Below, one piece after another: positions 1 to 33,201 of a DNA stretch of 33,201 bases. The notes under the pieces are model-generated. The model had not been told where the DNA came from and searched no databases. It was given only the letters and a program-made list of their open reading frames with translations. The stretch's first letter is position 1; the number at the start of each line of letters is the position of its first letter. Origin of the DNA: Campylobacterales bacterium (GTDB lineage: Bacteria > Campylobacterota > Campylobacteria > Campylobacterales > QNZT01). The stretch is taken from positions 1-33,201 of the forward strand of contig JAOZKZ010000004.1 of assembly GCA_029935075.1 (NCBI GenBank), read 5' to 3'. Made by a program: the position numbers and the translations under genes.

Positions 1-25
1 TTTCCGTGAACATCTCTTTAAACAT
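1..25 (-). CDS. Start of a minus-strand gene cut by the window edge
   Basis: Only eight codons are inside the window (MFKEMFTE). The start is supported by a good ribosome site (AAAAGGAT, about 6 bases upstream) and by an early promoter 25 bases further up. The short MFKxxFxE beginning resembles the leaders of the putative internal head proteins elsewhere in this window, but its promoter is of the early type. Function unknown. Confidence 0.4.
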
Positions 26-49
26 TTATTATCCTTTTCTTATATTTAT

Positions 50-72
50 ATTATACCATAAAAGGGCTTAAA
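50..72 (-). promoter_or_regulatory. Early promoter, extended -10 type
   Basis: Minus strand reads TTTAAG, 11 bases, then TATAAT preceded by TGG (TGnTATAAT). Same architecture as fourteen other sites in this window. It points to the gene leaving the left edge. Confidence 0.65.
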
Positions 73-86
73 AGGGACTGAAAAGA

Positions 87-166
87 ATTTATGTTATAGT
101 GTAAATACACCCGTTTTACCAAAGAAAACACCCCAAAAAGAGGGGTATTTATGTTATGGTGTAAAT
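87..166. repeat. Pair of 20-bp direct repeats
   Basis: ATTTATGTTATRGTGTAAAT occurs at 87-106 and 147-166, differing at one base, with a 60-bp period. The second copy touches the stop codon of the neck-type gene. The terminator hairpin lies between the copies. The role is unknown; it may be a duplication scar. Confidence 0.6.
121..146 (-). terminator. Rho-independent terminator after the neck gene
   Basis: Read on the minus strand, ACCCC / GGGGT (142-146 with 130-134) forms a 5-bp GC-rich stem with a T-rich loop and is followed by GTTTTCTTT. It lies about 20 bases beyond the stop of the neck-type gene at 166. Confidence 0.65.
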
Positions 167-1050
167 CAAGCGGAGAAAATACCCAAGGCTTCTGAATACC
201 TTGATAGCAATTCTTCATCTAATTTGTCTATCTCTGTTTGAGCTTCTTGTGCTAATTTATCATAGTTAATAGTAGCCCCACCAATAAGGCTCTGAGAATA
301 CTTGCCAACATTTCCTGACCAGACCCTTTTAGCCAAATTTAGGCTATAAGCCTTAATCCATGGATGACCATAAGCGTCATCAAAGTCAGGGTTTGGTCTG
401 TACTCCAGAGCCGCTTCTATAAAGACATTGGCACCAACGGATTCAAATATTCTTAGTATATGTGTTTGATTATTAAAATCAAAAGCCACTGAAGACCCAA
501 ACATTGAACCCATCATTTGAGATTGAACCATCTGTGTATAGGCTACTTCCATTTGTTCCAATGGATTCCCAGAGGTAGCAGGACCACCTGTGACACCACC
601 TGCCACACCAGTAGCAGAATAGTTCCCTGAACCAGAGCCTGTTTCTAATGATGATACATTACCTTGAAGGTCAACATAAGGGATATAAGATATACCTATT
701 TCACCGAAACCACCAAGGGATATCCCTGCTCCCCCGGCATTATTGTAGCTTGATGTAGAATCCGCTATATTAATACCATAGATAGCCGTAATCCTGTCGT
801 CTATGTAGTAATCCTGTATATCAGAGGTACAAGGGATAACAAACCCCATGTTTTGTTGACCGTCCAGGGCGAAGGCGGAAAATTTGTCGAAACTGTCGTC
901 AATGCAATTCAGGATTTGTTTCCTTGAGATATCTATTGTGATCATTCCTGAGCCAAGCTGTGTTTTAATGTAATCTACTAAACGAGCTTCAGTGTTTACT
1001 CTTCTTGAGTTCTGGGCAAGGTTGATGTTTTTTGGTTGATTTCTAGTCAT
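166..1050 (-). CDS. T4 gp13-like neck (head-tail joining) protein
   Basis: Likely structural protein of the neck, which closes the filled head and joins it to the tail. Residues about 20-70 show the family pattern of a short helix (ARLVDYIKTQLG), a hydrophobic strand, then CIDDSFDKFSAFALDG. The last 90 residues show the matching end: a Y-x-HPWIKAYSLNLAKRVWSGNVGKY stretch, a gly-rich turn, and a charged helix EAQTEIDKLDEELLSRY. A gly/ser-rich insert (about 95-160) has no obvious family counterpart. Its minus orientation, opposite to gp20, is unusual for T4-like head genes, but it has its own late promoter at 1068-1075 and a good AAAAGGAA ribosome site. The assignment rests on pattern recognition from memory; a related structural protein is possible. 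Confidence 0.6.
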   Translation of the reverse strand: MTRNQPKNINLAQNSRRVNTEARLVDYIKTQLGSGMITIDISRKQILNCIDDSFDKFSAFALDGQQNMGFVIPCTSDIQDYYIDDRITAIYGINIADSTSSYNNAGGAGISLGGFGEIGISYIPYVDLQGNVSSLETGSGSGNYSATGVAGGVTGGPATSGNPLEQMEVAYTQMVQSQMMGSMFGSSVAFDFNNQTHILRIFESVGANVFIEAALEYRPNPDFDDAYGHPWIKAYSLNLAKRVWSGNVGKYSQSLIGGATINYDKLAQEAQTEIDKLDEELLSRYSEALGIFSA

Positions 1051-1067
1051 TCCTTTTCCTTTTTAAA

Positions 1068-1079
1068 TATTTATAAATA
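1068..1079. promoter_or_regulatory. Palindromic bidirectional late promoter
   Basis: TATTTATAAATA is its own reverse complement and contains two overlapping T4-type late boxes: TATAAATA at 1072-1079 on the plus strand, facing the endonuclease and portal, and TATAAATA on the minus strand (1068-1075), facing the neck-type gene. Confidence 0.8.
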
Positions 1080-1082
1080 AAG

Positions 1083-1137
1083 TGTAAGTTGATGAGATTA
1101 ATTACCTTTCTTGATTCCTGGTTGAGATAGCCTTACA
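1083..1137 (+). promoter_or_regulatory. Structured late leader, GIY-YIG cassette type (copy 1)
   Basis: Starts a few bases after the late box. TGTAAG (1083-1088) pairs with CTTACA (1132-1137) and encloses 43 nt. The two ends (AAAGTGTAAGTTGATG and GATAGCCTTACAA) are identical to those of the leaders at 6622-6676 (minus) and 31854-31909. The internal hairpin is weaker here, with two wobble pairs. Confidence 0.6.
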
Positions 1138-1157
1138 ATACTTAAAACAGGAACTTA

Positions 1158-2234
1158 ATGAATAAAAGAAAAACCACTAATCAATTTATAAAAGAAGCTC
1201 AAGTTAAACATAACAATTTCTACGGCTATAAAAAAGTTTTTTATAAAAATAATTACACACCAATAACCATAACATGCCCCGTGCATGGTGATTTTGAGAA
1301 AAGACCATCACATCATTTAACGGGCTCTGGGTGTCCAAGTTGTTTAAAGTGTCACAAAAGAAAAACCACTACTCAATTCATAAAAGAAGCTCAAGCTAAA
1401 CATAACAATTTTTACGGCTATGATAAAGCAGTATATATTACTAATAGAACATCAATAACCATAACATGCCCCGTGCATGGTGATTTTGAACAAAGACCAT
1501 CACATCATTTAAAAGGTTCTGGTTGTAAATGTTGTTCAGACACAAAACGAAACAATGATCAAAAAGATACTGTTTTGTCTTTTGTTGAAAAGGCAAACAT
1601 AAAACATAAAAACCATTACGGTTATGATAAAGTAATCTATATATCATCATCAGAGAAGGTAAAAATAACATGCCCCGTGCATGGTGATTTTGAACAAATA
1701 CCTAACTCCCATTTAAGGGGGTCAGGTTGTCCAAGTTGTGGTGTTAAAAATACACCTATAAAAAATTTCATAAAAAGATGTCAAAAAATCCACAACAATT
1801 TTTACAACTATGACAAGGTTTTATACAATATACTATCTGATAAAGTAACTATAACATGCCCCGTGCATGGTGATTTTGAACAAAATGGTAATTGTCATTT
1901 AAGGGGTCAGGGTTGTCCAAGTTGTGGAAATACAAAGAGCATCATTAGTAAATACAAGGATAAACAAACTACTATATACTATATATATTTTCCAGAGTTT
2001 AATTTGTATAAGATTGGTTTAACCCAATCAAGCATAAAAAGAAGATATGAGCAAGACAATATAAAAATAGAAACAATATCAACAAAAATATTTAAGGATG
2101 GTTCAGATGCTCTTAAACTTGAACAAAATGTTTTAAAATACTATAAAAAATACCAGTACAAAGGGAAGAAAATACTTAAAGGTGGAAATACTGAATTGTT
2201 TACTGAGGATGTTTTGTCAGACTTTTATAAATAA
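1158..2234 (+). CDS. GIY-YIG homing endonuclease with four zinc-binding repeats
   Basis: Probable free-standing homing endonuclease. About 250 N-terminal residues form four repeats of roughly 60 residues (about 10-62, 68-127, 136-193, 199-256), each H-N-x-F-Y-x-Y-x-K-V-x-Y ... ITCPVHGDFE ... HL-x-G-x-GCPSC. CxxH and CxxC would make one zinc site per repeat. The last 85 residues (from about 272) read TIYYIYFPEFNLYKIGLT ... RRY, a GIY-YIG nuclease core. The first two repeats are nearly identical in DNA, so the array grew recently. The gene sits between the neck gene and portal gene 20, carries its own late promoter and structured leader, and its last codons contain the late promoter of gene 20. 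Confidence 0.8.
   Translation: MNKRKTTNQFIKEAQVKHNNFYGYKKVFYKNNYTPITITCPVHGDFEKRPSHHLTGSGCPSCLKCHKRKTTTQFIKEAQAKHNNFYGYDKAVYITNRTSITITCPVHGDFEQRPSHHLKGSGCKCCSDTKRNNDQKDTVLSFVEKANIKHKNHYGYDKVIYISSSEKVKITCPVHGDFEQIPNSHLRGSGCPSCGVKNTPIKNFIKRCQKIHNNFYNYDKVLYNILSDKVTITCPVHGDFEQNGNCHLRGQGCPSCGNTKSIISKYKDKQTTIYYIYFPEFNLYKIGLTQSSIKRRYEQDNIKIETISTKIFKDGSDALKLEQNVLKYYKKYQYKGKKILKGGNTELFTEDVLSDFYK
2226..2233 (+). promoter_or_regulatory. Late promoter of portal gene 20
   Basis: TATAAATA overlaps the stop codon of the endonuclease. With T4 spacing the start point would fall near 2239, just before the AGAAGGAAAT ribosome site of gene 20. Confidence 0.75.
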
Positions 2235-2252
2235 CCAAAAAGAAGGAAATTA

Positions 2253-3788
2253 ATGACCTTATTTGAGAAATTAAAAAAATCTTTTACCAGAGATGATACC
2301 TCTATTAAGAACCCTAGTTCTGAAACAGACCTGATTCACAGAACCAAGGAACTAACCAACGATCCTTTTGGCGGAAGTATGGTACTTTCACAGGTAGACA
2401 ACCAGGACTATAACTTCAACCAGGGATTAGATGTACAGACATTCCAGAACTCTATTATCGAAAGATACAGGGAACTAGCAACTGATTCTGAAGTTTCTTC
2501 AGGCATAGACATCATAATCATGGAAATGATATACACTATCAATAAAGACACCTTCAAGATAGACATAGACGAAGAAAACGACAAAATTAAAGACCTTTTA
2601 TCTAAGACCTTTGATGATGTCTTGGCTTTATTGAATATAAAAGAAAACATTTTCAATATATGTAGACAATGTTATATAGATGGTCAGTTAAATGTAGCAT
2701 TGGTTTATCAACAAGGCAAGGTAAAAGAAGGAATAAAAAAATCATATCTCCTGGAACCCCAAGGGCTTTATTACGACAAAGCCTCTGAATCTTGGAAGTA
2801 CTCAGAGGATACTAATAACAACAGTCTTTATCAACAAGACGACACCAAAGGCGAAGTGTATTCAGAATCTGAATTAGTCCATGTTGACTTCGGTTTGTAT
2901 AGTAAATTCATAGATGATTCCAAACAGACTACTCAGATTAACCTTGGGTACCTTGAAGGTGTCTTCAAGAATGCCAATATGCTTCAGACCCTTGAAAATA
3001 TGCTTGTGCCTATGCGTTACTCTAGGTCAGTTTCAAGAAGAATGTTCAATATAGATGTTGCCGATCTGCCCCCAAAGCAAGCCAAAGAACTAATGGATAA
3101 AATCCGTAATGAGTTCAGGTATAAAAAATCTTATGACCCAAGTACAGGTGTTATCAAAAACATCAAGAGTACCCAGCCAATGGTAGAGGATTACTGGATG
3201 AGCAACCGTTCAGGGGCAAGAGGAACCACCGTAGATACCATGGATGAAAAGGGTGGTTTAATGGACATGGAAGACATCAGATACACTGCCAAAAAACTAT
3301 ACCAGAGTATGAAAATTCCATCATCAAGGAACCCTTATTCAGAAGAACAGCCGTCTTTTAGCTTTGATGACACCAGTATCACCCAAGAAGAACTATCTTT
3401 TTATATATTTGTATCCAGGCTGAGAATACCTATTACAAAGATGATTAAAGAAATCATGCGTAGACAACTAGTATCTACTGGTCAAATGACAGACACAGAG
3501 TGGAAAAATTTCGAGAAAAAAATAAATGTGTCTTTTACTAATGATGCTATTTTCCTAGAGAATATGAAAGCAGAGTTGTTCTTAAAGGCGATAGAAAACT
3601 TCGCTGGAATAAAAGACAACATAGGTGAGACAATCTCGTTACAAACAGCCGTAGAAAACACCTTTGGTTGGAGCACTGAACAACTCGATACAGAGTTAGA
3701 GAAAATGCTAAAAGAGCAAGAAAATCCCCTTTATTCTGCATTTTATGGTAGAAATGAAGAGGGTGATAATGACCCTTGGGCTTCTTAA
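2253..3788 (+). CDS. 20: Portal vertex protein gp20
   Basis: Dodecameric portal that nucleates the prohead, docks the terminase and conducts DNA. At 511 residues it is close to the T4 protein (about 524). Family landmarks are easy to see: an N-terminal IIERYRELATDSEVSSGIDIII segment, HVDFGLY, the central SVSRRMFNIDVADLPPKQAKE helix region, DYWMSNRSGARGTTVDTM, and YTAKKLYQSMKIPSSR. It is followed by a conserved C-terminal domain with FVSRLRIPITKMIKEIMRRQLV. Its own late promoter lies in the end of the upstream endonuclease gene. In T4 relatives genes 67, 68 and 21 follow directly; here about 15.6 kb of mostly minus-strand genes intervene. Its stop overlaps the stop of the converging gene by four bases. 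Confidence 0.95.
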   Translation: MTLFEKLKKSFTRDDTSIKNPSSETDLIHRTKELTNDPFGGSMVLSQVDNQDYNFNQGLDVQTFQNSIIERYRELATDSEVSSGIDIIIMEMIYTINKDTFKIDIDEENDKIKDLLSKTFDDVLALLNIKENIFNICRQCYIDGQLNVALVYQQGKVKEGIKKSYLLEPQGLYYDKASESWKYSEDTNNNSLYQQDDTKGEVYSESELVHVDFGLYSKFIDDSKQTTQINLGYLEGVFKNANMLQTLENMLVPMRYSRSVSRRMFNIDVADLPPKQAKELMDKIRNEFRYKKSYDPSTGVIKNIKSTQPMVEDYWMSNRSGARGTTVDTMDEKGGLMDMEDIRYTAKKLYQSMKIPSSRNPYSEEQPSFSFDDTSITQEELSFYIFVSRLRIPITKMIKEIMRRQLVSTGQMTDTEWKNFEKKINVSFTNDAIFLENMKAELFLKAIENFAGIKDNIGETISLQTAVENTFGWSTEQLDTELEKMLKEQENPLYSAFYGRNEEGDNDPWAS

Positions 3789-4528
3789 CTTAAAAACCCC
3801 TTTAAGAAATTCTTTATCACCTTGCCTTGCTTTGGATATTTTTTCTTAATCAAGGTGTAAATCAAAGAACCACCGAATAAAATAGGTGTGCTCCCAGGCC
3901 AAGGAAATGATAACCCCAAGAGACCCCCAGCAGTAACAAATGTCAAGAACTTGGCACCCTCTGGTCCAGTCAAGAGATCAACAAGGTTAACATTACCTCT
4001 GATTGCCTGAAACAGGGCTTCTTGATCAAAATCAAAATCAACATCCCCAGTGAATGCTATTGTATTAGTCCATACATAAATTAACAGCCCTGCCAGAACA
4101 AGCCCTGATATTTTCTTTATTTTAGGGTTATTGTCCAGGAACACTTGGAGTTTTCTAATTTGCTCTTCAGAGGCATTAAAAGCCTTGTTCTTGGAGATAA
4201 AAATACCTATTTCATTTATAAGGGTCTTGTATCCTTGGTAGCCTTTTTTGACATACCCCAGGACTTTGTTTAAGTCCCAGTTGAACTCCTTGAACAACTC
4301 AAATATACTCTTCTCTTTAAATATCTTCAAGACATCCAAGAAACCCATGCCTATTTTTTGACTAAAGTTTTTGATAAACCCGAAGGCTTCCTTTAGCTTA
4401 TCAGGGATTTTGAGGTCTTGTAGGTTTCCTTCTAATAACAAGGTTTCGTATTCATTAGAAACCTCAAGGAATAGCTCGTACTCTGATATCTGGGGTTCTT
4501 TAAGGTATTGTTTAAAAGTCATTGGCAC
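3785..4528 (-). CDS. Late membrane-associated protein with a capsid-targeting-like leader
   Basis: Function unrecognised; possibly an internal head protein. The start is the GTG at 4528 (AAAGG 7 bases upstream), with an ATG two codons later. The N-terminus MTFKQYLKE ... resembles the T4 capsid-targeting leader (M-x-x-Y-x-x-F/L-I/L-x-E). Candidate gp21 cleavage sites, (I/L)-x-E, follow: LKE, ISE and LLE before Gly at about residue 31. The mature part has amphipathic lysine-rich helices, one clear hydrophobic segment (ISGLVLAGLLIYVWTNTIAF, about 140-160) and a second weaker one near 200-230. It is the only gene reading from the minus-strand late promoter at 4546-4553, which fits a virion protein. 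A membrane-active injected protein is an inference. Confidence 0.65.
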   Translation of the reverse strand: MPMTFKQYLKEPQISEYELFLEVSNEYETLLLEGNLQDLKIPDKLKEAFGFIKNFSQKIGMGFLDVLKIFKEKSIFELFKEFNWDLNKVLGYVKKGYQGYKTLINEIGIFISKNKAFNASEEQIRKLQVFLDNNPKIKKISGLVLAGLLIYVWTNTIAFTGDVDFDFDQEALFQAIRGNVNLVDLLTGPEGAKFLTFVTAGGLLGLSFPWPGSTPILFGGSLIYTLIKKKYPKQGKVIKNFLKGFLS

Positions 4529-4545
4529 AGGATAGCCTTTTTGGT

Positions 4546-4553
4546 TATTTATA
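4546..4553 (-). promoter_or_regulatory. Late promoter, minus strand
   Basis: TATTTATA on the plus strand reads TATAAATA on the minus strand, 17 bases before the gene that starts at 4528. It overlaps the last codons of the HD-Pnk gene. Confidence 0.75.
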
Positions 4554-5610
4554 CCTCGTGTGATTGGTGTATCATATCAAATTCCGTATAGTCAGGGTAA
4601 ACGAACCTCTGCATCATGTTGTCATAGACCTCTTCAGGAATTTTTTTATCTTTAGTATTTCTACCGAGACATGTATCCTTGGACTCCAAAAAGACTATAC
4701 ATTTCTTAAAATAACCTTTTAGTTTACTGTCGTGGAGCCATTTCTTACGGCTTTTTTTAGACATATTCGTCATGTCTATTACTATATCCTTCTGGTCTCT
4801 AAGGGCACCTTGAAAATCTTGTTGTATCTTTTTATCTATCTCTTTATGCTCTTCTTTCCCGAGCCTTAAGAAAACTTCATTGTAAGTCTCATTATTAGAA
4901 TATTCCATCAGGGTGTCATCCCTTGATATAATTACCACCCCGCTATCAGGGTTTTGTTCCTTGAGGTATCTTGCCTTGGTACTCTTACCGCTACTGGGTA
5001 AGCCTACCAAGAGAGTGATCATCCTTGGGGGTAGAACCTTAGTTTGGTCTTCTTTATACCATCTCAGGATATCATCAAAGTCATGGTATACCTCGTGATT
5101 ATCCTTTGCATTGTTTACCCTGCCTTGGTGGTCGTATCGGTAAAACCTGAACATATCCTTCAGGTCTTCTTTTCTGAATCTTTCCCTGATTTTTTTAAAG
5201 TGTTTCTCAGGAATTCTTTGGTCTTCAAAAAAGTTATACAAGGCACCATGGTTGGCTATCACCTTAAGGATTCTTGCTTTATCCCATGGCTCAAGCTCAG
5301 GGAAGCTTTTTATTACCCCTGCGGCATAGAATGTGCTCACTGCTTCATGGTTATTGAATCTTCGTCTTTGGTTACTAAAGTTGTCCTGAAAGACAAAGAC
5401 CTTACCTATATCATGACACAAACAAGCCACCTTCATCCAGAGGTCGCTTTGCTCTGCTTCTTTTAAGACCATTAGGGTGTGAGCCCAGACATTTTCGGCA
5501 TGCATAGGGTTTAAATGAATACCCAAGTAACCGTGTTCGGTTTCCTTCATCAGTTTATACAAATCGTAATGATTCTCGTAAAAACGCTCTATAACTTCAT
5601 AAGTAGTCAT
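4549..5610 (-). CDS. HD-Pnk: bifunctional RNA/DNA end-healing enzyme
   Basis: 353 residues from ATG 5610 (GGGAG about 9 bases upstream, inside the end of the endonuclease gene; a GTG at 5625 would add five residues). The N-terminal half is an HD phosphohydrolase (H44, H66-D67 in CLCHDIGKV, then NNHE near 87-89). The C-terminal half is a P-loop 5'-OH polynucleotide kinase: GLPSSGKST at 203-211, then ISRDD and DMTNMS. HD-Pnk fusions are known (for example in Runella) to remove 2',3'-cyclic phosphates and phosphorylate 5'-OH ends, leaving ends ready for a ligase. T4 Pnkp uses a HAD phosphatase instead. With the RNA ligase at 8514-9590 this suggests repair of cleaved tRNA. The 5' end has been duplicated by the neighbouring endonuclease: a diverged copy of its first 24 codons survives at 6672-6746. 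Confidence 0.85.
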   Translation of the reverse strand: MTTYEVIERFYENHYDLYKLMKETEHGYLGIHLNPMHAENVWAHTLMVLKEAEQSDLWMKVACLCHDIGKVFVFQDNFSNQRRRFNNHEAVSTFYAAGVIKSFPELEPWDKARILKVIANHGALYNFFEDQRIPEKHFKKIRERFRKEDLKDMFRFYRYDHQGRVNNAKDNHEVYHDFDDILRWYKEDQTKVLPPRMITLLVGLPSSGKSTKARYLKEQNPDSGVVIISRDDTLMEYSNNETYNEVFLRLGKEEHKEIDKKIQQDFQGALRDQKDIVIDMTNMSKKSRKKWLHDSKLKGYFKKCIVFLESKDTCLGRNTKDKKIPEEVYDNMMQRFVYPDYTEFDMIHQSHEV

Positions 5611-5612
5611 TG

Positions 5613-6602
5613 TTAAATCTCCCACATTTTTAAATTTTTTGTTATCGGTTTTGAAAATACTCTCATATTACTTAAATGTTTATATTTAACGATAGATGTA
5701 TTCTTATTGATTCTATTTTTTATAAACTTCGATGTTGTGCCTATAGTTTTAGCAAATATTTCAAGTATATATTCATTAATAAATCTATATGTATTTTCAC
5801 CAATCTCAATAACAGTGACATTTCTTTTACTACACCCTGTCACATAGGGATTGTTCATAAATTCATCTAAATCGACTCTACGATATTCCATAGTTTTTAT
5901 ATTCAAAGATGATATAGTGTGTTTAGACAAAGTTGATAATTTGTCATGCCTATGTTGTTTCGTTTCTTTTGTTTCGTTTAGAAACTGGTTTTTAGCAGAA
6001 ATACTTCTAAAATTACTCCATGATTTTAGCTCATCTTGAGTCTTATTCTTCCAACATAGTGTTATTTTATCATTTCGTTTATCTTTATCATCTTGAGTCT
6101 TATTATTCCAATTTTCCTTAAGTTTTTGTGCACTCTCTTCTATCCTAGTCAATCCATTTTCTTGTACTGTTTTCATTGTTTTTTGTCGTTTCAATATACC
6201 TATTTTATCAGTACCACGGATTCTCATTGTTTCCCAAGCTTTTTTTGATGATCTTTGATAATCATTAATCCCGTTTTCATCCGGTGTTAATCTCCTTAAT
6301 ACTGTTTCTGGTTTTTCTCCTCCTCTTACACCACCATTACCACCCACACATAAATTATATGAAGTTCTATCTTGTACTATTGTTTCATCAACTATCATTC
6401 TTTCTATCCAAAACATTATCTCAGATGAGCGAAAAACACCTAGTACCAATTTCTCAAAATTTTCTTTTTTATATTTTAATACAGCTTGTTTTATTAGCAA
6501 TCCAGACCCTAAATATTCATCATTTATATCCAATGTTTGGTGAGCCCCAATGTAGTAATTATTGTTTATTTTATTTTTTGTTTCGTATATAGTATAATAC
6601 AT
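5613..6602 (-). CDS. GIY-YIG homing endonuclease, SegA-like
   Basis: 329 residues. The N-terminal 95 residues are a GIY-YIG nuclease domain: YYTIYETKNKINNNYYIGAHQT, then FEKLVLGVF and a glutamate-containing IERMIVDE helix, and YNLCVGGNGG. The rest is a Lys/Asn/Thr-rich linker with repeated KTQD modules, as in DNA-binding regions of Seg enzymes, and a C-terminal region that could be a small DNA-binding domain (NTYRFINEYILEIFAKTIGTTSKFIKNRIN). It has inserted at the 5' end of the HD-Pnk gene, bringing a late promoter (6680-6687) and the conserved structured leader. Its last codons supply the ribosome site of HD-Pnk, with two bases between the genes. Confidence 0.85.
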   Translation of the reverse strand: MYYTIYETKNKINNNYYIGAHQTLDINDEYLGSGLLIKQAVLKYKKENFEKLVLGVFRSSEIMFWIERMIVDETIVQDRTSYNLCVGGNGGVRGGEKPETVLRRLTPDENGINDYQRSSKKAWETMRIRGTDKIGILKRQKTMKTVQENGLTRIEESAQKLKENWNNKTQDDKDKRNDKITLCWKNKTQDELKSWSNFRSISAKNQFLNETKETKQHRHDKLSTLSKHTISSLNIKTMEYRRVDLDEFMNNPYVTGCSKRNVTVIEIGENTYRFINEYILEIFAKTIGTTSKFIKNRINKNTSIVKYKHLSNMRVFSKPITKNLKMWEI

Positions 6603-6621
6603 GTATTCTCCATTTTAAGAT

Positions 6622-6676
6622 TGTAAGGCTATCTTCATCGGAGAATGAAGAGGGTTCCGAACCCCATCAACTTACA
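6622..6676 (-). promoter_or_regulatory. Structured late leader, GIY-YIG cassette type (copy 2)
   Basis: On the minus strand TGTAAG (6671-6676) pairs with CTTACA (6622-6627), enclosing 43 nt. Two clear inner hairpins are present: GGGTT/AACCC with a 3-nt loop (6652-6664) and CTTCAT/ATGAAG with a 6-nt loop (6633-6650). Together they give a three-way junction. The end sequences are identical to copies 1 and 3. Confidence 0.65.
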
Positions 6677-6746
6677 CTTTATTTATAAAGTTATACAATT
6701 CGTAATGATTTTCGTAAAATCTGTTAATAATTTCGTATGTGGTCAT
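6672..6746 (-). pseudogene. Diverged remnant of the HD-Pnk 5' end
   Basis: A 24-codon frame with a good ribosome site (AAAAAGGAAATAAA) reads MTTYEIINRFYENHYELYNF..., matching the first 20-22 residues of HD-Pnk (MTTYEVIERFYENHYDLYKL) with many synonymous differences. It then runs into the late promoter of the endonuclease cassette and stops. This was presumably the native start of HD-Pnk, 25 bases after the upstream early gene. The intact gene now begins at 5610. Confidence 0.8.
6680..6687 (-). promoter_or_regulatory. Late promoter of the GIY-YIG cassette
   Basis: TATAAATA on the minus strand, lying inside the HD-Pnk remnant and followed directly by the conserved leader. Confidence 0.75.
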
Positions 6747-6771
6747 TTTATTTCCTTTTTGTTAAAAGTGC

Positions 6772-6960
6772 TTATAAAAAGTACTCAGGGTAATTTTCTA
6801 TTTGTTCCTCTGGGGTCATTCTTCTTACACTATCGGCATAATTTTTTGAGTTGGTATATGCATAATCATCAATGATGTTAAACTTCTTGTGTAATTTGTG
6901 ATTAAAAAACACACACTTCTCATCACCTATCAACATCACGGTTACTTGGAGTCTTTTCAT
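6772..6960 (-). CDS. Small early protein with the PEYFL C-terminal tail
   Basis: 62 residues, function unrecognised. It begins with a hydrophobic strand (MKRLQVTVMLIGDEKCVFF) and ends in MTPEEQIENYPEYFL. The last five residues (P-E-aromatic-aromatic-L) recur at the end of eleven other proteins in this window, ten of them clustered at 26940-29624. The ribosome site is AAGGGAT. It is the last gene of the early operon from the promoter at 7615 before the disrupted HD-Pnk start, so HD-Pnk was probably its downstream operon partner. Confidence 0.75.
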   Translation of the reverse strand: MKRLQVTVMLIGDEKCVFFNHKLHKKFNIIDDYAYTNSKNYADSVRRMTPEEQIENYPEYFL

Positions 6961-6968
6961 TTTATCCC

Positions 6969-7124
6969 TTAGAGGTTATTAGTAAACTTAATCCTGCCAC
7001 ATTTGGTACATCTTGTGGTAAATTCTATGCCTATTTTTTCATCACCTTCATAAATTTCTGTTTTGCCTATAATCACATCGGTATGAAAACACCCTTGAAA
7101 AAGGAACACCAAAAGCCTAAGCAT
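6969..7124 (-). CDS. Small zinc-ribbon-like protein
   Basis: 51 residues from ATG 7124, chosen because AGAAGGAT sits 4-5 bases upstream; a longer reading to 7166 would lack one. It has a hydrophobic start (MLRLLVFLFQG), then C-F-H, and near the end CTKCGRIKF. The spaced C-x-H ... CxxCG pattern is common in tiny phage zinc-ribbon proteins. It overlaps the upstream gene by eight bases. Function unknown. Confidence 0.65.
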   Translation of the reverse strand: MLRLLVFLFQGCFHTDVIIGKTEIYEGDEKIGIEFTTRCTKCGRIKFTNNL

Positions 7125-7389
7125 TTTTATCCTTCTGGTTGAACCAGCTACAGTAATCGGAGTCATCTAGGATATCCCCCGAGATTGGACATTCGTGTGT
7201 GTCTCTTAGTTGACATTCTTTACAAGAACCTACTAAGGATACTATAGTTTCCATGCCTTTTACTTCAGCCTCGGTTGTCAAGTAGTGTAAGTTGTATTCA
7301 CTGTATTCATTAAACTCCCCAGAAGGTGCTTGTTGAATTTCTGGGGAGTTTAAATAATCTTGAAGTTTTTTTAGTGTTTTGTGTATCAT
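7117..7389 (-). CDS. Small cysteine-rich early protein
   Basis: 90 residues, unrecognised. An N-terminal helix (MIHKTLKKLQDYLNSP) and a polar middle are followed by CKECQLRDTHECP ... SDYCSWF, four cysteines that could bind one metal. The ribosome site is AAGGAA. It overlaps the downstream zinc-ribbon gene by eight bases, so the two are probably co-translated. Confidence 0.7.
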   Translation of the reverse strand: MIHKTLKKLQDYLNSPEIQQAPSGEFNEYSEYNLHYLTTEAEVKGMETIVSLVGSCKECQLRDTHECPISGDILDDSDYCSWFNQKDKNA

Positions 7390-7398
7390 TATTTTTCC

Positions 7399-7587
7399 TT
7401 ATTCCTTGTAATCACTTAAAATTTCTGCTCTGATTTCATCGGGGCTTAGGACTCTTGTCATGACTCTTAAGACACCATTAAAATTAAGTGTTACTTTATG
7501 AACAAAGGTATCTTTAAGCATCGTGTTAGCAAGGTCTACCTGGTCTTGAAATTTATCACCAGCCTGGGGCTCTATTACTATATACAT
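7399..7587 (-). CDS. Hypothetical early protein
   Basis: 62 residues from ATG 7587 (GGAAAG immediately upstream; the in-frame extension to 7626 runs over the promoter and is unlikely). It is a small alpha/beta protein (MYIVIEPQAGDKFQDQVDLANTML ... VHKVTLNFNGVLRVMTRVLS) with no recognised motif. First gene after the early promoter at 7615-7637. Confidence 0.7.
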   Translation of the reverse strand: MYIVIEPQAGDKFQDQVDLANTMLKDTFVHKVTLNFNGVLRVMTRVLSPDEIRAEILSDYKE

Positions 7588-7614
7588 ATCTTTCCTTTTT
7601 CTTAAATATGTCCT

Positions 7615-7637
7615 ATTATACCACACTTTGCCTTAAA
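7615..7637 (-). promoter_or_regulatory. Early promoter, extended -10 type
   Basis: TTTAAG-N11-TATAAT with TGTGG before the -10. Drives the 7587-to-6772 operon. Confidence 0.75.
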
Positions 7638-7674
7638 AGGAGGTTAAAATTTTGGACTAATACTGGACTAATAA

Positions 7675-8184
7675 CTAATACTGAAACACATACCCTGCTA
7701 AAATCCAGATACTTTTCCAGTCATTATTTTTCATTAGCTCTTCATGACTAAGCCACACGACTCTTTTTTTATGTTTATCATTTAGTCCATTACAATCTAT
7801 CATGTACCCGTGGCAGTACTGGTTCATCTGGGTGGATACTAGTGTCTTTCCTATGTAATTGATACAATGCCCCGGGACATCAAACCCTGATTCCTCAAAG
7901 ACCTCTACCTTGGTTATTTCCTCTGGGTTTTTCCCAGGCATGTCAAAAGACCCACCAAAAGCAGTAGTCATTTTTACTCTTTTGTTTTCTCTTTCATCCA
8001 AGGGTGGCTTGGACTCGTTAATCAACCCGAACTTCCCGTCTCGGTAAAGAATAAATGCTACTGAGTCTTTCCCTGCCCTTTCTCCGTAGATATAGTACGA
8101 TTGGGCTCGCTTTACCGTGAAGTAAGGCTCGTTTTGGTGGTTCTTTTCCTCGGATTCGTAGAGAATTTCTGCTGTTCTTTTCAT
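7675..8184 (-). CDS. Nudix hydrolase-like protein with an atypical Nudix box
   Basis: 169 residues. Residues about 90-115 read GGSFDMPGKNPEE ... EVFEESGF, the G-x5-E-x7-RE-x2-EE-x-G-hydrophobic Nudix pattern. The first glutamate position carries Lys, the RE arginine is Val, and there is one extra residue. The metal-binding EExG end is intact. Nudix enzymes split nucleoside diphosphates linked to another group, or remove pyrophosphate from nucleotides or capped RNA; the substrate here cannot be read. Preceding strands (DSVAFILYRDGKFGLI) and a C-terminal VVWLSHEEL fit the fold. It lies next to the RNA-repair ligase region. Altered box residues could mean reduced or changed activity. Confidence 0.75.
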   Translation of the reverse strand: MKRTAEILYESEEKNHQNEPYFTVKRAQSYYIYGERAGKDSVAFILYRDGKFGLINESKPPLDERENKRVKMTTAFGGSFDMPGKNPEEITKVEVFEESGFDVPGHCINYIGKTLVSTQMNQYCHGYMIDCNGLNDKHKKRVVWLSHEELMKNNDWKSIWILAGYVFQY

Positions 8185-8191
8185 AATCCCT

Positions 8192-8404
8192 TTATCCTTT
8201 GTTTAAATTCATATCGTTTCTGTATACAACCCCACCAAGGACACTAACCCCTATAACAAAAAACAAAGGCACCAAGGCTTCACCAAAAATAGGCATGAGT
8301 ATAAAAAATAACCCTAAGCCTATTGTACCAAGAATACCAAAAAACAACCCTGTGGTCACAACAACCGTAAAAACTATCCCTGTGCCTGTTAAAAAATCTC
8401 TCAT
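8192..8404 (-). CDS. Two-span small membrane protein
   Basis: 70 residues, nearly all hydrophobic: two predicted membrane segments (about 8-38 and 42-60) ending GVSVLGGVVYRND. It resembles the protein at 10910-11101 (GVSLFGGVVFLS ... in the same place), so the two look like paralogues. Ribosome site AAAGGAAA. Function unknown; candidates are superinfection or membrane-remodelling proteins, but nothing in the sequence decides this. Confidence 0.65.
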   Translation of the reverse strand: MRDFLTGTGIVFTVVVTTGLFFGILGTIGLGLFFILMPIFGEALVPLFFVIGVSVLGGVVYRNDMNLNKG

Positions 8405-8413
8405 TATTTTCCT

Positions 8414-8521
8414 TTATTCAAAACTACCCACTAATGTAGGGTTTACCATAGCATGCTTAAGTGACCAATAACTAGAGAATATCACTATTACTATAATCAC
8501 TGCTATTACAAATTTATTCAC
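8414..8521 (-). CDS. Tiny single-span membrane protein (GTG start)
   Basis: A 35-residue frame starting at a GTG that overlaps the end of the ligase gene: MNKFVIAVIIVIVIFSSYWSL then a short polar tail. A single membrane helix with a positive N-terminus and tight coupling to the ligase stop favour a real gene; the ribosome site (GGGGGGT) is imperfect. Function unknown. Confidence 0.5.
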   Translation of the reverse strand: MNKFVIAVIIVIVIFSSYWSLKHAMVNPTLVGSFE

Positions 8522-9590
8522 CAGACCCCCCGAGGGCCTCTCTTAGTATCTCAGCTTTTATATAATCTCTTGTTATGTTACTGATGTATTTCTGGATGTC
8601 TTTAATCTCAAGATCATATTCCACAAAGCCTTGGGTTTCTTCTTTGATTACATCATTCAAGACCCATTTGATTATATTACCCATCATTTTAATTTCTAAT
8701 CTACCGCCATTATTAAGGTCTGCTACCTCTTGAATTCCCTGATTGAGTCTACAAACAGGCGTTACCTTCTCGGCTAGTTCTTGCTTTACCTGTTCAAGGG
8801 GGTCTTTTACCTTGGGTTGTTTTTCTTTGGTTCCTTTGGAATGAGATTCGCCTTTAACCTTGAAAATATACCTCTGGTTGTTATTATACCCTACAAAAAC
8901 TCCGCCTTCTCCAACACCGATATATCCCAATTCTCTGGCTACCGGGCACTCTTTATCCACCTTAAGGATGTATTCATTAATTTTGTTGTAGGCTTCCTTA
9001 GGGTCGTTAAAGTCTATAACGAACTTTTTTGTTTCAAAATCAAATAGATTATAGATACCTTTTTCAGGGTCGGTGAATTTTTCAATAATCTCTTTGGGGT
9101 TTTTTTCCCATGAGCCTTCTGTGGTATCCTCGTCATAGTTAACACTGGTGTATTTAACCCCAAAGACAAAGAAAGACTTTTTTAAGAGTTTGTTAATCCC
9201 TGTGTTTTTTTGAATCCCTGGTCCTGCGAACTCTCCCATCAAGGATACCTCTATTATACTACCGTCTCTTCTAATAGAATTTTCAAAAAGATCGTTTAAT
9301 TTCTCCGTGAAATAGTCTTCATTTTTCTGGACAAACATAGCAAACCCTGCGTTGTCCTTCATAGGGGTTATCTTTGAGCCTTTTGAATAAACCTTAAGGA
9401 AAATTCCATCATAAGCAACCCTGGCAAAAGTCCCGTGTAGTTTTACCGTGCTTTTGAACTCTATTTCAGGCAAAGGCAGGGTTTCGTCTGTAATGACAGT
9501 CCCGTCTACTTCTGTCCTGATGTAATAAGTCTCTCTTTTGATATCAAAAACGGTGTCCTCGAATTTACCAATACTTGTCATATTTGCCAT
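8514..9590 (-). CDS. RNA ligase (covalent nucleotidyltransferase family)
   Basis: 358 residues. It would seal 3'-OH and 5'-phosphate RNA ends through a ligase-AMP intermediate. Ordered motifs are visible: motif I KLHGT with the AMP-accepting Lys50, preceded by the STV strand; motif III-like GEFAGPGIQ (119-127); motif IIIa-like FFVFGVKY (140-147); motif IV EGGVFVG (228-234); motif V IFKVKGE (242-248). The C-terminal 100 residues are helical and probably form the RNA-specificity domain. This fits the Rnl group, and the subgroup is uncertain. The matching end-healing kinase/phosphatase is HD-Pnk at 4549-5610; in T4 the corresponding pair repairs tRNA cut by the PrrC nuclease. Ribosome site AAAGGAAA. 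Confidence 0.85.
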   Translation of the reverse strand: MANMTSIGKFEDTVFDIKRETYYIRTEVDGTVITDETLPLPEIEFKSTVKLHGTFARVAYDGIFLKVYSKGSKITPMKDNAGFAMFVQKNEDYFTEKLNDLFENSIRRDGSIIEVSLMGEFAGPGIQKNTGINKLLKKSFFVFGVKYTSVNYDEDTTEGSWEKNPKEIIEKFTDPEKGIYNLFDFETKKFVIDFNDPKEAYNKINEYILKVDKECPVARELGYIGVGEGGVFVGYNNNQRYIFKVKGESHSKGTKEKQPKVKDPLEQVKQELAEKVTPVCRLNQGIQEVADLNNGGRLEIKMMGNIIKWVLNDVIKEETQGFVEYDLEIKDIQKYISNITRDYIKAEILREALGGSGE

Positions 9591-9599
9591 TATTTTCCT

Positions 9600-9830
9600 T
9601 TAGTCTCTATAAGAAGCATTTATTTTATCCACTTCTATGCGTCTTTTTATCTCTTTGAATTTATCTTTCATCTCTTGTTTAAATGTCTCGATTTCAGCAA
9701 GAGTCTCCTCTTCTTGGAGTCTTGATCTATATCTGTACTTGGTCTCATAAAAGGCTACTTCTATTTTAGTGAGTTTTTTATGGACTTCTTTGTACTCTTT
9801 AAATGACAGATCTGCATCTTCCTCATCCAT
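9600..9830 (-). CDS. Short coiled-coil early protein
   Basis: 76 residues, highly charged and helical throughout (for example KEVHKKLTKIEVAFYETKYRYRSRLQEEETLAEIETFKQEM). It probably forms a helical hairpin or coiled coil. No recognised family. Ribosome site AAAGGAGAG; first gene after the early promoter at 9859, ahead of the RNA ligase. Confidence 0.7.
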   Translation of the reverse strand: MDEEDADLSFKEYKEVHKKLTKIEVAFYETKYRYRSRLQEEETLAEIETFKQEMKDKFKEIKRRIEVDKINASYRD

Positions 9831-9858
9831 GGTCTCTCCTTTTCTTTAAATATACCCT

Positions 9859-9881
9859 ATTATACCATAAACTTGCTTAAA
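9859..9881 (-). promoter_or_regulatory. Early promoter, extended -10 type
   Basis: TTTAAG-N11-TATAAT with TATGG before the -10, upstream of the genes from 9830 through the RNA ligase. Confidence 0.75.
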
Positions 9882-9887
9882 AAGACC

Positions 9888-10175
9888 TTAACCTTTCATT
9901 TTGTCAATCACGAAACCTAGTGCCTTAAAAATAGCCTCTGGTTCTGTTTTGCCTGTGAATGTTCTATTAATACTGTCTGTAGAAATATACTTCACTTGGC
10001 AAAAATAGTCAAAAGTATGGTCTATAAAAGACGAAATGTACCAACCTTGGTCGGCTATGTGGTCTTTTGAAAGACTAGCAATTTCGTGTATATTTGTAGC
10101 ATCGGTTTTTATTAATTGAGTTATCTCATTTAGGGTCATTTCAGGTGTCATTTCAGGGGTCATTTCAGGGGTCAT
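9888..10175 (-). CDS. Divergent member of the EPEAIFKA paralogous family
   Basis: 95 residues. The C-terminal TEPEAIFKALGFVID and the middle IHEIASLSKDHIADQGWYISSF align with the TEPEAIFKACEWIL and IYELANKCKEWAFNQGF blocks of the proteins at 15181, 16387, 16954, 17968 and 18549. The N-terminus differs: it is built of MTPE-MTPE-MTPE-MTLNE, encoded by a 12-bp tandem repeat. It overlaps the upstream stop by four bases (ATGA). Function unknown. Confidence 0.7.
   Translation of the reverse strand: MTPEMTPEMTPEMTLNEITQLIKTDATNIHEIASLSKDHIADQGWYISSFIDHTFDYFCQVKYISTDSINRTFTGKTEPEAIFKALGFVIDKMKG
10128..10175 (-). repeat. 12-bp tandem repeat carrying successive start codons
   Basis: ATGACCCCTGAA occurs twice, then ATGACACCTGAA and a degenerate ATGACCCTAAAT. 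Each unit begins with an in-frame ATG, so copy-number change would alter the N-terminus without shifting frame. Confidence 0.8.
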
Positions 10176-10468
10176 TCTTTACCCTTTGCTTTTTTTATCA
10201 ACACCCTGATATCTAAAAATACCTCATGAATATGATACTCCTCAGAAAACGGGTACATACTGAGGGTTTTGTCTGCTTGTTTTAATGTAGAACAAATATC
10301 AGGACTGATACTAGTACTAGTGGCTTTGGTACTATTTTGTAGAATGATATAAACTTTCTGGGCATTTGCCCTTGCCTCGTGAATCAGACATTCCGTTTCT
10401 GTCTTGAACTCTTCTCCATCAAAAGCCTCATAAATAGTCTCTTTTATCTCTCTTGTTTTTTCAATCAT
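10172..10468 (-). CDS. Hypothetical early protein
   Basis: 98 residues from ATG 10468 (AAAGGT upstream; an ATG at 10489 would add seven residues and deepen the overlap with the previous gene). The segment IYEAFDGEEFKTETECLIHEAR resembles a short motif seen in many small phage proteins, an aromatic-rich strand followed by a Cys-containing helix. The rest is helical. No function can be assigned. Four-base overlap with the next gene. Confidence 0.7.
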   Translation of the reverse strand: MIEKTREIKETIYEAFDGEEFKTETECLIHEARANAQKVYIILQNSTKATSTSISPDICSTLKQADKTLSMYPFSEEYHIHEVFLDIRVLIKKAKGKE

Positions 10469-10685
10469 TTTGTACCTTTTTCTGAACATTTTCCCACCAC
10501 CTTGGCGTATTCAGGTAGTTATACATCCCTGTGCCTTCATCGGGGAATGCTTTACTAAGCCTGTGAAAATTCTTAATATCCGCCTTGGTGAACACTTCTG
10601 CCAAAGCGGTATTAAAATCCCCTGCCAAGCTATACTGCCATTCATAGACAAATCTCTCTTGGCTGTTAAGGTTATTTAATGTCAT
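10461..10685 (-). CDS. Hypothetical early protein
   Basis: 74 residues, all-helical pattern (LNSQERFVYEWQYSLAGDFNTALAEVFTKADIKNFHRLSKAFPDEG ... WWENVQ). The layout (YxWQYSLaGdFntAL, then a helix and AFPxE) is recalled from small conserved phage proteins of unknown role. Ribosome site AAAGGAAA; overlaps its neighbours on both sides. Confidence 0.7.
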   Translation of the reverse strand: MTLNNLNSQERFVYEWQYSLAGDFNTALAEVFTKADIKNFHRLSKAFPDEGTGMYNYLNTPRWWENVQKKVQND

Positions 10686-10917
10686 TTATTTCCTTTGCTT
10701 CTTTCAAAAAAGACACACAATCTTTTACCCAAATTGTATCATTAGGTTTAAAGCTTAGAGTATCGGGGCATTGTTCTAGCCCTGTTTTGATTGCCAATTT
10801 ATCGAGGTTGCTTTTATTGGTATCGTATATTACTACTGATGTTATTACTATAAACAAAATACACAACACAGACACACTCAGTAGCACATCTTTATCTATT
10901 TTTTTCTTTTCATTCAT
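10672..10917 (-). CDS. Small membrane-anchored protein
   Basis: 81 residues: a Lys-rich cytoplasmic start, one membrane helix (VLLSVSVLCILFIVITSVVIY, about 11-31), then a soluble domain with GLEQC ... TIWVKDC. The two cysteines probably face the periplasm and could be bridged. The GLEQC/WVKDC pattern is recalled from small phage inner-membrane proteins without known role. Overlaps both neighbours by 8-14 bases. Confidence 0.7.
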   Translation of the reverse strand: MNEKKKIDKDVLLSVSVLCILFIVITSVVIYDTNKSNLDKLAIKTGLEQCPDTLSFKPNDTIWVKDCVSFLKEAKEINDIK

Positions 10918-11101
10918 TTCTTTTCCTTTCCTGTAGGCTTAAAAACACTACACCACCAAATAAAGACACTCCTAATAAAGAGGTAAACCAGATGCCCAAA
11001 AGTGGTGTCAATAAAACAAGCATCTCAATAAGCCCAAGAACAGCAAAGGACACCACCAGGACCAAGAATGCCACAACACCAGCACTGGTTAAATCCTTCA
11101 T
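10910..11101 (-). CDS. Two-span small membrane protein (paralogue of 8192-8404)
   Basis: 63 residues from ATG 11101, chosen for AAGGAAAGG directly upstream. Two hydrophobic stretches (about 7-32 and 34-55) end in GVSLFGGVVFLS and a charged tail. The same ending, GVSVLGGVVYRN, is seen at 8192-8404. Four-base overlap with the upstream stop. Confidence 0.65.
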   Translation of the reverse strand: MKDLTSAGVVAFLVLVVSFAVLGLIEMLVLLTPLLGIWFTSLLGVSLFGGVVFLSLQERKRNE

Positions 11102-11301
11102 ACCTTTCCTTGCTTCTGGTATTCGTTCCATGTGTTCTTTACGGCATAAACAACAGCCAGGTGCCTTGAGCGGTCTTCTGCCATGTGATTTTGGGCAAGG
11201 AACCTAAAATGAATTTTATAAATCTTGTTATACATCTGCTCTGGTGTTAGCTTCTCTTGTTTCTCGTTCTGCTTTTTCTCTTGCGTCTCTGTTTCTTTCA
11301 T
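11098..11301 (-). CDS. Hypothetical early protein, start uncertain
   Basis: 67 residues from ATG 11301 (AAAGGAAAG upstream). A Glu/Lys-rich N-terminus (MKETETQEKKQNEKQEK) leads to LTPEQMYNKIYKIHFRFLAQNHMAEDRSRHLAVVYAV, a helical domain. From this start it overlaps the upstream gene by 74 bases, which is large for this genome. An alternative ATG at 11235 leaves eight bases of overlap and a 45-residue protein. Either the ends share sequence in two frames or the shorter form is correct. Confidence 0.55.
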   Translation of the reverse strand: MKETETQEKKQNEKQEKLTPEQMYNKIYKIHFRFLAQNHMAEDRSRHLAVVYAVKNTWNEYQKQGKV

Positions 11302-11449
11302 ATTCTTTCCTTTTTCTTTTCTGGACGATATTAAATAAAGCATCCCCTGCCCCGTAACCTGCTGGAATAGACCATGCCAAAACAGCAAGGTAAGGGTTGA
11401 TAAACAAAAGCCCTAACCCTAAGACCCACAAACCAAATAATATATACAT
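11228..11449 (-). CDS. Small membrane protein with charged tail
   Basis: 73 residues from ATG 11449. Residues 2-38 are hydrophobic (YILFGLWVLGLGLLFINPYLAVLAWSIPAG), one or two membrane spans; the last 28 residues are almost all Arg, Lys and Glu (RKRKEYERNRDAREKAERE). The charged tail is encoded by the DNA that, in another frame, gives the start of the next gene. The ribosome site is weak (AAGAAG). Function unknown. Confidence 0.6.
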   Translation of the reverse strand: MYILFGLWVLGLGLLFINPYLAVLAWSIPAGYGAGDALFNIVQKRKRKEYERNRDAREKAERETREANTRADV

Positions 11450-11453
11450 TTGA

Positions 11454-11765
11454 TTATACTTCTTTGTAAGAGACGGTGCCATCATCATGAAGAGTGTATT
11501 CATAATCCTCACCACAATCTGAGTCATAAGGGACAACACCCCAGCCTGTGTACTTAGAATCATCAAGCTCGTATTCCTTGGCAGCCCTAGCAGAGCTTCT
11601 CAAGACCTGAGCAAATTTATATTCAGGATCAATGCCTCTATTTTTTGTAAAGTCCTTGTTGAACTCCTCAAGCCATGGGAGAGTGTCCTCAGGACTGGAA
11701 TCCCAATGCTTATATATTTTCACTTGGTTCTGACCTTCTACTTTAATTGTACCTCTTGTTGCCAT
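11454..11765 (-). CDS. Conserved hypothetical (MATRGTIK family)
   Basis: 103 residues. The start MATRGTIKVEGQNQVKIYKHWDSSPEDTLPWLEEFNKDF ... PEYKFAQVLRSSA is a pattern recalled from conserved bacterial and phage hypothetical proteins that begin xTRGTI and contain KHWDG. The compact acidic C-terminus ends YTLHDDGTVSYKEV. No catalytic motif is evident and the role is unknown. Ribosome site AAAGGA; first gene after the early promoter at 11795. Confidence 0.75.
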   Translation of the reverse strand: MATRGTIKVEGQNQVKIYKHWDSSPEDTLPWLEEFNKDFTKNRGIDPEYKFAQVLRSSARAAKEYELDDSKYTGWGVVPYDSDCGEDYEYTLHDDGTVSYKEV

Positions 11766-11794
11766 CTTTTGTCCTTTTCTCTTTAAGATATACT

Positions 11795-11817
11795 ATTATA
11801 CCATAACTTAACTTAGG
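11795..11817 (-). promoter_or_regulatory. Early promoter, extended -10 type
   Basis: CCTAAG (one mismatch from TTTAAG), 11 bases, TATAAT with TATGG before it. It overlaps the end of the upstream gene. Confidence 0.7.
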
Positions 11818-12119
11818 TCCTGCTGAATCAGCTCAAAAATATACTCGCACGCATCTATATCATTCAAGGAGCCGTCTTTGTTGTAAAATCTTGTCTTGTA
11901 TATATCATGGTAATATACACTACAACCGTACCAATCAGTCTTTAGTTCAAAACCCTTTCGGTTGGCATATTTTTTACACCTCTGTGCCAGCTCGAATATA
12001 TTAATCACCTTGGTGCCGTTTTCAGCCAAATATACCAAATTAGTATCAGGGATGGTAGCCAGCCTAGGGTTCGAGGCTTTTTCTTGAAGTATTTCGCTTA
12101 ATAATTTTTCTGAGATCAT
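11808..12119 (-). CDS. Divergent member of the ELANKCKEWA paralogous family
   Basis: 103 residues. The N-terminal MISEKLLSEIL and the central INIFELAQRCKKYANRKGFEL match the MISKELLSEVL and INIYELANKCKEWAFNQGF blocks of five close relatives between 15181 and 18869. The C-terminal block has decayed to DIDACEYIFELIQQ. Directly behind its own early promoter. Function unknown. Confidence 0.7.
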   Translation of the reverse strand: MISEKLLSEILQEKASNPRLATIPDTNLVYLAENGTKVINIFELAQRCKKYANRKGFELKTDWYGCSVYYHDIYKTRFYNKDGSLNDIDACEYIFELIQQDLS

Positions 12120-12145
12120 ATTTTCTCCTTCTTTAAATATACCCT

Positions 12146-12168
12146 ATTATACCACACTTTGCCTTAAA
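12146..12168 (-). promoter_or_regulatory. Early promoter, extended -10 type
   Basis: TTTAAG-N11-TATAAT with TGTGG before the -10; nearly identical over 30 bases to the site at 7615. Confidence 0.75.
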
Positions 12169-12187
12169 AGAGGGTTAAACTTTAAGG

Positions 12188-12673
12188 CTAAAGTAAAAAC
12201 TCAGGATACTTTGAACCTATCTCTTGGTATTTATTTCTTAATTCACCTTGGTTTTCTATGACTATTTTCCCGTCTTTATTAAAAATCCCTGATGGTACTT
12301 CATCATCTTCGTATCTATAATTACCAATCCAGCCCTCGGTTTCTATCCAAGGCTCTAGTACCTTAAGAAAATTTTCTATCTCCTCTTGGTAATTTTTAAT
12401 ATCAAAACGAGTAGTCAAAAAATACATAGGCTCATCGGGGTGTAAATCGTCTATTTCAAACTTAATAAAAGGAATCCCAGAGAAGTAATAAGAACTAGAG
12501 TTTCCTATGGTGCTGAGCCTTCCTTTTAATCCCTCCGGGGCTAATGATTCAGCTATTTCCCACCATCCTTCACTAAACCCTGTATTTGCCTGATAATCAA
12601 GCCATTTGAGTATCCCTTCAGGGGTGTCTTTTTTAAGTTCCGTTGCCAGGTAAAGTTCTGTGTACATTCCCAT
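12188..12673 (-). CDS. Conserved hypothetical (MGMYTEL type) ending in PEFLL
   Basis: 161 residues. The beginning MGMYTELYLATELKKDTPEGILKWLDY is recalled from a conserved phage and bacterial hypothetical family. Further on are SSSYYFSGIP and RFDIKNYQEEIENFLKVLEPWI, an alpha/beta layout. The last residues, SKYPEFLL, match the C-terminal tail consensus of eleven other proteins here although the body is larger and unrelated. Ribosome site AAGGAT. Confidence 0.75.
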   Translation of the reverse strand: MGMYTELYLATELKKDTPEGILKWLDYQANTGFSEGWWEIAESLAPEGLKGRLSTIGNSSSYYFSGIPFIKFEIDDLHPDEPMYFLTTRFDIKNYQEEIENFLKVLEPWIETEGWIGNYRYEDDEVPSGIFNKDGKIVIENQGELRNKYQEIGSKYPEFLL

Positions 12674-12706
12674 ATTAATCCTTTTTGTAAAAATCCCCAG
12701 AGGGGT

Positions 12707-12967
12707 CTAAAAACTATAAGTCTTGTTATTTACCGTAAGACTGGTACATGTATCAAGGTTAATGTTCCTGTACCCCTGGGCATCATGATCAAAAACAGTC
12801 ATATAAGGTCTGTCTGCTCGTTCTACTTTATTCACGGAACCTTTAAGATTATATTCAATCCCAAGCTCGGCATGCATAGTTCTTTCTGTTTGGTCTTGCT
12901 TGATAAATGTAACATCAAACGCCCCGTTTGCACTCTTGATTAGTCTTTTTAGGTTTTCTCTTTTCAT
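12707..12967 (-). CDS. Hypothetical early protein
   Basis: 86 residues, predicted mostly beta after a basic helix (MKRENLKRLIKSANGAFDVTFIKQDQTERTMHAELGIEY). The ending NLDTCTSLTVNNKTYSF suggests a small beta fold. No family recognised. Ribosome site AAAAAGGAAAG; a short gap separates it from the upstream gene, same operon as the promoter at 13190. Confidence 0.65.
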   Translation of the reverse strand: MKRENLKRLIKSANGAFDVTFIKQDQTERTMHAELGIEYNLKGSVNKVERADRPYMTVFDHDAQGYRNINLDTCTSLTVNNKTYSF

Positions 12968-12978
12968 GTCTTTCCTTT

Positions 12979-13170
12979 TTATTTGTTAAAATAACGGTCT
13001 TCGTTAAGTTCCCATAGAGCATCTACTACATTGGTTTCGTCTTCATCAGCGGTTATAGAATACCATTCATTTACACCTCGAAAAACTTTTCCAAAAGAGA
13101 TATTGTGTTCTTTCATGAGTATATTAGCATACTCTGAAAAACTCAACCTCCTTGCTTCTTCTAGTCTCAT
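12979..13170 (-). CDS. Hypothetical early protein
   Basis: 63 residues from ATG 13170 (AGGAGA upstream; the extension to 13194 would run into the promoter). Helical start MRLEEARRLSFSEYANILMKEH, then a short acidic domain FRGVNEWYSITADEDETNVVDALWEL. Unrecognised. First gene after the promoter at 13190-13212. Confidence 0.65.
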   Translation of the reverse strand: MRLEEARRLSFSEYANILMKEHNISFGKVFRGVNEWYSITADEDETNVVDALWELNEDRYFNK

Positions 13171-13189
13171 ATCCTCTCCTTCTTTATAT

Positions 13190-13212
13190 ATCATACCACA
13201 TGTTACCTTAAA
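13190..13212 (-). promoter_or_regulatory. Early promoter, extended -10 type
   Basis: TTTAAG-N11-TATGAT with TGTGG before the -10; the -10 differs from consensus at one base. Confidence 0.65.
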
Positions 13213-13792
13213 AGGACATTAAACCCAAGAAACTCAAATCCAACGGTTCTTTTTTGGTGTTGTCTATGGTATAATCAAACTTGAAATCTTTAAGTTCATT
13301 CTCTGAACTGTGGGTATCAAGGTTGTTAATACCATCGTCTTGTATTCTAATTGTAATGACCTTATACTCTAGGTCATTTTTAAACACATCGTATTCAACC
13401 TTGAATCTAAAATCAGGGATAATACTAAGAGCTTCATTGAGGGTTCTTTGTTTGGTAAGCATAGCCCATACATCATTACCAAAGACTGGCTTCATCCCCT
13501 CTGTTCCGAAGTTTTGAAGAATTTCCCTAAAATTGATGTATTTAATAACCCCTTGGGGCTGATTATTAGGGTATACCTTGATTTCTAAACCGTACTCATC
13601 AGGGGTGTTTTTATACTCATTAAGGGCTTCCTTGGTAATCCCGAAGGTGTTCTGTATGATTTCTTTCATAGGGTCAGCAAAGCTAAGAACCTTCCCCTTC
13701 CCTTTTAGGATTTTGTTTATCTCATTTGCTATGTAGTCCTTGCCTGACCTTTTATAGCCAGATATTAGTATTACTGTTTTTGCTGTTTTCAT
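13208..13792 (-). CDS. Deoxynucleoside monophosphate kinase (T4 gp1-like)
   Basis: 194 residues. Phosphorylates dNMPs for phage DNA synthesis, in T4 including modified cytosine nucleotides. P-loop GYKRSGKD at 12-19 has Asp in the usual Ser/Thr position, as is typical of this family. VLSFADPMKE follows, then INFREILQNFGTEGMKPVFGNDVW, PDFRF and a lid/substrate region, and a C-terminal DFKFDYTIDN strand. The gene partly overlaps the downstream early promoter at its 3' end and the upstream gene by four bases. Substrate range cannot be read; DNA modification genes are not in the window. Confidence 0.85.
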   Translation of the reverse strand: MKTAKTVILISGYKRSGKDYIANEINKILKGKGKVLSFADPMKEIIQNTFGITKEALNEYKNTPDEYGLEIKVYPNNQPQGVIKYINFREILQNFGTEGMKPVFGNDVWAMLTKQRTLNEALSIIPDFRFKVEYDVFKNDLEYKVITIRIQDDGINNLDTHSSENELKDFKFDYTIDNTKKEPLDLSFLGLMSF

Positions 13793-14190
13793 CCAAACTC
13801 TTTTTCACACTCTGAGCATGTTACCCTGTACCACCCATCGGCTTTAAATGTCCCAGGGTTACCACATTTTTCACAATTCTTTGAGCAATCTTCCTCTATT
13901 TGATCAATAATAAAATCGGTCTGATCATAGTAGCCATCACTATATATGCTCAAGGAACCGAATTTCTCTTTTACCTGGAGTATCCTATAATTTAGGTTGT
14001 TTTCCTTTACTGTCTTGGAAAGCCTTGGAAGATAACTGACTATAATATCTCTCCATCCTTTGCCTACCTCGAAGCCGAATCCCATCAGGCTAACCCTTGG
14101 GTCGAAATCAGTCCCGAATAATTCAGGGTATTTTTCCAGGATTTCTTTTGTTGTTTCTGGTTTTGTTTCTGGTTTTGTTTCTTTAGACAT
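13789..14190 (-). CDS. Conserved hypothetical with C-terminal zinc ribbon
   Basis: 133 residues from ATG 14190 (AAGGAG upstream; an extension to 14259 would lie inside the previous gene). A KPETKPETTK repeat at the start is followed by a domain with GWRDIIVSYLPRLS ... QVKEKFGSLSIY, then a two-pair cysteine ribbon CEKCG ... GWYRVTCSEC. The KEKFGxL plus CxxCG arrangement is recalled from conserved hypothetical proteins of phages and prophages. Function unknown; nucleic-acid or protein binding through zinc is likely. Confidence 0.75.
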   Translation of the reverse strand: MSKETKPETKPETTKEILEKYPELFGTDFDPRVSLMGFGFEVGKGWRDIIVSYLPRLSKTVKENNLNYRILQVKEKFGSLSIYSDGYYDQTDFIIDQIEEDCSKNCEKCGNPGTFKADGWYRVTCSECEKEFG

Positions 14191-14635
14191 AATCAATATA
14201 CTCCTTGTAATTTTCGTAATTATGGATGTTTTGTTTTTGGTCTTTGACCAGAACCCCAAGTCTGCTAAAAAATGTGTTAAGGGTCTTGTCGAGTTTAGAC
14301 AGGTCTCCTTTGGTTTTTCTTAGCTTGGTCTTTACTCTTTTCATAGCCAGGTAAGAACCCTTTTCAGGTTTGGTCATCAAGCCTGATTGAACAGCCTCTA
14401 GTTCAGACTTGCTGAAATCTTTATTACCATGGATAAAAAGGGTATGATACATAGGGTCATTTTCTATGATACCGTGTGATACTGCACTCAAAGGTGTCAA
14501 ACCAAATTTAATAACTATGTGCTCCTCACCTAATGAATCTCTTGTTTGGGATTGAATCCAACCGTTTTTGAAAATCTTTTTGTAGTTATCCTGAACAGAT
14601 TTATTAAATTCATCCGGTGTCAGTTTGTTTTTCAT
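14183..14635 (-). CDS. Early paralogue of the putative internal head protein at 30339
   Basis: 150 residues. The body aligns with the late protein at 30339-30833: EFNKSVQDNYKKIFKNGW with EFIENVTKSFKKHFPNGF, and PEKGSYLAMKRVKTKLRKTKGDLSK with PEKGSFNAMDSIKTKLGNNSK, then FFSRLGVLVKDQKQNI with FFKKLSGLMKDNKDNI. It lacks the MTFKNYIKQNIQE leader of the late copy and is behind an early promoter. Function unknown; two-phase deployment of one activity is the inference. First gene after the promoter at 14664. Confidence 0.75.
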   Translation of the reverse strand: MKNKLTPDEFNKSVQDNYKKIFKNGWIQSQTRDSLGEEHIVIKFGLTPLSAVSHGIIENDPMYHTLFIHGNKDFSKSELEAVQSGLMTKPEKGSYLAMKRVKTKLRKTKGDLSKLDKTLNTFFSRLGVLVKDQKQNIHNYENYKEYIDYV

Positions 14636-14663
14636 TTTAATCCTTCTCTCTTTAAGATATACT

Positions 14664-14686
14664 ATTATACCATAATTATGCTTAAA
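14664..14686 (-). promoter_or_regulatory. Early promoter, extended -10 type
   Basis: TTTAAG-N11-TATAAT with TATGG before the -10; the upstream part is nearly identical to the site at 15764. Confidence 0.75.
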
Positions 14687-14692
14687 CCAAGG

Positions 14693-15184
14693 TTAAGTAT
14701 TACAATTAGTATAGGTCAGGGTTTGTAGAGTCTCCCAATCAATTTTTTTGGTTTTAAATAACTCCAAAAGGATACAATCAATATTTCTTGCGAAGGGTGC
14801 ATTTTCAGGCTTTAGGAAATCATAGACCATGACTTGAAATCCTTTTTTTATATCGTCTTTTTTGATTTCATCTTTAGGTGTTTTCCAACTAGCCTCGTAA
14901 TACAAATCATTAAGATATCTATCATCATAGGATGTGTAATAAGACTCTTTTTGGTCAATACGAAATCCAATTTTATCGTTTTCGTTTATGTTTTCTTTAA
15001 AATCTGTAAGTACGGTTAATGTATCGTCTAAATTCAACTCATATATACTCTTAGAACGCCTTGAATTGTGGTTAAAAAAATTGAGATTAGTAAAGGGTTT
15101 TTTGTTTTCCTTGATATTCTTAAGGTCTTCTTGTACCAGTTTTTCGTATTTTTCGTATTCTTTTTGTAATAGTTCTGGTGTCAT
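14693..15184 (-). CDS. Hypothetical early protein
   Basis: 163 residues from ATG 15184 (AAGGAG upstream). It starts with a helical MTPELLQKEYEKYEKLVQEDLKNI, followed by an acidic alpha/beta domain with YELNLDDTLTVLTDFKENI and several Tyr/Asp-rich stretches (ESYYTSYDDRYLNDLYYEASW). No catalytic motif recognised. Four-base overlap with the upstream family member. Confidence 0.7.
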   Translation of the reverse strand: MTPELLQKEYEKYEKLVQEDLKNIKENKKPFTNLNFFNHNSRRSKSIYELNLDDTLTVLTDFKENINENDKIGFRIDQKESYYTSYDDRYLNDLYYEASWKTPKDEIKKDDIKKGFQVMVYDFLKPENAPFARNIDCILLELFKTKKIDWETLQTLTYTNCNT

Positions 15185-15507
15185 TTTTGCTCCTTCAGTA
15201 TCCATTCACATGCCTTAAAAATAGCCTTTGGCTCAGAGTCCTCTACGAATATTTCATCAGGCTCGGAGTCAGAGCAAGCATATCTACCAAATAAGTTTAC
15301 ATAGCCTTCTCCCCATGTTAGTCCAGATTCTATGGTGTATTCATCAAGGTTCAGAGCCCAGAGCTTACACTTATTAGCAAACTCGTAATAATTAATTTTC
15401 ACGGTTTGTCCATCAGGGTGTATTCTGAAGGCTATGTGGTAGTTTTCTTCAAGGACTTTTTCTATGCTTATACCCAATACCTTTTCTAATAGTTCTTTTT
15501 TAATCAT
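15181..15507 (-). CDS. Member of the ELANKCKEWA/EPEAIFKACEWIL family
   Basis: 108 residues with all three family blocks: MIKKELLEKVLG at the start, INYYEFANKCKLWALN in the middle and DSEPKAIFKACEWILKEQK at the end. Between the blocks the sequence is unrelated to its paralogues. No known domain; likely a small alpha/beta protein. Overlaps both neighbours by four bases, so it is translationally coupled. Confidence 0.75.
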   Translation of the reverse strand: MIKKELLEKVLGISIEKVLEENYHIAFRIHPDGQTVKINYYEFANKCKLWALNLDEYTIESGLTWGEGYVNLFGRYACSDSEPDEIFVEDSEPKAIFKACEWILKEQK

Positions 15508-15737
15508 CTTTTATCCACCTTAAAATTGCCACAAACATTTCCTATTTTTTCTTCATCTTTGCTATAGTATCTCTTACAACCGTTTTTTGTAGTGTTACTA
15601 TACGAATACCCAAGAACTTTACCATTTTGGGTGATTTTATAATCTAGTGGTTTTGTAATTTTACATACAAAAGACATACTAATAACTACAAATGCGATAA
15701 CAGGTATCATTAATAATGCTACTGTTTTATTATCCAT
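15504..15737 (-). CDS. Small membrane-anchored protein
   Basis: 77 residues: an N-terminal membrane segment (VALLMIPVIAFVVISMSFVC, about 6-25) and a small basic domain with two further cysteines (NGCKRYYSKDEEKIGNVCG), probably periplasmic with a possible disulphide. A signal-anchor is more likely than a lipobox. Ribosome site AAGAAAGG; directly behind the promoter at 15764. Confidence 0.7.
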   Translation of the reverse strand: MDNKTVALLMIPVIAFVVISMSFVCKITKPLDYKITQNGKVLGYSYSNTTKNGCKRYYSKDEEKIGNVCGNFKVDKR

Positions 15738-15763
15738 TTTCTTTCCTTCTTTAAATGTTCCTT

Positions 15764-15786
15764 ATTATACCATAAGTATGCTTAAA
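15764..15786 (-). promoter_or_regulatory. Early promoter, extended -10 type
   Basis: TTTAAG-N11-TATAAT with TATGG before the -10, overlapping the stop of the upstream gene. Confidence 0.75.
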
Positions 15787-16246
15787 CCAAGGTTAAATAA
15801 TCTTTGTAGTCTTCCCACATTAAGTCATCTATATAAACACCTCGATTTTCTGATACTGCGTCTATGGCATTTTCAAGACTCTTCTCACCCATCTCTGAAT
15901 TTTCGTATTCTTTGAAGCTCATTTTTGACCTTTGTTTTAGATAAGAGTTCAGGTATCCTGTGATATTGGCTGAGCCTACAGGGTTTGCCGAATGTGTATT
16001 GAATTCAAACCCTTCAGGGATAAACCCTGGGTTATCAAGGTCTTGATTAACCATATACTTAACGATTACCATAGCCGTATCGTCACCGTTGAGGTCATGG
16101 TCAAAACTAATATACTCAGGGCAACCATTATTTTCAAGATATTGAATAGCCTCTACAGAAGACCTAACAATATCCCAGTTTGGTGATTTTGGGTTTCTTA
16201 TGTCATCAATATAAAGTCTTTTGAACTTTTGATCATAATTTGTCAT
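15782..16246 (-). CDS. Cyclic-phosphate-processing receiver-like (cREC) domain protein
   Basis: 154 residues. The first 95 form a receiver-like domain of the cREC type: LYIDDIRNP (acidic pair at 14-15), SFDHDLNGDDT (47-57) and HSANPVG (85-91). In other organisms this domain occurs with RNA-repair and cyclic-phosphate enzymes and has been predicted to process cyclic phosphates; I know of no biochemical proof. A 50-residue C-terminal extension (SFKEYENSEMGEKSLENAIDAV) is unrecognised. Association with the RNA ligase, HD-Pnk and HAD proteins of this window supports a role in RNA-end metabolism, but that remains an inference. Confidence 0.75.
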   Translation of the reverse strand: MTNYDQKFKRLYIDDIRNPKSPNWDIVRSSVEAIQYLENNGCPEYISFDHDLNGDDTAMVIVKYMVNQDLDNPGFIPEGFEFNTHSANPVGSANITGYLNSYLKQRSKMSFKEYENSEMGEKSLENAIDAVSENRGVYIDDLMWEDYKDYLTLV

Positions 16247-16390
16247 TTATTCACCTCTCCCATAATTAGCTTCTAATTCTTCCATTTCATAAAGAATATT
16301 CTTTGCAGATTCTTGCATACCGTTACTGATGAAATAATCATACTCTTTTTCCAGTTCTCTCATAATTTCTAAAAACTCATCTGGTGTCAT
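16247..16390 (-). CDS. Short helical early protein
   Basis: 47 residues (MTPDEFLEIMRELEKEYDYF ... ILYEMEELEANYGRGE), strongly helical and acidic. ATG 16390 overlaps the upstream stop by four bases, and the stop TAA is immediately followed by the next ATG. The start resembles MTPE/MTPD beginnings of two neighbours. No function recognised. Confidence 0.7.
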   Translation of the reverse strand: MTPDEFLEIMRELEKEYDYFISNGMQESAKNILYEMEELEANYGRGE

Positions 16391-16722
16391 TCTTGTTCCT
16401 TTAATATCCACTCACATGCTTTAAAAATAGCCTCAGGCTCGGAGTCTGCTATAAAATCAACCGAACTTGGAACCCCGAAGCCATAACCTGTTTCGGCTTC
16501 CCACATTCCTTTACCGTCATCAATGATCCTCGATGTGATACAATAAGGGAATTTTTGATTAAAAGCCCAGAGCTTACACTTATTAGCAAGCTCGTAGATA
16601 TTAATAAACATAGGCTTTTTTTGTTCTGCACTTTCAAAATATGCAGTAACTCTTGGATTTGCAAATTGACATTTGTATATATCCAGATCTAATACTTTAC
16701 TTAATAGTTTTTTACTTATCAT
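16387..16722 (-). CDS. Member of the ELANKCKEWA/EPEAIFKACEWIL family
   Basis: 111 residues with the three family blocks: MISKKLLSKVLD, INIYELANKCKLWAFNQKF and DSEPEAIFKACEWILKEQE. The intervening regions, including AETGYGFGVPSSVDF, are not shared with its paralogues. Behind its own early promoter at 16744. Function unknown. Confidence 0.75.
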   Translation of the reverse strand: MISKKLLSKVLDLDIYKCQFANPRVTAYFESAEQKKPMFINIYELANKCKLWAFNQKFPYCITSRIIDDGKGMWEAETGYGFGVPSSVDFIADSEPEAIFKACEWILKEQE

Positions 16723-16743
16723 TTCTTCTCCTTTAATATGTAT

Positions 16744-16766
16744 ATTATACCATAACTTTGCTTAAA
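16744..16766 (-). promoter_or_regulatory. Early promoter, extended -10 type
   Basis: TTTAAG-N11-TATAAT with TATGG before the -10. Confidence 0.75.
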
Positions 16767-16781
16767 CCGAGGTTAGTCAGT

Positions 16782-16964
16782 TTATTTTTGCTTGTTTTGT
16801 TCCTTTAGCTTTTCAACAAATTCAATGATGTCATCTACATCAAACGCTGAATCATTTTCGTAATCAGGGTGTTGAGTTATAGGGTAACATCCAATTTTTC
16901 TCATTTTAGTAAGAAGTTCTTTACGCTTAACTTCTTGAGTTTCTTCCATTTCTTTATAAGTCAT
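16782..16964 (-). CDS. Small hypothetical early protein
   Basis: 60 residues: helix MTYKEMEETQEVKRKELLTKM, a short loop (IGCYPITQHPDYE) and a C-terminal helix DVDDIIEFVEKLKEQNKQK. Charged and probably soluble. AGAGGG is present upstream; it overlaps the upstream gene by 11 bases. No family recognised. Confidence 0.65.
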   Translation of the reverse strand: MTYKEMEETQEVKRKELLTKMRKIGCYPITQHPDYENDSAFDVDDIIEFVEKLKEQNKQK

Positions 16965-17331
16965 GACCCTCTTTTATCTGATTTAGTATCCATTCACATG
17001 CTTTAAAAACTGCTTCTGGTTCTGTATCTCCTTGAAACACTGGTGGCAGTTCACCTACATCTGATACAAAATCATTTATAACAAAATTACTGTTTTCCCC
17101 AGCATAAGTATATTCAGAAACAAATCCCTGATTAAAAATCCATTCTTTACATTTATCAGCAAATTCATAGATATTGATGTACCCTCTGCCCCCATCTCTT
17201 GCGGCAACTATAGTCTTTCCAATTTTTGTTACATTATTGTATGTCCAACATATCTCGTTTTTTGGACAAAAAGATTCTATAGTTAGTATCTTAATATTGG
17301 TCACCTCACTTAATAGTTCTTTTGAAATCAT
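16954..17331 (-). CDS. Member of the ELANKCKEWA/EPEAIFKACEWIL family
   Basis: 125 residues, the longest member. Blocks: MISKELLSEVTN, INIYEFADKCKEWIFNQGF and DTEPEAVFKACEWILNQ. The first inter-block region contains an insert (CPKNEICWTYNNVTKIG) absent from the others. Behind its own early promoter. Function unknown. Confidence 0.75.
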   Translation of the reverse strand: MISKELLSEVTNIKILTIESFCPKNEICWTYNNVTKIGKTIVAARDGGRGYINIYEFADKCKEWIFNQGFVSEYTYAGENSNFVINDFVSDVGELPPVFQGDTEPEAVFKACEWILNQIKEGHDL

Positions 17332-17358
17332 TTAGTTTCCTTCTCTTTATATAAGTAC

Positions 17359-17381
17359 ATTATAACATAAAGTAACTTAAA
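17359..17381 (-). promoter_or_regulatory. Early promoter, extended -10 type
   Basis: TTTAAG-N11-TATAAT with TATGT before the -10 (TGT instead of TGG). Confidence 0.65.
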
Positions 17382-17508
17382 AAGAGTTAAATAAAATCAT
17401 TAATGAAAATATCACAGCTCCAATAAAGATAATCCATCCTAAAATATCCCCGTAGTATCCTTCTCTTACAAGATGCCTGGTCCATATGATCTGATTTTTA
17501 ATTGTCAT
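17377..17508 (-). CDS. Small single-span membrane protein
   Basis: 43 residues: MTIKNQIIWTRHLVREGYYG, then one hydrophobic segment ILGWIIFIGAVIFSLMILF. ATG 17508 has AAAGGA upstream and overlaps the end of the HAD gene by 11 bases. It fills what would otherwise be a gap. Function unknown. Confidence 0.65.
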   Translation of the reverse strand: MTIKNQIIWTRHLVREGYYGDILGWIIFIGAVIFSLMILFNSF

Positions 17509-17971
17509 ATAGTATCCTTTTGGCTTTTTCTAAATCCTGGTGTTGGAGCCCTGTTTTCATATCCACTTCTACCACAAATTCTCTGGGGATGGTGTCACAA
17601 TAATCCCCACAAACATCAATAATCTCATCCTCGAGGACTACATATTTTCCGGTGTAGTTGTTCTCATCAAGCCATGCCTGAATCTCGTCTCCTCTATACC
17701 TTAAGTCTTTGGTGTAAGGTGTACACCCTATTACTTTGTCCCAGTTCTTGAACCCGTTCTTTTCCATTTGTATTTTTAGGTCTTCCATATCCAGTCGCCA
17801 TGATGATGAAATCACTACCTCGGATTTGGTCTGATCTATAAGCCAGTCTAATCTTTTTATCAAATGGCTCTCAAACCAGATGGTATTTCCATCAGGCTGA
17901 ATCATACAGGTGTTGTAAGATTCGCTTAGTATGTTAATAATCCCGTCACAGTCAATTATCAATAGACTCAT
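17498..17971 (-). CDS. HAD-family phosphatase (RNA-repair-associated HAD type)
   Basis: 157 residues from ATG 17971 (CAGGAGAA upstream; an extension to 17989 overlaps the previous gene more). HAD motif I DCDG (7-10), motif II SSSWR (55-59), RGDEIQAWL near 93-101 and motif IV-like LEDE (113-116) are in order. The WR after motif II and the EIxxWL helix are typical of the HAD group found in multi-domain RNA-repair proteins. It may remove 3' or cyclic phosphates, as the HAD half of T4 Pnkp does, but nucleotide phosphatase activity is also possible. Overlaps the upstream family member by four bases. Confidence 0.75.
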   Translation of the reverse strand: MSLLIIDCDGIINILSESYNTCMIQPDGNTIWFESHLIKRLDWLIDQTKSEVVISSSWRLDMEDLKIQMEKNGFKNWDKVIGCTPYTKDLRYRGDEIQAWLDENNYTGKYVVLEDEIIDVCGDYCDTIPREFVVEVDMKTGLQHQDLEKAKRILYDN

Positions 17972-18309
17972 TTGTTCTCCTGTATCCACTCTGTTGCTGA
18001 GAATATAGCATCTGGTTCACTATCCCCGTAAAATTGATTAGCATTTTTATCAGAACCTGTTCCTATTTGAACCACATAAAAATGATTAACATCTTTAAGG
18101 TCTAATATATCTGGTCTTATCTTTATATACAAAGCATACCCTTGTTCAAATGCCCACTCTTTACACTTATGGGCAAGCTCGTATATGTTAATAGAAGAGA
18201 CATTAAAAGCCCCTTTGACAAACAGTTGAATATTAACCTGCCCTTCTGTGTAATATGGCATTGTGCATTCATAGCCTAATACCTCGCTTAATAGTTCATG
18301 TTTGATCAT
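17968..18309 (-). CDS. Member of the ELANKCKEWA/EPEAIFKACEWIL family
   Basis: 113 residues: MIKHELLSEVLG, INIYELAHKCKEWAFEQGY and DSEPDAIFSATEWIQENK. The last block is partly changed (ACEWIL to ATEWIQ). The gene is translationally coupled to the HAD gene downstream. Function unknown. Confidence 0.75.
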   Translation of the reverse strand: MIKHELLSEVLGYECTMPYYTEGQVNIQLFVKGAFNVSSINIYELAHKCKEWAFEQGYALYIKIRPDILDLKDVNHFYVVQIGTGSDKNANQFYGDSEPDAIFSATEWIQENK

Positions 18310-18318
18310 TTTGATCCT

Positions 18319-18534
18319 TTAACTATACCCATCTGGTATCCCAGCAAATGAGCTATGGTCTTCTCCAAAAGCATCGGTGTATTCCAGTCCATTTTCATAT
18401 GGTTCATAATCCAACACAGGGATGTAAGTTTGTGATTTATGAAACAACGCTTTACCTTTTTTGTTAAACCCTTGAGCCTTCTCACCCCTAAAAATATACC
18501 TACCTTTTTTGTTCCACTTTTTAAATGTTTTCAT
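18319..18534 (-). CDS. Small basic early protein
   Basis: 71 residues from ATG 18534, chosen for AAGGA five bases upstream; an ATG at 18552 lacks one. Very basic first half (MKTFKKWNKKGRYIFRGEKAQGFNKKGKALFHK) and an acidic second half (YEPYENGLEYTDAFGEDHSSFAG). No family recognised; nucleic-acid binding by the basic part is possible. Confidence 0.65.
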   Translation of the reverse strand: MKTFKKWNKKGRYIFRGEKAQGFNKKGKALFHKSQTYIPVLDYEPYENGLEYTDAFGEDHSSFAGIPDGYS

Positions 18535-18548
18535 ATTTTCCTTATAGT

Positions 18549-18869
18549 TCATTTTTGATCATTTTGCTCCATTATGTATTCACAGGCTTTAAAAATAGCT
18601 TCTGGTTCGGTGTCTGCTGTAAACTGTTCTTCAAAATTTTCTTGTTTAACGACTACTTGCCATTGTGTGTAGGTGTCAAACATTATTAATTTTGATAATA
18701 TAAACCCTTTCGATTTAACAGCCCATTCTTTACACTTATTAGCCAATTCGTAGATGTTAATCCCTCTAGTTTTGTGTAACCCAGTGCCATAATAGACAAT
18801 ATTTCTGGTTATTTTGAGCTGGTTTATATCCTTGTCTAAGACCTTTTGTAACAGTGCTTTTGAAATCAT
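18549..18869 (-). CDS. Member of the ELANKCKEWA/EPEAIFKACEWIL family
   Basis: 106 residues: MISKALLQKVLD, INIYELANKCKEWAVKSKGF and DTEPEAIFKACEYIMEQND. The central variable part (LIMFDTYTQWQVVVKQENF) differs from its paralogues. Behind the early promoter at 18890. Function unknown. Confidence 0.75.
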   Translation of the reverse strand: MISKALLQKVLDKDINQLKITRNIVYYGTGLHKTRGINIYELANKCKEWAVKSKGFILSKLIMFDTYTQWQVVVKQENFEEQFTADTEPEAIFKACEYIMEQNDQK

Positions 18870-18889
18870 TATACTCCTTTAAGTTCCTT

Positions 18890-18912
18890 ATTATACCACA
18901 AAAGACCTTAAA
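18890..18912 (-). promoter_or_regulatory. Early promoter, extended -10 type
   Basis: TTTAAG-N11-TATAAT with TGTGG before the -10. Confidence 0.75.
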
Positions 18913-18926
18913 AGGAGCTTAGTCCT

Positions 18927-19295
18927 TTAATACCCTTGTATCTCTGATTCAAATTTTTGTTTCAATGTGTCAAGGGTTTCCATCTTTTGAGCCACATAGT
19001 TATAGCAAAAACCTAAAAGAACATCCTTGGTGTATTCTCTATTCAGGTTGCTTACCTTGGTCTCAAGGGCTCTTCCGTGTTCATAGATATTATACATCTC
19101 TTTTAGGGTATTTTTTAACTCTTTTGTGTTTTTCTGGTCTACCTTATCCAAGAGTAACTTTACCTCTTTAAGCTGGTCTTCTTTCTTGATAATATTTTTA
19201 CCTTGCTTTGAACCTTCCAGGAATAATCTCTTTATTTCTGTGGGGTCGTGTAGGCTCTTTTGGTTATCAAACATATCTTCTAGTGTTTTTTTCAT
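18927..19295 (-). CDS. Coiled-coil early protein
   Basis: 122 residues, helical almost throughout with heptad-like spacing (LKEVKLLLDKVDQKNTKELKNTLKEMYNIYEHGRALETKVSNLNREY). No catalytic motif recognised. Ribosome site AAGGAAAAAG; the outermost early gene, reading left from the divergent promoter pair at 19312-19358. Confidence 0.7.
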   Translation of the reverse strand: MKKTLEDMFDNQKSLHDPTEIKRLFLEGSKQGKNIIKKEDQLKEVKLLLDKVDQKNTKELKNTLKEMYNIYEHGRALETKVSNLNREYTKDVLLGFCYNYVAQKMETLDTLKQKFESEIQGY

Positions 19296-19311
19296 CTTTT
19301 TCCTTTAAGTT

Positions 19312-19333
19312 ATTATACCACAAGAACCTTAAA
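19312..19333 (-). promoter_or_regulatory. Early promoter, extended -10 type
   Basis: TTTAAG-N10-TATAAT with TGTGG before the -10. It is back-to-back with the plus-strand late promoter 18 bases away. Confidence 0.7.
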
Positions 19334-19350
19334 ATTAACTTTCAAAGTTT

Positions 19351-19358
19351 TATAAATA
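19351..19358 (+). promoter_or_regulatory. Late promoter of the head-assembly cluster
   Basis: TATAAATA 18 bases before the first head gene at 19377, with an AAAAAAGGAAC ribosome site between. Confidence 0.8.
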
Positions 19359-19376
19359 AAAGAAAAAAGGAACAAC

Positions 19377-19685
19377 ATGTCAGACACACTTATTCAAACA
19401 GCCCAAAACAAAGAGTATACAAAATTTGAGGAAATTGCCAAAGAGAAGCTCCAGGCAAAAGTAGCCGAAAAGCTAAGTCAGAAGGGTTATTTTAAAAGAT
19501 TAGATGTAGCCAAAGCAGAGCTAACGGAATCCAAAGAAGAGTATCAAAAGTTCTTTCAAAAGACACTTAAGGAATTTGGTGTTAAGAGCCAGTCAGAATT
19601 ATCAGACGATAAGAAAAAAGAATTCTATGATGCCATAGACGCTGGATGGAAAGGCAAAGACGAAAAGCCAGAAAAGGGTGAATAA
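19377..19685 (+). CDS. Probable prohead core protein (gp67/68 position)
   Basis: 102 residues, strongly helical and charged (AKEKLQAKVAEKLSQKGYFKRLDVAKAELTESKEEYQKFF), ending in a Lys/Glu-rich tail. It lies directly before gp21, where T4 carries core genes 67 and 68, and its stop overlaps the gp21 start by one base. Sequence similarity to T4 gp67 or gp68 is not evident by eye, so the assignment is from position and composition. A helical core scaffold component is the best guess. Confidence 0.6.
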   Translation: MSDTLIQTAQNKEYTKFEEIAKEKLQAKVAEKLSQKGYFKRLDVAKAELTESKEEYQKFFQKTLKEFGVKSQSELSDDKKKEFYDAIDAGWKGKDEKPEKGE

Positions 19686-21055
19686 TGGAATCAGAATTCG
19701 GTAAATTGAAAGCCAAAGACCCAAAGAAAGACAAGGACAAAGAAAAAGAAGAACTCCTTAAAAGAGCTGAAAAGAAATTTGAAGAAGACCCTGAAGACCC
19801 TGAAGAGGAAGAAACCGAAGAAAAGGACTCTAAGGACCCCGAAGACTCTGAAGACCCCGAAGAGGAATGTGATCCTGAAAAAGAGGATTGTAAAAAGAAA
19901 AAAGATATAAAAGAGAGCATATCAAAGATGAAATTATTAGTAGAAGACGCTTATGAAATGGAAACGGAAATCCTAGAAGAGCTTAACGAAAGCTCAACCA
20001 AGGAAAAGAATTACTACATATATGGTACATTTTCTACACCTGATAAGAAAAATCGTAATGGTCGTATATATAGTTCAAAATTATGGGAAGAAAATGTAAA
20101 CAATTATCAAGACCATATTAAAAACAATACTATCAATTCATTAGGTGAAATGGAACACCCTAGTCGTGTTAACCCTGACCCTATGAAAGCCGTAATGAAA
20201 ATCACTGAACTAAAAATGGAAGATAATCTTGTAAAAGGTAGAGCCCAAATCTTGAATAATAACTCACCAGATACCAATCAAATCAAAGCCTTGATAGACG
20301 AGGGTATTAAAATTGCGGTTTCATCACGCGGCACTGGGAGGATGAAAGGCTCAATAGTAGAAGAATTTGTCCTAAGCACTTTTGATGCGGTGAATTCTCC
20401 GAGTGATTACAATGCCAACTTAACAGGTATTAGAGAATCAGTAGAAGAGGCTGTCCTTTTGACCGAAAGTGGTTATAAATGCACCTCAGAAGGTTGTATA
20501 TTAGAAGGTACAGGCTCAGGTGATATCGCCCAGGACCCAGAATGTATCAACAATCTAATCAAAGAGATGAATATATTTTCAAGAGAAGTAAAAGACCTTA
20601 AAGAATCTGAAATCAAGGCTGTTATTTTAATGACCGAGGATGACCTTCAAACGGCCACAAAGCTTATTAAAAAGATGGGTATTGATTCCAGTGATATCGA
20701 GCTTAAGGGCAAGGCTGTCACAGTCACATTAAAGAACAAAGACGAAGCCCAAAAGGTCTTTAAAACCATGACTACTCTTGCCGGACAGCTTAAGGACAAG
20801 CCAGTTATTGTTAAAAAAGACAACAAAGTAACCATTTCAATGAATAAAGACATAGCCCTTGAATCCGAAGAAGTAGACGAAAGCGCTGTTGGGCTTGTGG
20901 GACGAAGCGGAACAGTTGATGCTGAAAATCACATCAACCAAAATCCAGATTTGATTAAAAGATTTAAAAAAATGATCAAAGAATTAGGTGGATTAACCGC
21001 TACTAGACAATTATTAAATACATTTGACCCTAAATTAAAAGGCATAGGTGAATGA
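19685..21055 (+). CDS. 21: Prohead core protease gp21, with extra N- and C-terminal regions
   Basis: 456 residues, about twice T4 gp21 (212). The protease occupies about 108-250: YYIYGTFSTPDKKNRNGRIY, then SLGEMEHPS with candidate catalytic His158, AVSSRGTG with candidate Ser213/214, and FDAVNSPS with Asp234. This His-Ser-Asp order is that of the T4-type procapsid proteases. The first 105 residues are extremely acidic with DPEDPEEE-type repeats, resembling the acidic core protein gp67, and end in possible self-cleavage sites (LLVE, ILEE, LNE). About 200 C-terminal residues are unrecognised (ESEIKAVILMTEDDLQTATKLIKKM ... GGLTATRQLLNTF). The protein matures gp22, gp23 and internal proteins by cutting after (I/L)-x-E. 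Confidence 0.9.
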   Translation: MESEFGKLKAKDPKKDKDKEKEELLKRAEKKFEEDPEDPEEEETEEKDSKDPEDSEDPEEECDPEKEDCKKKKDIKESISKMKLLVEDAYEMETEILEELNESSTKEKNYYIYGTFSTPDKKNRNGRIYSSKLWEENVNNYQDHIKNNTINSLGEMEHPSRVNPDPMKAVMKITELKMEDNLVKGRAQILNNNSPDTNQIKALIDEGIKIAVSSRGTGRMKGSIVEEFVLSTFDAVNSPSDYNANLTGIRESVEEAVLLTESGYKCTSEGCILEGTGSGDIAQDPECINNLIKEMNIFSREVKDLKESEIKAVILMTEDDLQTATKLIKKMGIDSSDIELKGKAVTVTLKNKDEAQKVFKTMTTLAGQLKDKPVIVKKDNKVTISMNKDIALESEEVDESAVGLVGRSGTVDAENHINQNPDLIKRFKKMIKELGGLTATRQLLNTFDPKLKGIGE

Positions 21056-21870
21056 ATACATTGTTAAATGATCGGCATTTTAAAGGTTATAATAGATTGA
21101 TAGATAATGCTTTATCTAAAAATAGGTCTAAAAAAGATGATATATATTATGAAAATCACCATATAATTCCTAGTGCTTTTGGTGGTAAGAATGAAAAGTC
21201 CAATATGGTATTGTTGACCGCTAAAGAACACTATATATCTCATTATTTAATATCTAAATTTGCTACTCATATTAGTGGTGCTGGATATCATAAAGCAATT
21301 CGAGGCTTTAAAATGATGCATACTATATCATCAAGCCATGATACTCGTTTTATAAATGCTTGTATGTATGAAAAATTGAAAATTAAGTATGCTGATATAT
21401 TAACAGGGCGTAAACTTTCGGATAAAACCAAAGAAAAAATTAGACAGGCTAATCTCGGCAAAACACTTTCAGATGAAACCAAAAGTAAAATATCATTAGG
21501 ATTAAAACAATACAACGAAAATAACATCCGTAAACCCCTTTCAGATGAAACCAAAGAAAAAATTAGACAGGCTAATCTCGGCAAAACTTATTCTGATGAA
21601 GTTAATGCTAAAAAAGGATTAAGTGGGAATAAAAACCCCTTTGCTAAATTAATATTGATATATGACAACAATGATAATATAATGTTCAAATGCTATGGTG
21701 ATTTTAAAAAAGTATGTTTAGATAATGAACTACCTTTTGTTACTTTAACAAAAAGTAAATCAAAAGGTGGAAAAAAAATATATATAAATTCAAAACCAAA
21801 AAATGAAAATTTTTTGAAATATGTTGGTTGGTATAGCAAAACAATGAACGCCAAACCAGAAAACGATTAA
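21052..21870 (+). CDS. HNH homing endonuclease with NUMOD3 repeats
   Basis: 272 residues. The nuclease core is at about 34-72: YYENHHIIPSAFGGKNEKSN followed by VLLTAKEHYISHYLI, an HNH pattern (HH ... GG-x-N ... N ... EH-x3-H). Three NUMOD3-like DNA-binding repeats follow at about 124-190 (LSDETKEKIRQANLGK, twice nearly identical in DNA, and a variant). The C-terminus has a small domain with YGDFKKVCLDNELPFVTLTKSK. The gene overlaps the gp21 stop by four bases and has no late promoter or structured leader of its own, so it depends on read-through from the gp21 transcript. Confidence 0.85.
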   Translation: MNTLLNDRHFKGYNRLIDNALSKNRSKKDDIYYENHHIIPSAFGGKNEKSNMVLLTAKEHYISHYLISKFATHISGAGYHKAIRGFKMMHTISSSHDTRFINACMYEKLKIKYADILTGRKLSDKTKEKIRQANLGKTLSDETKSKISLGLKQYNENNIRKPLSDETKEKIRQANLGKTYSDEVNAKKGLSGNKNPFAKLILIYDNNDNIMFKCYGDFKKVCLDNELPFVTLTKSKSKGGKKIYINSKPKNENFLKYVGWYSKTMNAKPEND

Positions 21871-21878
21871 GGAAACTA

Positions 21879-22190
21879 ATGGAAGAGCCAGAGATCATCA
21901 CACAAGAAATGAAACAAGCCCTTGGTACCCTTGCTAAAGTCAACGAAGATGACTATAAGTTTACCCCTAGAGGGGTGGAGTTCTTTTTTGAGAATTCATT
22001 AAGAGCCAATAGATGCAAGGTAATAAAATACCACAATCAAGTTATAGTAGAGTTTAGGAAAATAACAAATAATCCATTAGAAGGCAAGCAAGATATCTTG
22101 TTATCCGAAAGAATTATTAACCCTGACGAATTGATGGATCATTTTGAAACCGAAACAGGCATATATCTTAATTACATAGAGTGGAAATAA
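21879..22190 (+). CDS. Late hypothetical protein in the head cluster
   Basis: 103 residues, unrecognised. Begins with an acidic helix (MEEPEIITQEMKQALGTLAKV), then an alpha/beta region with RGVEFFFENSLRANRCKVIKYHNQVIVEFRKI and a C-terminal DELMDHFETETGIYLNYIEWK. Its stop overlaps the next start by one base (TAATG). Position between gp21 and gp22 suggests a virion or prohead role, but nothing in the sequence confirms this. Confidence 0.7.
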   Translation: MEEPEIITQEMKQALGTLAKVNEDDYKFTPRGVEFFFENSLRANRCKVIKYHNQVIVEFRKITNNPLEGKQDILLSERIINPDELMDHFETETGIYLNYIEWK

Positions 22191-22603
22191 TGAATTTCAA
22201 GATGTTTAACCTGCCTTTGGCGGAAGGTGTCACAGAAAAATCCTTTATTACTGCCTTAAAAGGGTACAGCAACATTGATGATGCCATGGCTCATTTAGAC
22301 GATGAGTACATAGAGTATTATCTAATAAACATGGATAAAAAATCATTAAAAAATGCCCTTAAAAAATACAACATCCATATCAAAGAGAGTATCAAAGAGA
22401 GCTATGAAGACCCTGAAATAACACTTGGTTATGCTCCACAAGACGGAACCATAGTTAAAAATATTAAGTACAAAGGCCAGTATATTACCTTGACTTATAA
22501 CAAAGAACTTGGTACATGGAACCCTGAGATTAGATTTAGGAGTGTAATGACCGCTCTGAAATATATAAAGGCACAGGTTAATTACAACCAAAGTGATGTT
22601 TAA
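22190..22603 (+). CDS. Putative internal head protein with a capsid-targeting leader
   Basis: 137 residues from ATG 22190; a GTG nine bases upstream is within the previous gene and less likely. The N-terminus MNFKMFNLPLAE-G fits the T4 capsid-targeting leader, ending in an ideal gp21 site, L-A-E before Gly. The body has a helical part (DDEYIEYYLINMDKKSLKNALKKY) and a beta-rich part (IKYKGQYITLTYNKELGTWNPEIRF). In T4 such leaders direct internal proteins into the prohead core for later injection. Position beside gp21 and gp22 agrees. Confidence 0.7.
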   Translation: MNFKMFNLPLAEGVTEKSFITALKGYSNIDDAMAHLDDEYIEYYLINMDKKSLKNALKKYNIHIKESIKESYEDPEITLGYAPQDGTIVKNIKYKGQYITLTYNKELGTWNPEIRFRSVMTALKYIKAQVNYNQSDV

Positions 22604-22623
22604 ACTTAATATATTCTTGGGTT

Positions 22624-22631
22624 TATAAATA
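22624..22631 (+). promoter_or_regulatory. Late promoter of scaffold gene 22
   Basis: TATAAATA 97 bases upstream of gene 22, the gap being filled by a structured leader. Confidence 0.8.
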
Positions 22632-22637
22632 AAGTAA

Positions 22638-22698
22638 ATTAAGTAAGTCAGTTTAAAAAGCTGTATGAAATAATATCTGAAATCGCAAGATACTTAAT
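22638..22698 (+). promoter_or_regulatory. Structured late leader of gene 22
   Basis: ATTAAGTA (22638-22645) pairs perfectly with TACTTAAT (22691-22698), enclosing 45 nt. An inner hairpin CAGTTT/AAAgCTG (bulged G) is possible. Length and placement match the other late leaders here. Confidence 0.55.
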
Positions 22699-22728
22699 AA
22701 AACGGGCACAGACCCAAAAGGAATTAAA

Positions 22729-23478
22729 ATGGAAATGAACCCTATGTTCGAGTCAATGGATATTGACCTAGAAAAGAAAATTGAGTTGACAGAAGCTTTT
22801 GATAAAGCAGTCTTGGCTAAAACTACAGACATGATGGAAAATTATGTTGAAGAAAAAATCACAGAAAAAGAAGAAATCTTGAAAGAAGAGTACCAAGAGA
22901 AGGTACTTATGCTTGAAGATTCTCTTGATGGTTATCTTGACACTGTAGTAGAAGAGTTTATCTCTGAAAATGCACCTTCTTATGAAGCACAAATTACTGA
23001 CGAAAGATCAAAAAGCCTTCTTGAAATGTTTGACCAAATGATCAAAGTAGTAGGCATGGATATGTTGACTATTACTGAAGGTAAAGAAGAAAGAGACCAA
23101 GAAAATCTTGAGAATTCTGACCTATATATTGCTGAATCTTCAGTAGATACTTTGACTCAAAAAGTAGCAGACATGGCTGATAAGCTAGTAGAAGCTAAAA
23201 GAGAAGCAGATAAGTATCTTCAGAGTGGTTTGATGAATGAAATGAAAACAGACTTGACTATCCTTGAGGGTGAGAAGTTTGAAAAAATTGCTCAGATGAT
23301 GCCTTTTGAAAGAAGTTCTTCTTATCTTGATAAATTAGAAACACTTAAAGAATCTATTATTGATTCAAGAGCGGAAGATTTCGAGGTAGATAAAACTACT
23401 GCTTTGCCTACTGCGGCATTTAAGCAACCAGAAATAATTAGTGTAGATGATGCTTTGAATTTTGAAAAGTATGTCTAA
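22729..23478 (+). CDS. 22: Prohead core scaffolding protein gp22
   Basis: 249 residues (T4 about 269), acidic and helical. Forms the internal scaffold on which gp23 assembles and is destroyed by gp21. Candidate gp21 sites, (I/L)-x-E, are visible: ITE before Gly, IAE before Ser, and ILE before Gly. The C-terminal segment EKIAQMMPFERSSSYLDKLETLKESI matches the conserved family ending. Order 21-22-23 is as in T4. It has its own late promoter and long structured leader, consistent with high expression. Confidence 0.9.
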   Translation: MEMNPMFESMDIDLEKKIELTEAFDKAVLAKTTDMMENYVEEKITEKEEILKEEYQEKVLMLEDSLDGYLDTVVEEFISENAPSYEAQITDERSKSLLEMFDQMIKVVGMDMLTITEGKEERDQENLENSDLYIAESSVDTLTQKVADMADKLVEAKREADKYLQSGLMNEMKTDLTILEGEKFEKIAQMMPFERSSSYLDKLETLKESIIDSRAEDFEVDKTTALPTAAFKQPEIISVDDALNFEKYV

Positions 23479-23490
23479 GAGTTAATGGAT

Positions 23491-23498
23491 TATAAATA
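23491..23498 (+). promoter_or_regulatory. Late promoter of major capsid gene 23
   Basis: TATAAATA 111 bases before gene 23, preceding a structured leader. Confidence 0.8.
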
Positions 23499-23503
23499 AA
23501 GAA

Positions 23504-23584
23504 ATCTTACGATAGAGCTGAAAAGAGATTGAAACCTTAAAAATTTAAGGATTGTAAGATGCTTGTCCTAGTGAAAAATAGGAC
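23504..23584 (+). promoter_or_regulatory. Structured late leader of gene 23
   Basis: ATCTTAC (23504-23510) pairs perfectly with GTAAGAT (23554-23560), enclosing 43 nt. An inner hairpin CCTTAA/TTAAGG (23535-23550, loop AAAT) is present. A separate hairpin GTCCTA/TAGGAC (23565-23584) follows before the ribosome site. Probably affects mRNA stability or translation. Confidence 0.6.
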
Positions 23585-23609
23585 TAAACAAAAATAAAAA
23601 GGAAATGAT

Positions 23610-25124
23610 ATGAACAAAAAATATCAAAGTTTGATTGAATCAACTAAATACGCACCCCTTGATGAAGGGCAACAAAACACACTAGCCGCTGTAATGGAAG
23701 CTACTGCTAAAGAAACTGAAAGAATGATCGCTGAGGGAACAATCGCAGCGGATGTGGCCCAGTTTACGCCATTTTTAATGCCTATGCTAAGAAAAGTATA
23801 CCCAGCATTAGTAGCTAATGAACTCCTTGGTGTACAACCATTGAGTGGTCCTACTGGATTTATTTACTCATTGACTAACAGACTAGTCGGTAGTGCTAAC
23901 AATGGTCTTACTAAGCCAGGAACAAACGAGGGGCTTAACGGACCTAGTATGTATAACAAAACTAACGCGGCTACTCAGATTCTATTGGTAGATGCTTTTA
24001 CAGCGGCTGACCTTGGTAAAACAATCATCGTTGGTGGTATTACTGCTACTGTTGTATATGGTGAACCTGCTGCACACGGTGCTCTTGGTAGTAACTATCC
24101 TGCTGGTCAAATTGTAGGAAATAGTGTTGGTGGTGCTGAGGTTGGTGCTCAAGATGGTACTTCATTTGGTATCTTGGTAGAACTTCCAGCTAATACTTAC
24201 TATGGTAGAACTGGTGTAATCGTTCCTGCTAGTGGTGGTGATGTTACTGGTACTGCTACTGCTACTGCTGTTATTGCTTCATTTACTGGACTGGCAGCAT
24301 GGGACAAAATTCTTCCTAACTATAGTGGTTCTTATGTTACTGCTAATGGTGAGACAAGAGGTGTAGTCGGTAACGAAATGAACGAAGTAGGAATCGCTGT
24401 TGAGCGTACTCAAGTAGAAGCGAAGACTAGAAAGCTCAGAGCCGAGTATACAATCGAAATGTATCAAGACTTGAAAGCAATGCATGGTGTACTAGCGGAT
24501 CAAGAGCTTATGAGCCTTATGGGATACGAAATCAAAGCTGAAACAGACCGTGAAGTAGTAGATTTCGTTAACTCAAGAGCAGGCATCGAAGGCGACTTCT
24601 TTATGGATGGTTCTTATGATGGTACTGTTGGCACTCCTGCTATTTCTTCAGGTAGATGGGAAATTGAGAGATACAGAGCACTAGCGATTAAAATTGCTGA
24701 TATGTCAAGAAACATTGGTAGATTGAACAAAAGAGGCGCGGCTAACAAGCTTCTAGTTTCTCCTAAAGTTCTTACAGCACTTGAAGCAATGGGTTCTTTT
24801 ACTACTGCTCCTATTGATACTACTGTTAGTACTCAGAACTTGAACCCTGTTGCTGGTAGATTTGACAACAAGTATAATGTTATTGTTGATAATTATGCTG
24901 ATAATGGTGACTATGTTACTGCTATCTACAAAGGATCCAATCAGGACAGTTTGGGTGTTTATGCTCCTTATACTCCTGTTCAGATTCAGAAAGTGACTCA
25001 TGTAACGACTGGTCAGCCAGCATTGATTGCAATGTCGCGCTATGGTTTAGCCGAAAATCCATGGGGTGGTCAGAATTATGCGACTTCAATGGGAATTCAA
25101 TTCCAAAATACCGTACTTCAGTAG
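23610..25124 (+). CDS. 23: Major capsid protein gp23
   Basis: 504 residues, close to T4 gp23 (521). Forms the hexamers of the head shell. The leader should be cut by gp21 after Glu42 (I-A-E before Gly). The mature protein begins GTIAADVAQFTPFLMPMLRKVYPALVANELLGVQPLSGPTGFIYSL, the classic gp23 signature. A gly/thr-rich insert lies near residues 125-235, and the C-terminus ends in the family-typical RYGLAENPWGGQNYATSMGIQF. The coding sequence uses markedly more of a restricted codon set than neighbouring genes (for example GGT, ACT, GCT), fitting high expression. A terminator follows the stop. Confidence 0.97.
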   Translation: MNKKYQSLIESTKYAPLDEGQQNTLAAVMEATAKETERMIAEGTIAADVAQFTPFLMPMLRKVYPALVANELLGVQPLSGPTGFIYSLTNRLVGSANNGLTKPGTNEGLNGPSMYNKTNAATQILLVDAFTAADLGKTIIVGGITATVVYGEPAAHGALGSNYPAGQIVGNSVGGAEVGAQDGTSFGILVELPANTYYGRTGVIVPASGGDVTGTATATAVIASFTGLAAWDKILPNYSGSYVTANGETRGVVGNEMNEVGIAVERTQVEAKTRKLRAEYTIEMYQDLKAMHGVLADQELMSLMGYEIKAETDREVVDFVNSRAGIEGDFFMDGSYDGTVGTPAISSGRWEIERYRALAIKIADMSRNIGRLNKRGAANKLLVSPKVLTALEAMGSFTTAPIDTTVSTQNLNPVAGRFDNKYNVIVDNYADNGDYVTAIYKGSNQDSLGVYAPYTPVQIQKVTHVTTGQPALIAMSRYGLAENPWGGQNYATSMGIQFQNTVLQ

Positions 25125-25134
25125 GGTATAAAGG

Positions 25135-25154
25135 CTTGACCCTTCGGGGTTAAG
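25135..25154 (+). terminator. Rho-independent terminator after gene 23
   Basis: CTTGACCC pairs with GGGTTAAG around a stable TTCG tetraloop, one G-T wobble, followed by TTTACTTT. It lies ten bases after the stop and isolates gp23 from the endonuclease. Confidence 0.8.
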
Positions 25155-25159
25155 TTTAC

Positions 25160-25181
25160 TTTAAGAATAAAATGGTATAAT
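25160..25181 (+). promoter_or_regulatory. Early-type promoter before the zinc-repeat endonuclease
   Basis: TTTAAG-N10-TATAAT with TGG before the -10, the same architecture as the minus-strand early promoters and the only plus-strand copy found. Confidence 0.7.
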
Positions 25182-25190
25182 AAAGAAATG

Positions 25191-25242
25191 GTTTACAAGA
25201 GCATCTCCCTACAGGTGTTCTTGTAAACTATAGGAGGTAGGG
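25191..25242 (+). promoter_or_regulatory. Hairpin whose loop can pair beside the ribosome site
   Basis: A 16-bp hairpin: GTTTACAAGA (25191-25200) with TCTTGTAAAC (25219-25228) plus GCATCT/AGGTGT with two wobbles. Its 6-nt loop CCCTAC (25207-25212) is exactly complementary to GTAGGG (25237-25242), which overlaps the AGGAGG ribosome site (25232-25237). A pseudoknot that hides the ribosome site is possible. Confidence 0.6.
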
Positions 25243-25246
25243 CTCA

Positions 25247-26938
25247 ATGATAACCAACACAGAAGATTTTATTAAGAAAAGCAATATTGTTCATAAAAAT
25301 AAATATACATATAACAAAACATCATACATAAATACACACACAAAAGTAACCATAACATGCCCTGTGCATGGTGATTTTGAACAAAAACCCGTAAATCATT
25401 TAAATAGTAATGGGTGTTCCAAATGCTCTAATAAATACAAAAGAACACAAGAAGAATTTATAAATGAGTGTTTAATAAAACACCAAGGTTTTTATAGTTA
25501 TGGTGATGTGGTATATAAAAACCAAAAATCAAAAATAACCATAACATGCCCTGTGCATGGTGATTTTGAACAAACAGCATCAGATCATCTTTCTGGTTCT
25601 GGTTGTAGTGAATGTAGAAAAATCTATTTATCTAATAAATTTAAAAAGAGTCAAGAAAAATTTATAAATGAGTGTTTAATAAAACACCAAGGTTTTTATA
25701 GTTATTTACATACTAATTACGATAATTCATACTCAAAAATAACAATAACATGCCCTGTGCATGGTGATTTTGAACAAGTCGCCAAGGATCATCTTTCTGG
25801 TTCTGGTTGTAGTGAATGTGCACAAATTAAATTAAATAGACAATATATAAATCAGGGGTCCAATACACAAGAATTTATCCAAAAAGCAAAAATAACACAT
25901 AAAAACAAGTATAATTATGATAAAGTGGAATACAAATCTAGCCAAGAAAAGGTTTGTATTACTTGCCCAAAGCATGGTGATTGGGATACAAGACCAGATA
26001 ATCATATTAATGCAGGCTCTGGTTGTCCAAAATGTTCCAATAATATCTCAAAACCAGAGCAAGATATAGCAGATTTTATCAGGGATAATTACAAAGGAAC
26101 GGTAATTCAAAATGACAGGGTTGTTTTGAATGGTAAAGAATTGGATATTTATCTGCCTGATCTTGGGTTTGCCATAGAATATAATGGGCTGATGTGGCAT
26201 AGTTTCGGTAAACACAAGTCTGAAAAATTTGATAATTATTCTCTTGTACATGGGAATAAAAACAACCACTTAATCAAGACCAAAGAATGTGAAAAAAAGG
26301 GTATTCAGTTGTTTCATATTTTTGAAAATGAATACACCCAGAAGCAGGATATATGGTTGAATATAATCAAGGATAAACTACAAAAAAACCAAAAAATCGG
26401 GGCAAGAAAAACCACAATAAAAGAAATAACCCCGAAAGAACAAAGAGATTTTGAGAACAATAACCACTTACAGGGACAAGGCTTAAGCAGTATACGAATA
26501 GGTCTATTTTATGAACAAGAGTTAGTATCTTTAATGACATTTGGCAAGGCAAGGTTATCAAAAAAATATCAATACGAGATGATTAGATTTTGCTCAAAGA
26601 TAGGGTATACTATTCAAGGAGCAGCTTCAAAAATATTAAATTATTTTGAAAAAAAATACAACCCCTTGAGTATAGTATCTTATGCCAATAGAAGATACTC
26701 TGTGGGTAATTTATATAACCAATTAGGGTTTAAACTAGAGCATACATCCAAGCCAAATTTTTTCTATTTTGACAGGGAATATATACTATATAGTAGACAA
26801 AAATTTCAAAAACATAAACTTAAAAAAGAGTTAGAATTTTTTGATAATAACAAAACAGCCCTGATGAATATGTTTGATAATGACTACAGAGTTATCTACG
26901 ATTCTGGAAATATGGTGTTTGTGAAAGAATATTCATAA
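25247..26938 (+). CDS. VSR-like homing endonuclease with four zinc-binding repeats
   Basis: 563 residues. Four N-terminal repeats (about 14-62, 70-125, 137-192, 208-262) carry TCPVHGDFEQ ... GC-x-x-C, the same CxxH/CxxC module as the protein at 1158-2234. Repeats two and three share more than 40 identical bases, a recent duplication. Next is a PD-(D/E)xK-type domain of the VSR group: DRVVLNGKELDIYLPDLGFAIEYNGLMWHS and HIFENEY. The C-terminal 180 residues (TPKEQRDFENNNHLQGQ ... LVSLMTFGKARL ... MIRFCSKIGYTIQGAASKIL) resemble an acetyltransferase-like domain often attached to this endonuclease type. It stands alone after gp23 and ends one base before the converging gene. Unlike the other endonucleases it has an early-type promoter. 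Confidence 0.8.
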   Translation: MITNTEDFIKKSNIVHKNKYTYNKTSYINTHTKVTITCPVHGDFEQKPVNHLNSNGCSKCSNKYKRTQEEFINECLIKHQGFYSYGDVVYKNQKSKITITCPVHGDFEQTASDHLSGSGCSECRKIYLSNKFKKSQEKFINECLIKHQGFYSYLHTNYDNSYSKITITCPVHGDFEQVAKDHLSGSGCSECAQIKLNRQYINQGSNTQEFIQKAKITHKNKYNYDKVEYKSSQEKVCITCPKHGDWDTRPDNHINAGSGCPKCSNNISKPEQDIADFIRDNYKGTVIQNDRVVLNGKELDIYLPDLGFAIEYNGLMWHSFGKHKSEKFDNYSLVHGNKNNHLIKTKECEKKGIQLFHIFENEYTQKQDIWLNIIKDKLQKNQKIGARKTTIKEITPKEQRDFENNNHLQGQGLSSIRIGLFYEQELVSLMTFGKARLSKKYQYEMIRFCSKIGYTIQGAASKILNYFEKKYNPLSIVSYANRRYSVGNLYNQLGFKLEHTSKPNFFYFDREYILYSRQKFQKHKLKKELEFFDNNKTALMNMFDNDYRVIYDSGNMVFVKEYS

Positions 26939-26939
26939 G

Positions 26940-27227
26940 CTATAAGTAATACTCAGGGTATTCCTTGATTCCTTCCTCTTCCGTAAAAAACTTCAAAATC
27001 AGGTTATTAGGTATAAGATGACCCGTTTTCTTTTCTGTGTTGACTAGTCTTGCTAATTTTTGGCTGAATTTTCTCCTGTGTATCCAGAACAACCCATCCA
27101 AGAAATCCTTATGGTAATCGTAGATTTCTTCAGGGGTTTTCCTAAACACAAGAAGATTTTCAAGCCGTTTTTTATAGAGCTTTTTTGATATGGTCTTGAT
27201 AAGATACTTGCCTTTTTTTGTTTCCAT
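26940..27227 (-). CDS. Early protein with the PEYYL C-terminal tail
   Basis: 95 residues, basic: METKKGKYLIKTISKKLYKKRLENLLVFRKTPEEIYDYHKDFLDGLFWIHRRKFSQKL ... ending EGIKEYPEYYL. The body is unrelated to its neighbours apart from the tail. Ribosome site AAGGAGA. Last gene of the operon; its stop is one base from the converging endonuclease stop. Function unknown. Confidence 0.75.
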   Translation of the reverse strand: METKKGKYLIKTISKKLYKKRLENLLVFRKTPEEIYDYHKDFLDGLFWIHRRKFSQKLARLVNTEKKTGHLIPNNLILKFFTEEEGIKEYPEYYL

Positions 27228-27236
27228 TTCTTCTCC

Positions 27237-27485
27237 TTATAAGTAATACTCAGGGTGGTCTTCTATGGGAACTTCTCTTACTAAGTTAAACCTAGCCATG
27301 TCTTGGTCAAGATTCATCGTTATTATATATGCCCCATCATCCCATGTGTCTTGTGTCTTGTTTAATCCAGGGTCAGAGGCATGGACAAATTCTCCTAGTA
27401 TACCCCATTCTATGTGTTTTTTTGATATGATTTTCACCACAGAGTTATCCTCGGTGTAATAAAACCGTTTTGCTTTTATTTCCAT
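27237..27485 (-). CDS. Early protein with the PEYYL C-terminal tail, small beta domain
   Basis: 82 residues with a beta-rich layout (KRFYYTEDNSVVKIISKKHIEWGILGEFVHA ... DDGAYIITMNLDQDMARFNLVREVPIEDHPEYYL). The RFNLVREVPIEDHPEYYL ending parallels HFDLVKRVTVKDNPEYFL at 27967, so these two probably share a fold. Ribosome site AAAGGAAC. Function unknown. Confidence 0.75.
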   Translation of the reverse strand: MEIKAKRFYYTEDNSVVKIISKKHIEWGILGEFVHASDPGLNKTQDTWDDGAYIITMNLDQDMARFNLVREVPIEDHPEYYL

Positions 27486-27495
27486 TTAGTTCCTT

Positions 27496-27735
27496 TCATA
27501 GGTAGTACTCCGGGTATTCTCCTGGGGTGATTTTTCTTATCACTGAATTATCAATAAAAAACTCAAAGTAGTGTAGCTCTTGCTCGTTCAATACACCTTT
27601 TAAGACCTTTTTTATGGTTATGGTCTCGTATTCATCCTTTTGGCAGATAAAACCGTACTCAGGGTTTGTAAAAAGGTAGTCCTGCCGGGGTTCCATATCA
27701 TTGTGTGTCTGTATATCCTCTGGTATATTTGTCAT
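27496..27735 (-). CDS. Early protein with the PEYYL C-terminal tail
   Basis: 79 residues, mostly beta and acidic: YLFTNPEYGFICQKDEYETITIKKVLKGVLNEQELHYFEFFIDNSVIRKITPGEYPEYYL. The last eleven residues (ITPGEYPEYYL) are identical to those of the next gene upstream, with near-identical DNA there, suggesting local duplication of the 3' end. Start overlaps the upstream stop by four bases. Confidence 0.75.
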   Translation of the reverse strand: MTNIPEDIQTHNDMEPRQDYLFTNPEYGFICQKDEYETITIKKVLKGVLNEQELHYFEFFIDNSVIRKITPGEYPEYYL

Positions 27736-27944
27736 AGGTAGTACTCCGGGTATTCTCCCGGGGTGATTTTTTTAATCACAATATCATCCTTTATTAACAC
27801 ATACCCTTTGTCTTTACCCTTGATATATAATCGTTTATTCATTAGTCTTGTTATTACACATATATTGTTACTCAGGTGTCCTTCTTTACATACCCAGGTG
27901 AACTCGGCATTTACTAGGTCAAGGGCTTTCATTTTAATACACAT
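27732..27944 (-). CDS. Early protein with the PEYYL C-terminal tail
   Basis: 70 residues, ATG 27944 with AGGAGA upstream. Beta-rich: LVNAEFTWVCKEGHLSNNICVITRLMNKRLYIKGKDKGYVLIKDDIVIKKITPGEYPEYYL. Its tail is identical to that of 27496-27735. The IVIKKITPGEYPEYYL end follows an IRKITPGEYPEYYL pattern. Function unknown. Confidence 0.75.
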   Translation of the reverse strand: MCIKMKALDLVNAEFTWVCKEGHLSNNICVITRLMNKRLYIKGKDKGYVLIKDDIVIKKITPGEYPEYYL

Positions 27945-27966
27945 CTGTTCTCCTATAAGATCTCTT

Positions 27967-28188
27967 TCAAAGAAAGTATTCAGGGTTGTCTTTAACAGTG
28001 ACTCTTTTTACAAGGTCAAAATGATGTTCTTGTTCCCAATACTTGCCTTGTAGGGTAAAAGCATATTGTTTCTCATTGGTGTTACATATTACAGGATAAC
28101 TAATACCGTCTTGTATTTCTGTTACTTGGAGTAGTTCGTTCTGCCTTGTTACATAATACTCATTTACTTTAATATTCATATCTTTCAT
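27967..28188 (-). CDS. Early protein with the PEYFL C-terminal tail, small beta-barrel-like domain
   Basis: 73 residues. VNEYYVTRQNELLQVTEIQDGISYPVICNTNEKQYAFTLQGKYW ... HHFDLVKRVTVKDNPEYFL is the layout of small phage SH3-like or YopX-like domains (strand, GxxYPVxC, FTLxGxYW), a fold family with no fixed role. The start overlaps the upstream stop by four bases; a second ATG lies three codons in. Confidence 0.7.
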   Translation of the reverse strand: MKDMNIKVNEYYVTRQNELLQVTEIQDGISYPVICNTNEKQYAFTLQGKYWEQEHHFDLVKRVTVKDNPEYFL

Positions 28189-28484
28189 AGGTAGTACTCT
28201 GGGTACAAGGACATCACCATGTCCTTTGCTGTAGGGTGGTTCATAATAATTTTAATGAGCCTGAATGCCCTCATGTCCGCTTCGCCATTGATATCAAGAT
28301 GTATACTCGTTTCTATCTGGTTGGGGTTTTTACATGCTATGTCATCTATCTCAACACTATTTTGGTCTTTGTCCGTGACTATTGCTATGGTAACAGCATC
28401 ATTTGAATCCTCCCCATCATTATACATGTACATTACTATGTCATTTATTTTCACATCGTGCCAGCTTGGTGATTTTGGGGTCAT
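28185..28484 (-). CDS. Early protein with the PEYYL C-terminal tail
   Basis: 99 residues. VKINDIVMYMYNDGEDSNDAVTIAIVTDKDQNSVEIDDIACKNP ... MRAFRLIKIIMNHPTAKDMVMSLYPEYYL: a beta barrel-like start, then a helix before the tail. Ribosome site AGGAGA. Function unknown. Confidence 0.75.
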   Translation of the reverse strand: MTPKSPSWHDVKINDIVMYMYNDGEDSNDAVTIAIVTDKDQNSVEIDDIACKNPNQIETSIHLDINGEADMRAFRLIKIIMNHPTAKDMVMSLYPEYYL

Positions 28485-28492
28485 TTGTTCTC

Positions 28493-28777
28493 CTATAGGT
28501 ACATCTCGGGGTACTTTTCAATATCAAAGTAAATAAAACTATAATAATCTTTTATATGACTTAGGCTTTTCTTGTGTACTGTCCATCTTTCTCTGGTATT
28601 AGCTGAGTTTGGTCCCCAATCGGGTATATCAATGTCTTTAAAACACACCTCTTCAGGGTCAAGGAAATACATATCACTATTTTTTTCCCATTTCGTTTTG
28701 CCAGTCAGGCTAGAATATTTAATAAGATACATCCCTTCTTTGAAGTCTTTGAACTCATTTATTCTTGTGCCTTTCAT
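28493..28777 (-). CDS. Early protein with the PEMYL C-terminal tail
   Basis: 94 residues. INEFKDFKEGMYLIKYSSLTGKTKWEKNSDMYFLDPEEVCF ... KSLSHIKDYYSFIYFDIEKYPEMYL: beta-rich, possible small barrel. The tail has Met instead of an aromatic at one position. Start overlaps the upstream stop by four bases. Function unknown. Confidence 0.75.
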   Translation of the reverse strand: MKGTRINEFKDFKEGMYLIKYSSLTGKTKWEKNSDMYFLDPEEVCFKDIDIPDWGPNSANTRERWTVHKKSLSHIKDYYSFIYFDIEKYPEMYL

Positions 28778-29130
28778 AGAAAATACTCGGGGTATCGCTT
28801 AATCATACCTTTTGTGCAAAAATTGTAAAAATGTTTTATGTTTTTTAGTTCGTTTTTAACTATGTCTCTGTTGAAATACATCTCATCATCAGTCTCATTA
28901 TACCTATAACCCCTTACGAAAAAATCATTAGGATATCGGCAGAATTCGTTTACTTTATGAAAAATAGTAAACCCTTTGGTGTAATATATGGATTTAGTAA
29001 GCTTTAGGGACAAGTATTCTTGTCCCTTTACTTTTACTATACACATAGGCACAACGGTGTTTTCTGCTTTGACATCCAATAATCCATAGTAATCTGAATC
29101 ATTCAGGCTGAATATTCTATCCTCATGCAT
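28774..29130 (-). CDS. Early protein with the PEYFL C-terminal tail
   Basis: 118 residues, the largest of this cluster. An N-terminal strand-rich part (RIFSLNDSDYYGLLDVKAENTVVPMCIVKVKGQEYLSLKLT) is followed by a Tyr/Asn-rich helical part ending FYNFCTKGMIKRYPEYFL. Ribosome site AAGGAT; directly behind the early promoter at 29156, so it heads an eight-gene operon. Function unknown. Confidence 0.75.
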   Translation of the reverse strand: MHEDRIFSLNDSDYYGLLDVKAENTVVPMCIVKVKGQEYLSLKLTKSIYYTKGFTIFHKVNEFCRYPNDFFVRGYRYNETDDEMYFNRDIVKNELKNIKHFYNFCTKGMIKRYPEYFL

Positions 29131-29155
29131 CTTAATCCTTCTTTAAATATACCTT

Positions 29156-29178
29156 ATTATACCACAAAAAAGCTTAAA
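29156..29178 (-). promoter_or_regulatory. Early promoter, extended -10 type
   Basis: TTTAAG-N11-TATAAT with TGTGG before the -10; heads the 29130-to-26940 operon. Confidence 0.75.
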
Positions 29179-29184
29179 AAGAGC

Positions 29185-29436
29185 TTAAAGGAACCTTTCT
29201 GGGTAATTTTGTATTAACAAGTCTCTTAACATATCATCGGATAACCAAGGGTACTCATGTCCTTTTAAAAAATTCTCGAAGTCTTCTATTGATTTGATGC
29301 CCTTGGTCTCGTATACCTCTATTGTACAGTCTACTTCTAAAGACTTCAGAGAAGGTACTGAGATATTAGATCCAAGGCAAGAGTATTGGTTAACATCACG
29401 GGTATTTATTGATATATCTTTTACTCTGTAATTCAT
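29185..29436 (-). CDS. Early protein with the PERFL C-terminal tail
   Basis: 83 residues. Beta-rich first half (MNYRVKDISINTRDVNQYSCLGSNISVPSLKSLEVDCTIEVY), helical second half (SIEDFENFLKGHEYPWLSDDMLRDLLIQNYPERFL). The tail has Arg in place of the first aromatic. The start overlaps the upstream stop by four bases. Confidence 0.75.
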   Translation of the reverse strand: MNYRVKDISINTRDVNQYSCLGSNISVPSLKSLEVDCTIEVYETKGIKSIEDFENFLKGHEYPWLSDDMLRDLLIQNYPERFL

Positions 29437-29624
29437 AGCAAGTACTCCGGGTGTTCTTTTACAAGGCTTTTATGAGTCATTTTGAACCCCCTGTCATTAA
29501 GCTCCAGCAAGACCAGTCTCATCACGGTGGTAAACAGACCCCTGGTGTAGTCGATAAAATACTCATTGATAAGTTCTTTTTTACTCAGTGTTTTCATTGT
29601 TTTTGTTGTTTGTCTTGACCTCAT
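29433..29624 (-). CDS. Early protein with the PEYLL C-terminal tail
   Basis: 63 residues, basic and helical: MKTLSKKELINEYFIDYTRGLFTTVMRLVLLELNDRGFKMTHKSLVKEHPEYLL. ATG 29624 has AAAGGAAC upstream; a second ATG lies nine codons in. First gene behind the promoter at 29648. Function unknown. Confidence 0.75.
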   Translation of the reverse strand: MRSRQTTKTMKTLSKKELINEYFIDYTRGLFTTVMRLVLLELNDRGFKMTHKSLVKEHPEYLL

Positions 29625-29647
29625 CTTGTTCCTTTGTTCTCTGTTGT

Positions 29648-29669
29648 ATTATACCACAATAACCTTAAA
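29648..29669 (-). promoter_or_regulatory. Early promoter, extended -10 type
   Basis: TTTAAG-N10-TATAAT with TGTGG before the -10. Back-to-back with the late promoter at 29686, like the pair at 19312/19351. Confidence 0.7.
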
Positions 29670-29685
29670 ACACCCTTATTAGTTT

Positions 29686-29693
29686 TATAAATA
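29686..29693 (+). promoter_or_regulatory. Late promoter of the right-hand late cluster
   Basis: TATAAATA 16 bases before the GTG start at 29710, with AAAGGAGAAG between. Confidence 0.75.
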
Positions 29694-29709
29694 CTATAAA
29701 AGGAGAAGA

Positions 29710-30150
29710 GTGAACACAGCAATAATAGCATTTGAAAAGGGCAATTCGTTTTCCGCCAAGGTAATAAAATACATTACCAAATCAAAGTACAGTCATTGTG
29801 AACTAATCATAGATAATAAGTGGATATCCTCAGACCCTAAAGTGGGCGGTGCTTATGTTAATGACCTAAGACCCCTTACAGACAAATACGATTATATAAC
29901 AGTATATGTAGACGGGGCAACAAAAAGAAAAGCCCTAGGGTTTGCCAATAATCAAGTAGGTAAAAAATACGATTGGTGTGGTGTTTTGTGTACTCATCTG
30001 TTCAAGATAGACAGAGAAAATAACGACAAGTGGTTTTGTTCTGAATTGGTATGTACTTTACTTCAAAAGATGGAAAATCCCCAGGTAAAAGGAGCAAAAC
30101 CAGCAGACCTGACACCACAAGACCTCTACGAGATTTTTAGAGGTGTTTGA
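29710..30150 (+). CDS. Permuted NlpC/P60-like (papain-fold) protein
   Basis: 146 residues from a GTG with a strong AAAGGAGAAG site. YSHCELIIDNKWISSD places a candidate catalytic His29 before the cysteine, and KYDWCGVLC and KWFCSELVC supply candidate Cys110. His first and Cys late is the circularly permuted NlpC/P60 (YiiX/LRAT-like) order. Such proteins can be peptidoglycan peptidases or lipid thioesterases. No signal peptide or wall-binding domain is seen. The late promoter and the following membrane protein make a virion or lysis role plausible. Confidence 0.75.
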   Translation: MNTAIIAFEKGNSFSAKVIKYITKSKYSHCELIIDNKWISSDPKVGGAYVNDLRPLTDKYDYITVYVDGATKRKALGFANNQVGKKYDWCGVLCTHLFKIDRENNDKWFCSELVCTLLQKMENPQVKGAKPADLTPQDLYEIFRGV

Positions 30151-30166
30151 CTTAAAGGATATTTTT

Positions 30167-30349
30167 ATGAAGATTGTATCGTCTTTGGTAATCATGGGTA
30201 TATCATGGATGGTATATACCACGGTAGAAACCAAAGGACACCTCAGGTTAATCGAATACAAACTAGACCAGAACAATATAATCTTACAAAATTTATATGA
30301 AACAAAACAAAACAAAACAAAACAAAACAAGGAACAAAATGACATTTAA
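30167..30349 (+). CDS. Small single-span membrane protein
   Basis: 60 residues from ATG 30167 (AAAGGA 7 bases upstream; a GTG at 30143 lacks one). MKIVSSLVIMGISWMVYTTV is one membrane helix, then a helical tail HLRLIEYKLDQNNIILQNLYE and a low-complexity end (TKQNKTKQNK) encoded by an AAAAC repeat. Position after the peptidase-like gene would suit a lysis accessory such as a holin, but the evidence is only topology and context. Confidence 0.6.
   Translation: MKIVSSLVIMGISWMVYTTVETKGHLRLIEYKLDQNNIILQNLYETKQNKTKQNKEQNDI
30300..30330 (+). repeat. AAAAC pentanucleotide microsatellite
   Basis: About six tandem AAAAC units inside the 3' end of the small membrane protein gene, just before the start at 30339. 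Because units are five bases, copy-number change shifts frame. Confidence 0.9.
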
Positions 30350-30833
30350 AAACTACATCAAGCAGAACATACAAGAAGATACAAACAAACAAGAGTTCAT
30401 AGAAAATGTGACCAAAAGCTTCAAGAAGCACTTTCCGAATGGATTTATAAGCCTTAGTGATAAAAGCCAATTTGGGAGTGATTTGATCTCTGGGACTTTT
30501 GGAATGATTGGGAACCTTAAGGACAATACCTCAGGCATCCCTGGTAATGATAAAATGAAGCACTCTTTTATGATGTTTAAGAACCCCGGGACAGAGCCAG
30601 AGACATATAAGTTTGAAGGTCAAGGCAGGATTTACACCAATCCTGAAAAGGGCTCCTTTAATGCCATGGATTCAATCAAGACCAAGTTAGGCAACAATTC
30701 CAAGATTACATTAGAAAAAGCCCAGATAAAATTAGAGAAATTCTTTAAAAAGCTCTCTGGGTTAATGAAAGACAACAAAGATAACATATTCGGTGTTGAA
30801 GATATAGACAAGAAATACCTTGTGTTTAAATGA
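30339..30833 (+). CDS. Putative internal head protein, late paralogue of 14183-14635
   Basis: 164 residues from ATG 30339 (AAGGAAC upstream; the frame stays open through the AAAAC repeat to 30297 but has no better site). N-terminus MTFKNYIKQNIQE resembles a capsid-targeting leader with a candidate gp21 site I-Q-E at residue 13. The rest (EFIENVTKSFKKHFPNGF ... NPEKGSFNAMDSIKTKLGNN ... FFKKLSGLMKDNKDNI) is homologous to the early protein at 14183-14635, which lacks the leader. Possibly packaged and injected. Four-base overlap with the next gene. Confidence 0.7.
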   Translation: MTFKNYIKQNIQEDTNKQEFIENVTKSFKKHFPNGFISLSDKSQFGSDLISGTFGMIGNLKDNTSGIPGNDKMKHSFMMFKNPGTEPETYKFEGQGRIYTNPEKGSFNAMDSIKTKLGNNSKITLEKAQIKLEKFFKKLSGLMKDNKDNIFGVEDIDKKYLVFK

Positions 30834-31240
30834 TAAATTTTAAAAAATACCTGAAAGAAGTTGTCAGCCAAGATTGCTCAACAGGTTCAGGGGTAATACC
30901 AGATGGTCCTTATCAAAGTTGGGTAGTCATTCGGACAAACCACCTTGATTCTCCAAGACCACCATCCGAAAGACCAAGAGACTACGGTTGGGAATGTGAT
31001 GATTTTGAAGATGTAGTAACAGCATTTTTGAAAAAACGACCAATGGGCATCAAAGACGGCAAATATCTTATAGAATGGAAAAATAAAAAAGGATATCAAT
31101 GTTTAGTAATGAATATAGACAATAAAAGGAAAGAAATGACCGTTATTACTATGATTCAACTTAACAAAAAATCCTCAGGGGGTTATAATGCTTCAGGGGC
31201 TAAGTTTATAGGGATAGGTAATATAAATATTCCAGACTAA
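30830..31240 (+). CDS. Late protein with a capsid-targeting-like leader
   Basis: 136 residues. MINFKKYLKE is leader-like, with candidate cleavage L-K-E at residue 10. The remainder is unrecognised: SWVVIRTNHLDSPRPPSERPRDYGWECDDFEDVV, then a beta-rich part KYLIEWKNKKGYQCLVMNIDNKRKEMTVITMIQL and a gly/ser C-terminus. A possible small enzyme or RNase-like toxin fold is only a guess from the strand pattern. Start overlaps the previous stop (ATGA). Confidence 0.65.
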   Translation: MINFKKYLKEVVSQDCSTGSGVIPDGPYQSWVVIRTNHLDSPRPPSERPRDYGWECDDFEDVVTAFLKKRPMGIKDGKYLIEWKNKKGYQCLVMNIDNKRKEMTVITMIQLNKKSSGGYNASGAKFIGIGNINIPD

Positions 31241-31258
31241 GAGCCTAAAAGGAAAGAG

Positions 31259-31837
31259 ATGAAACAGACTAAACACACAAATGAAAATGTCGTAATAACA
31301 GAAACAACGAAATTTTACGAGGGAAATTTTTTAAAAAATGCCATGAAAAAAGCAAAATCTTTTGTTAAAGACACCTACCGAGATGTCAAAAGAAATGCCA
31401 AAGGGATAATAAAAGACCTTAAGAAGAAATACTCCCAGTCTAAAAAACCAGAGAATTTCATAGCAGGCAAGATGATAGCATTCCAATACAAGGCAAAAGA
31501 TGCCACGAAAAAATACGATGCTTCTCCTTTGGTGATATCACTGGGGTATTCTCAGAACCCTAAATACAGACAGACACACTTCATCGGGTTAAACTGCCAT
31601 TGGCTTCCGATGAACGACAGAGTAAAAATTTCTTCTTTTTTTGTAGAACTAAGCGAAAAAAGAAACGGCAAGTTATTGTATTCTGATGTCAAACCATTCT
31701 TAAGCAAGTTCAAAGGACACCCAGTCCTAAGACAATATATAATAAAAAATGTGGGCCCTAAGGTAATAGAAATGCCTTCTGATGTTTTCATGACAGCAGC
31801 GGCCGTACCATCTGAAAATTGGATGGGTGGAAGATAA
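31259..31837 (+). CDS. gp2-like candidate (DNA end protector / head completion)
   Basis: 192 residues. A basic N-terminus (KKAKSFVKDTYRDVKRNAKGIIKDLKKKYSQSKKPEN) precedes a domain with MIAFQYKAKDATKKYDASPLVISLGYSQNPKYRQTHFIGLNCHWLPMNDR. The PLVI ... HFIGLNxHxLP pattern is recalled from T4-like gp2-annotated proteins, which protect DNA ends. In T4-like genomes gene 2 neighbours the gene 4/50 head-completion gene, as here apart from the inserted endonuclease. Identity is therefore from pattern and synteny. An I-T-E site near residue 15 could be processed. Confidence 0.55.
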   Translation: MKQTKHTNENVVITETTKFYEGNFLKNAMKKAKSFVKDTYRDVKRNAKGIIKDLKKKYSQSKKPENFIAGKMIAFQYKAKDATKKYDASPLVISLGYSQNPKYRQTHFIGLNCHWLPMNDRVKISSFFVELSEKRNGKLLYSDVKPFLSKFKGHPVLRQYIIKNVGPKVIEMPSDVFMTAAAVPSENWMGGR

Positions 31838-31842
31838 GGAAT

Positions 31843-31850
31843 TATAAATA
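31843..31850 (+). promoter_or_regulatory. Late promoter of the GIY-YIG cassette at 31933
   Basis: TATAAATA six bases after the stop of the gp2-like gene, followed directly by the conserved leader. Confidence 0.75.
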
Positions 31851-31853
31851 AAG

Positions 31854-31909
31854 TGTAAGTTGATGGTGTCGAAACCCTCTTGATTACCTATAGTCAAGAT
31901 AGCCTTACA
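31854..31909 (+). promoter_or_regulatory. Structured late leader, GIY-YIG cassette type (copy 3)
   Basis: TGTAAG (31854-31859) pairs with CTTACA (31904-31909), enclosing 44 nt. An inner hairpin CTTGATTA/TAGTCAAG (31879-31898, loop CCTA) sits where copy 2 has CTTCAT/ATGAAG, including a compensatory C-G to G-C change. A second short hairpin GGT/ACC lies upstream. Confidence 0.65.
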
Positions 31910-31932
31910 AATTCTTCATATAGGAAAACAAA

Positions 31933-32724
31933 ATGATAATATACAAAGCTACTTCAAACACATCAGGTAAAAGTTATATTGGCGCTACAAGCAGAACCAT
32001 AGAACTTAGACAAAAAGAACATGAAAAATTAGCAAATTTAAACCCCAAAAATAAACATTTTTATTACGCTTTACTAAAATACGGATACAACGATTTTGAT
32101 TGGTGTGTTTTAGAAGAAGCAGAAACACAAGAATTAATGTATATAAAAGAAAAAGAATATATTAAAAAATTTAACACATATTCTAAAGGATACAACATGA
32201 CACCAGGTGGAGAAGGAGGCAGATCTGGAAAATATTCAGAAGATGATAGAAAAAGACTTTACTCTAATAGAAAATATAATTCTGATAGCACGGGCAAAAA
32301 ATCAATGTACTTCTTAGGCATAAATAAGTGTAGATTTGTTGATAAAAAAGATATACCTTATTATCTTGAACAAGGGTGGATGATGGGATCGAAAAAAAGG
32401 TCTCTTAAAAAACATACTTGTAAACTACCACCCAAAAAAAAATATAGTACTAAGCCTTTTTTGACCGGATTAAATAACCCATCTGGGATGATAATAGAAA
32501 TCTACGACAATAATCACAACCTTGTAGTGACCTCCGAAGGGAGTTTAAAAAATGTTTGTAAAAAATTAGGTGTGCCTTATGGTCAAATAGCAAACAGTTT
32601 TAAAACGGGGGTGCCCTTATATCACAATACAAAAGACAATGTGATGACAAGGTTAAAAAACAATGGCAATATAAAATTCAAAGGTTGGTATGCGATTAAA
32701 ATACAAGATAAGGAAAGAAAATGA
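31933..32724 (+). CDS. GIY-YIG homing endonuclease, SegA-like
   Basis: 263 residues. The nuclease domain is at the N-terminus: MIIYKATSNTSGKSYIGATSRTIELRQKEH, FDWCVLEEAETQELMYIKEKEYIKKF and GYNMTPGGEGG, the usual GIY-YIG core with Arg and Glu. The rest is Lys/Asn-rich with a C-terminal unit (GSLKNVCKKLGVPYGQIANSFKTG) similar to DNA-binding modules in Seg enzymes. Inserted between the gp2-like and gp4 genes, with its own late promoter and the shared leader. Overlaps gp4 by four bases (ATGA), so gp4 translation may now be coupled to it. Confidence 0.85.
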   Translation: MIIYKATSNTSGKSYIGATSRTIELRQKEHEKLANLNPKNKHFYYALLKYGYNDFDWCVLEEAETQELMYIKEKEYIKKFNTYSKGYNMTPGGEGGRSGKYSEDDRKRLYSNRKYNSDSTGKKSMYFLGINKCRFVDKKDIPYYLEQGWMMGSKKRSLKKHTCKLPPKKKYSTKPFLTGLNNPSGMIIEIYDNNHNLVVTSEGSLKNVCKKLGVPYGQIANSFKTGVPLYHNTKDNVMTRLKNNGNIKFKGWYAIKIQDKERK

Positions 32725-33164
32725 ACCGAAAAAGAGATAAGAAGAAACGAAAAAGAACATCAAGATACAAACAAGGGTTTTATAAGCCAATAAATGAAGA
32801 TAAATATAAGCAACCAGTAGACCGCACTATGAACAAGACTGAGTATCCAGAATACCGCTCGAGCTGGGAATTAGCATTTTATAAATTTTGTGATTTATCG
32901 GAAAAAGTAGAGTACTGGGGAACAGAAAGTTTCGCAATCAGATATCTATCACCAAAGGATAACAAAGTTCATCGTTATTATGTGGATATAGTAATGAAAA
33001 TGAAATCAGGGGAGAAACACCTCGTGGAAATCAAGCCAGAAAAGCAGACCCTTGATCCAGTAAACCTGGCGAAATTTCAGGCAGCGGAGGAATATTGTAA
33101 ACAAATACAGGCTACCTTTACCGTGGTCACAGAAAAAAATCTCAAATCTTGGGGGATGATTTAA
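32721..33164 (+). CDS. 4: Head completion protein gp4 (gp50) with TnsA/restriction-like fold
   Basis: 147 residues, the family length. YRSSWELAFYKFCDLSEKVEYWGTESFAIRYLSPKDNKVHRYYVDIVMKM ... KHLVEIKPEKQT is the T4 gp4/gp50 pattern: SxWE, HRYxxD and EIKP carry the Glu, Asp and Glu-x-Lys of a TnsA-like nuclease fold. The protein joins the head after packaging and makes it ready for the tail. Very basic N-terminus. The last 37 bases of the window hold nothing recognisable. Confidence 0.85.
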   Translation: MNRKRDKKKRKRTSRYKQGFYKPINEDKYKQPVDRTMNKTEYPEYRSSWELAFYKFCDLSEKVEYWGTESFAIRYLSPKDNKVHRYYVDIVMKMKSGEKHLVEIKPEKQTLDPVNLAKFQAAEEYCKQIQATFTVVTEKNLKSWGMI

Positions 33165-33201
33165 CCTCGTCTAGCCTGCCATAGACCCAGCCTTGTTTAA
33201 G

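Follow-up and report, generated by a model that had tools for sequence, protein, structure and literature searches.

We begin by considering a puzzle posed by this window (the whole stretch of 33,201 nucleotides that was analysed): why should neighbouring small genes, with bodies that do not resemble each other, close with the same short peptide directly before the stop codon? The ten open reading frames that a sequence-only reading had pointed to are all present on the minus strand with the endings it gave (Table 1), and 10/10 share the ending PE[YMR][YFL]L. The tag reaches further than had been reported: it is found on two more window genes, and contigs C307, C132, C63, C1 and C3 of this MAG add another 25. 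Both gene runs of the cluster are preceded by a promoter-like site; the label "early" for these genes is one that we infer. At the DNA level the cluster matches none of 50,697 phage records, the ten cluster proteins have no reliable hit in Pfam or PHROG, and a search for capsid relatives in GTDB genome contigs finds none.

Table 1. Tagged genes and associated elements in the window, and the genes of the candidate reader on another contig of the MAG
Feature	Position	Strand	Remarks
Tagged gene, 63 aa	29433..29624	-	C-terminus HPEYLL; ATGA overlap with next gene
Tagged gene, 83 aa	29185..29436	-	C-terminus YPERFL
Tagged gene, 118 aa	28774..29130	-	C-terminus YPEYFL; ATGA overlap with next gene
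Tagged gene, 94 aa	28493..28777	-	C-terminus YPEMYL
Tagged gene, 99 aa	28185..28484	-	C-terminus YPEYYL; ATGA overlap with next gene
Tagged gene, 73 aa	27967..28188	-	C-terminus NPEYFL
Tagged gene, 70 aa	27732..27944	-	C-terminus YPEYYL; ATGA overlap with next gene
Tagged gene, 79 aa	27496..27735	-	C-terminus YPEYYL
Tagged gene, 82 aa	27237..27485	-	C-terminus HPEYYL
Tagged gene, 95 aa	26940..27227	-	C-terminus YPEYYL; end of run, same strand without a gene after it
Tagged gene beyond the cluster, 161 aa	12188..12673	-	C-terminus YPEFLL
Tagged gene beyond the cluster, 62 aa	6772..6960	-	C-terminus YPEYFL
Putative dual-use element CCGGAGTACTTGCTATGA	29433..29450	-	P-E-Y-L-L-stop; GGAG 8 bases 5' of the overlapping ATG
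Promoter-like site TTTTAAG-N9-TGGTATAAT	29648..29670	-	Upstream of the run's first gene; sequence only
Promoter-like site TTTTAAG-N9-TGGTATAAT	29156..29178	-	Upstream of 28774-29130; sequence only
F1, MoxR-type AAA+ ATPase	C132:8183-9307		This MAG
F2, zincin-metallopeptidase-vWA (DUF2201) protein	C132:32806-34089		This MAG

The next question is "does the same ending exist in other phages?" The tag is found in many of them, with the consensus [YHF]-P-E-x-[FYL]-[LIV]-COOH or, more widely, [hydrophobic]-x-x-x-[YHF]-P-[E/Q]-x-[F/Y/L]-[L/I/V]-COOH. Its form is genome-specific, the last residue or the choice of Glu or Gln being characteristic of each genome: the final residue is L in G018, V in G008 and I in both G022 and the Vibrio phage phiKT1024, while G009 and G033 use PQ/PH..I. 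The tagged fraction reaches about a quarter of the proteins in some large phages (10-25%), as in phiKT1024 (77/341 called genes), G022 (51/180 genes) and G027 (24/83 genes matching the pattern). Almost all carriers are small proteins that are unrelated to each other and have no assigned function; in phiKT1024, 0/79 genes with an assigned function are tagged, and all the annotated virion proteins are among those 79. By chance, any given three-residue end pattern is expected in 0.01-0.05 genes per genome, and P[EQ]xx[ILVMF] ends 1/2,415 genes of the control phage contigs. At the C-terminus, PExx[ILV] occurs 166 to 496 times as often as within proteins. The repeated C-termini of Campylobacter phage CP21 proved misleading, because they come from an 85-bp tandem repeat that is translated seven times. 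No published description of the tag was found in the open-access literature.

Could the tail be simply the end that a single family has conserved, or a 3' end spread by recombination from a gene duplication? Some pairs do match slightly further upstream (e.g., I[KR]KITPGEYPEYYL in 27496 and 27732), and G007 and G009 contain true paralogue groups. When the bodies are clustered with the last 7 residues cut off (E<=1e-3), however, the 12 tagged proteins of the window fall into 12 separate clusters, with the closest pair reaching only E=0.006, and the 322 tagged proteins form 270 homology clusters, of which 242 have a single member. Synonymous codons differ between tags, and orthologues at 22-34% identity retain the tag in the local form: in a nucleotidyltransferase-like family it is kept by 6/6 members, as PE in four and as PQ or PH in those of G009 and G033. 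Body relatives in other genomes mostly keep the tag in this manner, recast in the new genome's form; one tagged family (members of 241 and 232 aa) has no relatives in phage records or IMG/VR. The bodies are dissimilar, as had been claimed, and neither a single full-length family nor random loss of the tag among relatives, the two outcomes that the claim had been staked against, is what we find. One homologous family is rejected, and descent from a common end keeps next to no probability.

Alternatively, the element may belong to the DNA or RNA only, with the Shine-Dalgarno sequence and start of the next gene (CCGGAG...NTATGA) incidentally spelling PE..L. Four cluster genes overlap the downstream neighbour by ATGA, and the Glu codon of the tag in this MAG is GAG in 31/37 cases as compared with 34% genome-wide. 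Where the stop overlaps an ATG, Glu is written GAG 129 times and GAA 16 times, against GAG 57 and GAA 145 elsewhere (odds ratio 20, P 2e-31), and in G004 residue -2 is relaxed chiefly in overlapping genes. The Glu codon is therefore not neutral, as the codon argument of the sequence-only reading had taken it to be, but the rest of that argument stands, with Pro written in all four codons and the peptide selected. Most tags are not overlapped by the start of a following gene (45/77 in phiKT1024), the PQ of G009 uses CAA, and the last gene of the run (26940-27227) is tagged though the same strand carries no gene after it. In non-overlapping tags the codons follow the background and the peptide is still present; because the codons relax outside overlaps while the peptide stays, selection acts on the tag peptide. 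Translational coupling as the sole cause is rejected by these non-overlapping tags and is very improbable, but it stands as a second layer, in which the GAG of overlapping tags can double as a Shine-Dalgarno sequence for the next gene.

We turn our attention to what might read a peptide of this kind. In an unbiased clustering of all genes, only F1 and F2 are present in the ten tagged contigs and absent from the eight untagged ones; profile searches of whole records find both in 6/6 tagged records of at least 100 kb and in 0/4 untagged T4-like records of 154-183 kb. T4-like relatives that lack F1/F2 also lack the tag. A prediction made from F1/F2 was borne out: phiKT1024, whose F1/F2 are the closest among cultured phages, is heavily tagged, and there are 52 sites with the tag pattern and 0 control sites in its relative Va1. 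Among loci picked by F2, the tag is found in 14/17 at 390 bits or more and in 0/62 below 220 bits; with the contigs previously found by tag or capsid set aside, the comparison is 5/8 to 0/62. The tagged F2 proteins from these loci (14/14) form one clade with a support of 100/99, and this F1/F2 clade is common to tagged phages, T4-like and N4-like alike. The latter are represented by G022, an AD45/N4-like podovirus by its portal, capsid, gp68 and gp69, which has 11 gene clusters in common with the T4-like core, including F1 and F2. The tag thus co-occurs with and adjoins F1/F2, whose genes often have tagged genes as neighbours, and in T4-like phages some of the co-occurrence may be simple common descent. 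Alteromonas phage AD45 has F1/F2 of the tag-linked clade, yet only 3/144 called genes are tagged, and G036 (306 kb) has an F2 of the clade and no tag excess. AR9, MTATph1 and LUZ7 carry more distant F1/F2 pairs and no tag, and therefore the MoxR/zincin-vWA machine has other uses.

F1 is assigned to the MoxR type by PF07728 AAA_5 (34.9 and 42.0 bits, cut-off 22), and its G..GK and DE are invariant in nine members. The vWA domain of F2 is matched by PF09967 and PF13203, both above cut-off, and its MIDAS motif D-x-SGS is present in all clade members. The metal site HExxHxxxxH runs across the clade with the exception of G027 and its near-copy L251, in which HNxxH replaces HExxH; because the genes of G027 are tagged nevertheless, F2 proteolysis is not essential there. 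A PDB sequence search gives no usable template for F1 or F2. The low-confidence predicted structure of F2 has its best match in the vWA complex of NorQ-NorD, a MoxR-vWA machine. F2 relatives are plentiful in IMG/VR, at least 535 among the 600 candidate stretches examined.

Combining this information, we lean slightly towards the tag as a genome-encoded C-terminal recognition signal that would be read by the phage's own F1/F2 AAA+ machine. Tens of small accessory proteins would carry the signal, F2 or the pore of F1 would bind the tail with its free carboxylate, and the F1 hexamer would pull on the tagged protein, leading to its unfolding, remodelling or clipping. The outcome would be one phage switch for a whole class of unrelated effectors (timing, removal or activation). 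The earlier suggestion that a single partner recognises the free C-terminus as a signal for docking or stability fits all the tests, and the partner is what we infer. What is added is that the tag is genome-wide, extends across unrelated phages, goes with a MoxR/zincin-vWA pair and has a Glu codon that can serve as a ribosome-binding site at overlaps.

A real protein signal may also have another reader, a host protease, an adaptor with affinity for hydrophobic C-termini or another phage protein, acting in degradation, localisation or virion packaging, with F1/F2 only co-travelling in the accessory gene pool. The few or missing tags of AD45 and G036 speak for it, as do the ClpP-like proteases encoded in phiKT1024 and AD45 and the similarity of the tail to known C-terminal degrons, which have a hydrophobic C-terminus. 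We nevertheless regard it as rather doubtful, though a serious contender: in the gene clustering F1 and F2 alone match the distribution of the tag across T4-like and N4-like phages, differences in tag form between phages are more simply explained if the reader is phage-encoded, and the packaging version has to face the untagged virion proteins of phiKT1024. A sliding-clamp-binding motif is suggested by the aromatic-hydrophobic extreme C-terminus in T4-like phages, since the C-termini of T4 gp43 and gp55 bind the clamp. The polymerases of these same phages, however, end in a different motif, (L/I)D-x-W or similar (LDEW, IDEW, IDIW, LDDW), and clamp binding is rejected as highly unlikely.

The tag and its candidate reader F1/F2 can be compared with known systems. 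Like ssrA/ClpXP and other C-terminal degrons, the phage tag is short and hydrophobic, sits at the C-terminus of unrelated proteins and is possibly read by an AAA+ unfoldase. The ssrA peptide is added by tmRNA and ends in Ala-Ala, whereas the phage tag is encoded within each gene, has Pro-Glu at -5/-4 and ends PE.[FYL][LIV]; its candidate reader is a MoxR-vWA pair rather than ClpX, and its form varies by genome. The T4 capsid-targeting sequence likewise gives small phage proteins that are unrelated to each other a short common end, but it is N-terminal and marks head-packaged proteins, while the phage tag is C-terminal and no known virion protein carries it. RavA-ViaA, NorQ-NorD and CbbQ-CbbO resemble F1/F2 in joining a MoxR AAA+ ATPase to a vWA protein, and F2 differs from them by an extra N-terminal zincin domain. 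To our knowledge, MoxR-vWA pairs are remodellers and not tag-directed proteases, which we count as a point against F1/F2 as the reader; those known to us have one or a few targets, and we know of no substrate tag for them. In group 2.2 jumbo phages, a pair made of MoxR and a metallopeptidase-vWA protein (PMC7824862) is equal in architecture to F1/F2 and very likely a distant relative. The role proposed for it, virion assembly and structural protein processing (PMC7824862), contrasts with the absence of the tag from every annotated virion protein of phiKT1024. The jumbo phage Atu_ph07 has a distant F1 and no tag.

We give an even chance to a self-contained viral tag-and-reader system, in which up to a quarter of the proteome, the fast-evolving accessory effectors, would be marked and an AAA+/zincin-vWA machine would handle the class by one rule, with T4-like and N4-like phages sharing tag and reader and the tag form specific to the genome. 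Phage genes are mostly small and unique, have no assigned function and are studied singly. A common tag would place 10-25% of the genes in these phages in one commonly controlled class, and scanning C-termini as text is enough to find its members. The tag would also give a testable function, with predicted substrates, to the widespread and uncharacterised MoxR/zincin-vWA pair. The system could also provide a new pair of tag and reader for controlling proteins, and the idea is open to testing in cultured Vibrio phages.

We begin with the cluster of ten small minus-strand genes in the window, contig C199 of a 2.4-Mb metagenome bin (G000). This is a T4-like phage contig with a gp23-type capsid protein, and its best cultured relatives are Vibrio and Campylobacter phages. 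All ten genes end in PE[YMR][YFL]L before the stop, and two further window genes carry the tag. Another 25 tagged genes of the bin lie on contigs C307, C132, C63, C1 and C3, each at the end of an open frame and, within any one contig, on a single strand; the pattern shows no excess in the host part of the bin. The coordinates of the features are collected in the table below.

Features of the window and of related contigs, with positions in the contig or locus named
Feature	Contig or locus	Position	Strand	Basis
Ten-gene tagged cluster	window	26940-29624	-	
Further tagged genes	window	6772-6960; 12188-12673		
gp23-type capsid protein	window	23610-25124		
Homing-endonuclease-like proteins	window	25247-26938; 1158-2234	+	
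Paralogues of about 110 aa	window	16387-16722; 16954-17331; 17968-18309; 18549-18869	-	
Proteins beginning M-x-(F)-K-x-Y-(L/I)-K-x	window	30830-31240; 30297-30833	+	
Protein beginning M-x-(F)-K-x-Y-(L/I)-K-x	window	3785-4528	-	
Promoter-like site TTTAAG-N9-TGGTATAAT	window	e.g. 29648-29670; 29156-29178; 18890-18912; 16744-16766; 12146-12168; 9859-9881; 7615-7637; 50-72	-	sequence
F1	C132 (outside window)	8183-9307		
F2	C132 (outside window)	32806-34089		
F2 with HNxxH	L194 (G027)	7930-9156		
Host MoxR and DUF2201 pair	C93 (G000)	2519-4500		

Several other features of the window are seen. The homing-endonuclease-like proteins have repeated CPxHGDFEQ...C..C modules, and one of the two genes forms an insertion that separates the capsid gene from the tagged cluster. 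The related paralogues (INIYELA.KCKEWA) are untagged and lie on the strand of the tagged genes. A promoter-like site recurs on the minus strand, mostly just upstream of small genes, with 12 copies of its core TGGTATAAT on that strand and two on the plus strand; it is probably the early promoter. Near structural genes, three proteins start in a way similar to the T4-type N-terminal capsid-targeting sequence.

In the pooled sets, the tag has a hydrophobic residue at about -10, then K/E/D, Y/H/F at -6, P at -5, E at -4, Y or L at -3, F/Y/L at -2 and L/I/V at -1. Each genome has its characteristic last residue and acid: L ends the tag in the window phage, G004, G018 and G020, V in G008 (mostly) and G031, and I in G022 and Vibrio phage phiKT1024, while G009 has a PQ/PY/PH..I form, G033 a PQ/PH..I form, and G007, G021 and G027 mixed forms.

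Can chance or homology of the bodies give such a tail? The expected count for any given three-residue C-terminal pattern is 0.01-0.05 per genome. xPExxL ends number 30 in the sampled contigs of the window phage and 52 in G018, xPExxI ends 49 in G022, and control phage contigs hold one such end among 2,415 genes. The gene sets behind these counts and behind the clusters below come from our own simple longest-ORF caller, uncurated. The enrichment statistic can be misled by tandem repeats, as in Campylobacter phage CP21, where the repeated C-termini are an artefact of one 85-bp repeat translated seven times; this does not apply to the window tag. A single homologous family is ruled out as the source, since 322 tagged proteins from seven phages, with the tail removed, form 270 homology clusters, of which 242 have a single member, and the 12 window proteins form 12. 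The sequence-only reading, which had described one tail on ten dissimilar bodies, holds on both points. Random loss of the tail among relatives, which would have spoken against selection, is contradicted by a six-member nucleotidyltransferase-like family that keeps it in 6/6 members with bodies 22-34% identical to the first; its G009 and G033 members show PQ and PH, the forms typical of those two genomes. By its sequence behaviour, the tag looks like a tail that tracks a reader. Separately, G007 (L101, L102, L106, L110, L111) and G009 (L114, L119, L120, L122, L123) encode paralogous long proteins with TSLEGAPEVV.G.F.CS.N repeats, most of them tagged, whose copy number varies between phages.

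The next question is whether the element is a peptide or a nucleic acid signal. In many cases a tagged gene and its downstream neighbour overlap at ATGA; CCGGAG then lies 8 bases before the new ATG, an ordinary Shine-Dalgarno position. Across ten pooled tag sets, Glu is written GAG 129 : GAA 16 where stop and ATG overlap and 57 : 145 elsewhere; in phiKT1024 the ratios are 28:4 and 8:37, where GAG makes up 21% of the background. G009 mostly has Gln at this position, written CAA, which is unable to act as a Shine-Dalgarno. In the window phage the GAG share stays high even without overlap (17:3), an exception not fully explained. The same codons thus double as a ribosome-binding site when needed, and the peptide persists otherwise. 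On these codon counts selection acts on the peptide, as had been proposed from the window, with RNA use as a second layer.

We turn to the candidate reader. When all genes of 19 tagged or related contigs and 8 untagged contigs are clustered, exactly two families occur in ten tagged and zero untagged contigs: F1, a MoxR-type AAA+ ATPase (PF07728), and F2, a DUF2201 protein with a putative zincin metallopeptidase (HExxHxxxxH) and a vWA-like domain (MIDAS D-x-SGS). In whole-record profile searches both are present in 6/6 tagged records of at least 100 kb, and neither is found in the four untagged T4-like records (154-183 kb). Control stretches were read for tags (80 kb each of G014 and G015, 40 kb of G016, 21 kb of G017), and a DNA pattern search of the whole records of these controls finds none. 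From the common tag form, composition and relatives, we infer that C132, which carries the pair, and C199 are one phage. Tagged genes often, though not in every phage, directly adjoin F1 or F2. A distant MoxR and DUF2201 pair, the two side by side, is also encoded in the host part of the bin.

Among cultured phages, the nearest carrier of F1/F2 is phiKT1024. A link between tag and pair predicts tagged genes in this phage, and 77 of its 341 called genes have the tag; 73 of these are below 150 aa, and 0 of 79 proteins with assigned function are tagged (Fisher P = 9e-11). In Vibrio phage Va1 the tag pattern occurs at 52 sites, versus 0 in the control. In the closely related phage Pv27, 75% of ORFs are hypothetical, and the term "C-terminal" is absent from the text of that paper (PMC12063606). 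A second ending, -(L/I)D-x-W or similar, is found on DNA polymerase (L220/L233 of phiKT1024, L113, L115, L183, L189), and RNase H, Dam and others have related endings in W; it is likely a clamp-binding motif, separate from the tag.

Among 79 IMG/VR loci retrieved on F2 alone, 14 of the 17 at or above 390 bits (including L243, detected with a slightly wider tag pattern) carry one or more tagged genes within about 20 kb, versus 0/62 below 220 bits (P = 5e-13), some of the 17 being known beforehand by tag or capsid. Of eight distinct high-F2 loci not so known, five are tagged versus 0/62, three with a single tag only. The G037 locus is untagged, and its whole record has 8 pattern sites versus 1 in the control. 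The F2 tree places all 14 tagged rows in one clade of 21 (support 100/99).

T4-like phages that carry the clade pair are tagged, and T4-like phages lacking it are untagged, an association that may partly be common descent. G022 is not T4-like because its portal, capsid, gp57-, gp68- and gp69-like proteins are those of N4-like phage AD45; 51 of its 180 genes end PExx[ILV], and it has 11 gene clusters in common with the T4-like core, F1 and F2 included. Of the N4-like phages, G022 (clade pair) is tagged and LUZ7 (distant pair) untagged. No tag excess is seen in cultured AR9, MTATph1 and LUZ7 (distant F1/F2) or Atu_ph07, GAP32 and CRP-7 (distant F1). Alteromonas phage AD45 has clade-type F1/F2, yet 3 tags in 144 genes (HPEYFL, WPEYCL, APELLL), and G036 (306 kb) has clade F2 and no tag excess.

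In group 2.2 jumbo phages, Iyer and co-workers noted a MoxR protein paired with a metallopeptidase-vWA protein, for which they suggested a role in virion assembly (PMC7824862); this role does not account for the tag, since the annotated virion proteins of phiKT1024 are untagged. In MoxR-vWA machines such as RavA-ViaA, the vWA protein is the partner that links the AAA+ ATPase with its target (PMC3893208). NorQ-NorD, another such machine, is the structure that the F2 model matches best (E = 2.9e-4; model of moderate confidence, pLDDT 76, pTM 0.52). The tag would be a handle for the F1/F2 machine. The zincin site of F2 suggests clipping of tagged proteins; in G027, where F2 (like L251) has HNxxH instead of HExxH and the contig retains many tags, unfolding or remodelling would be favoured.
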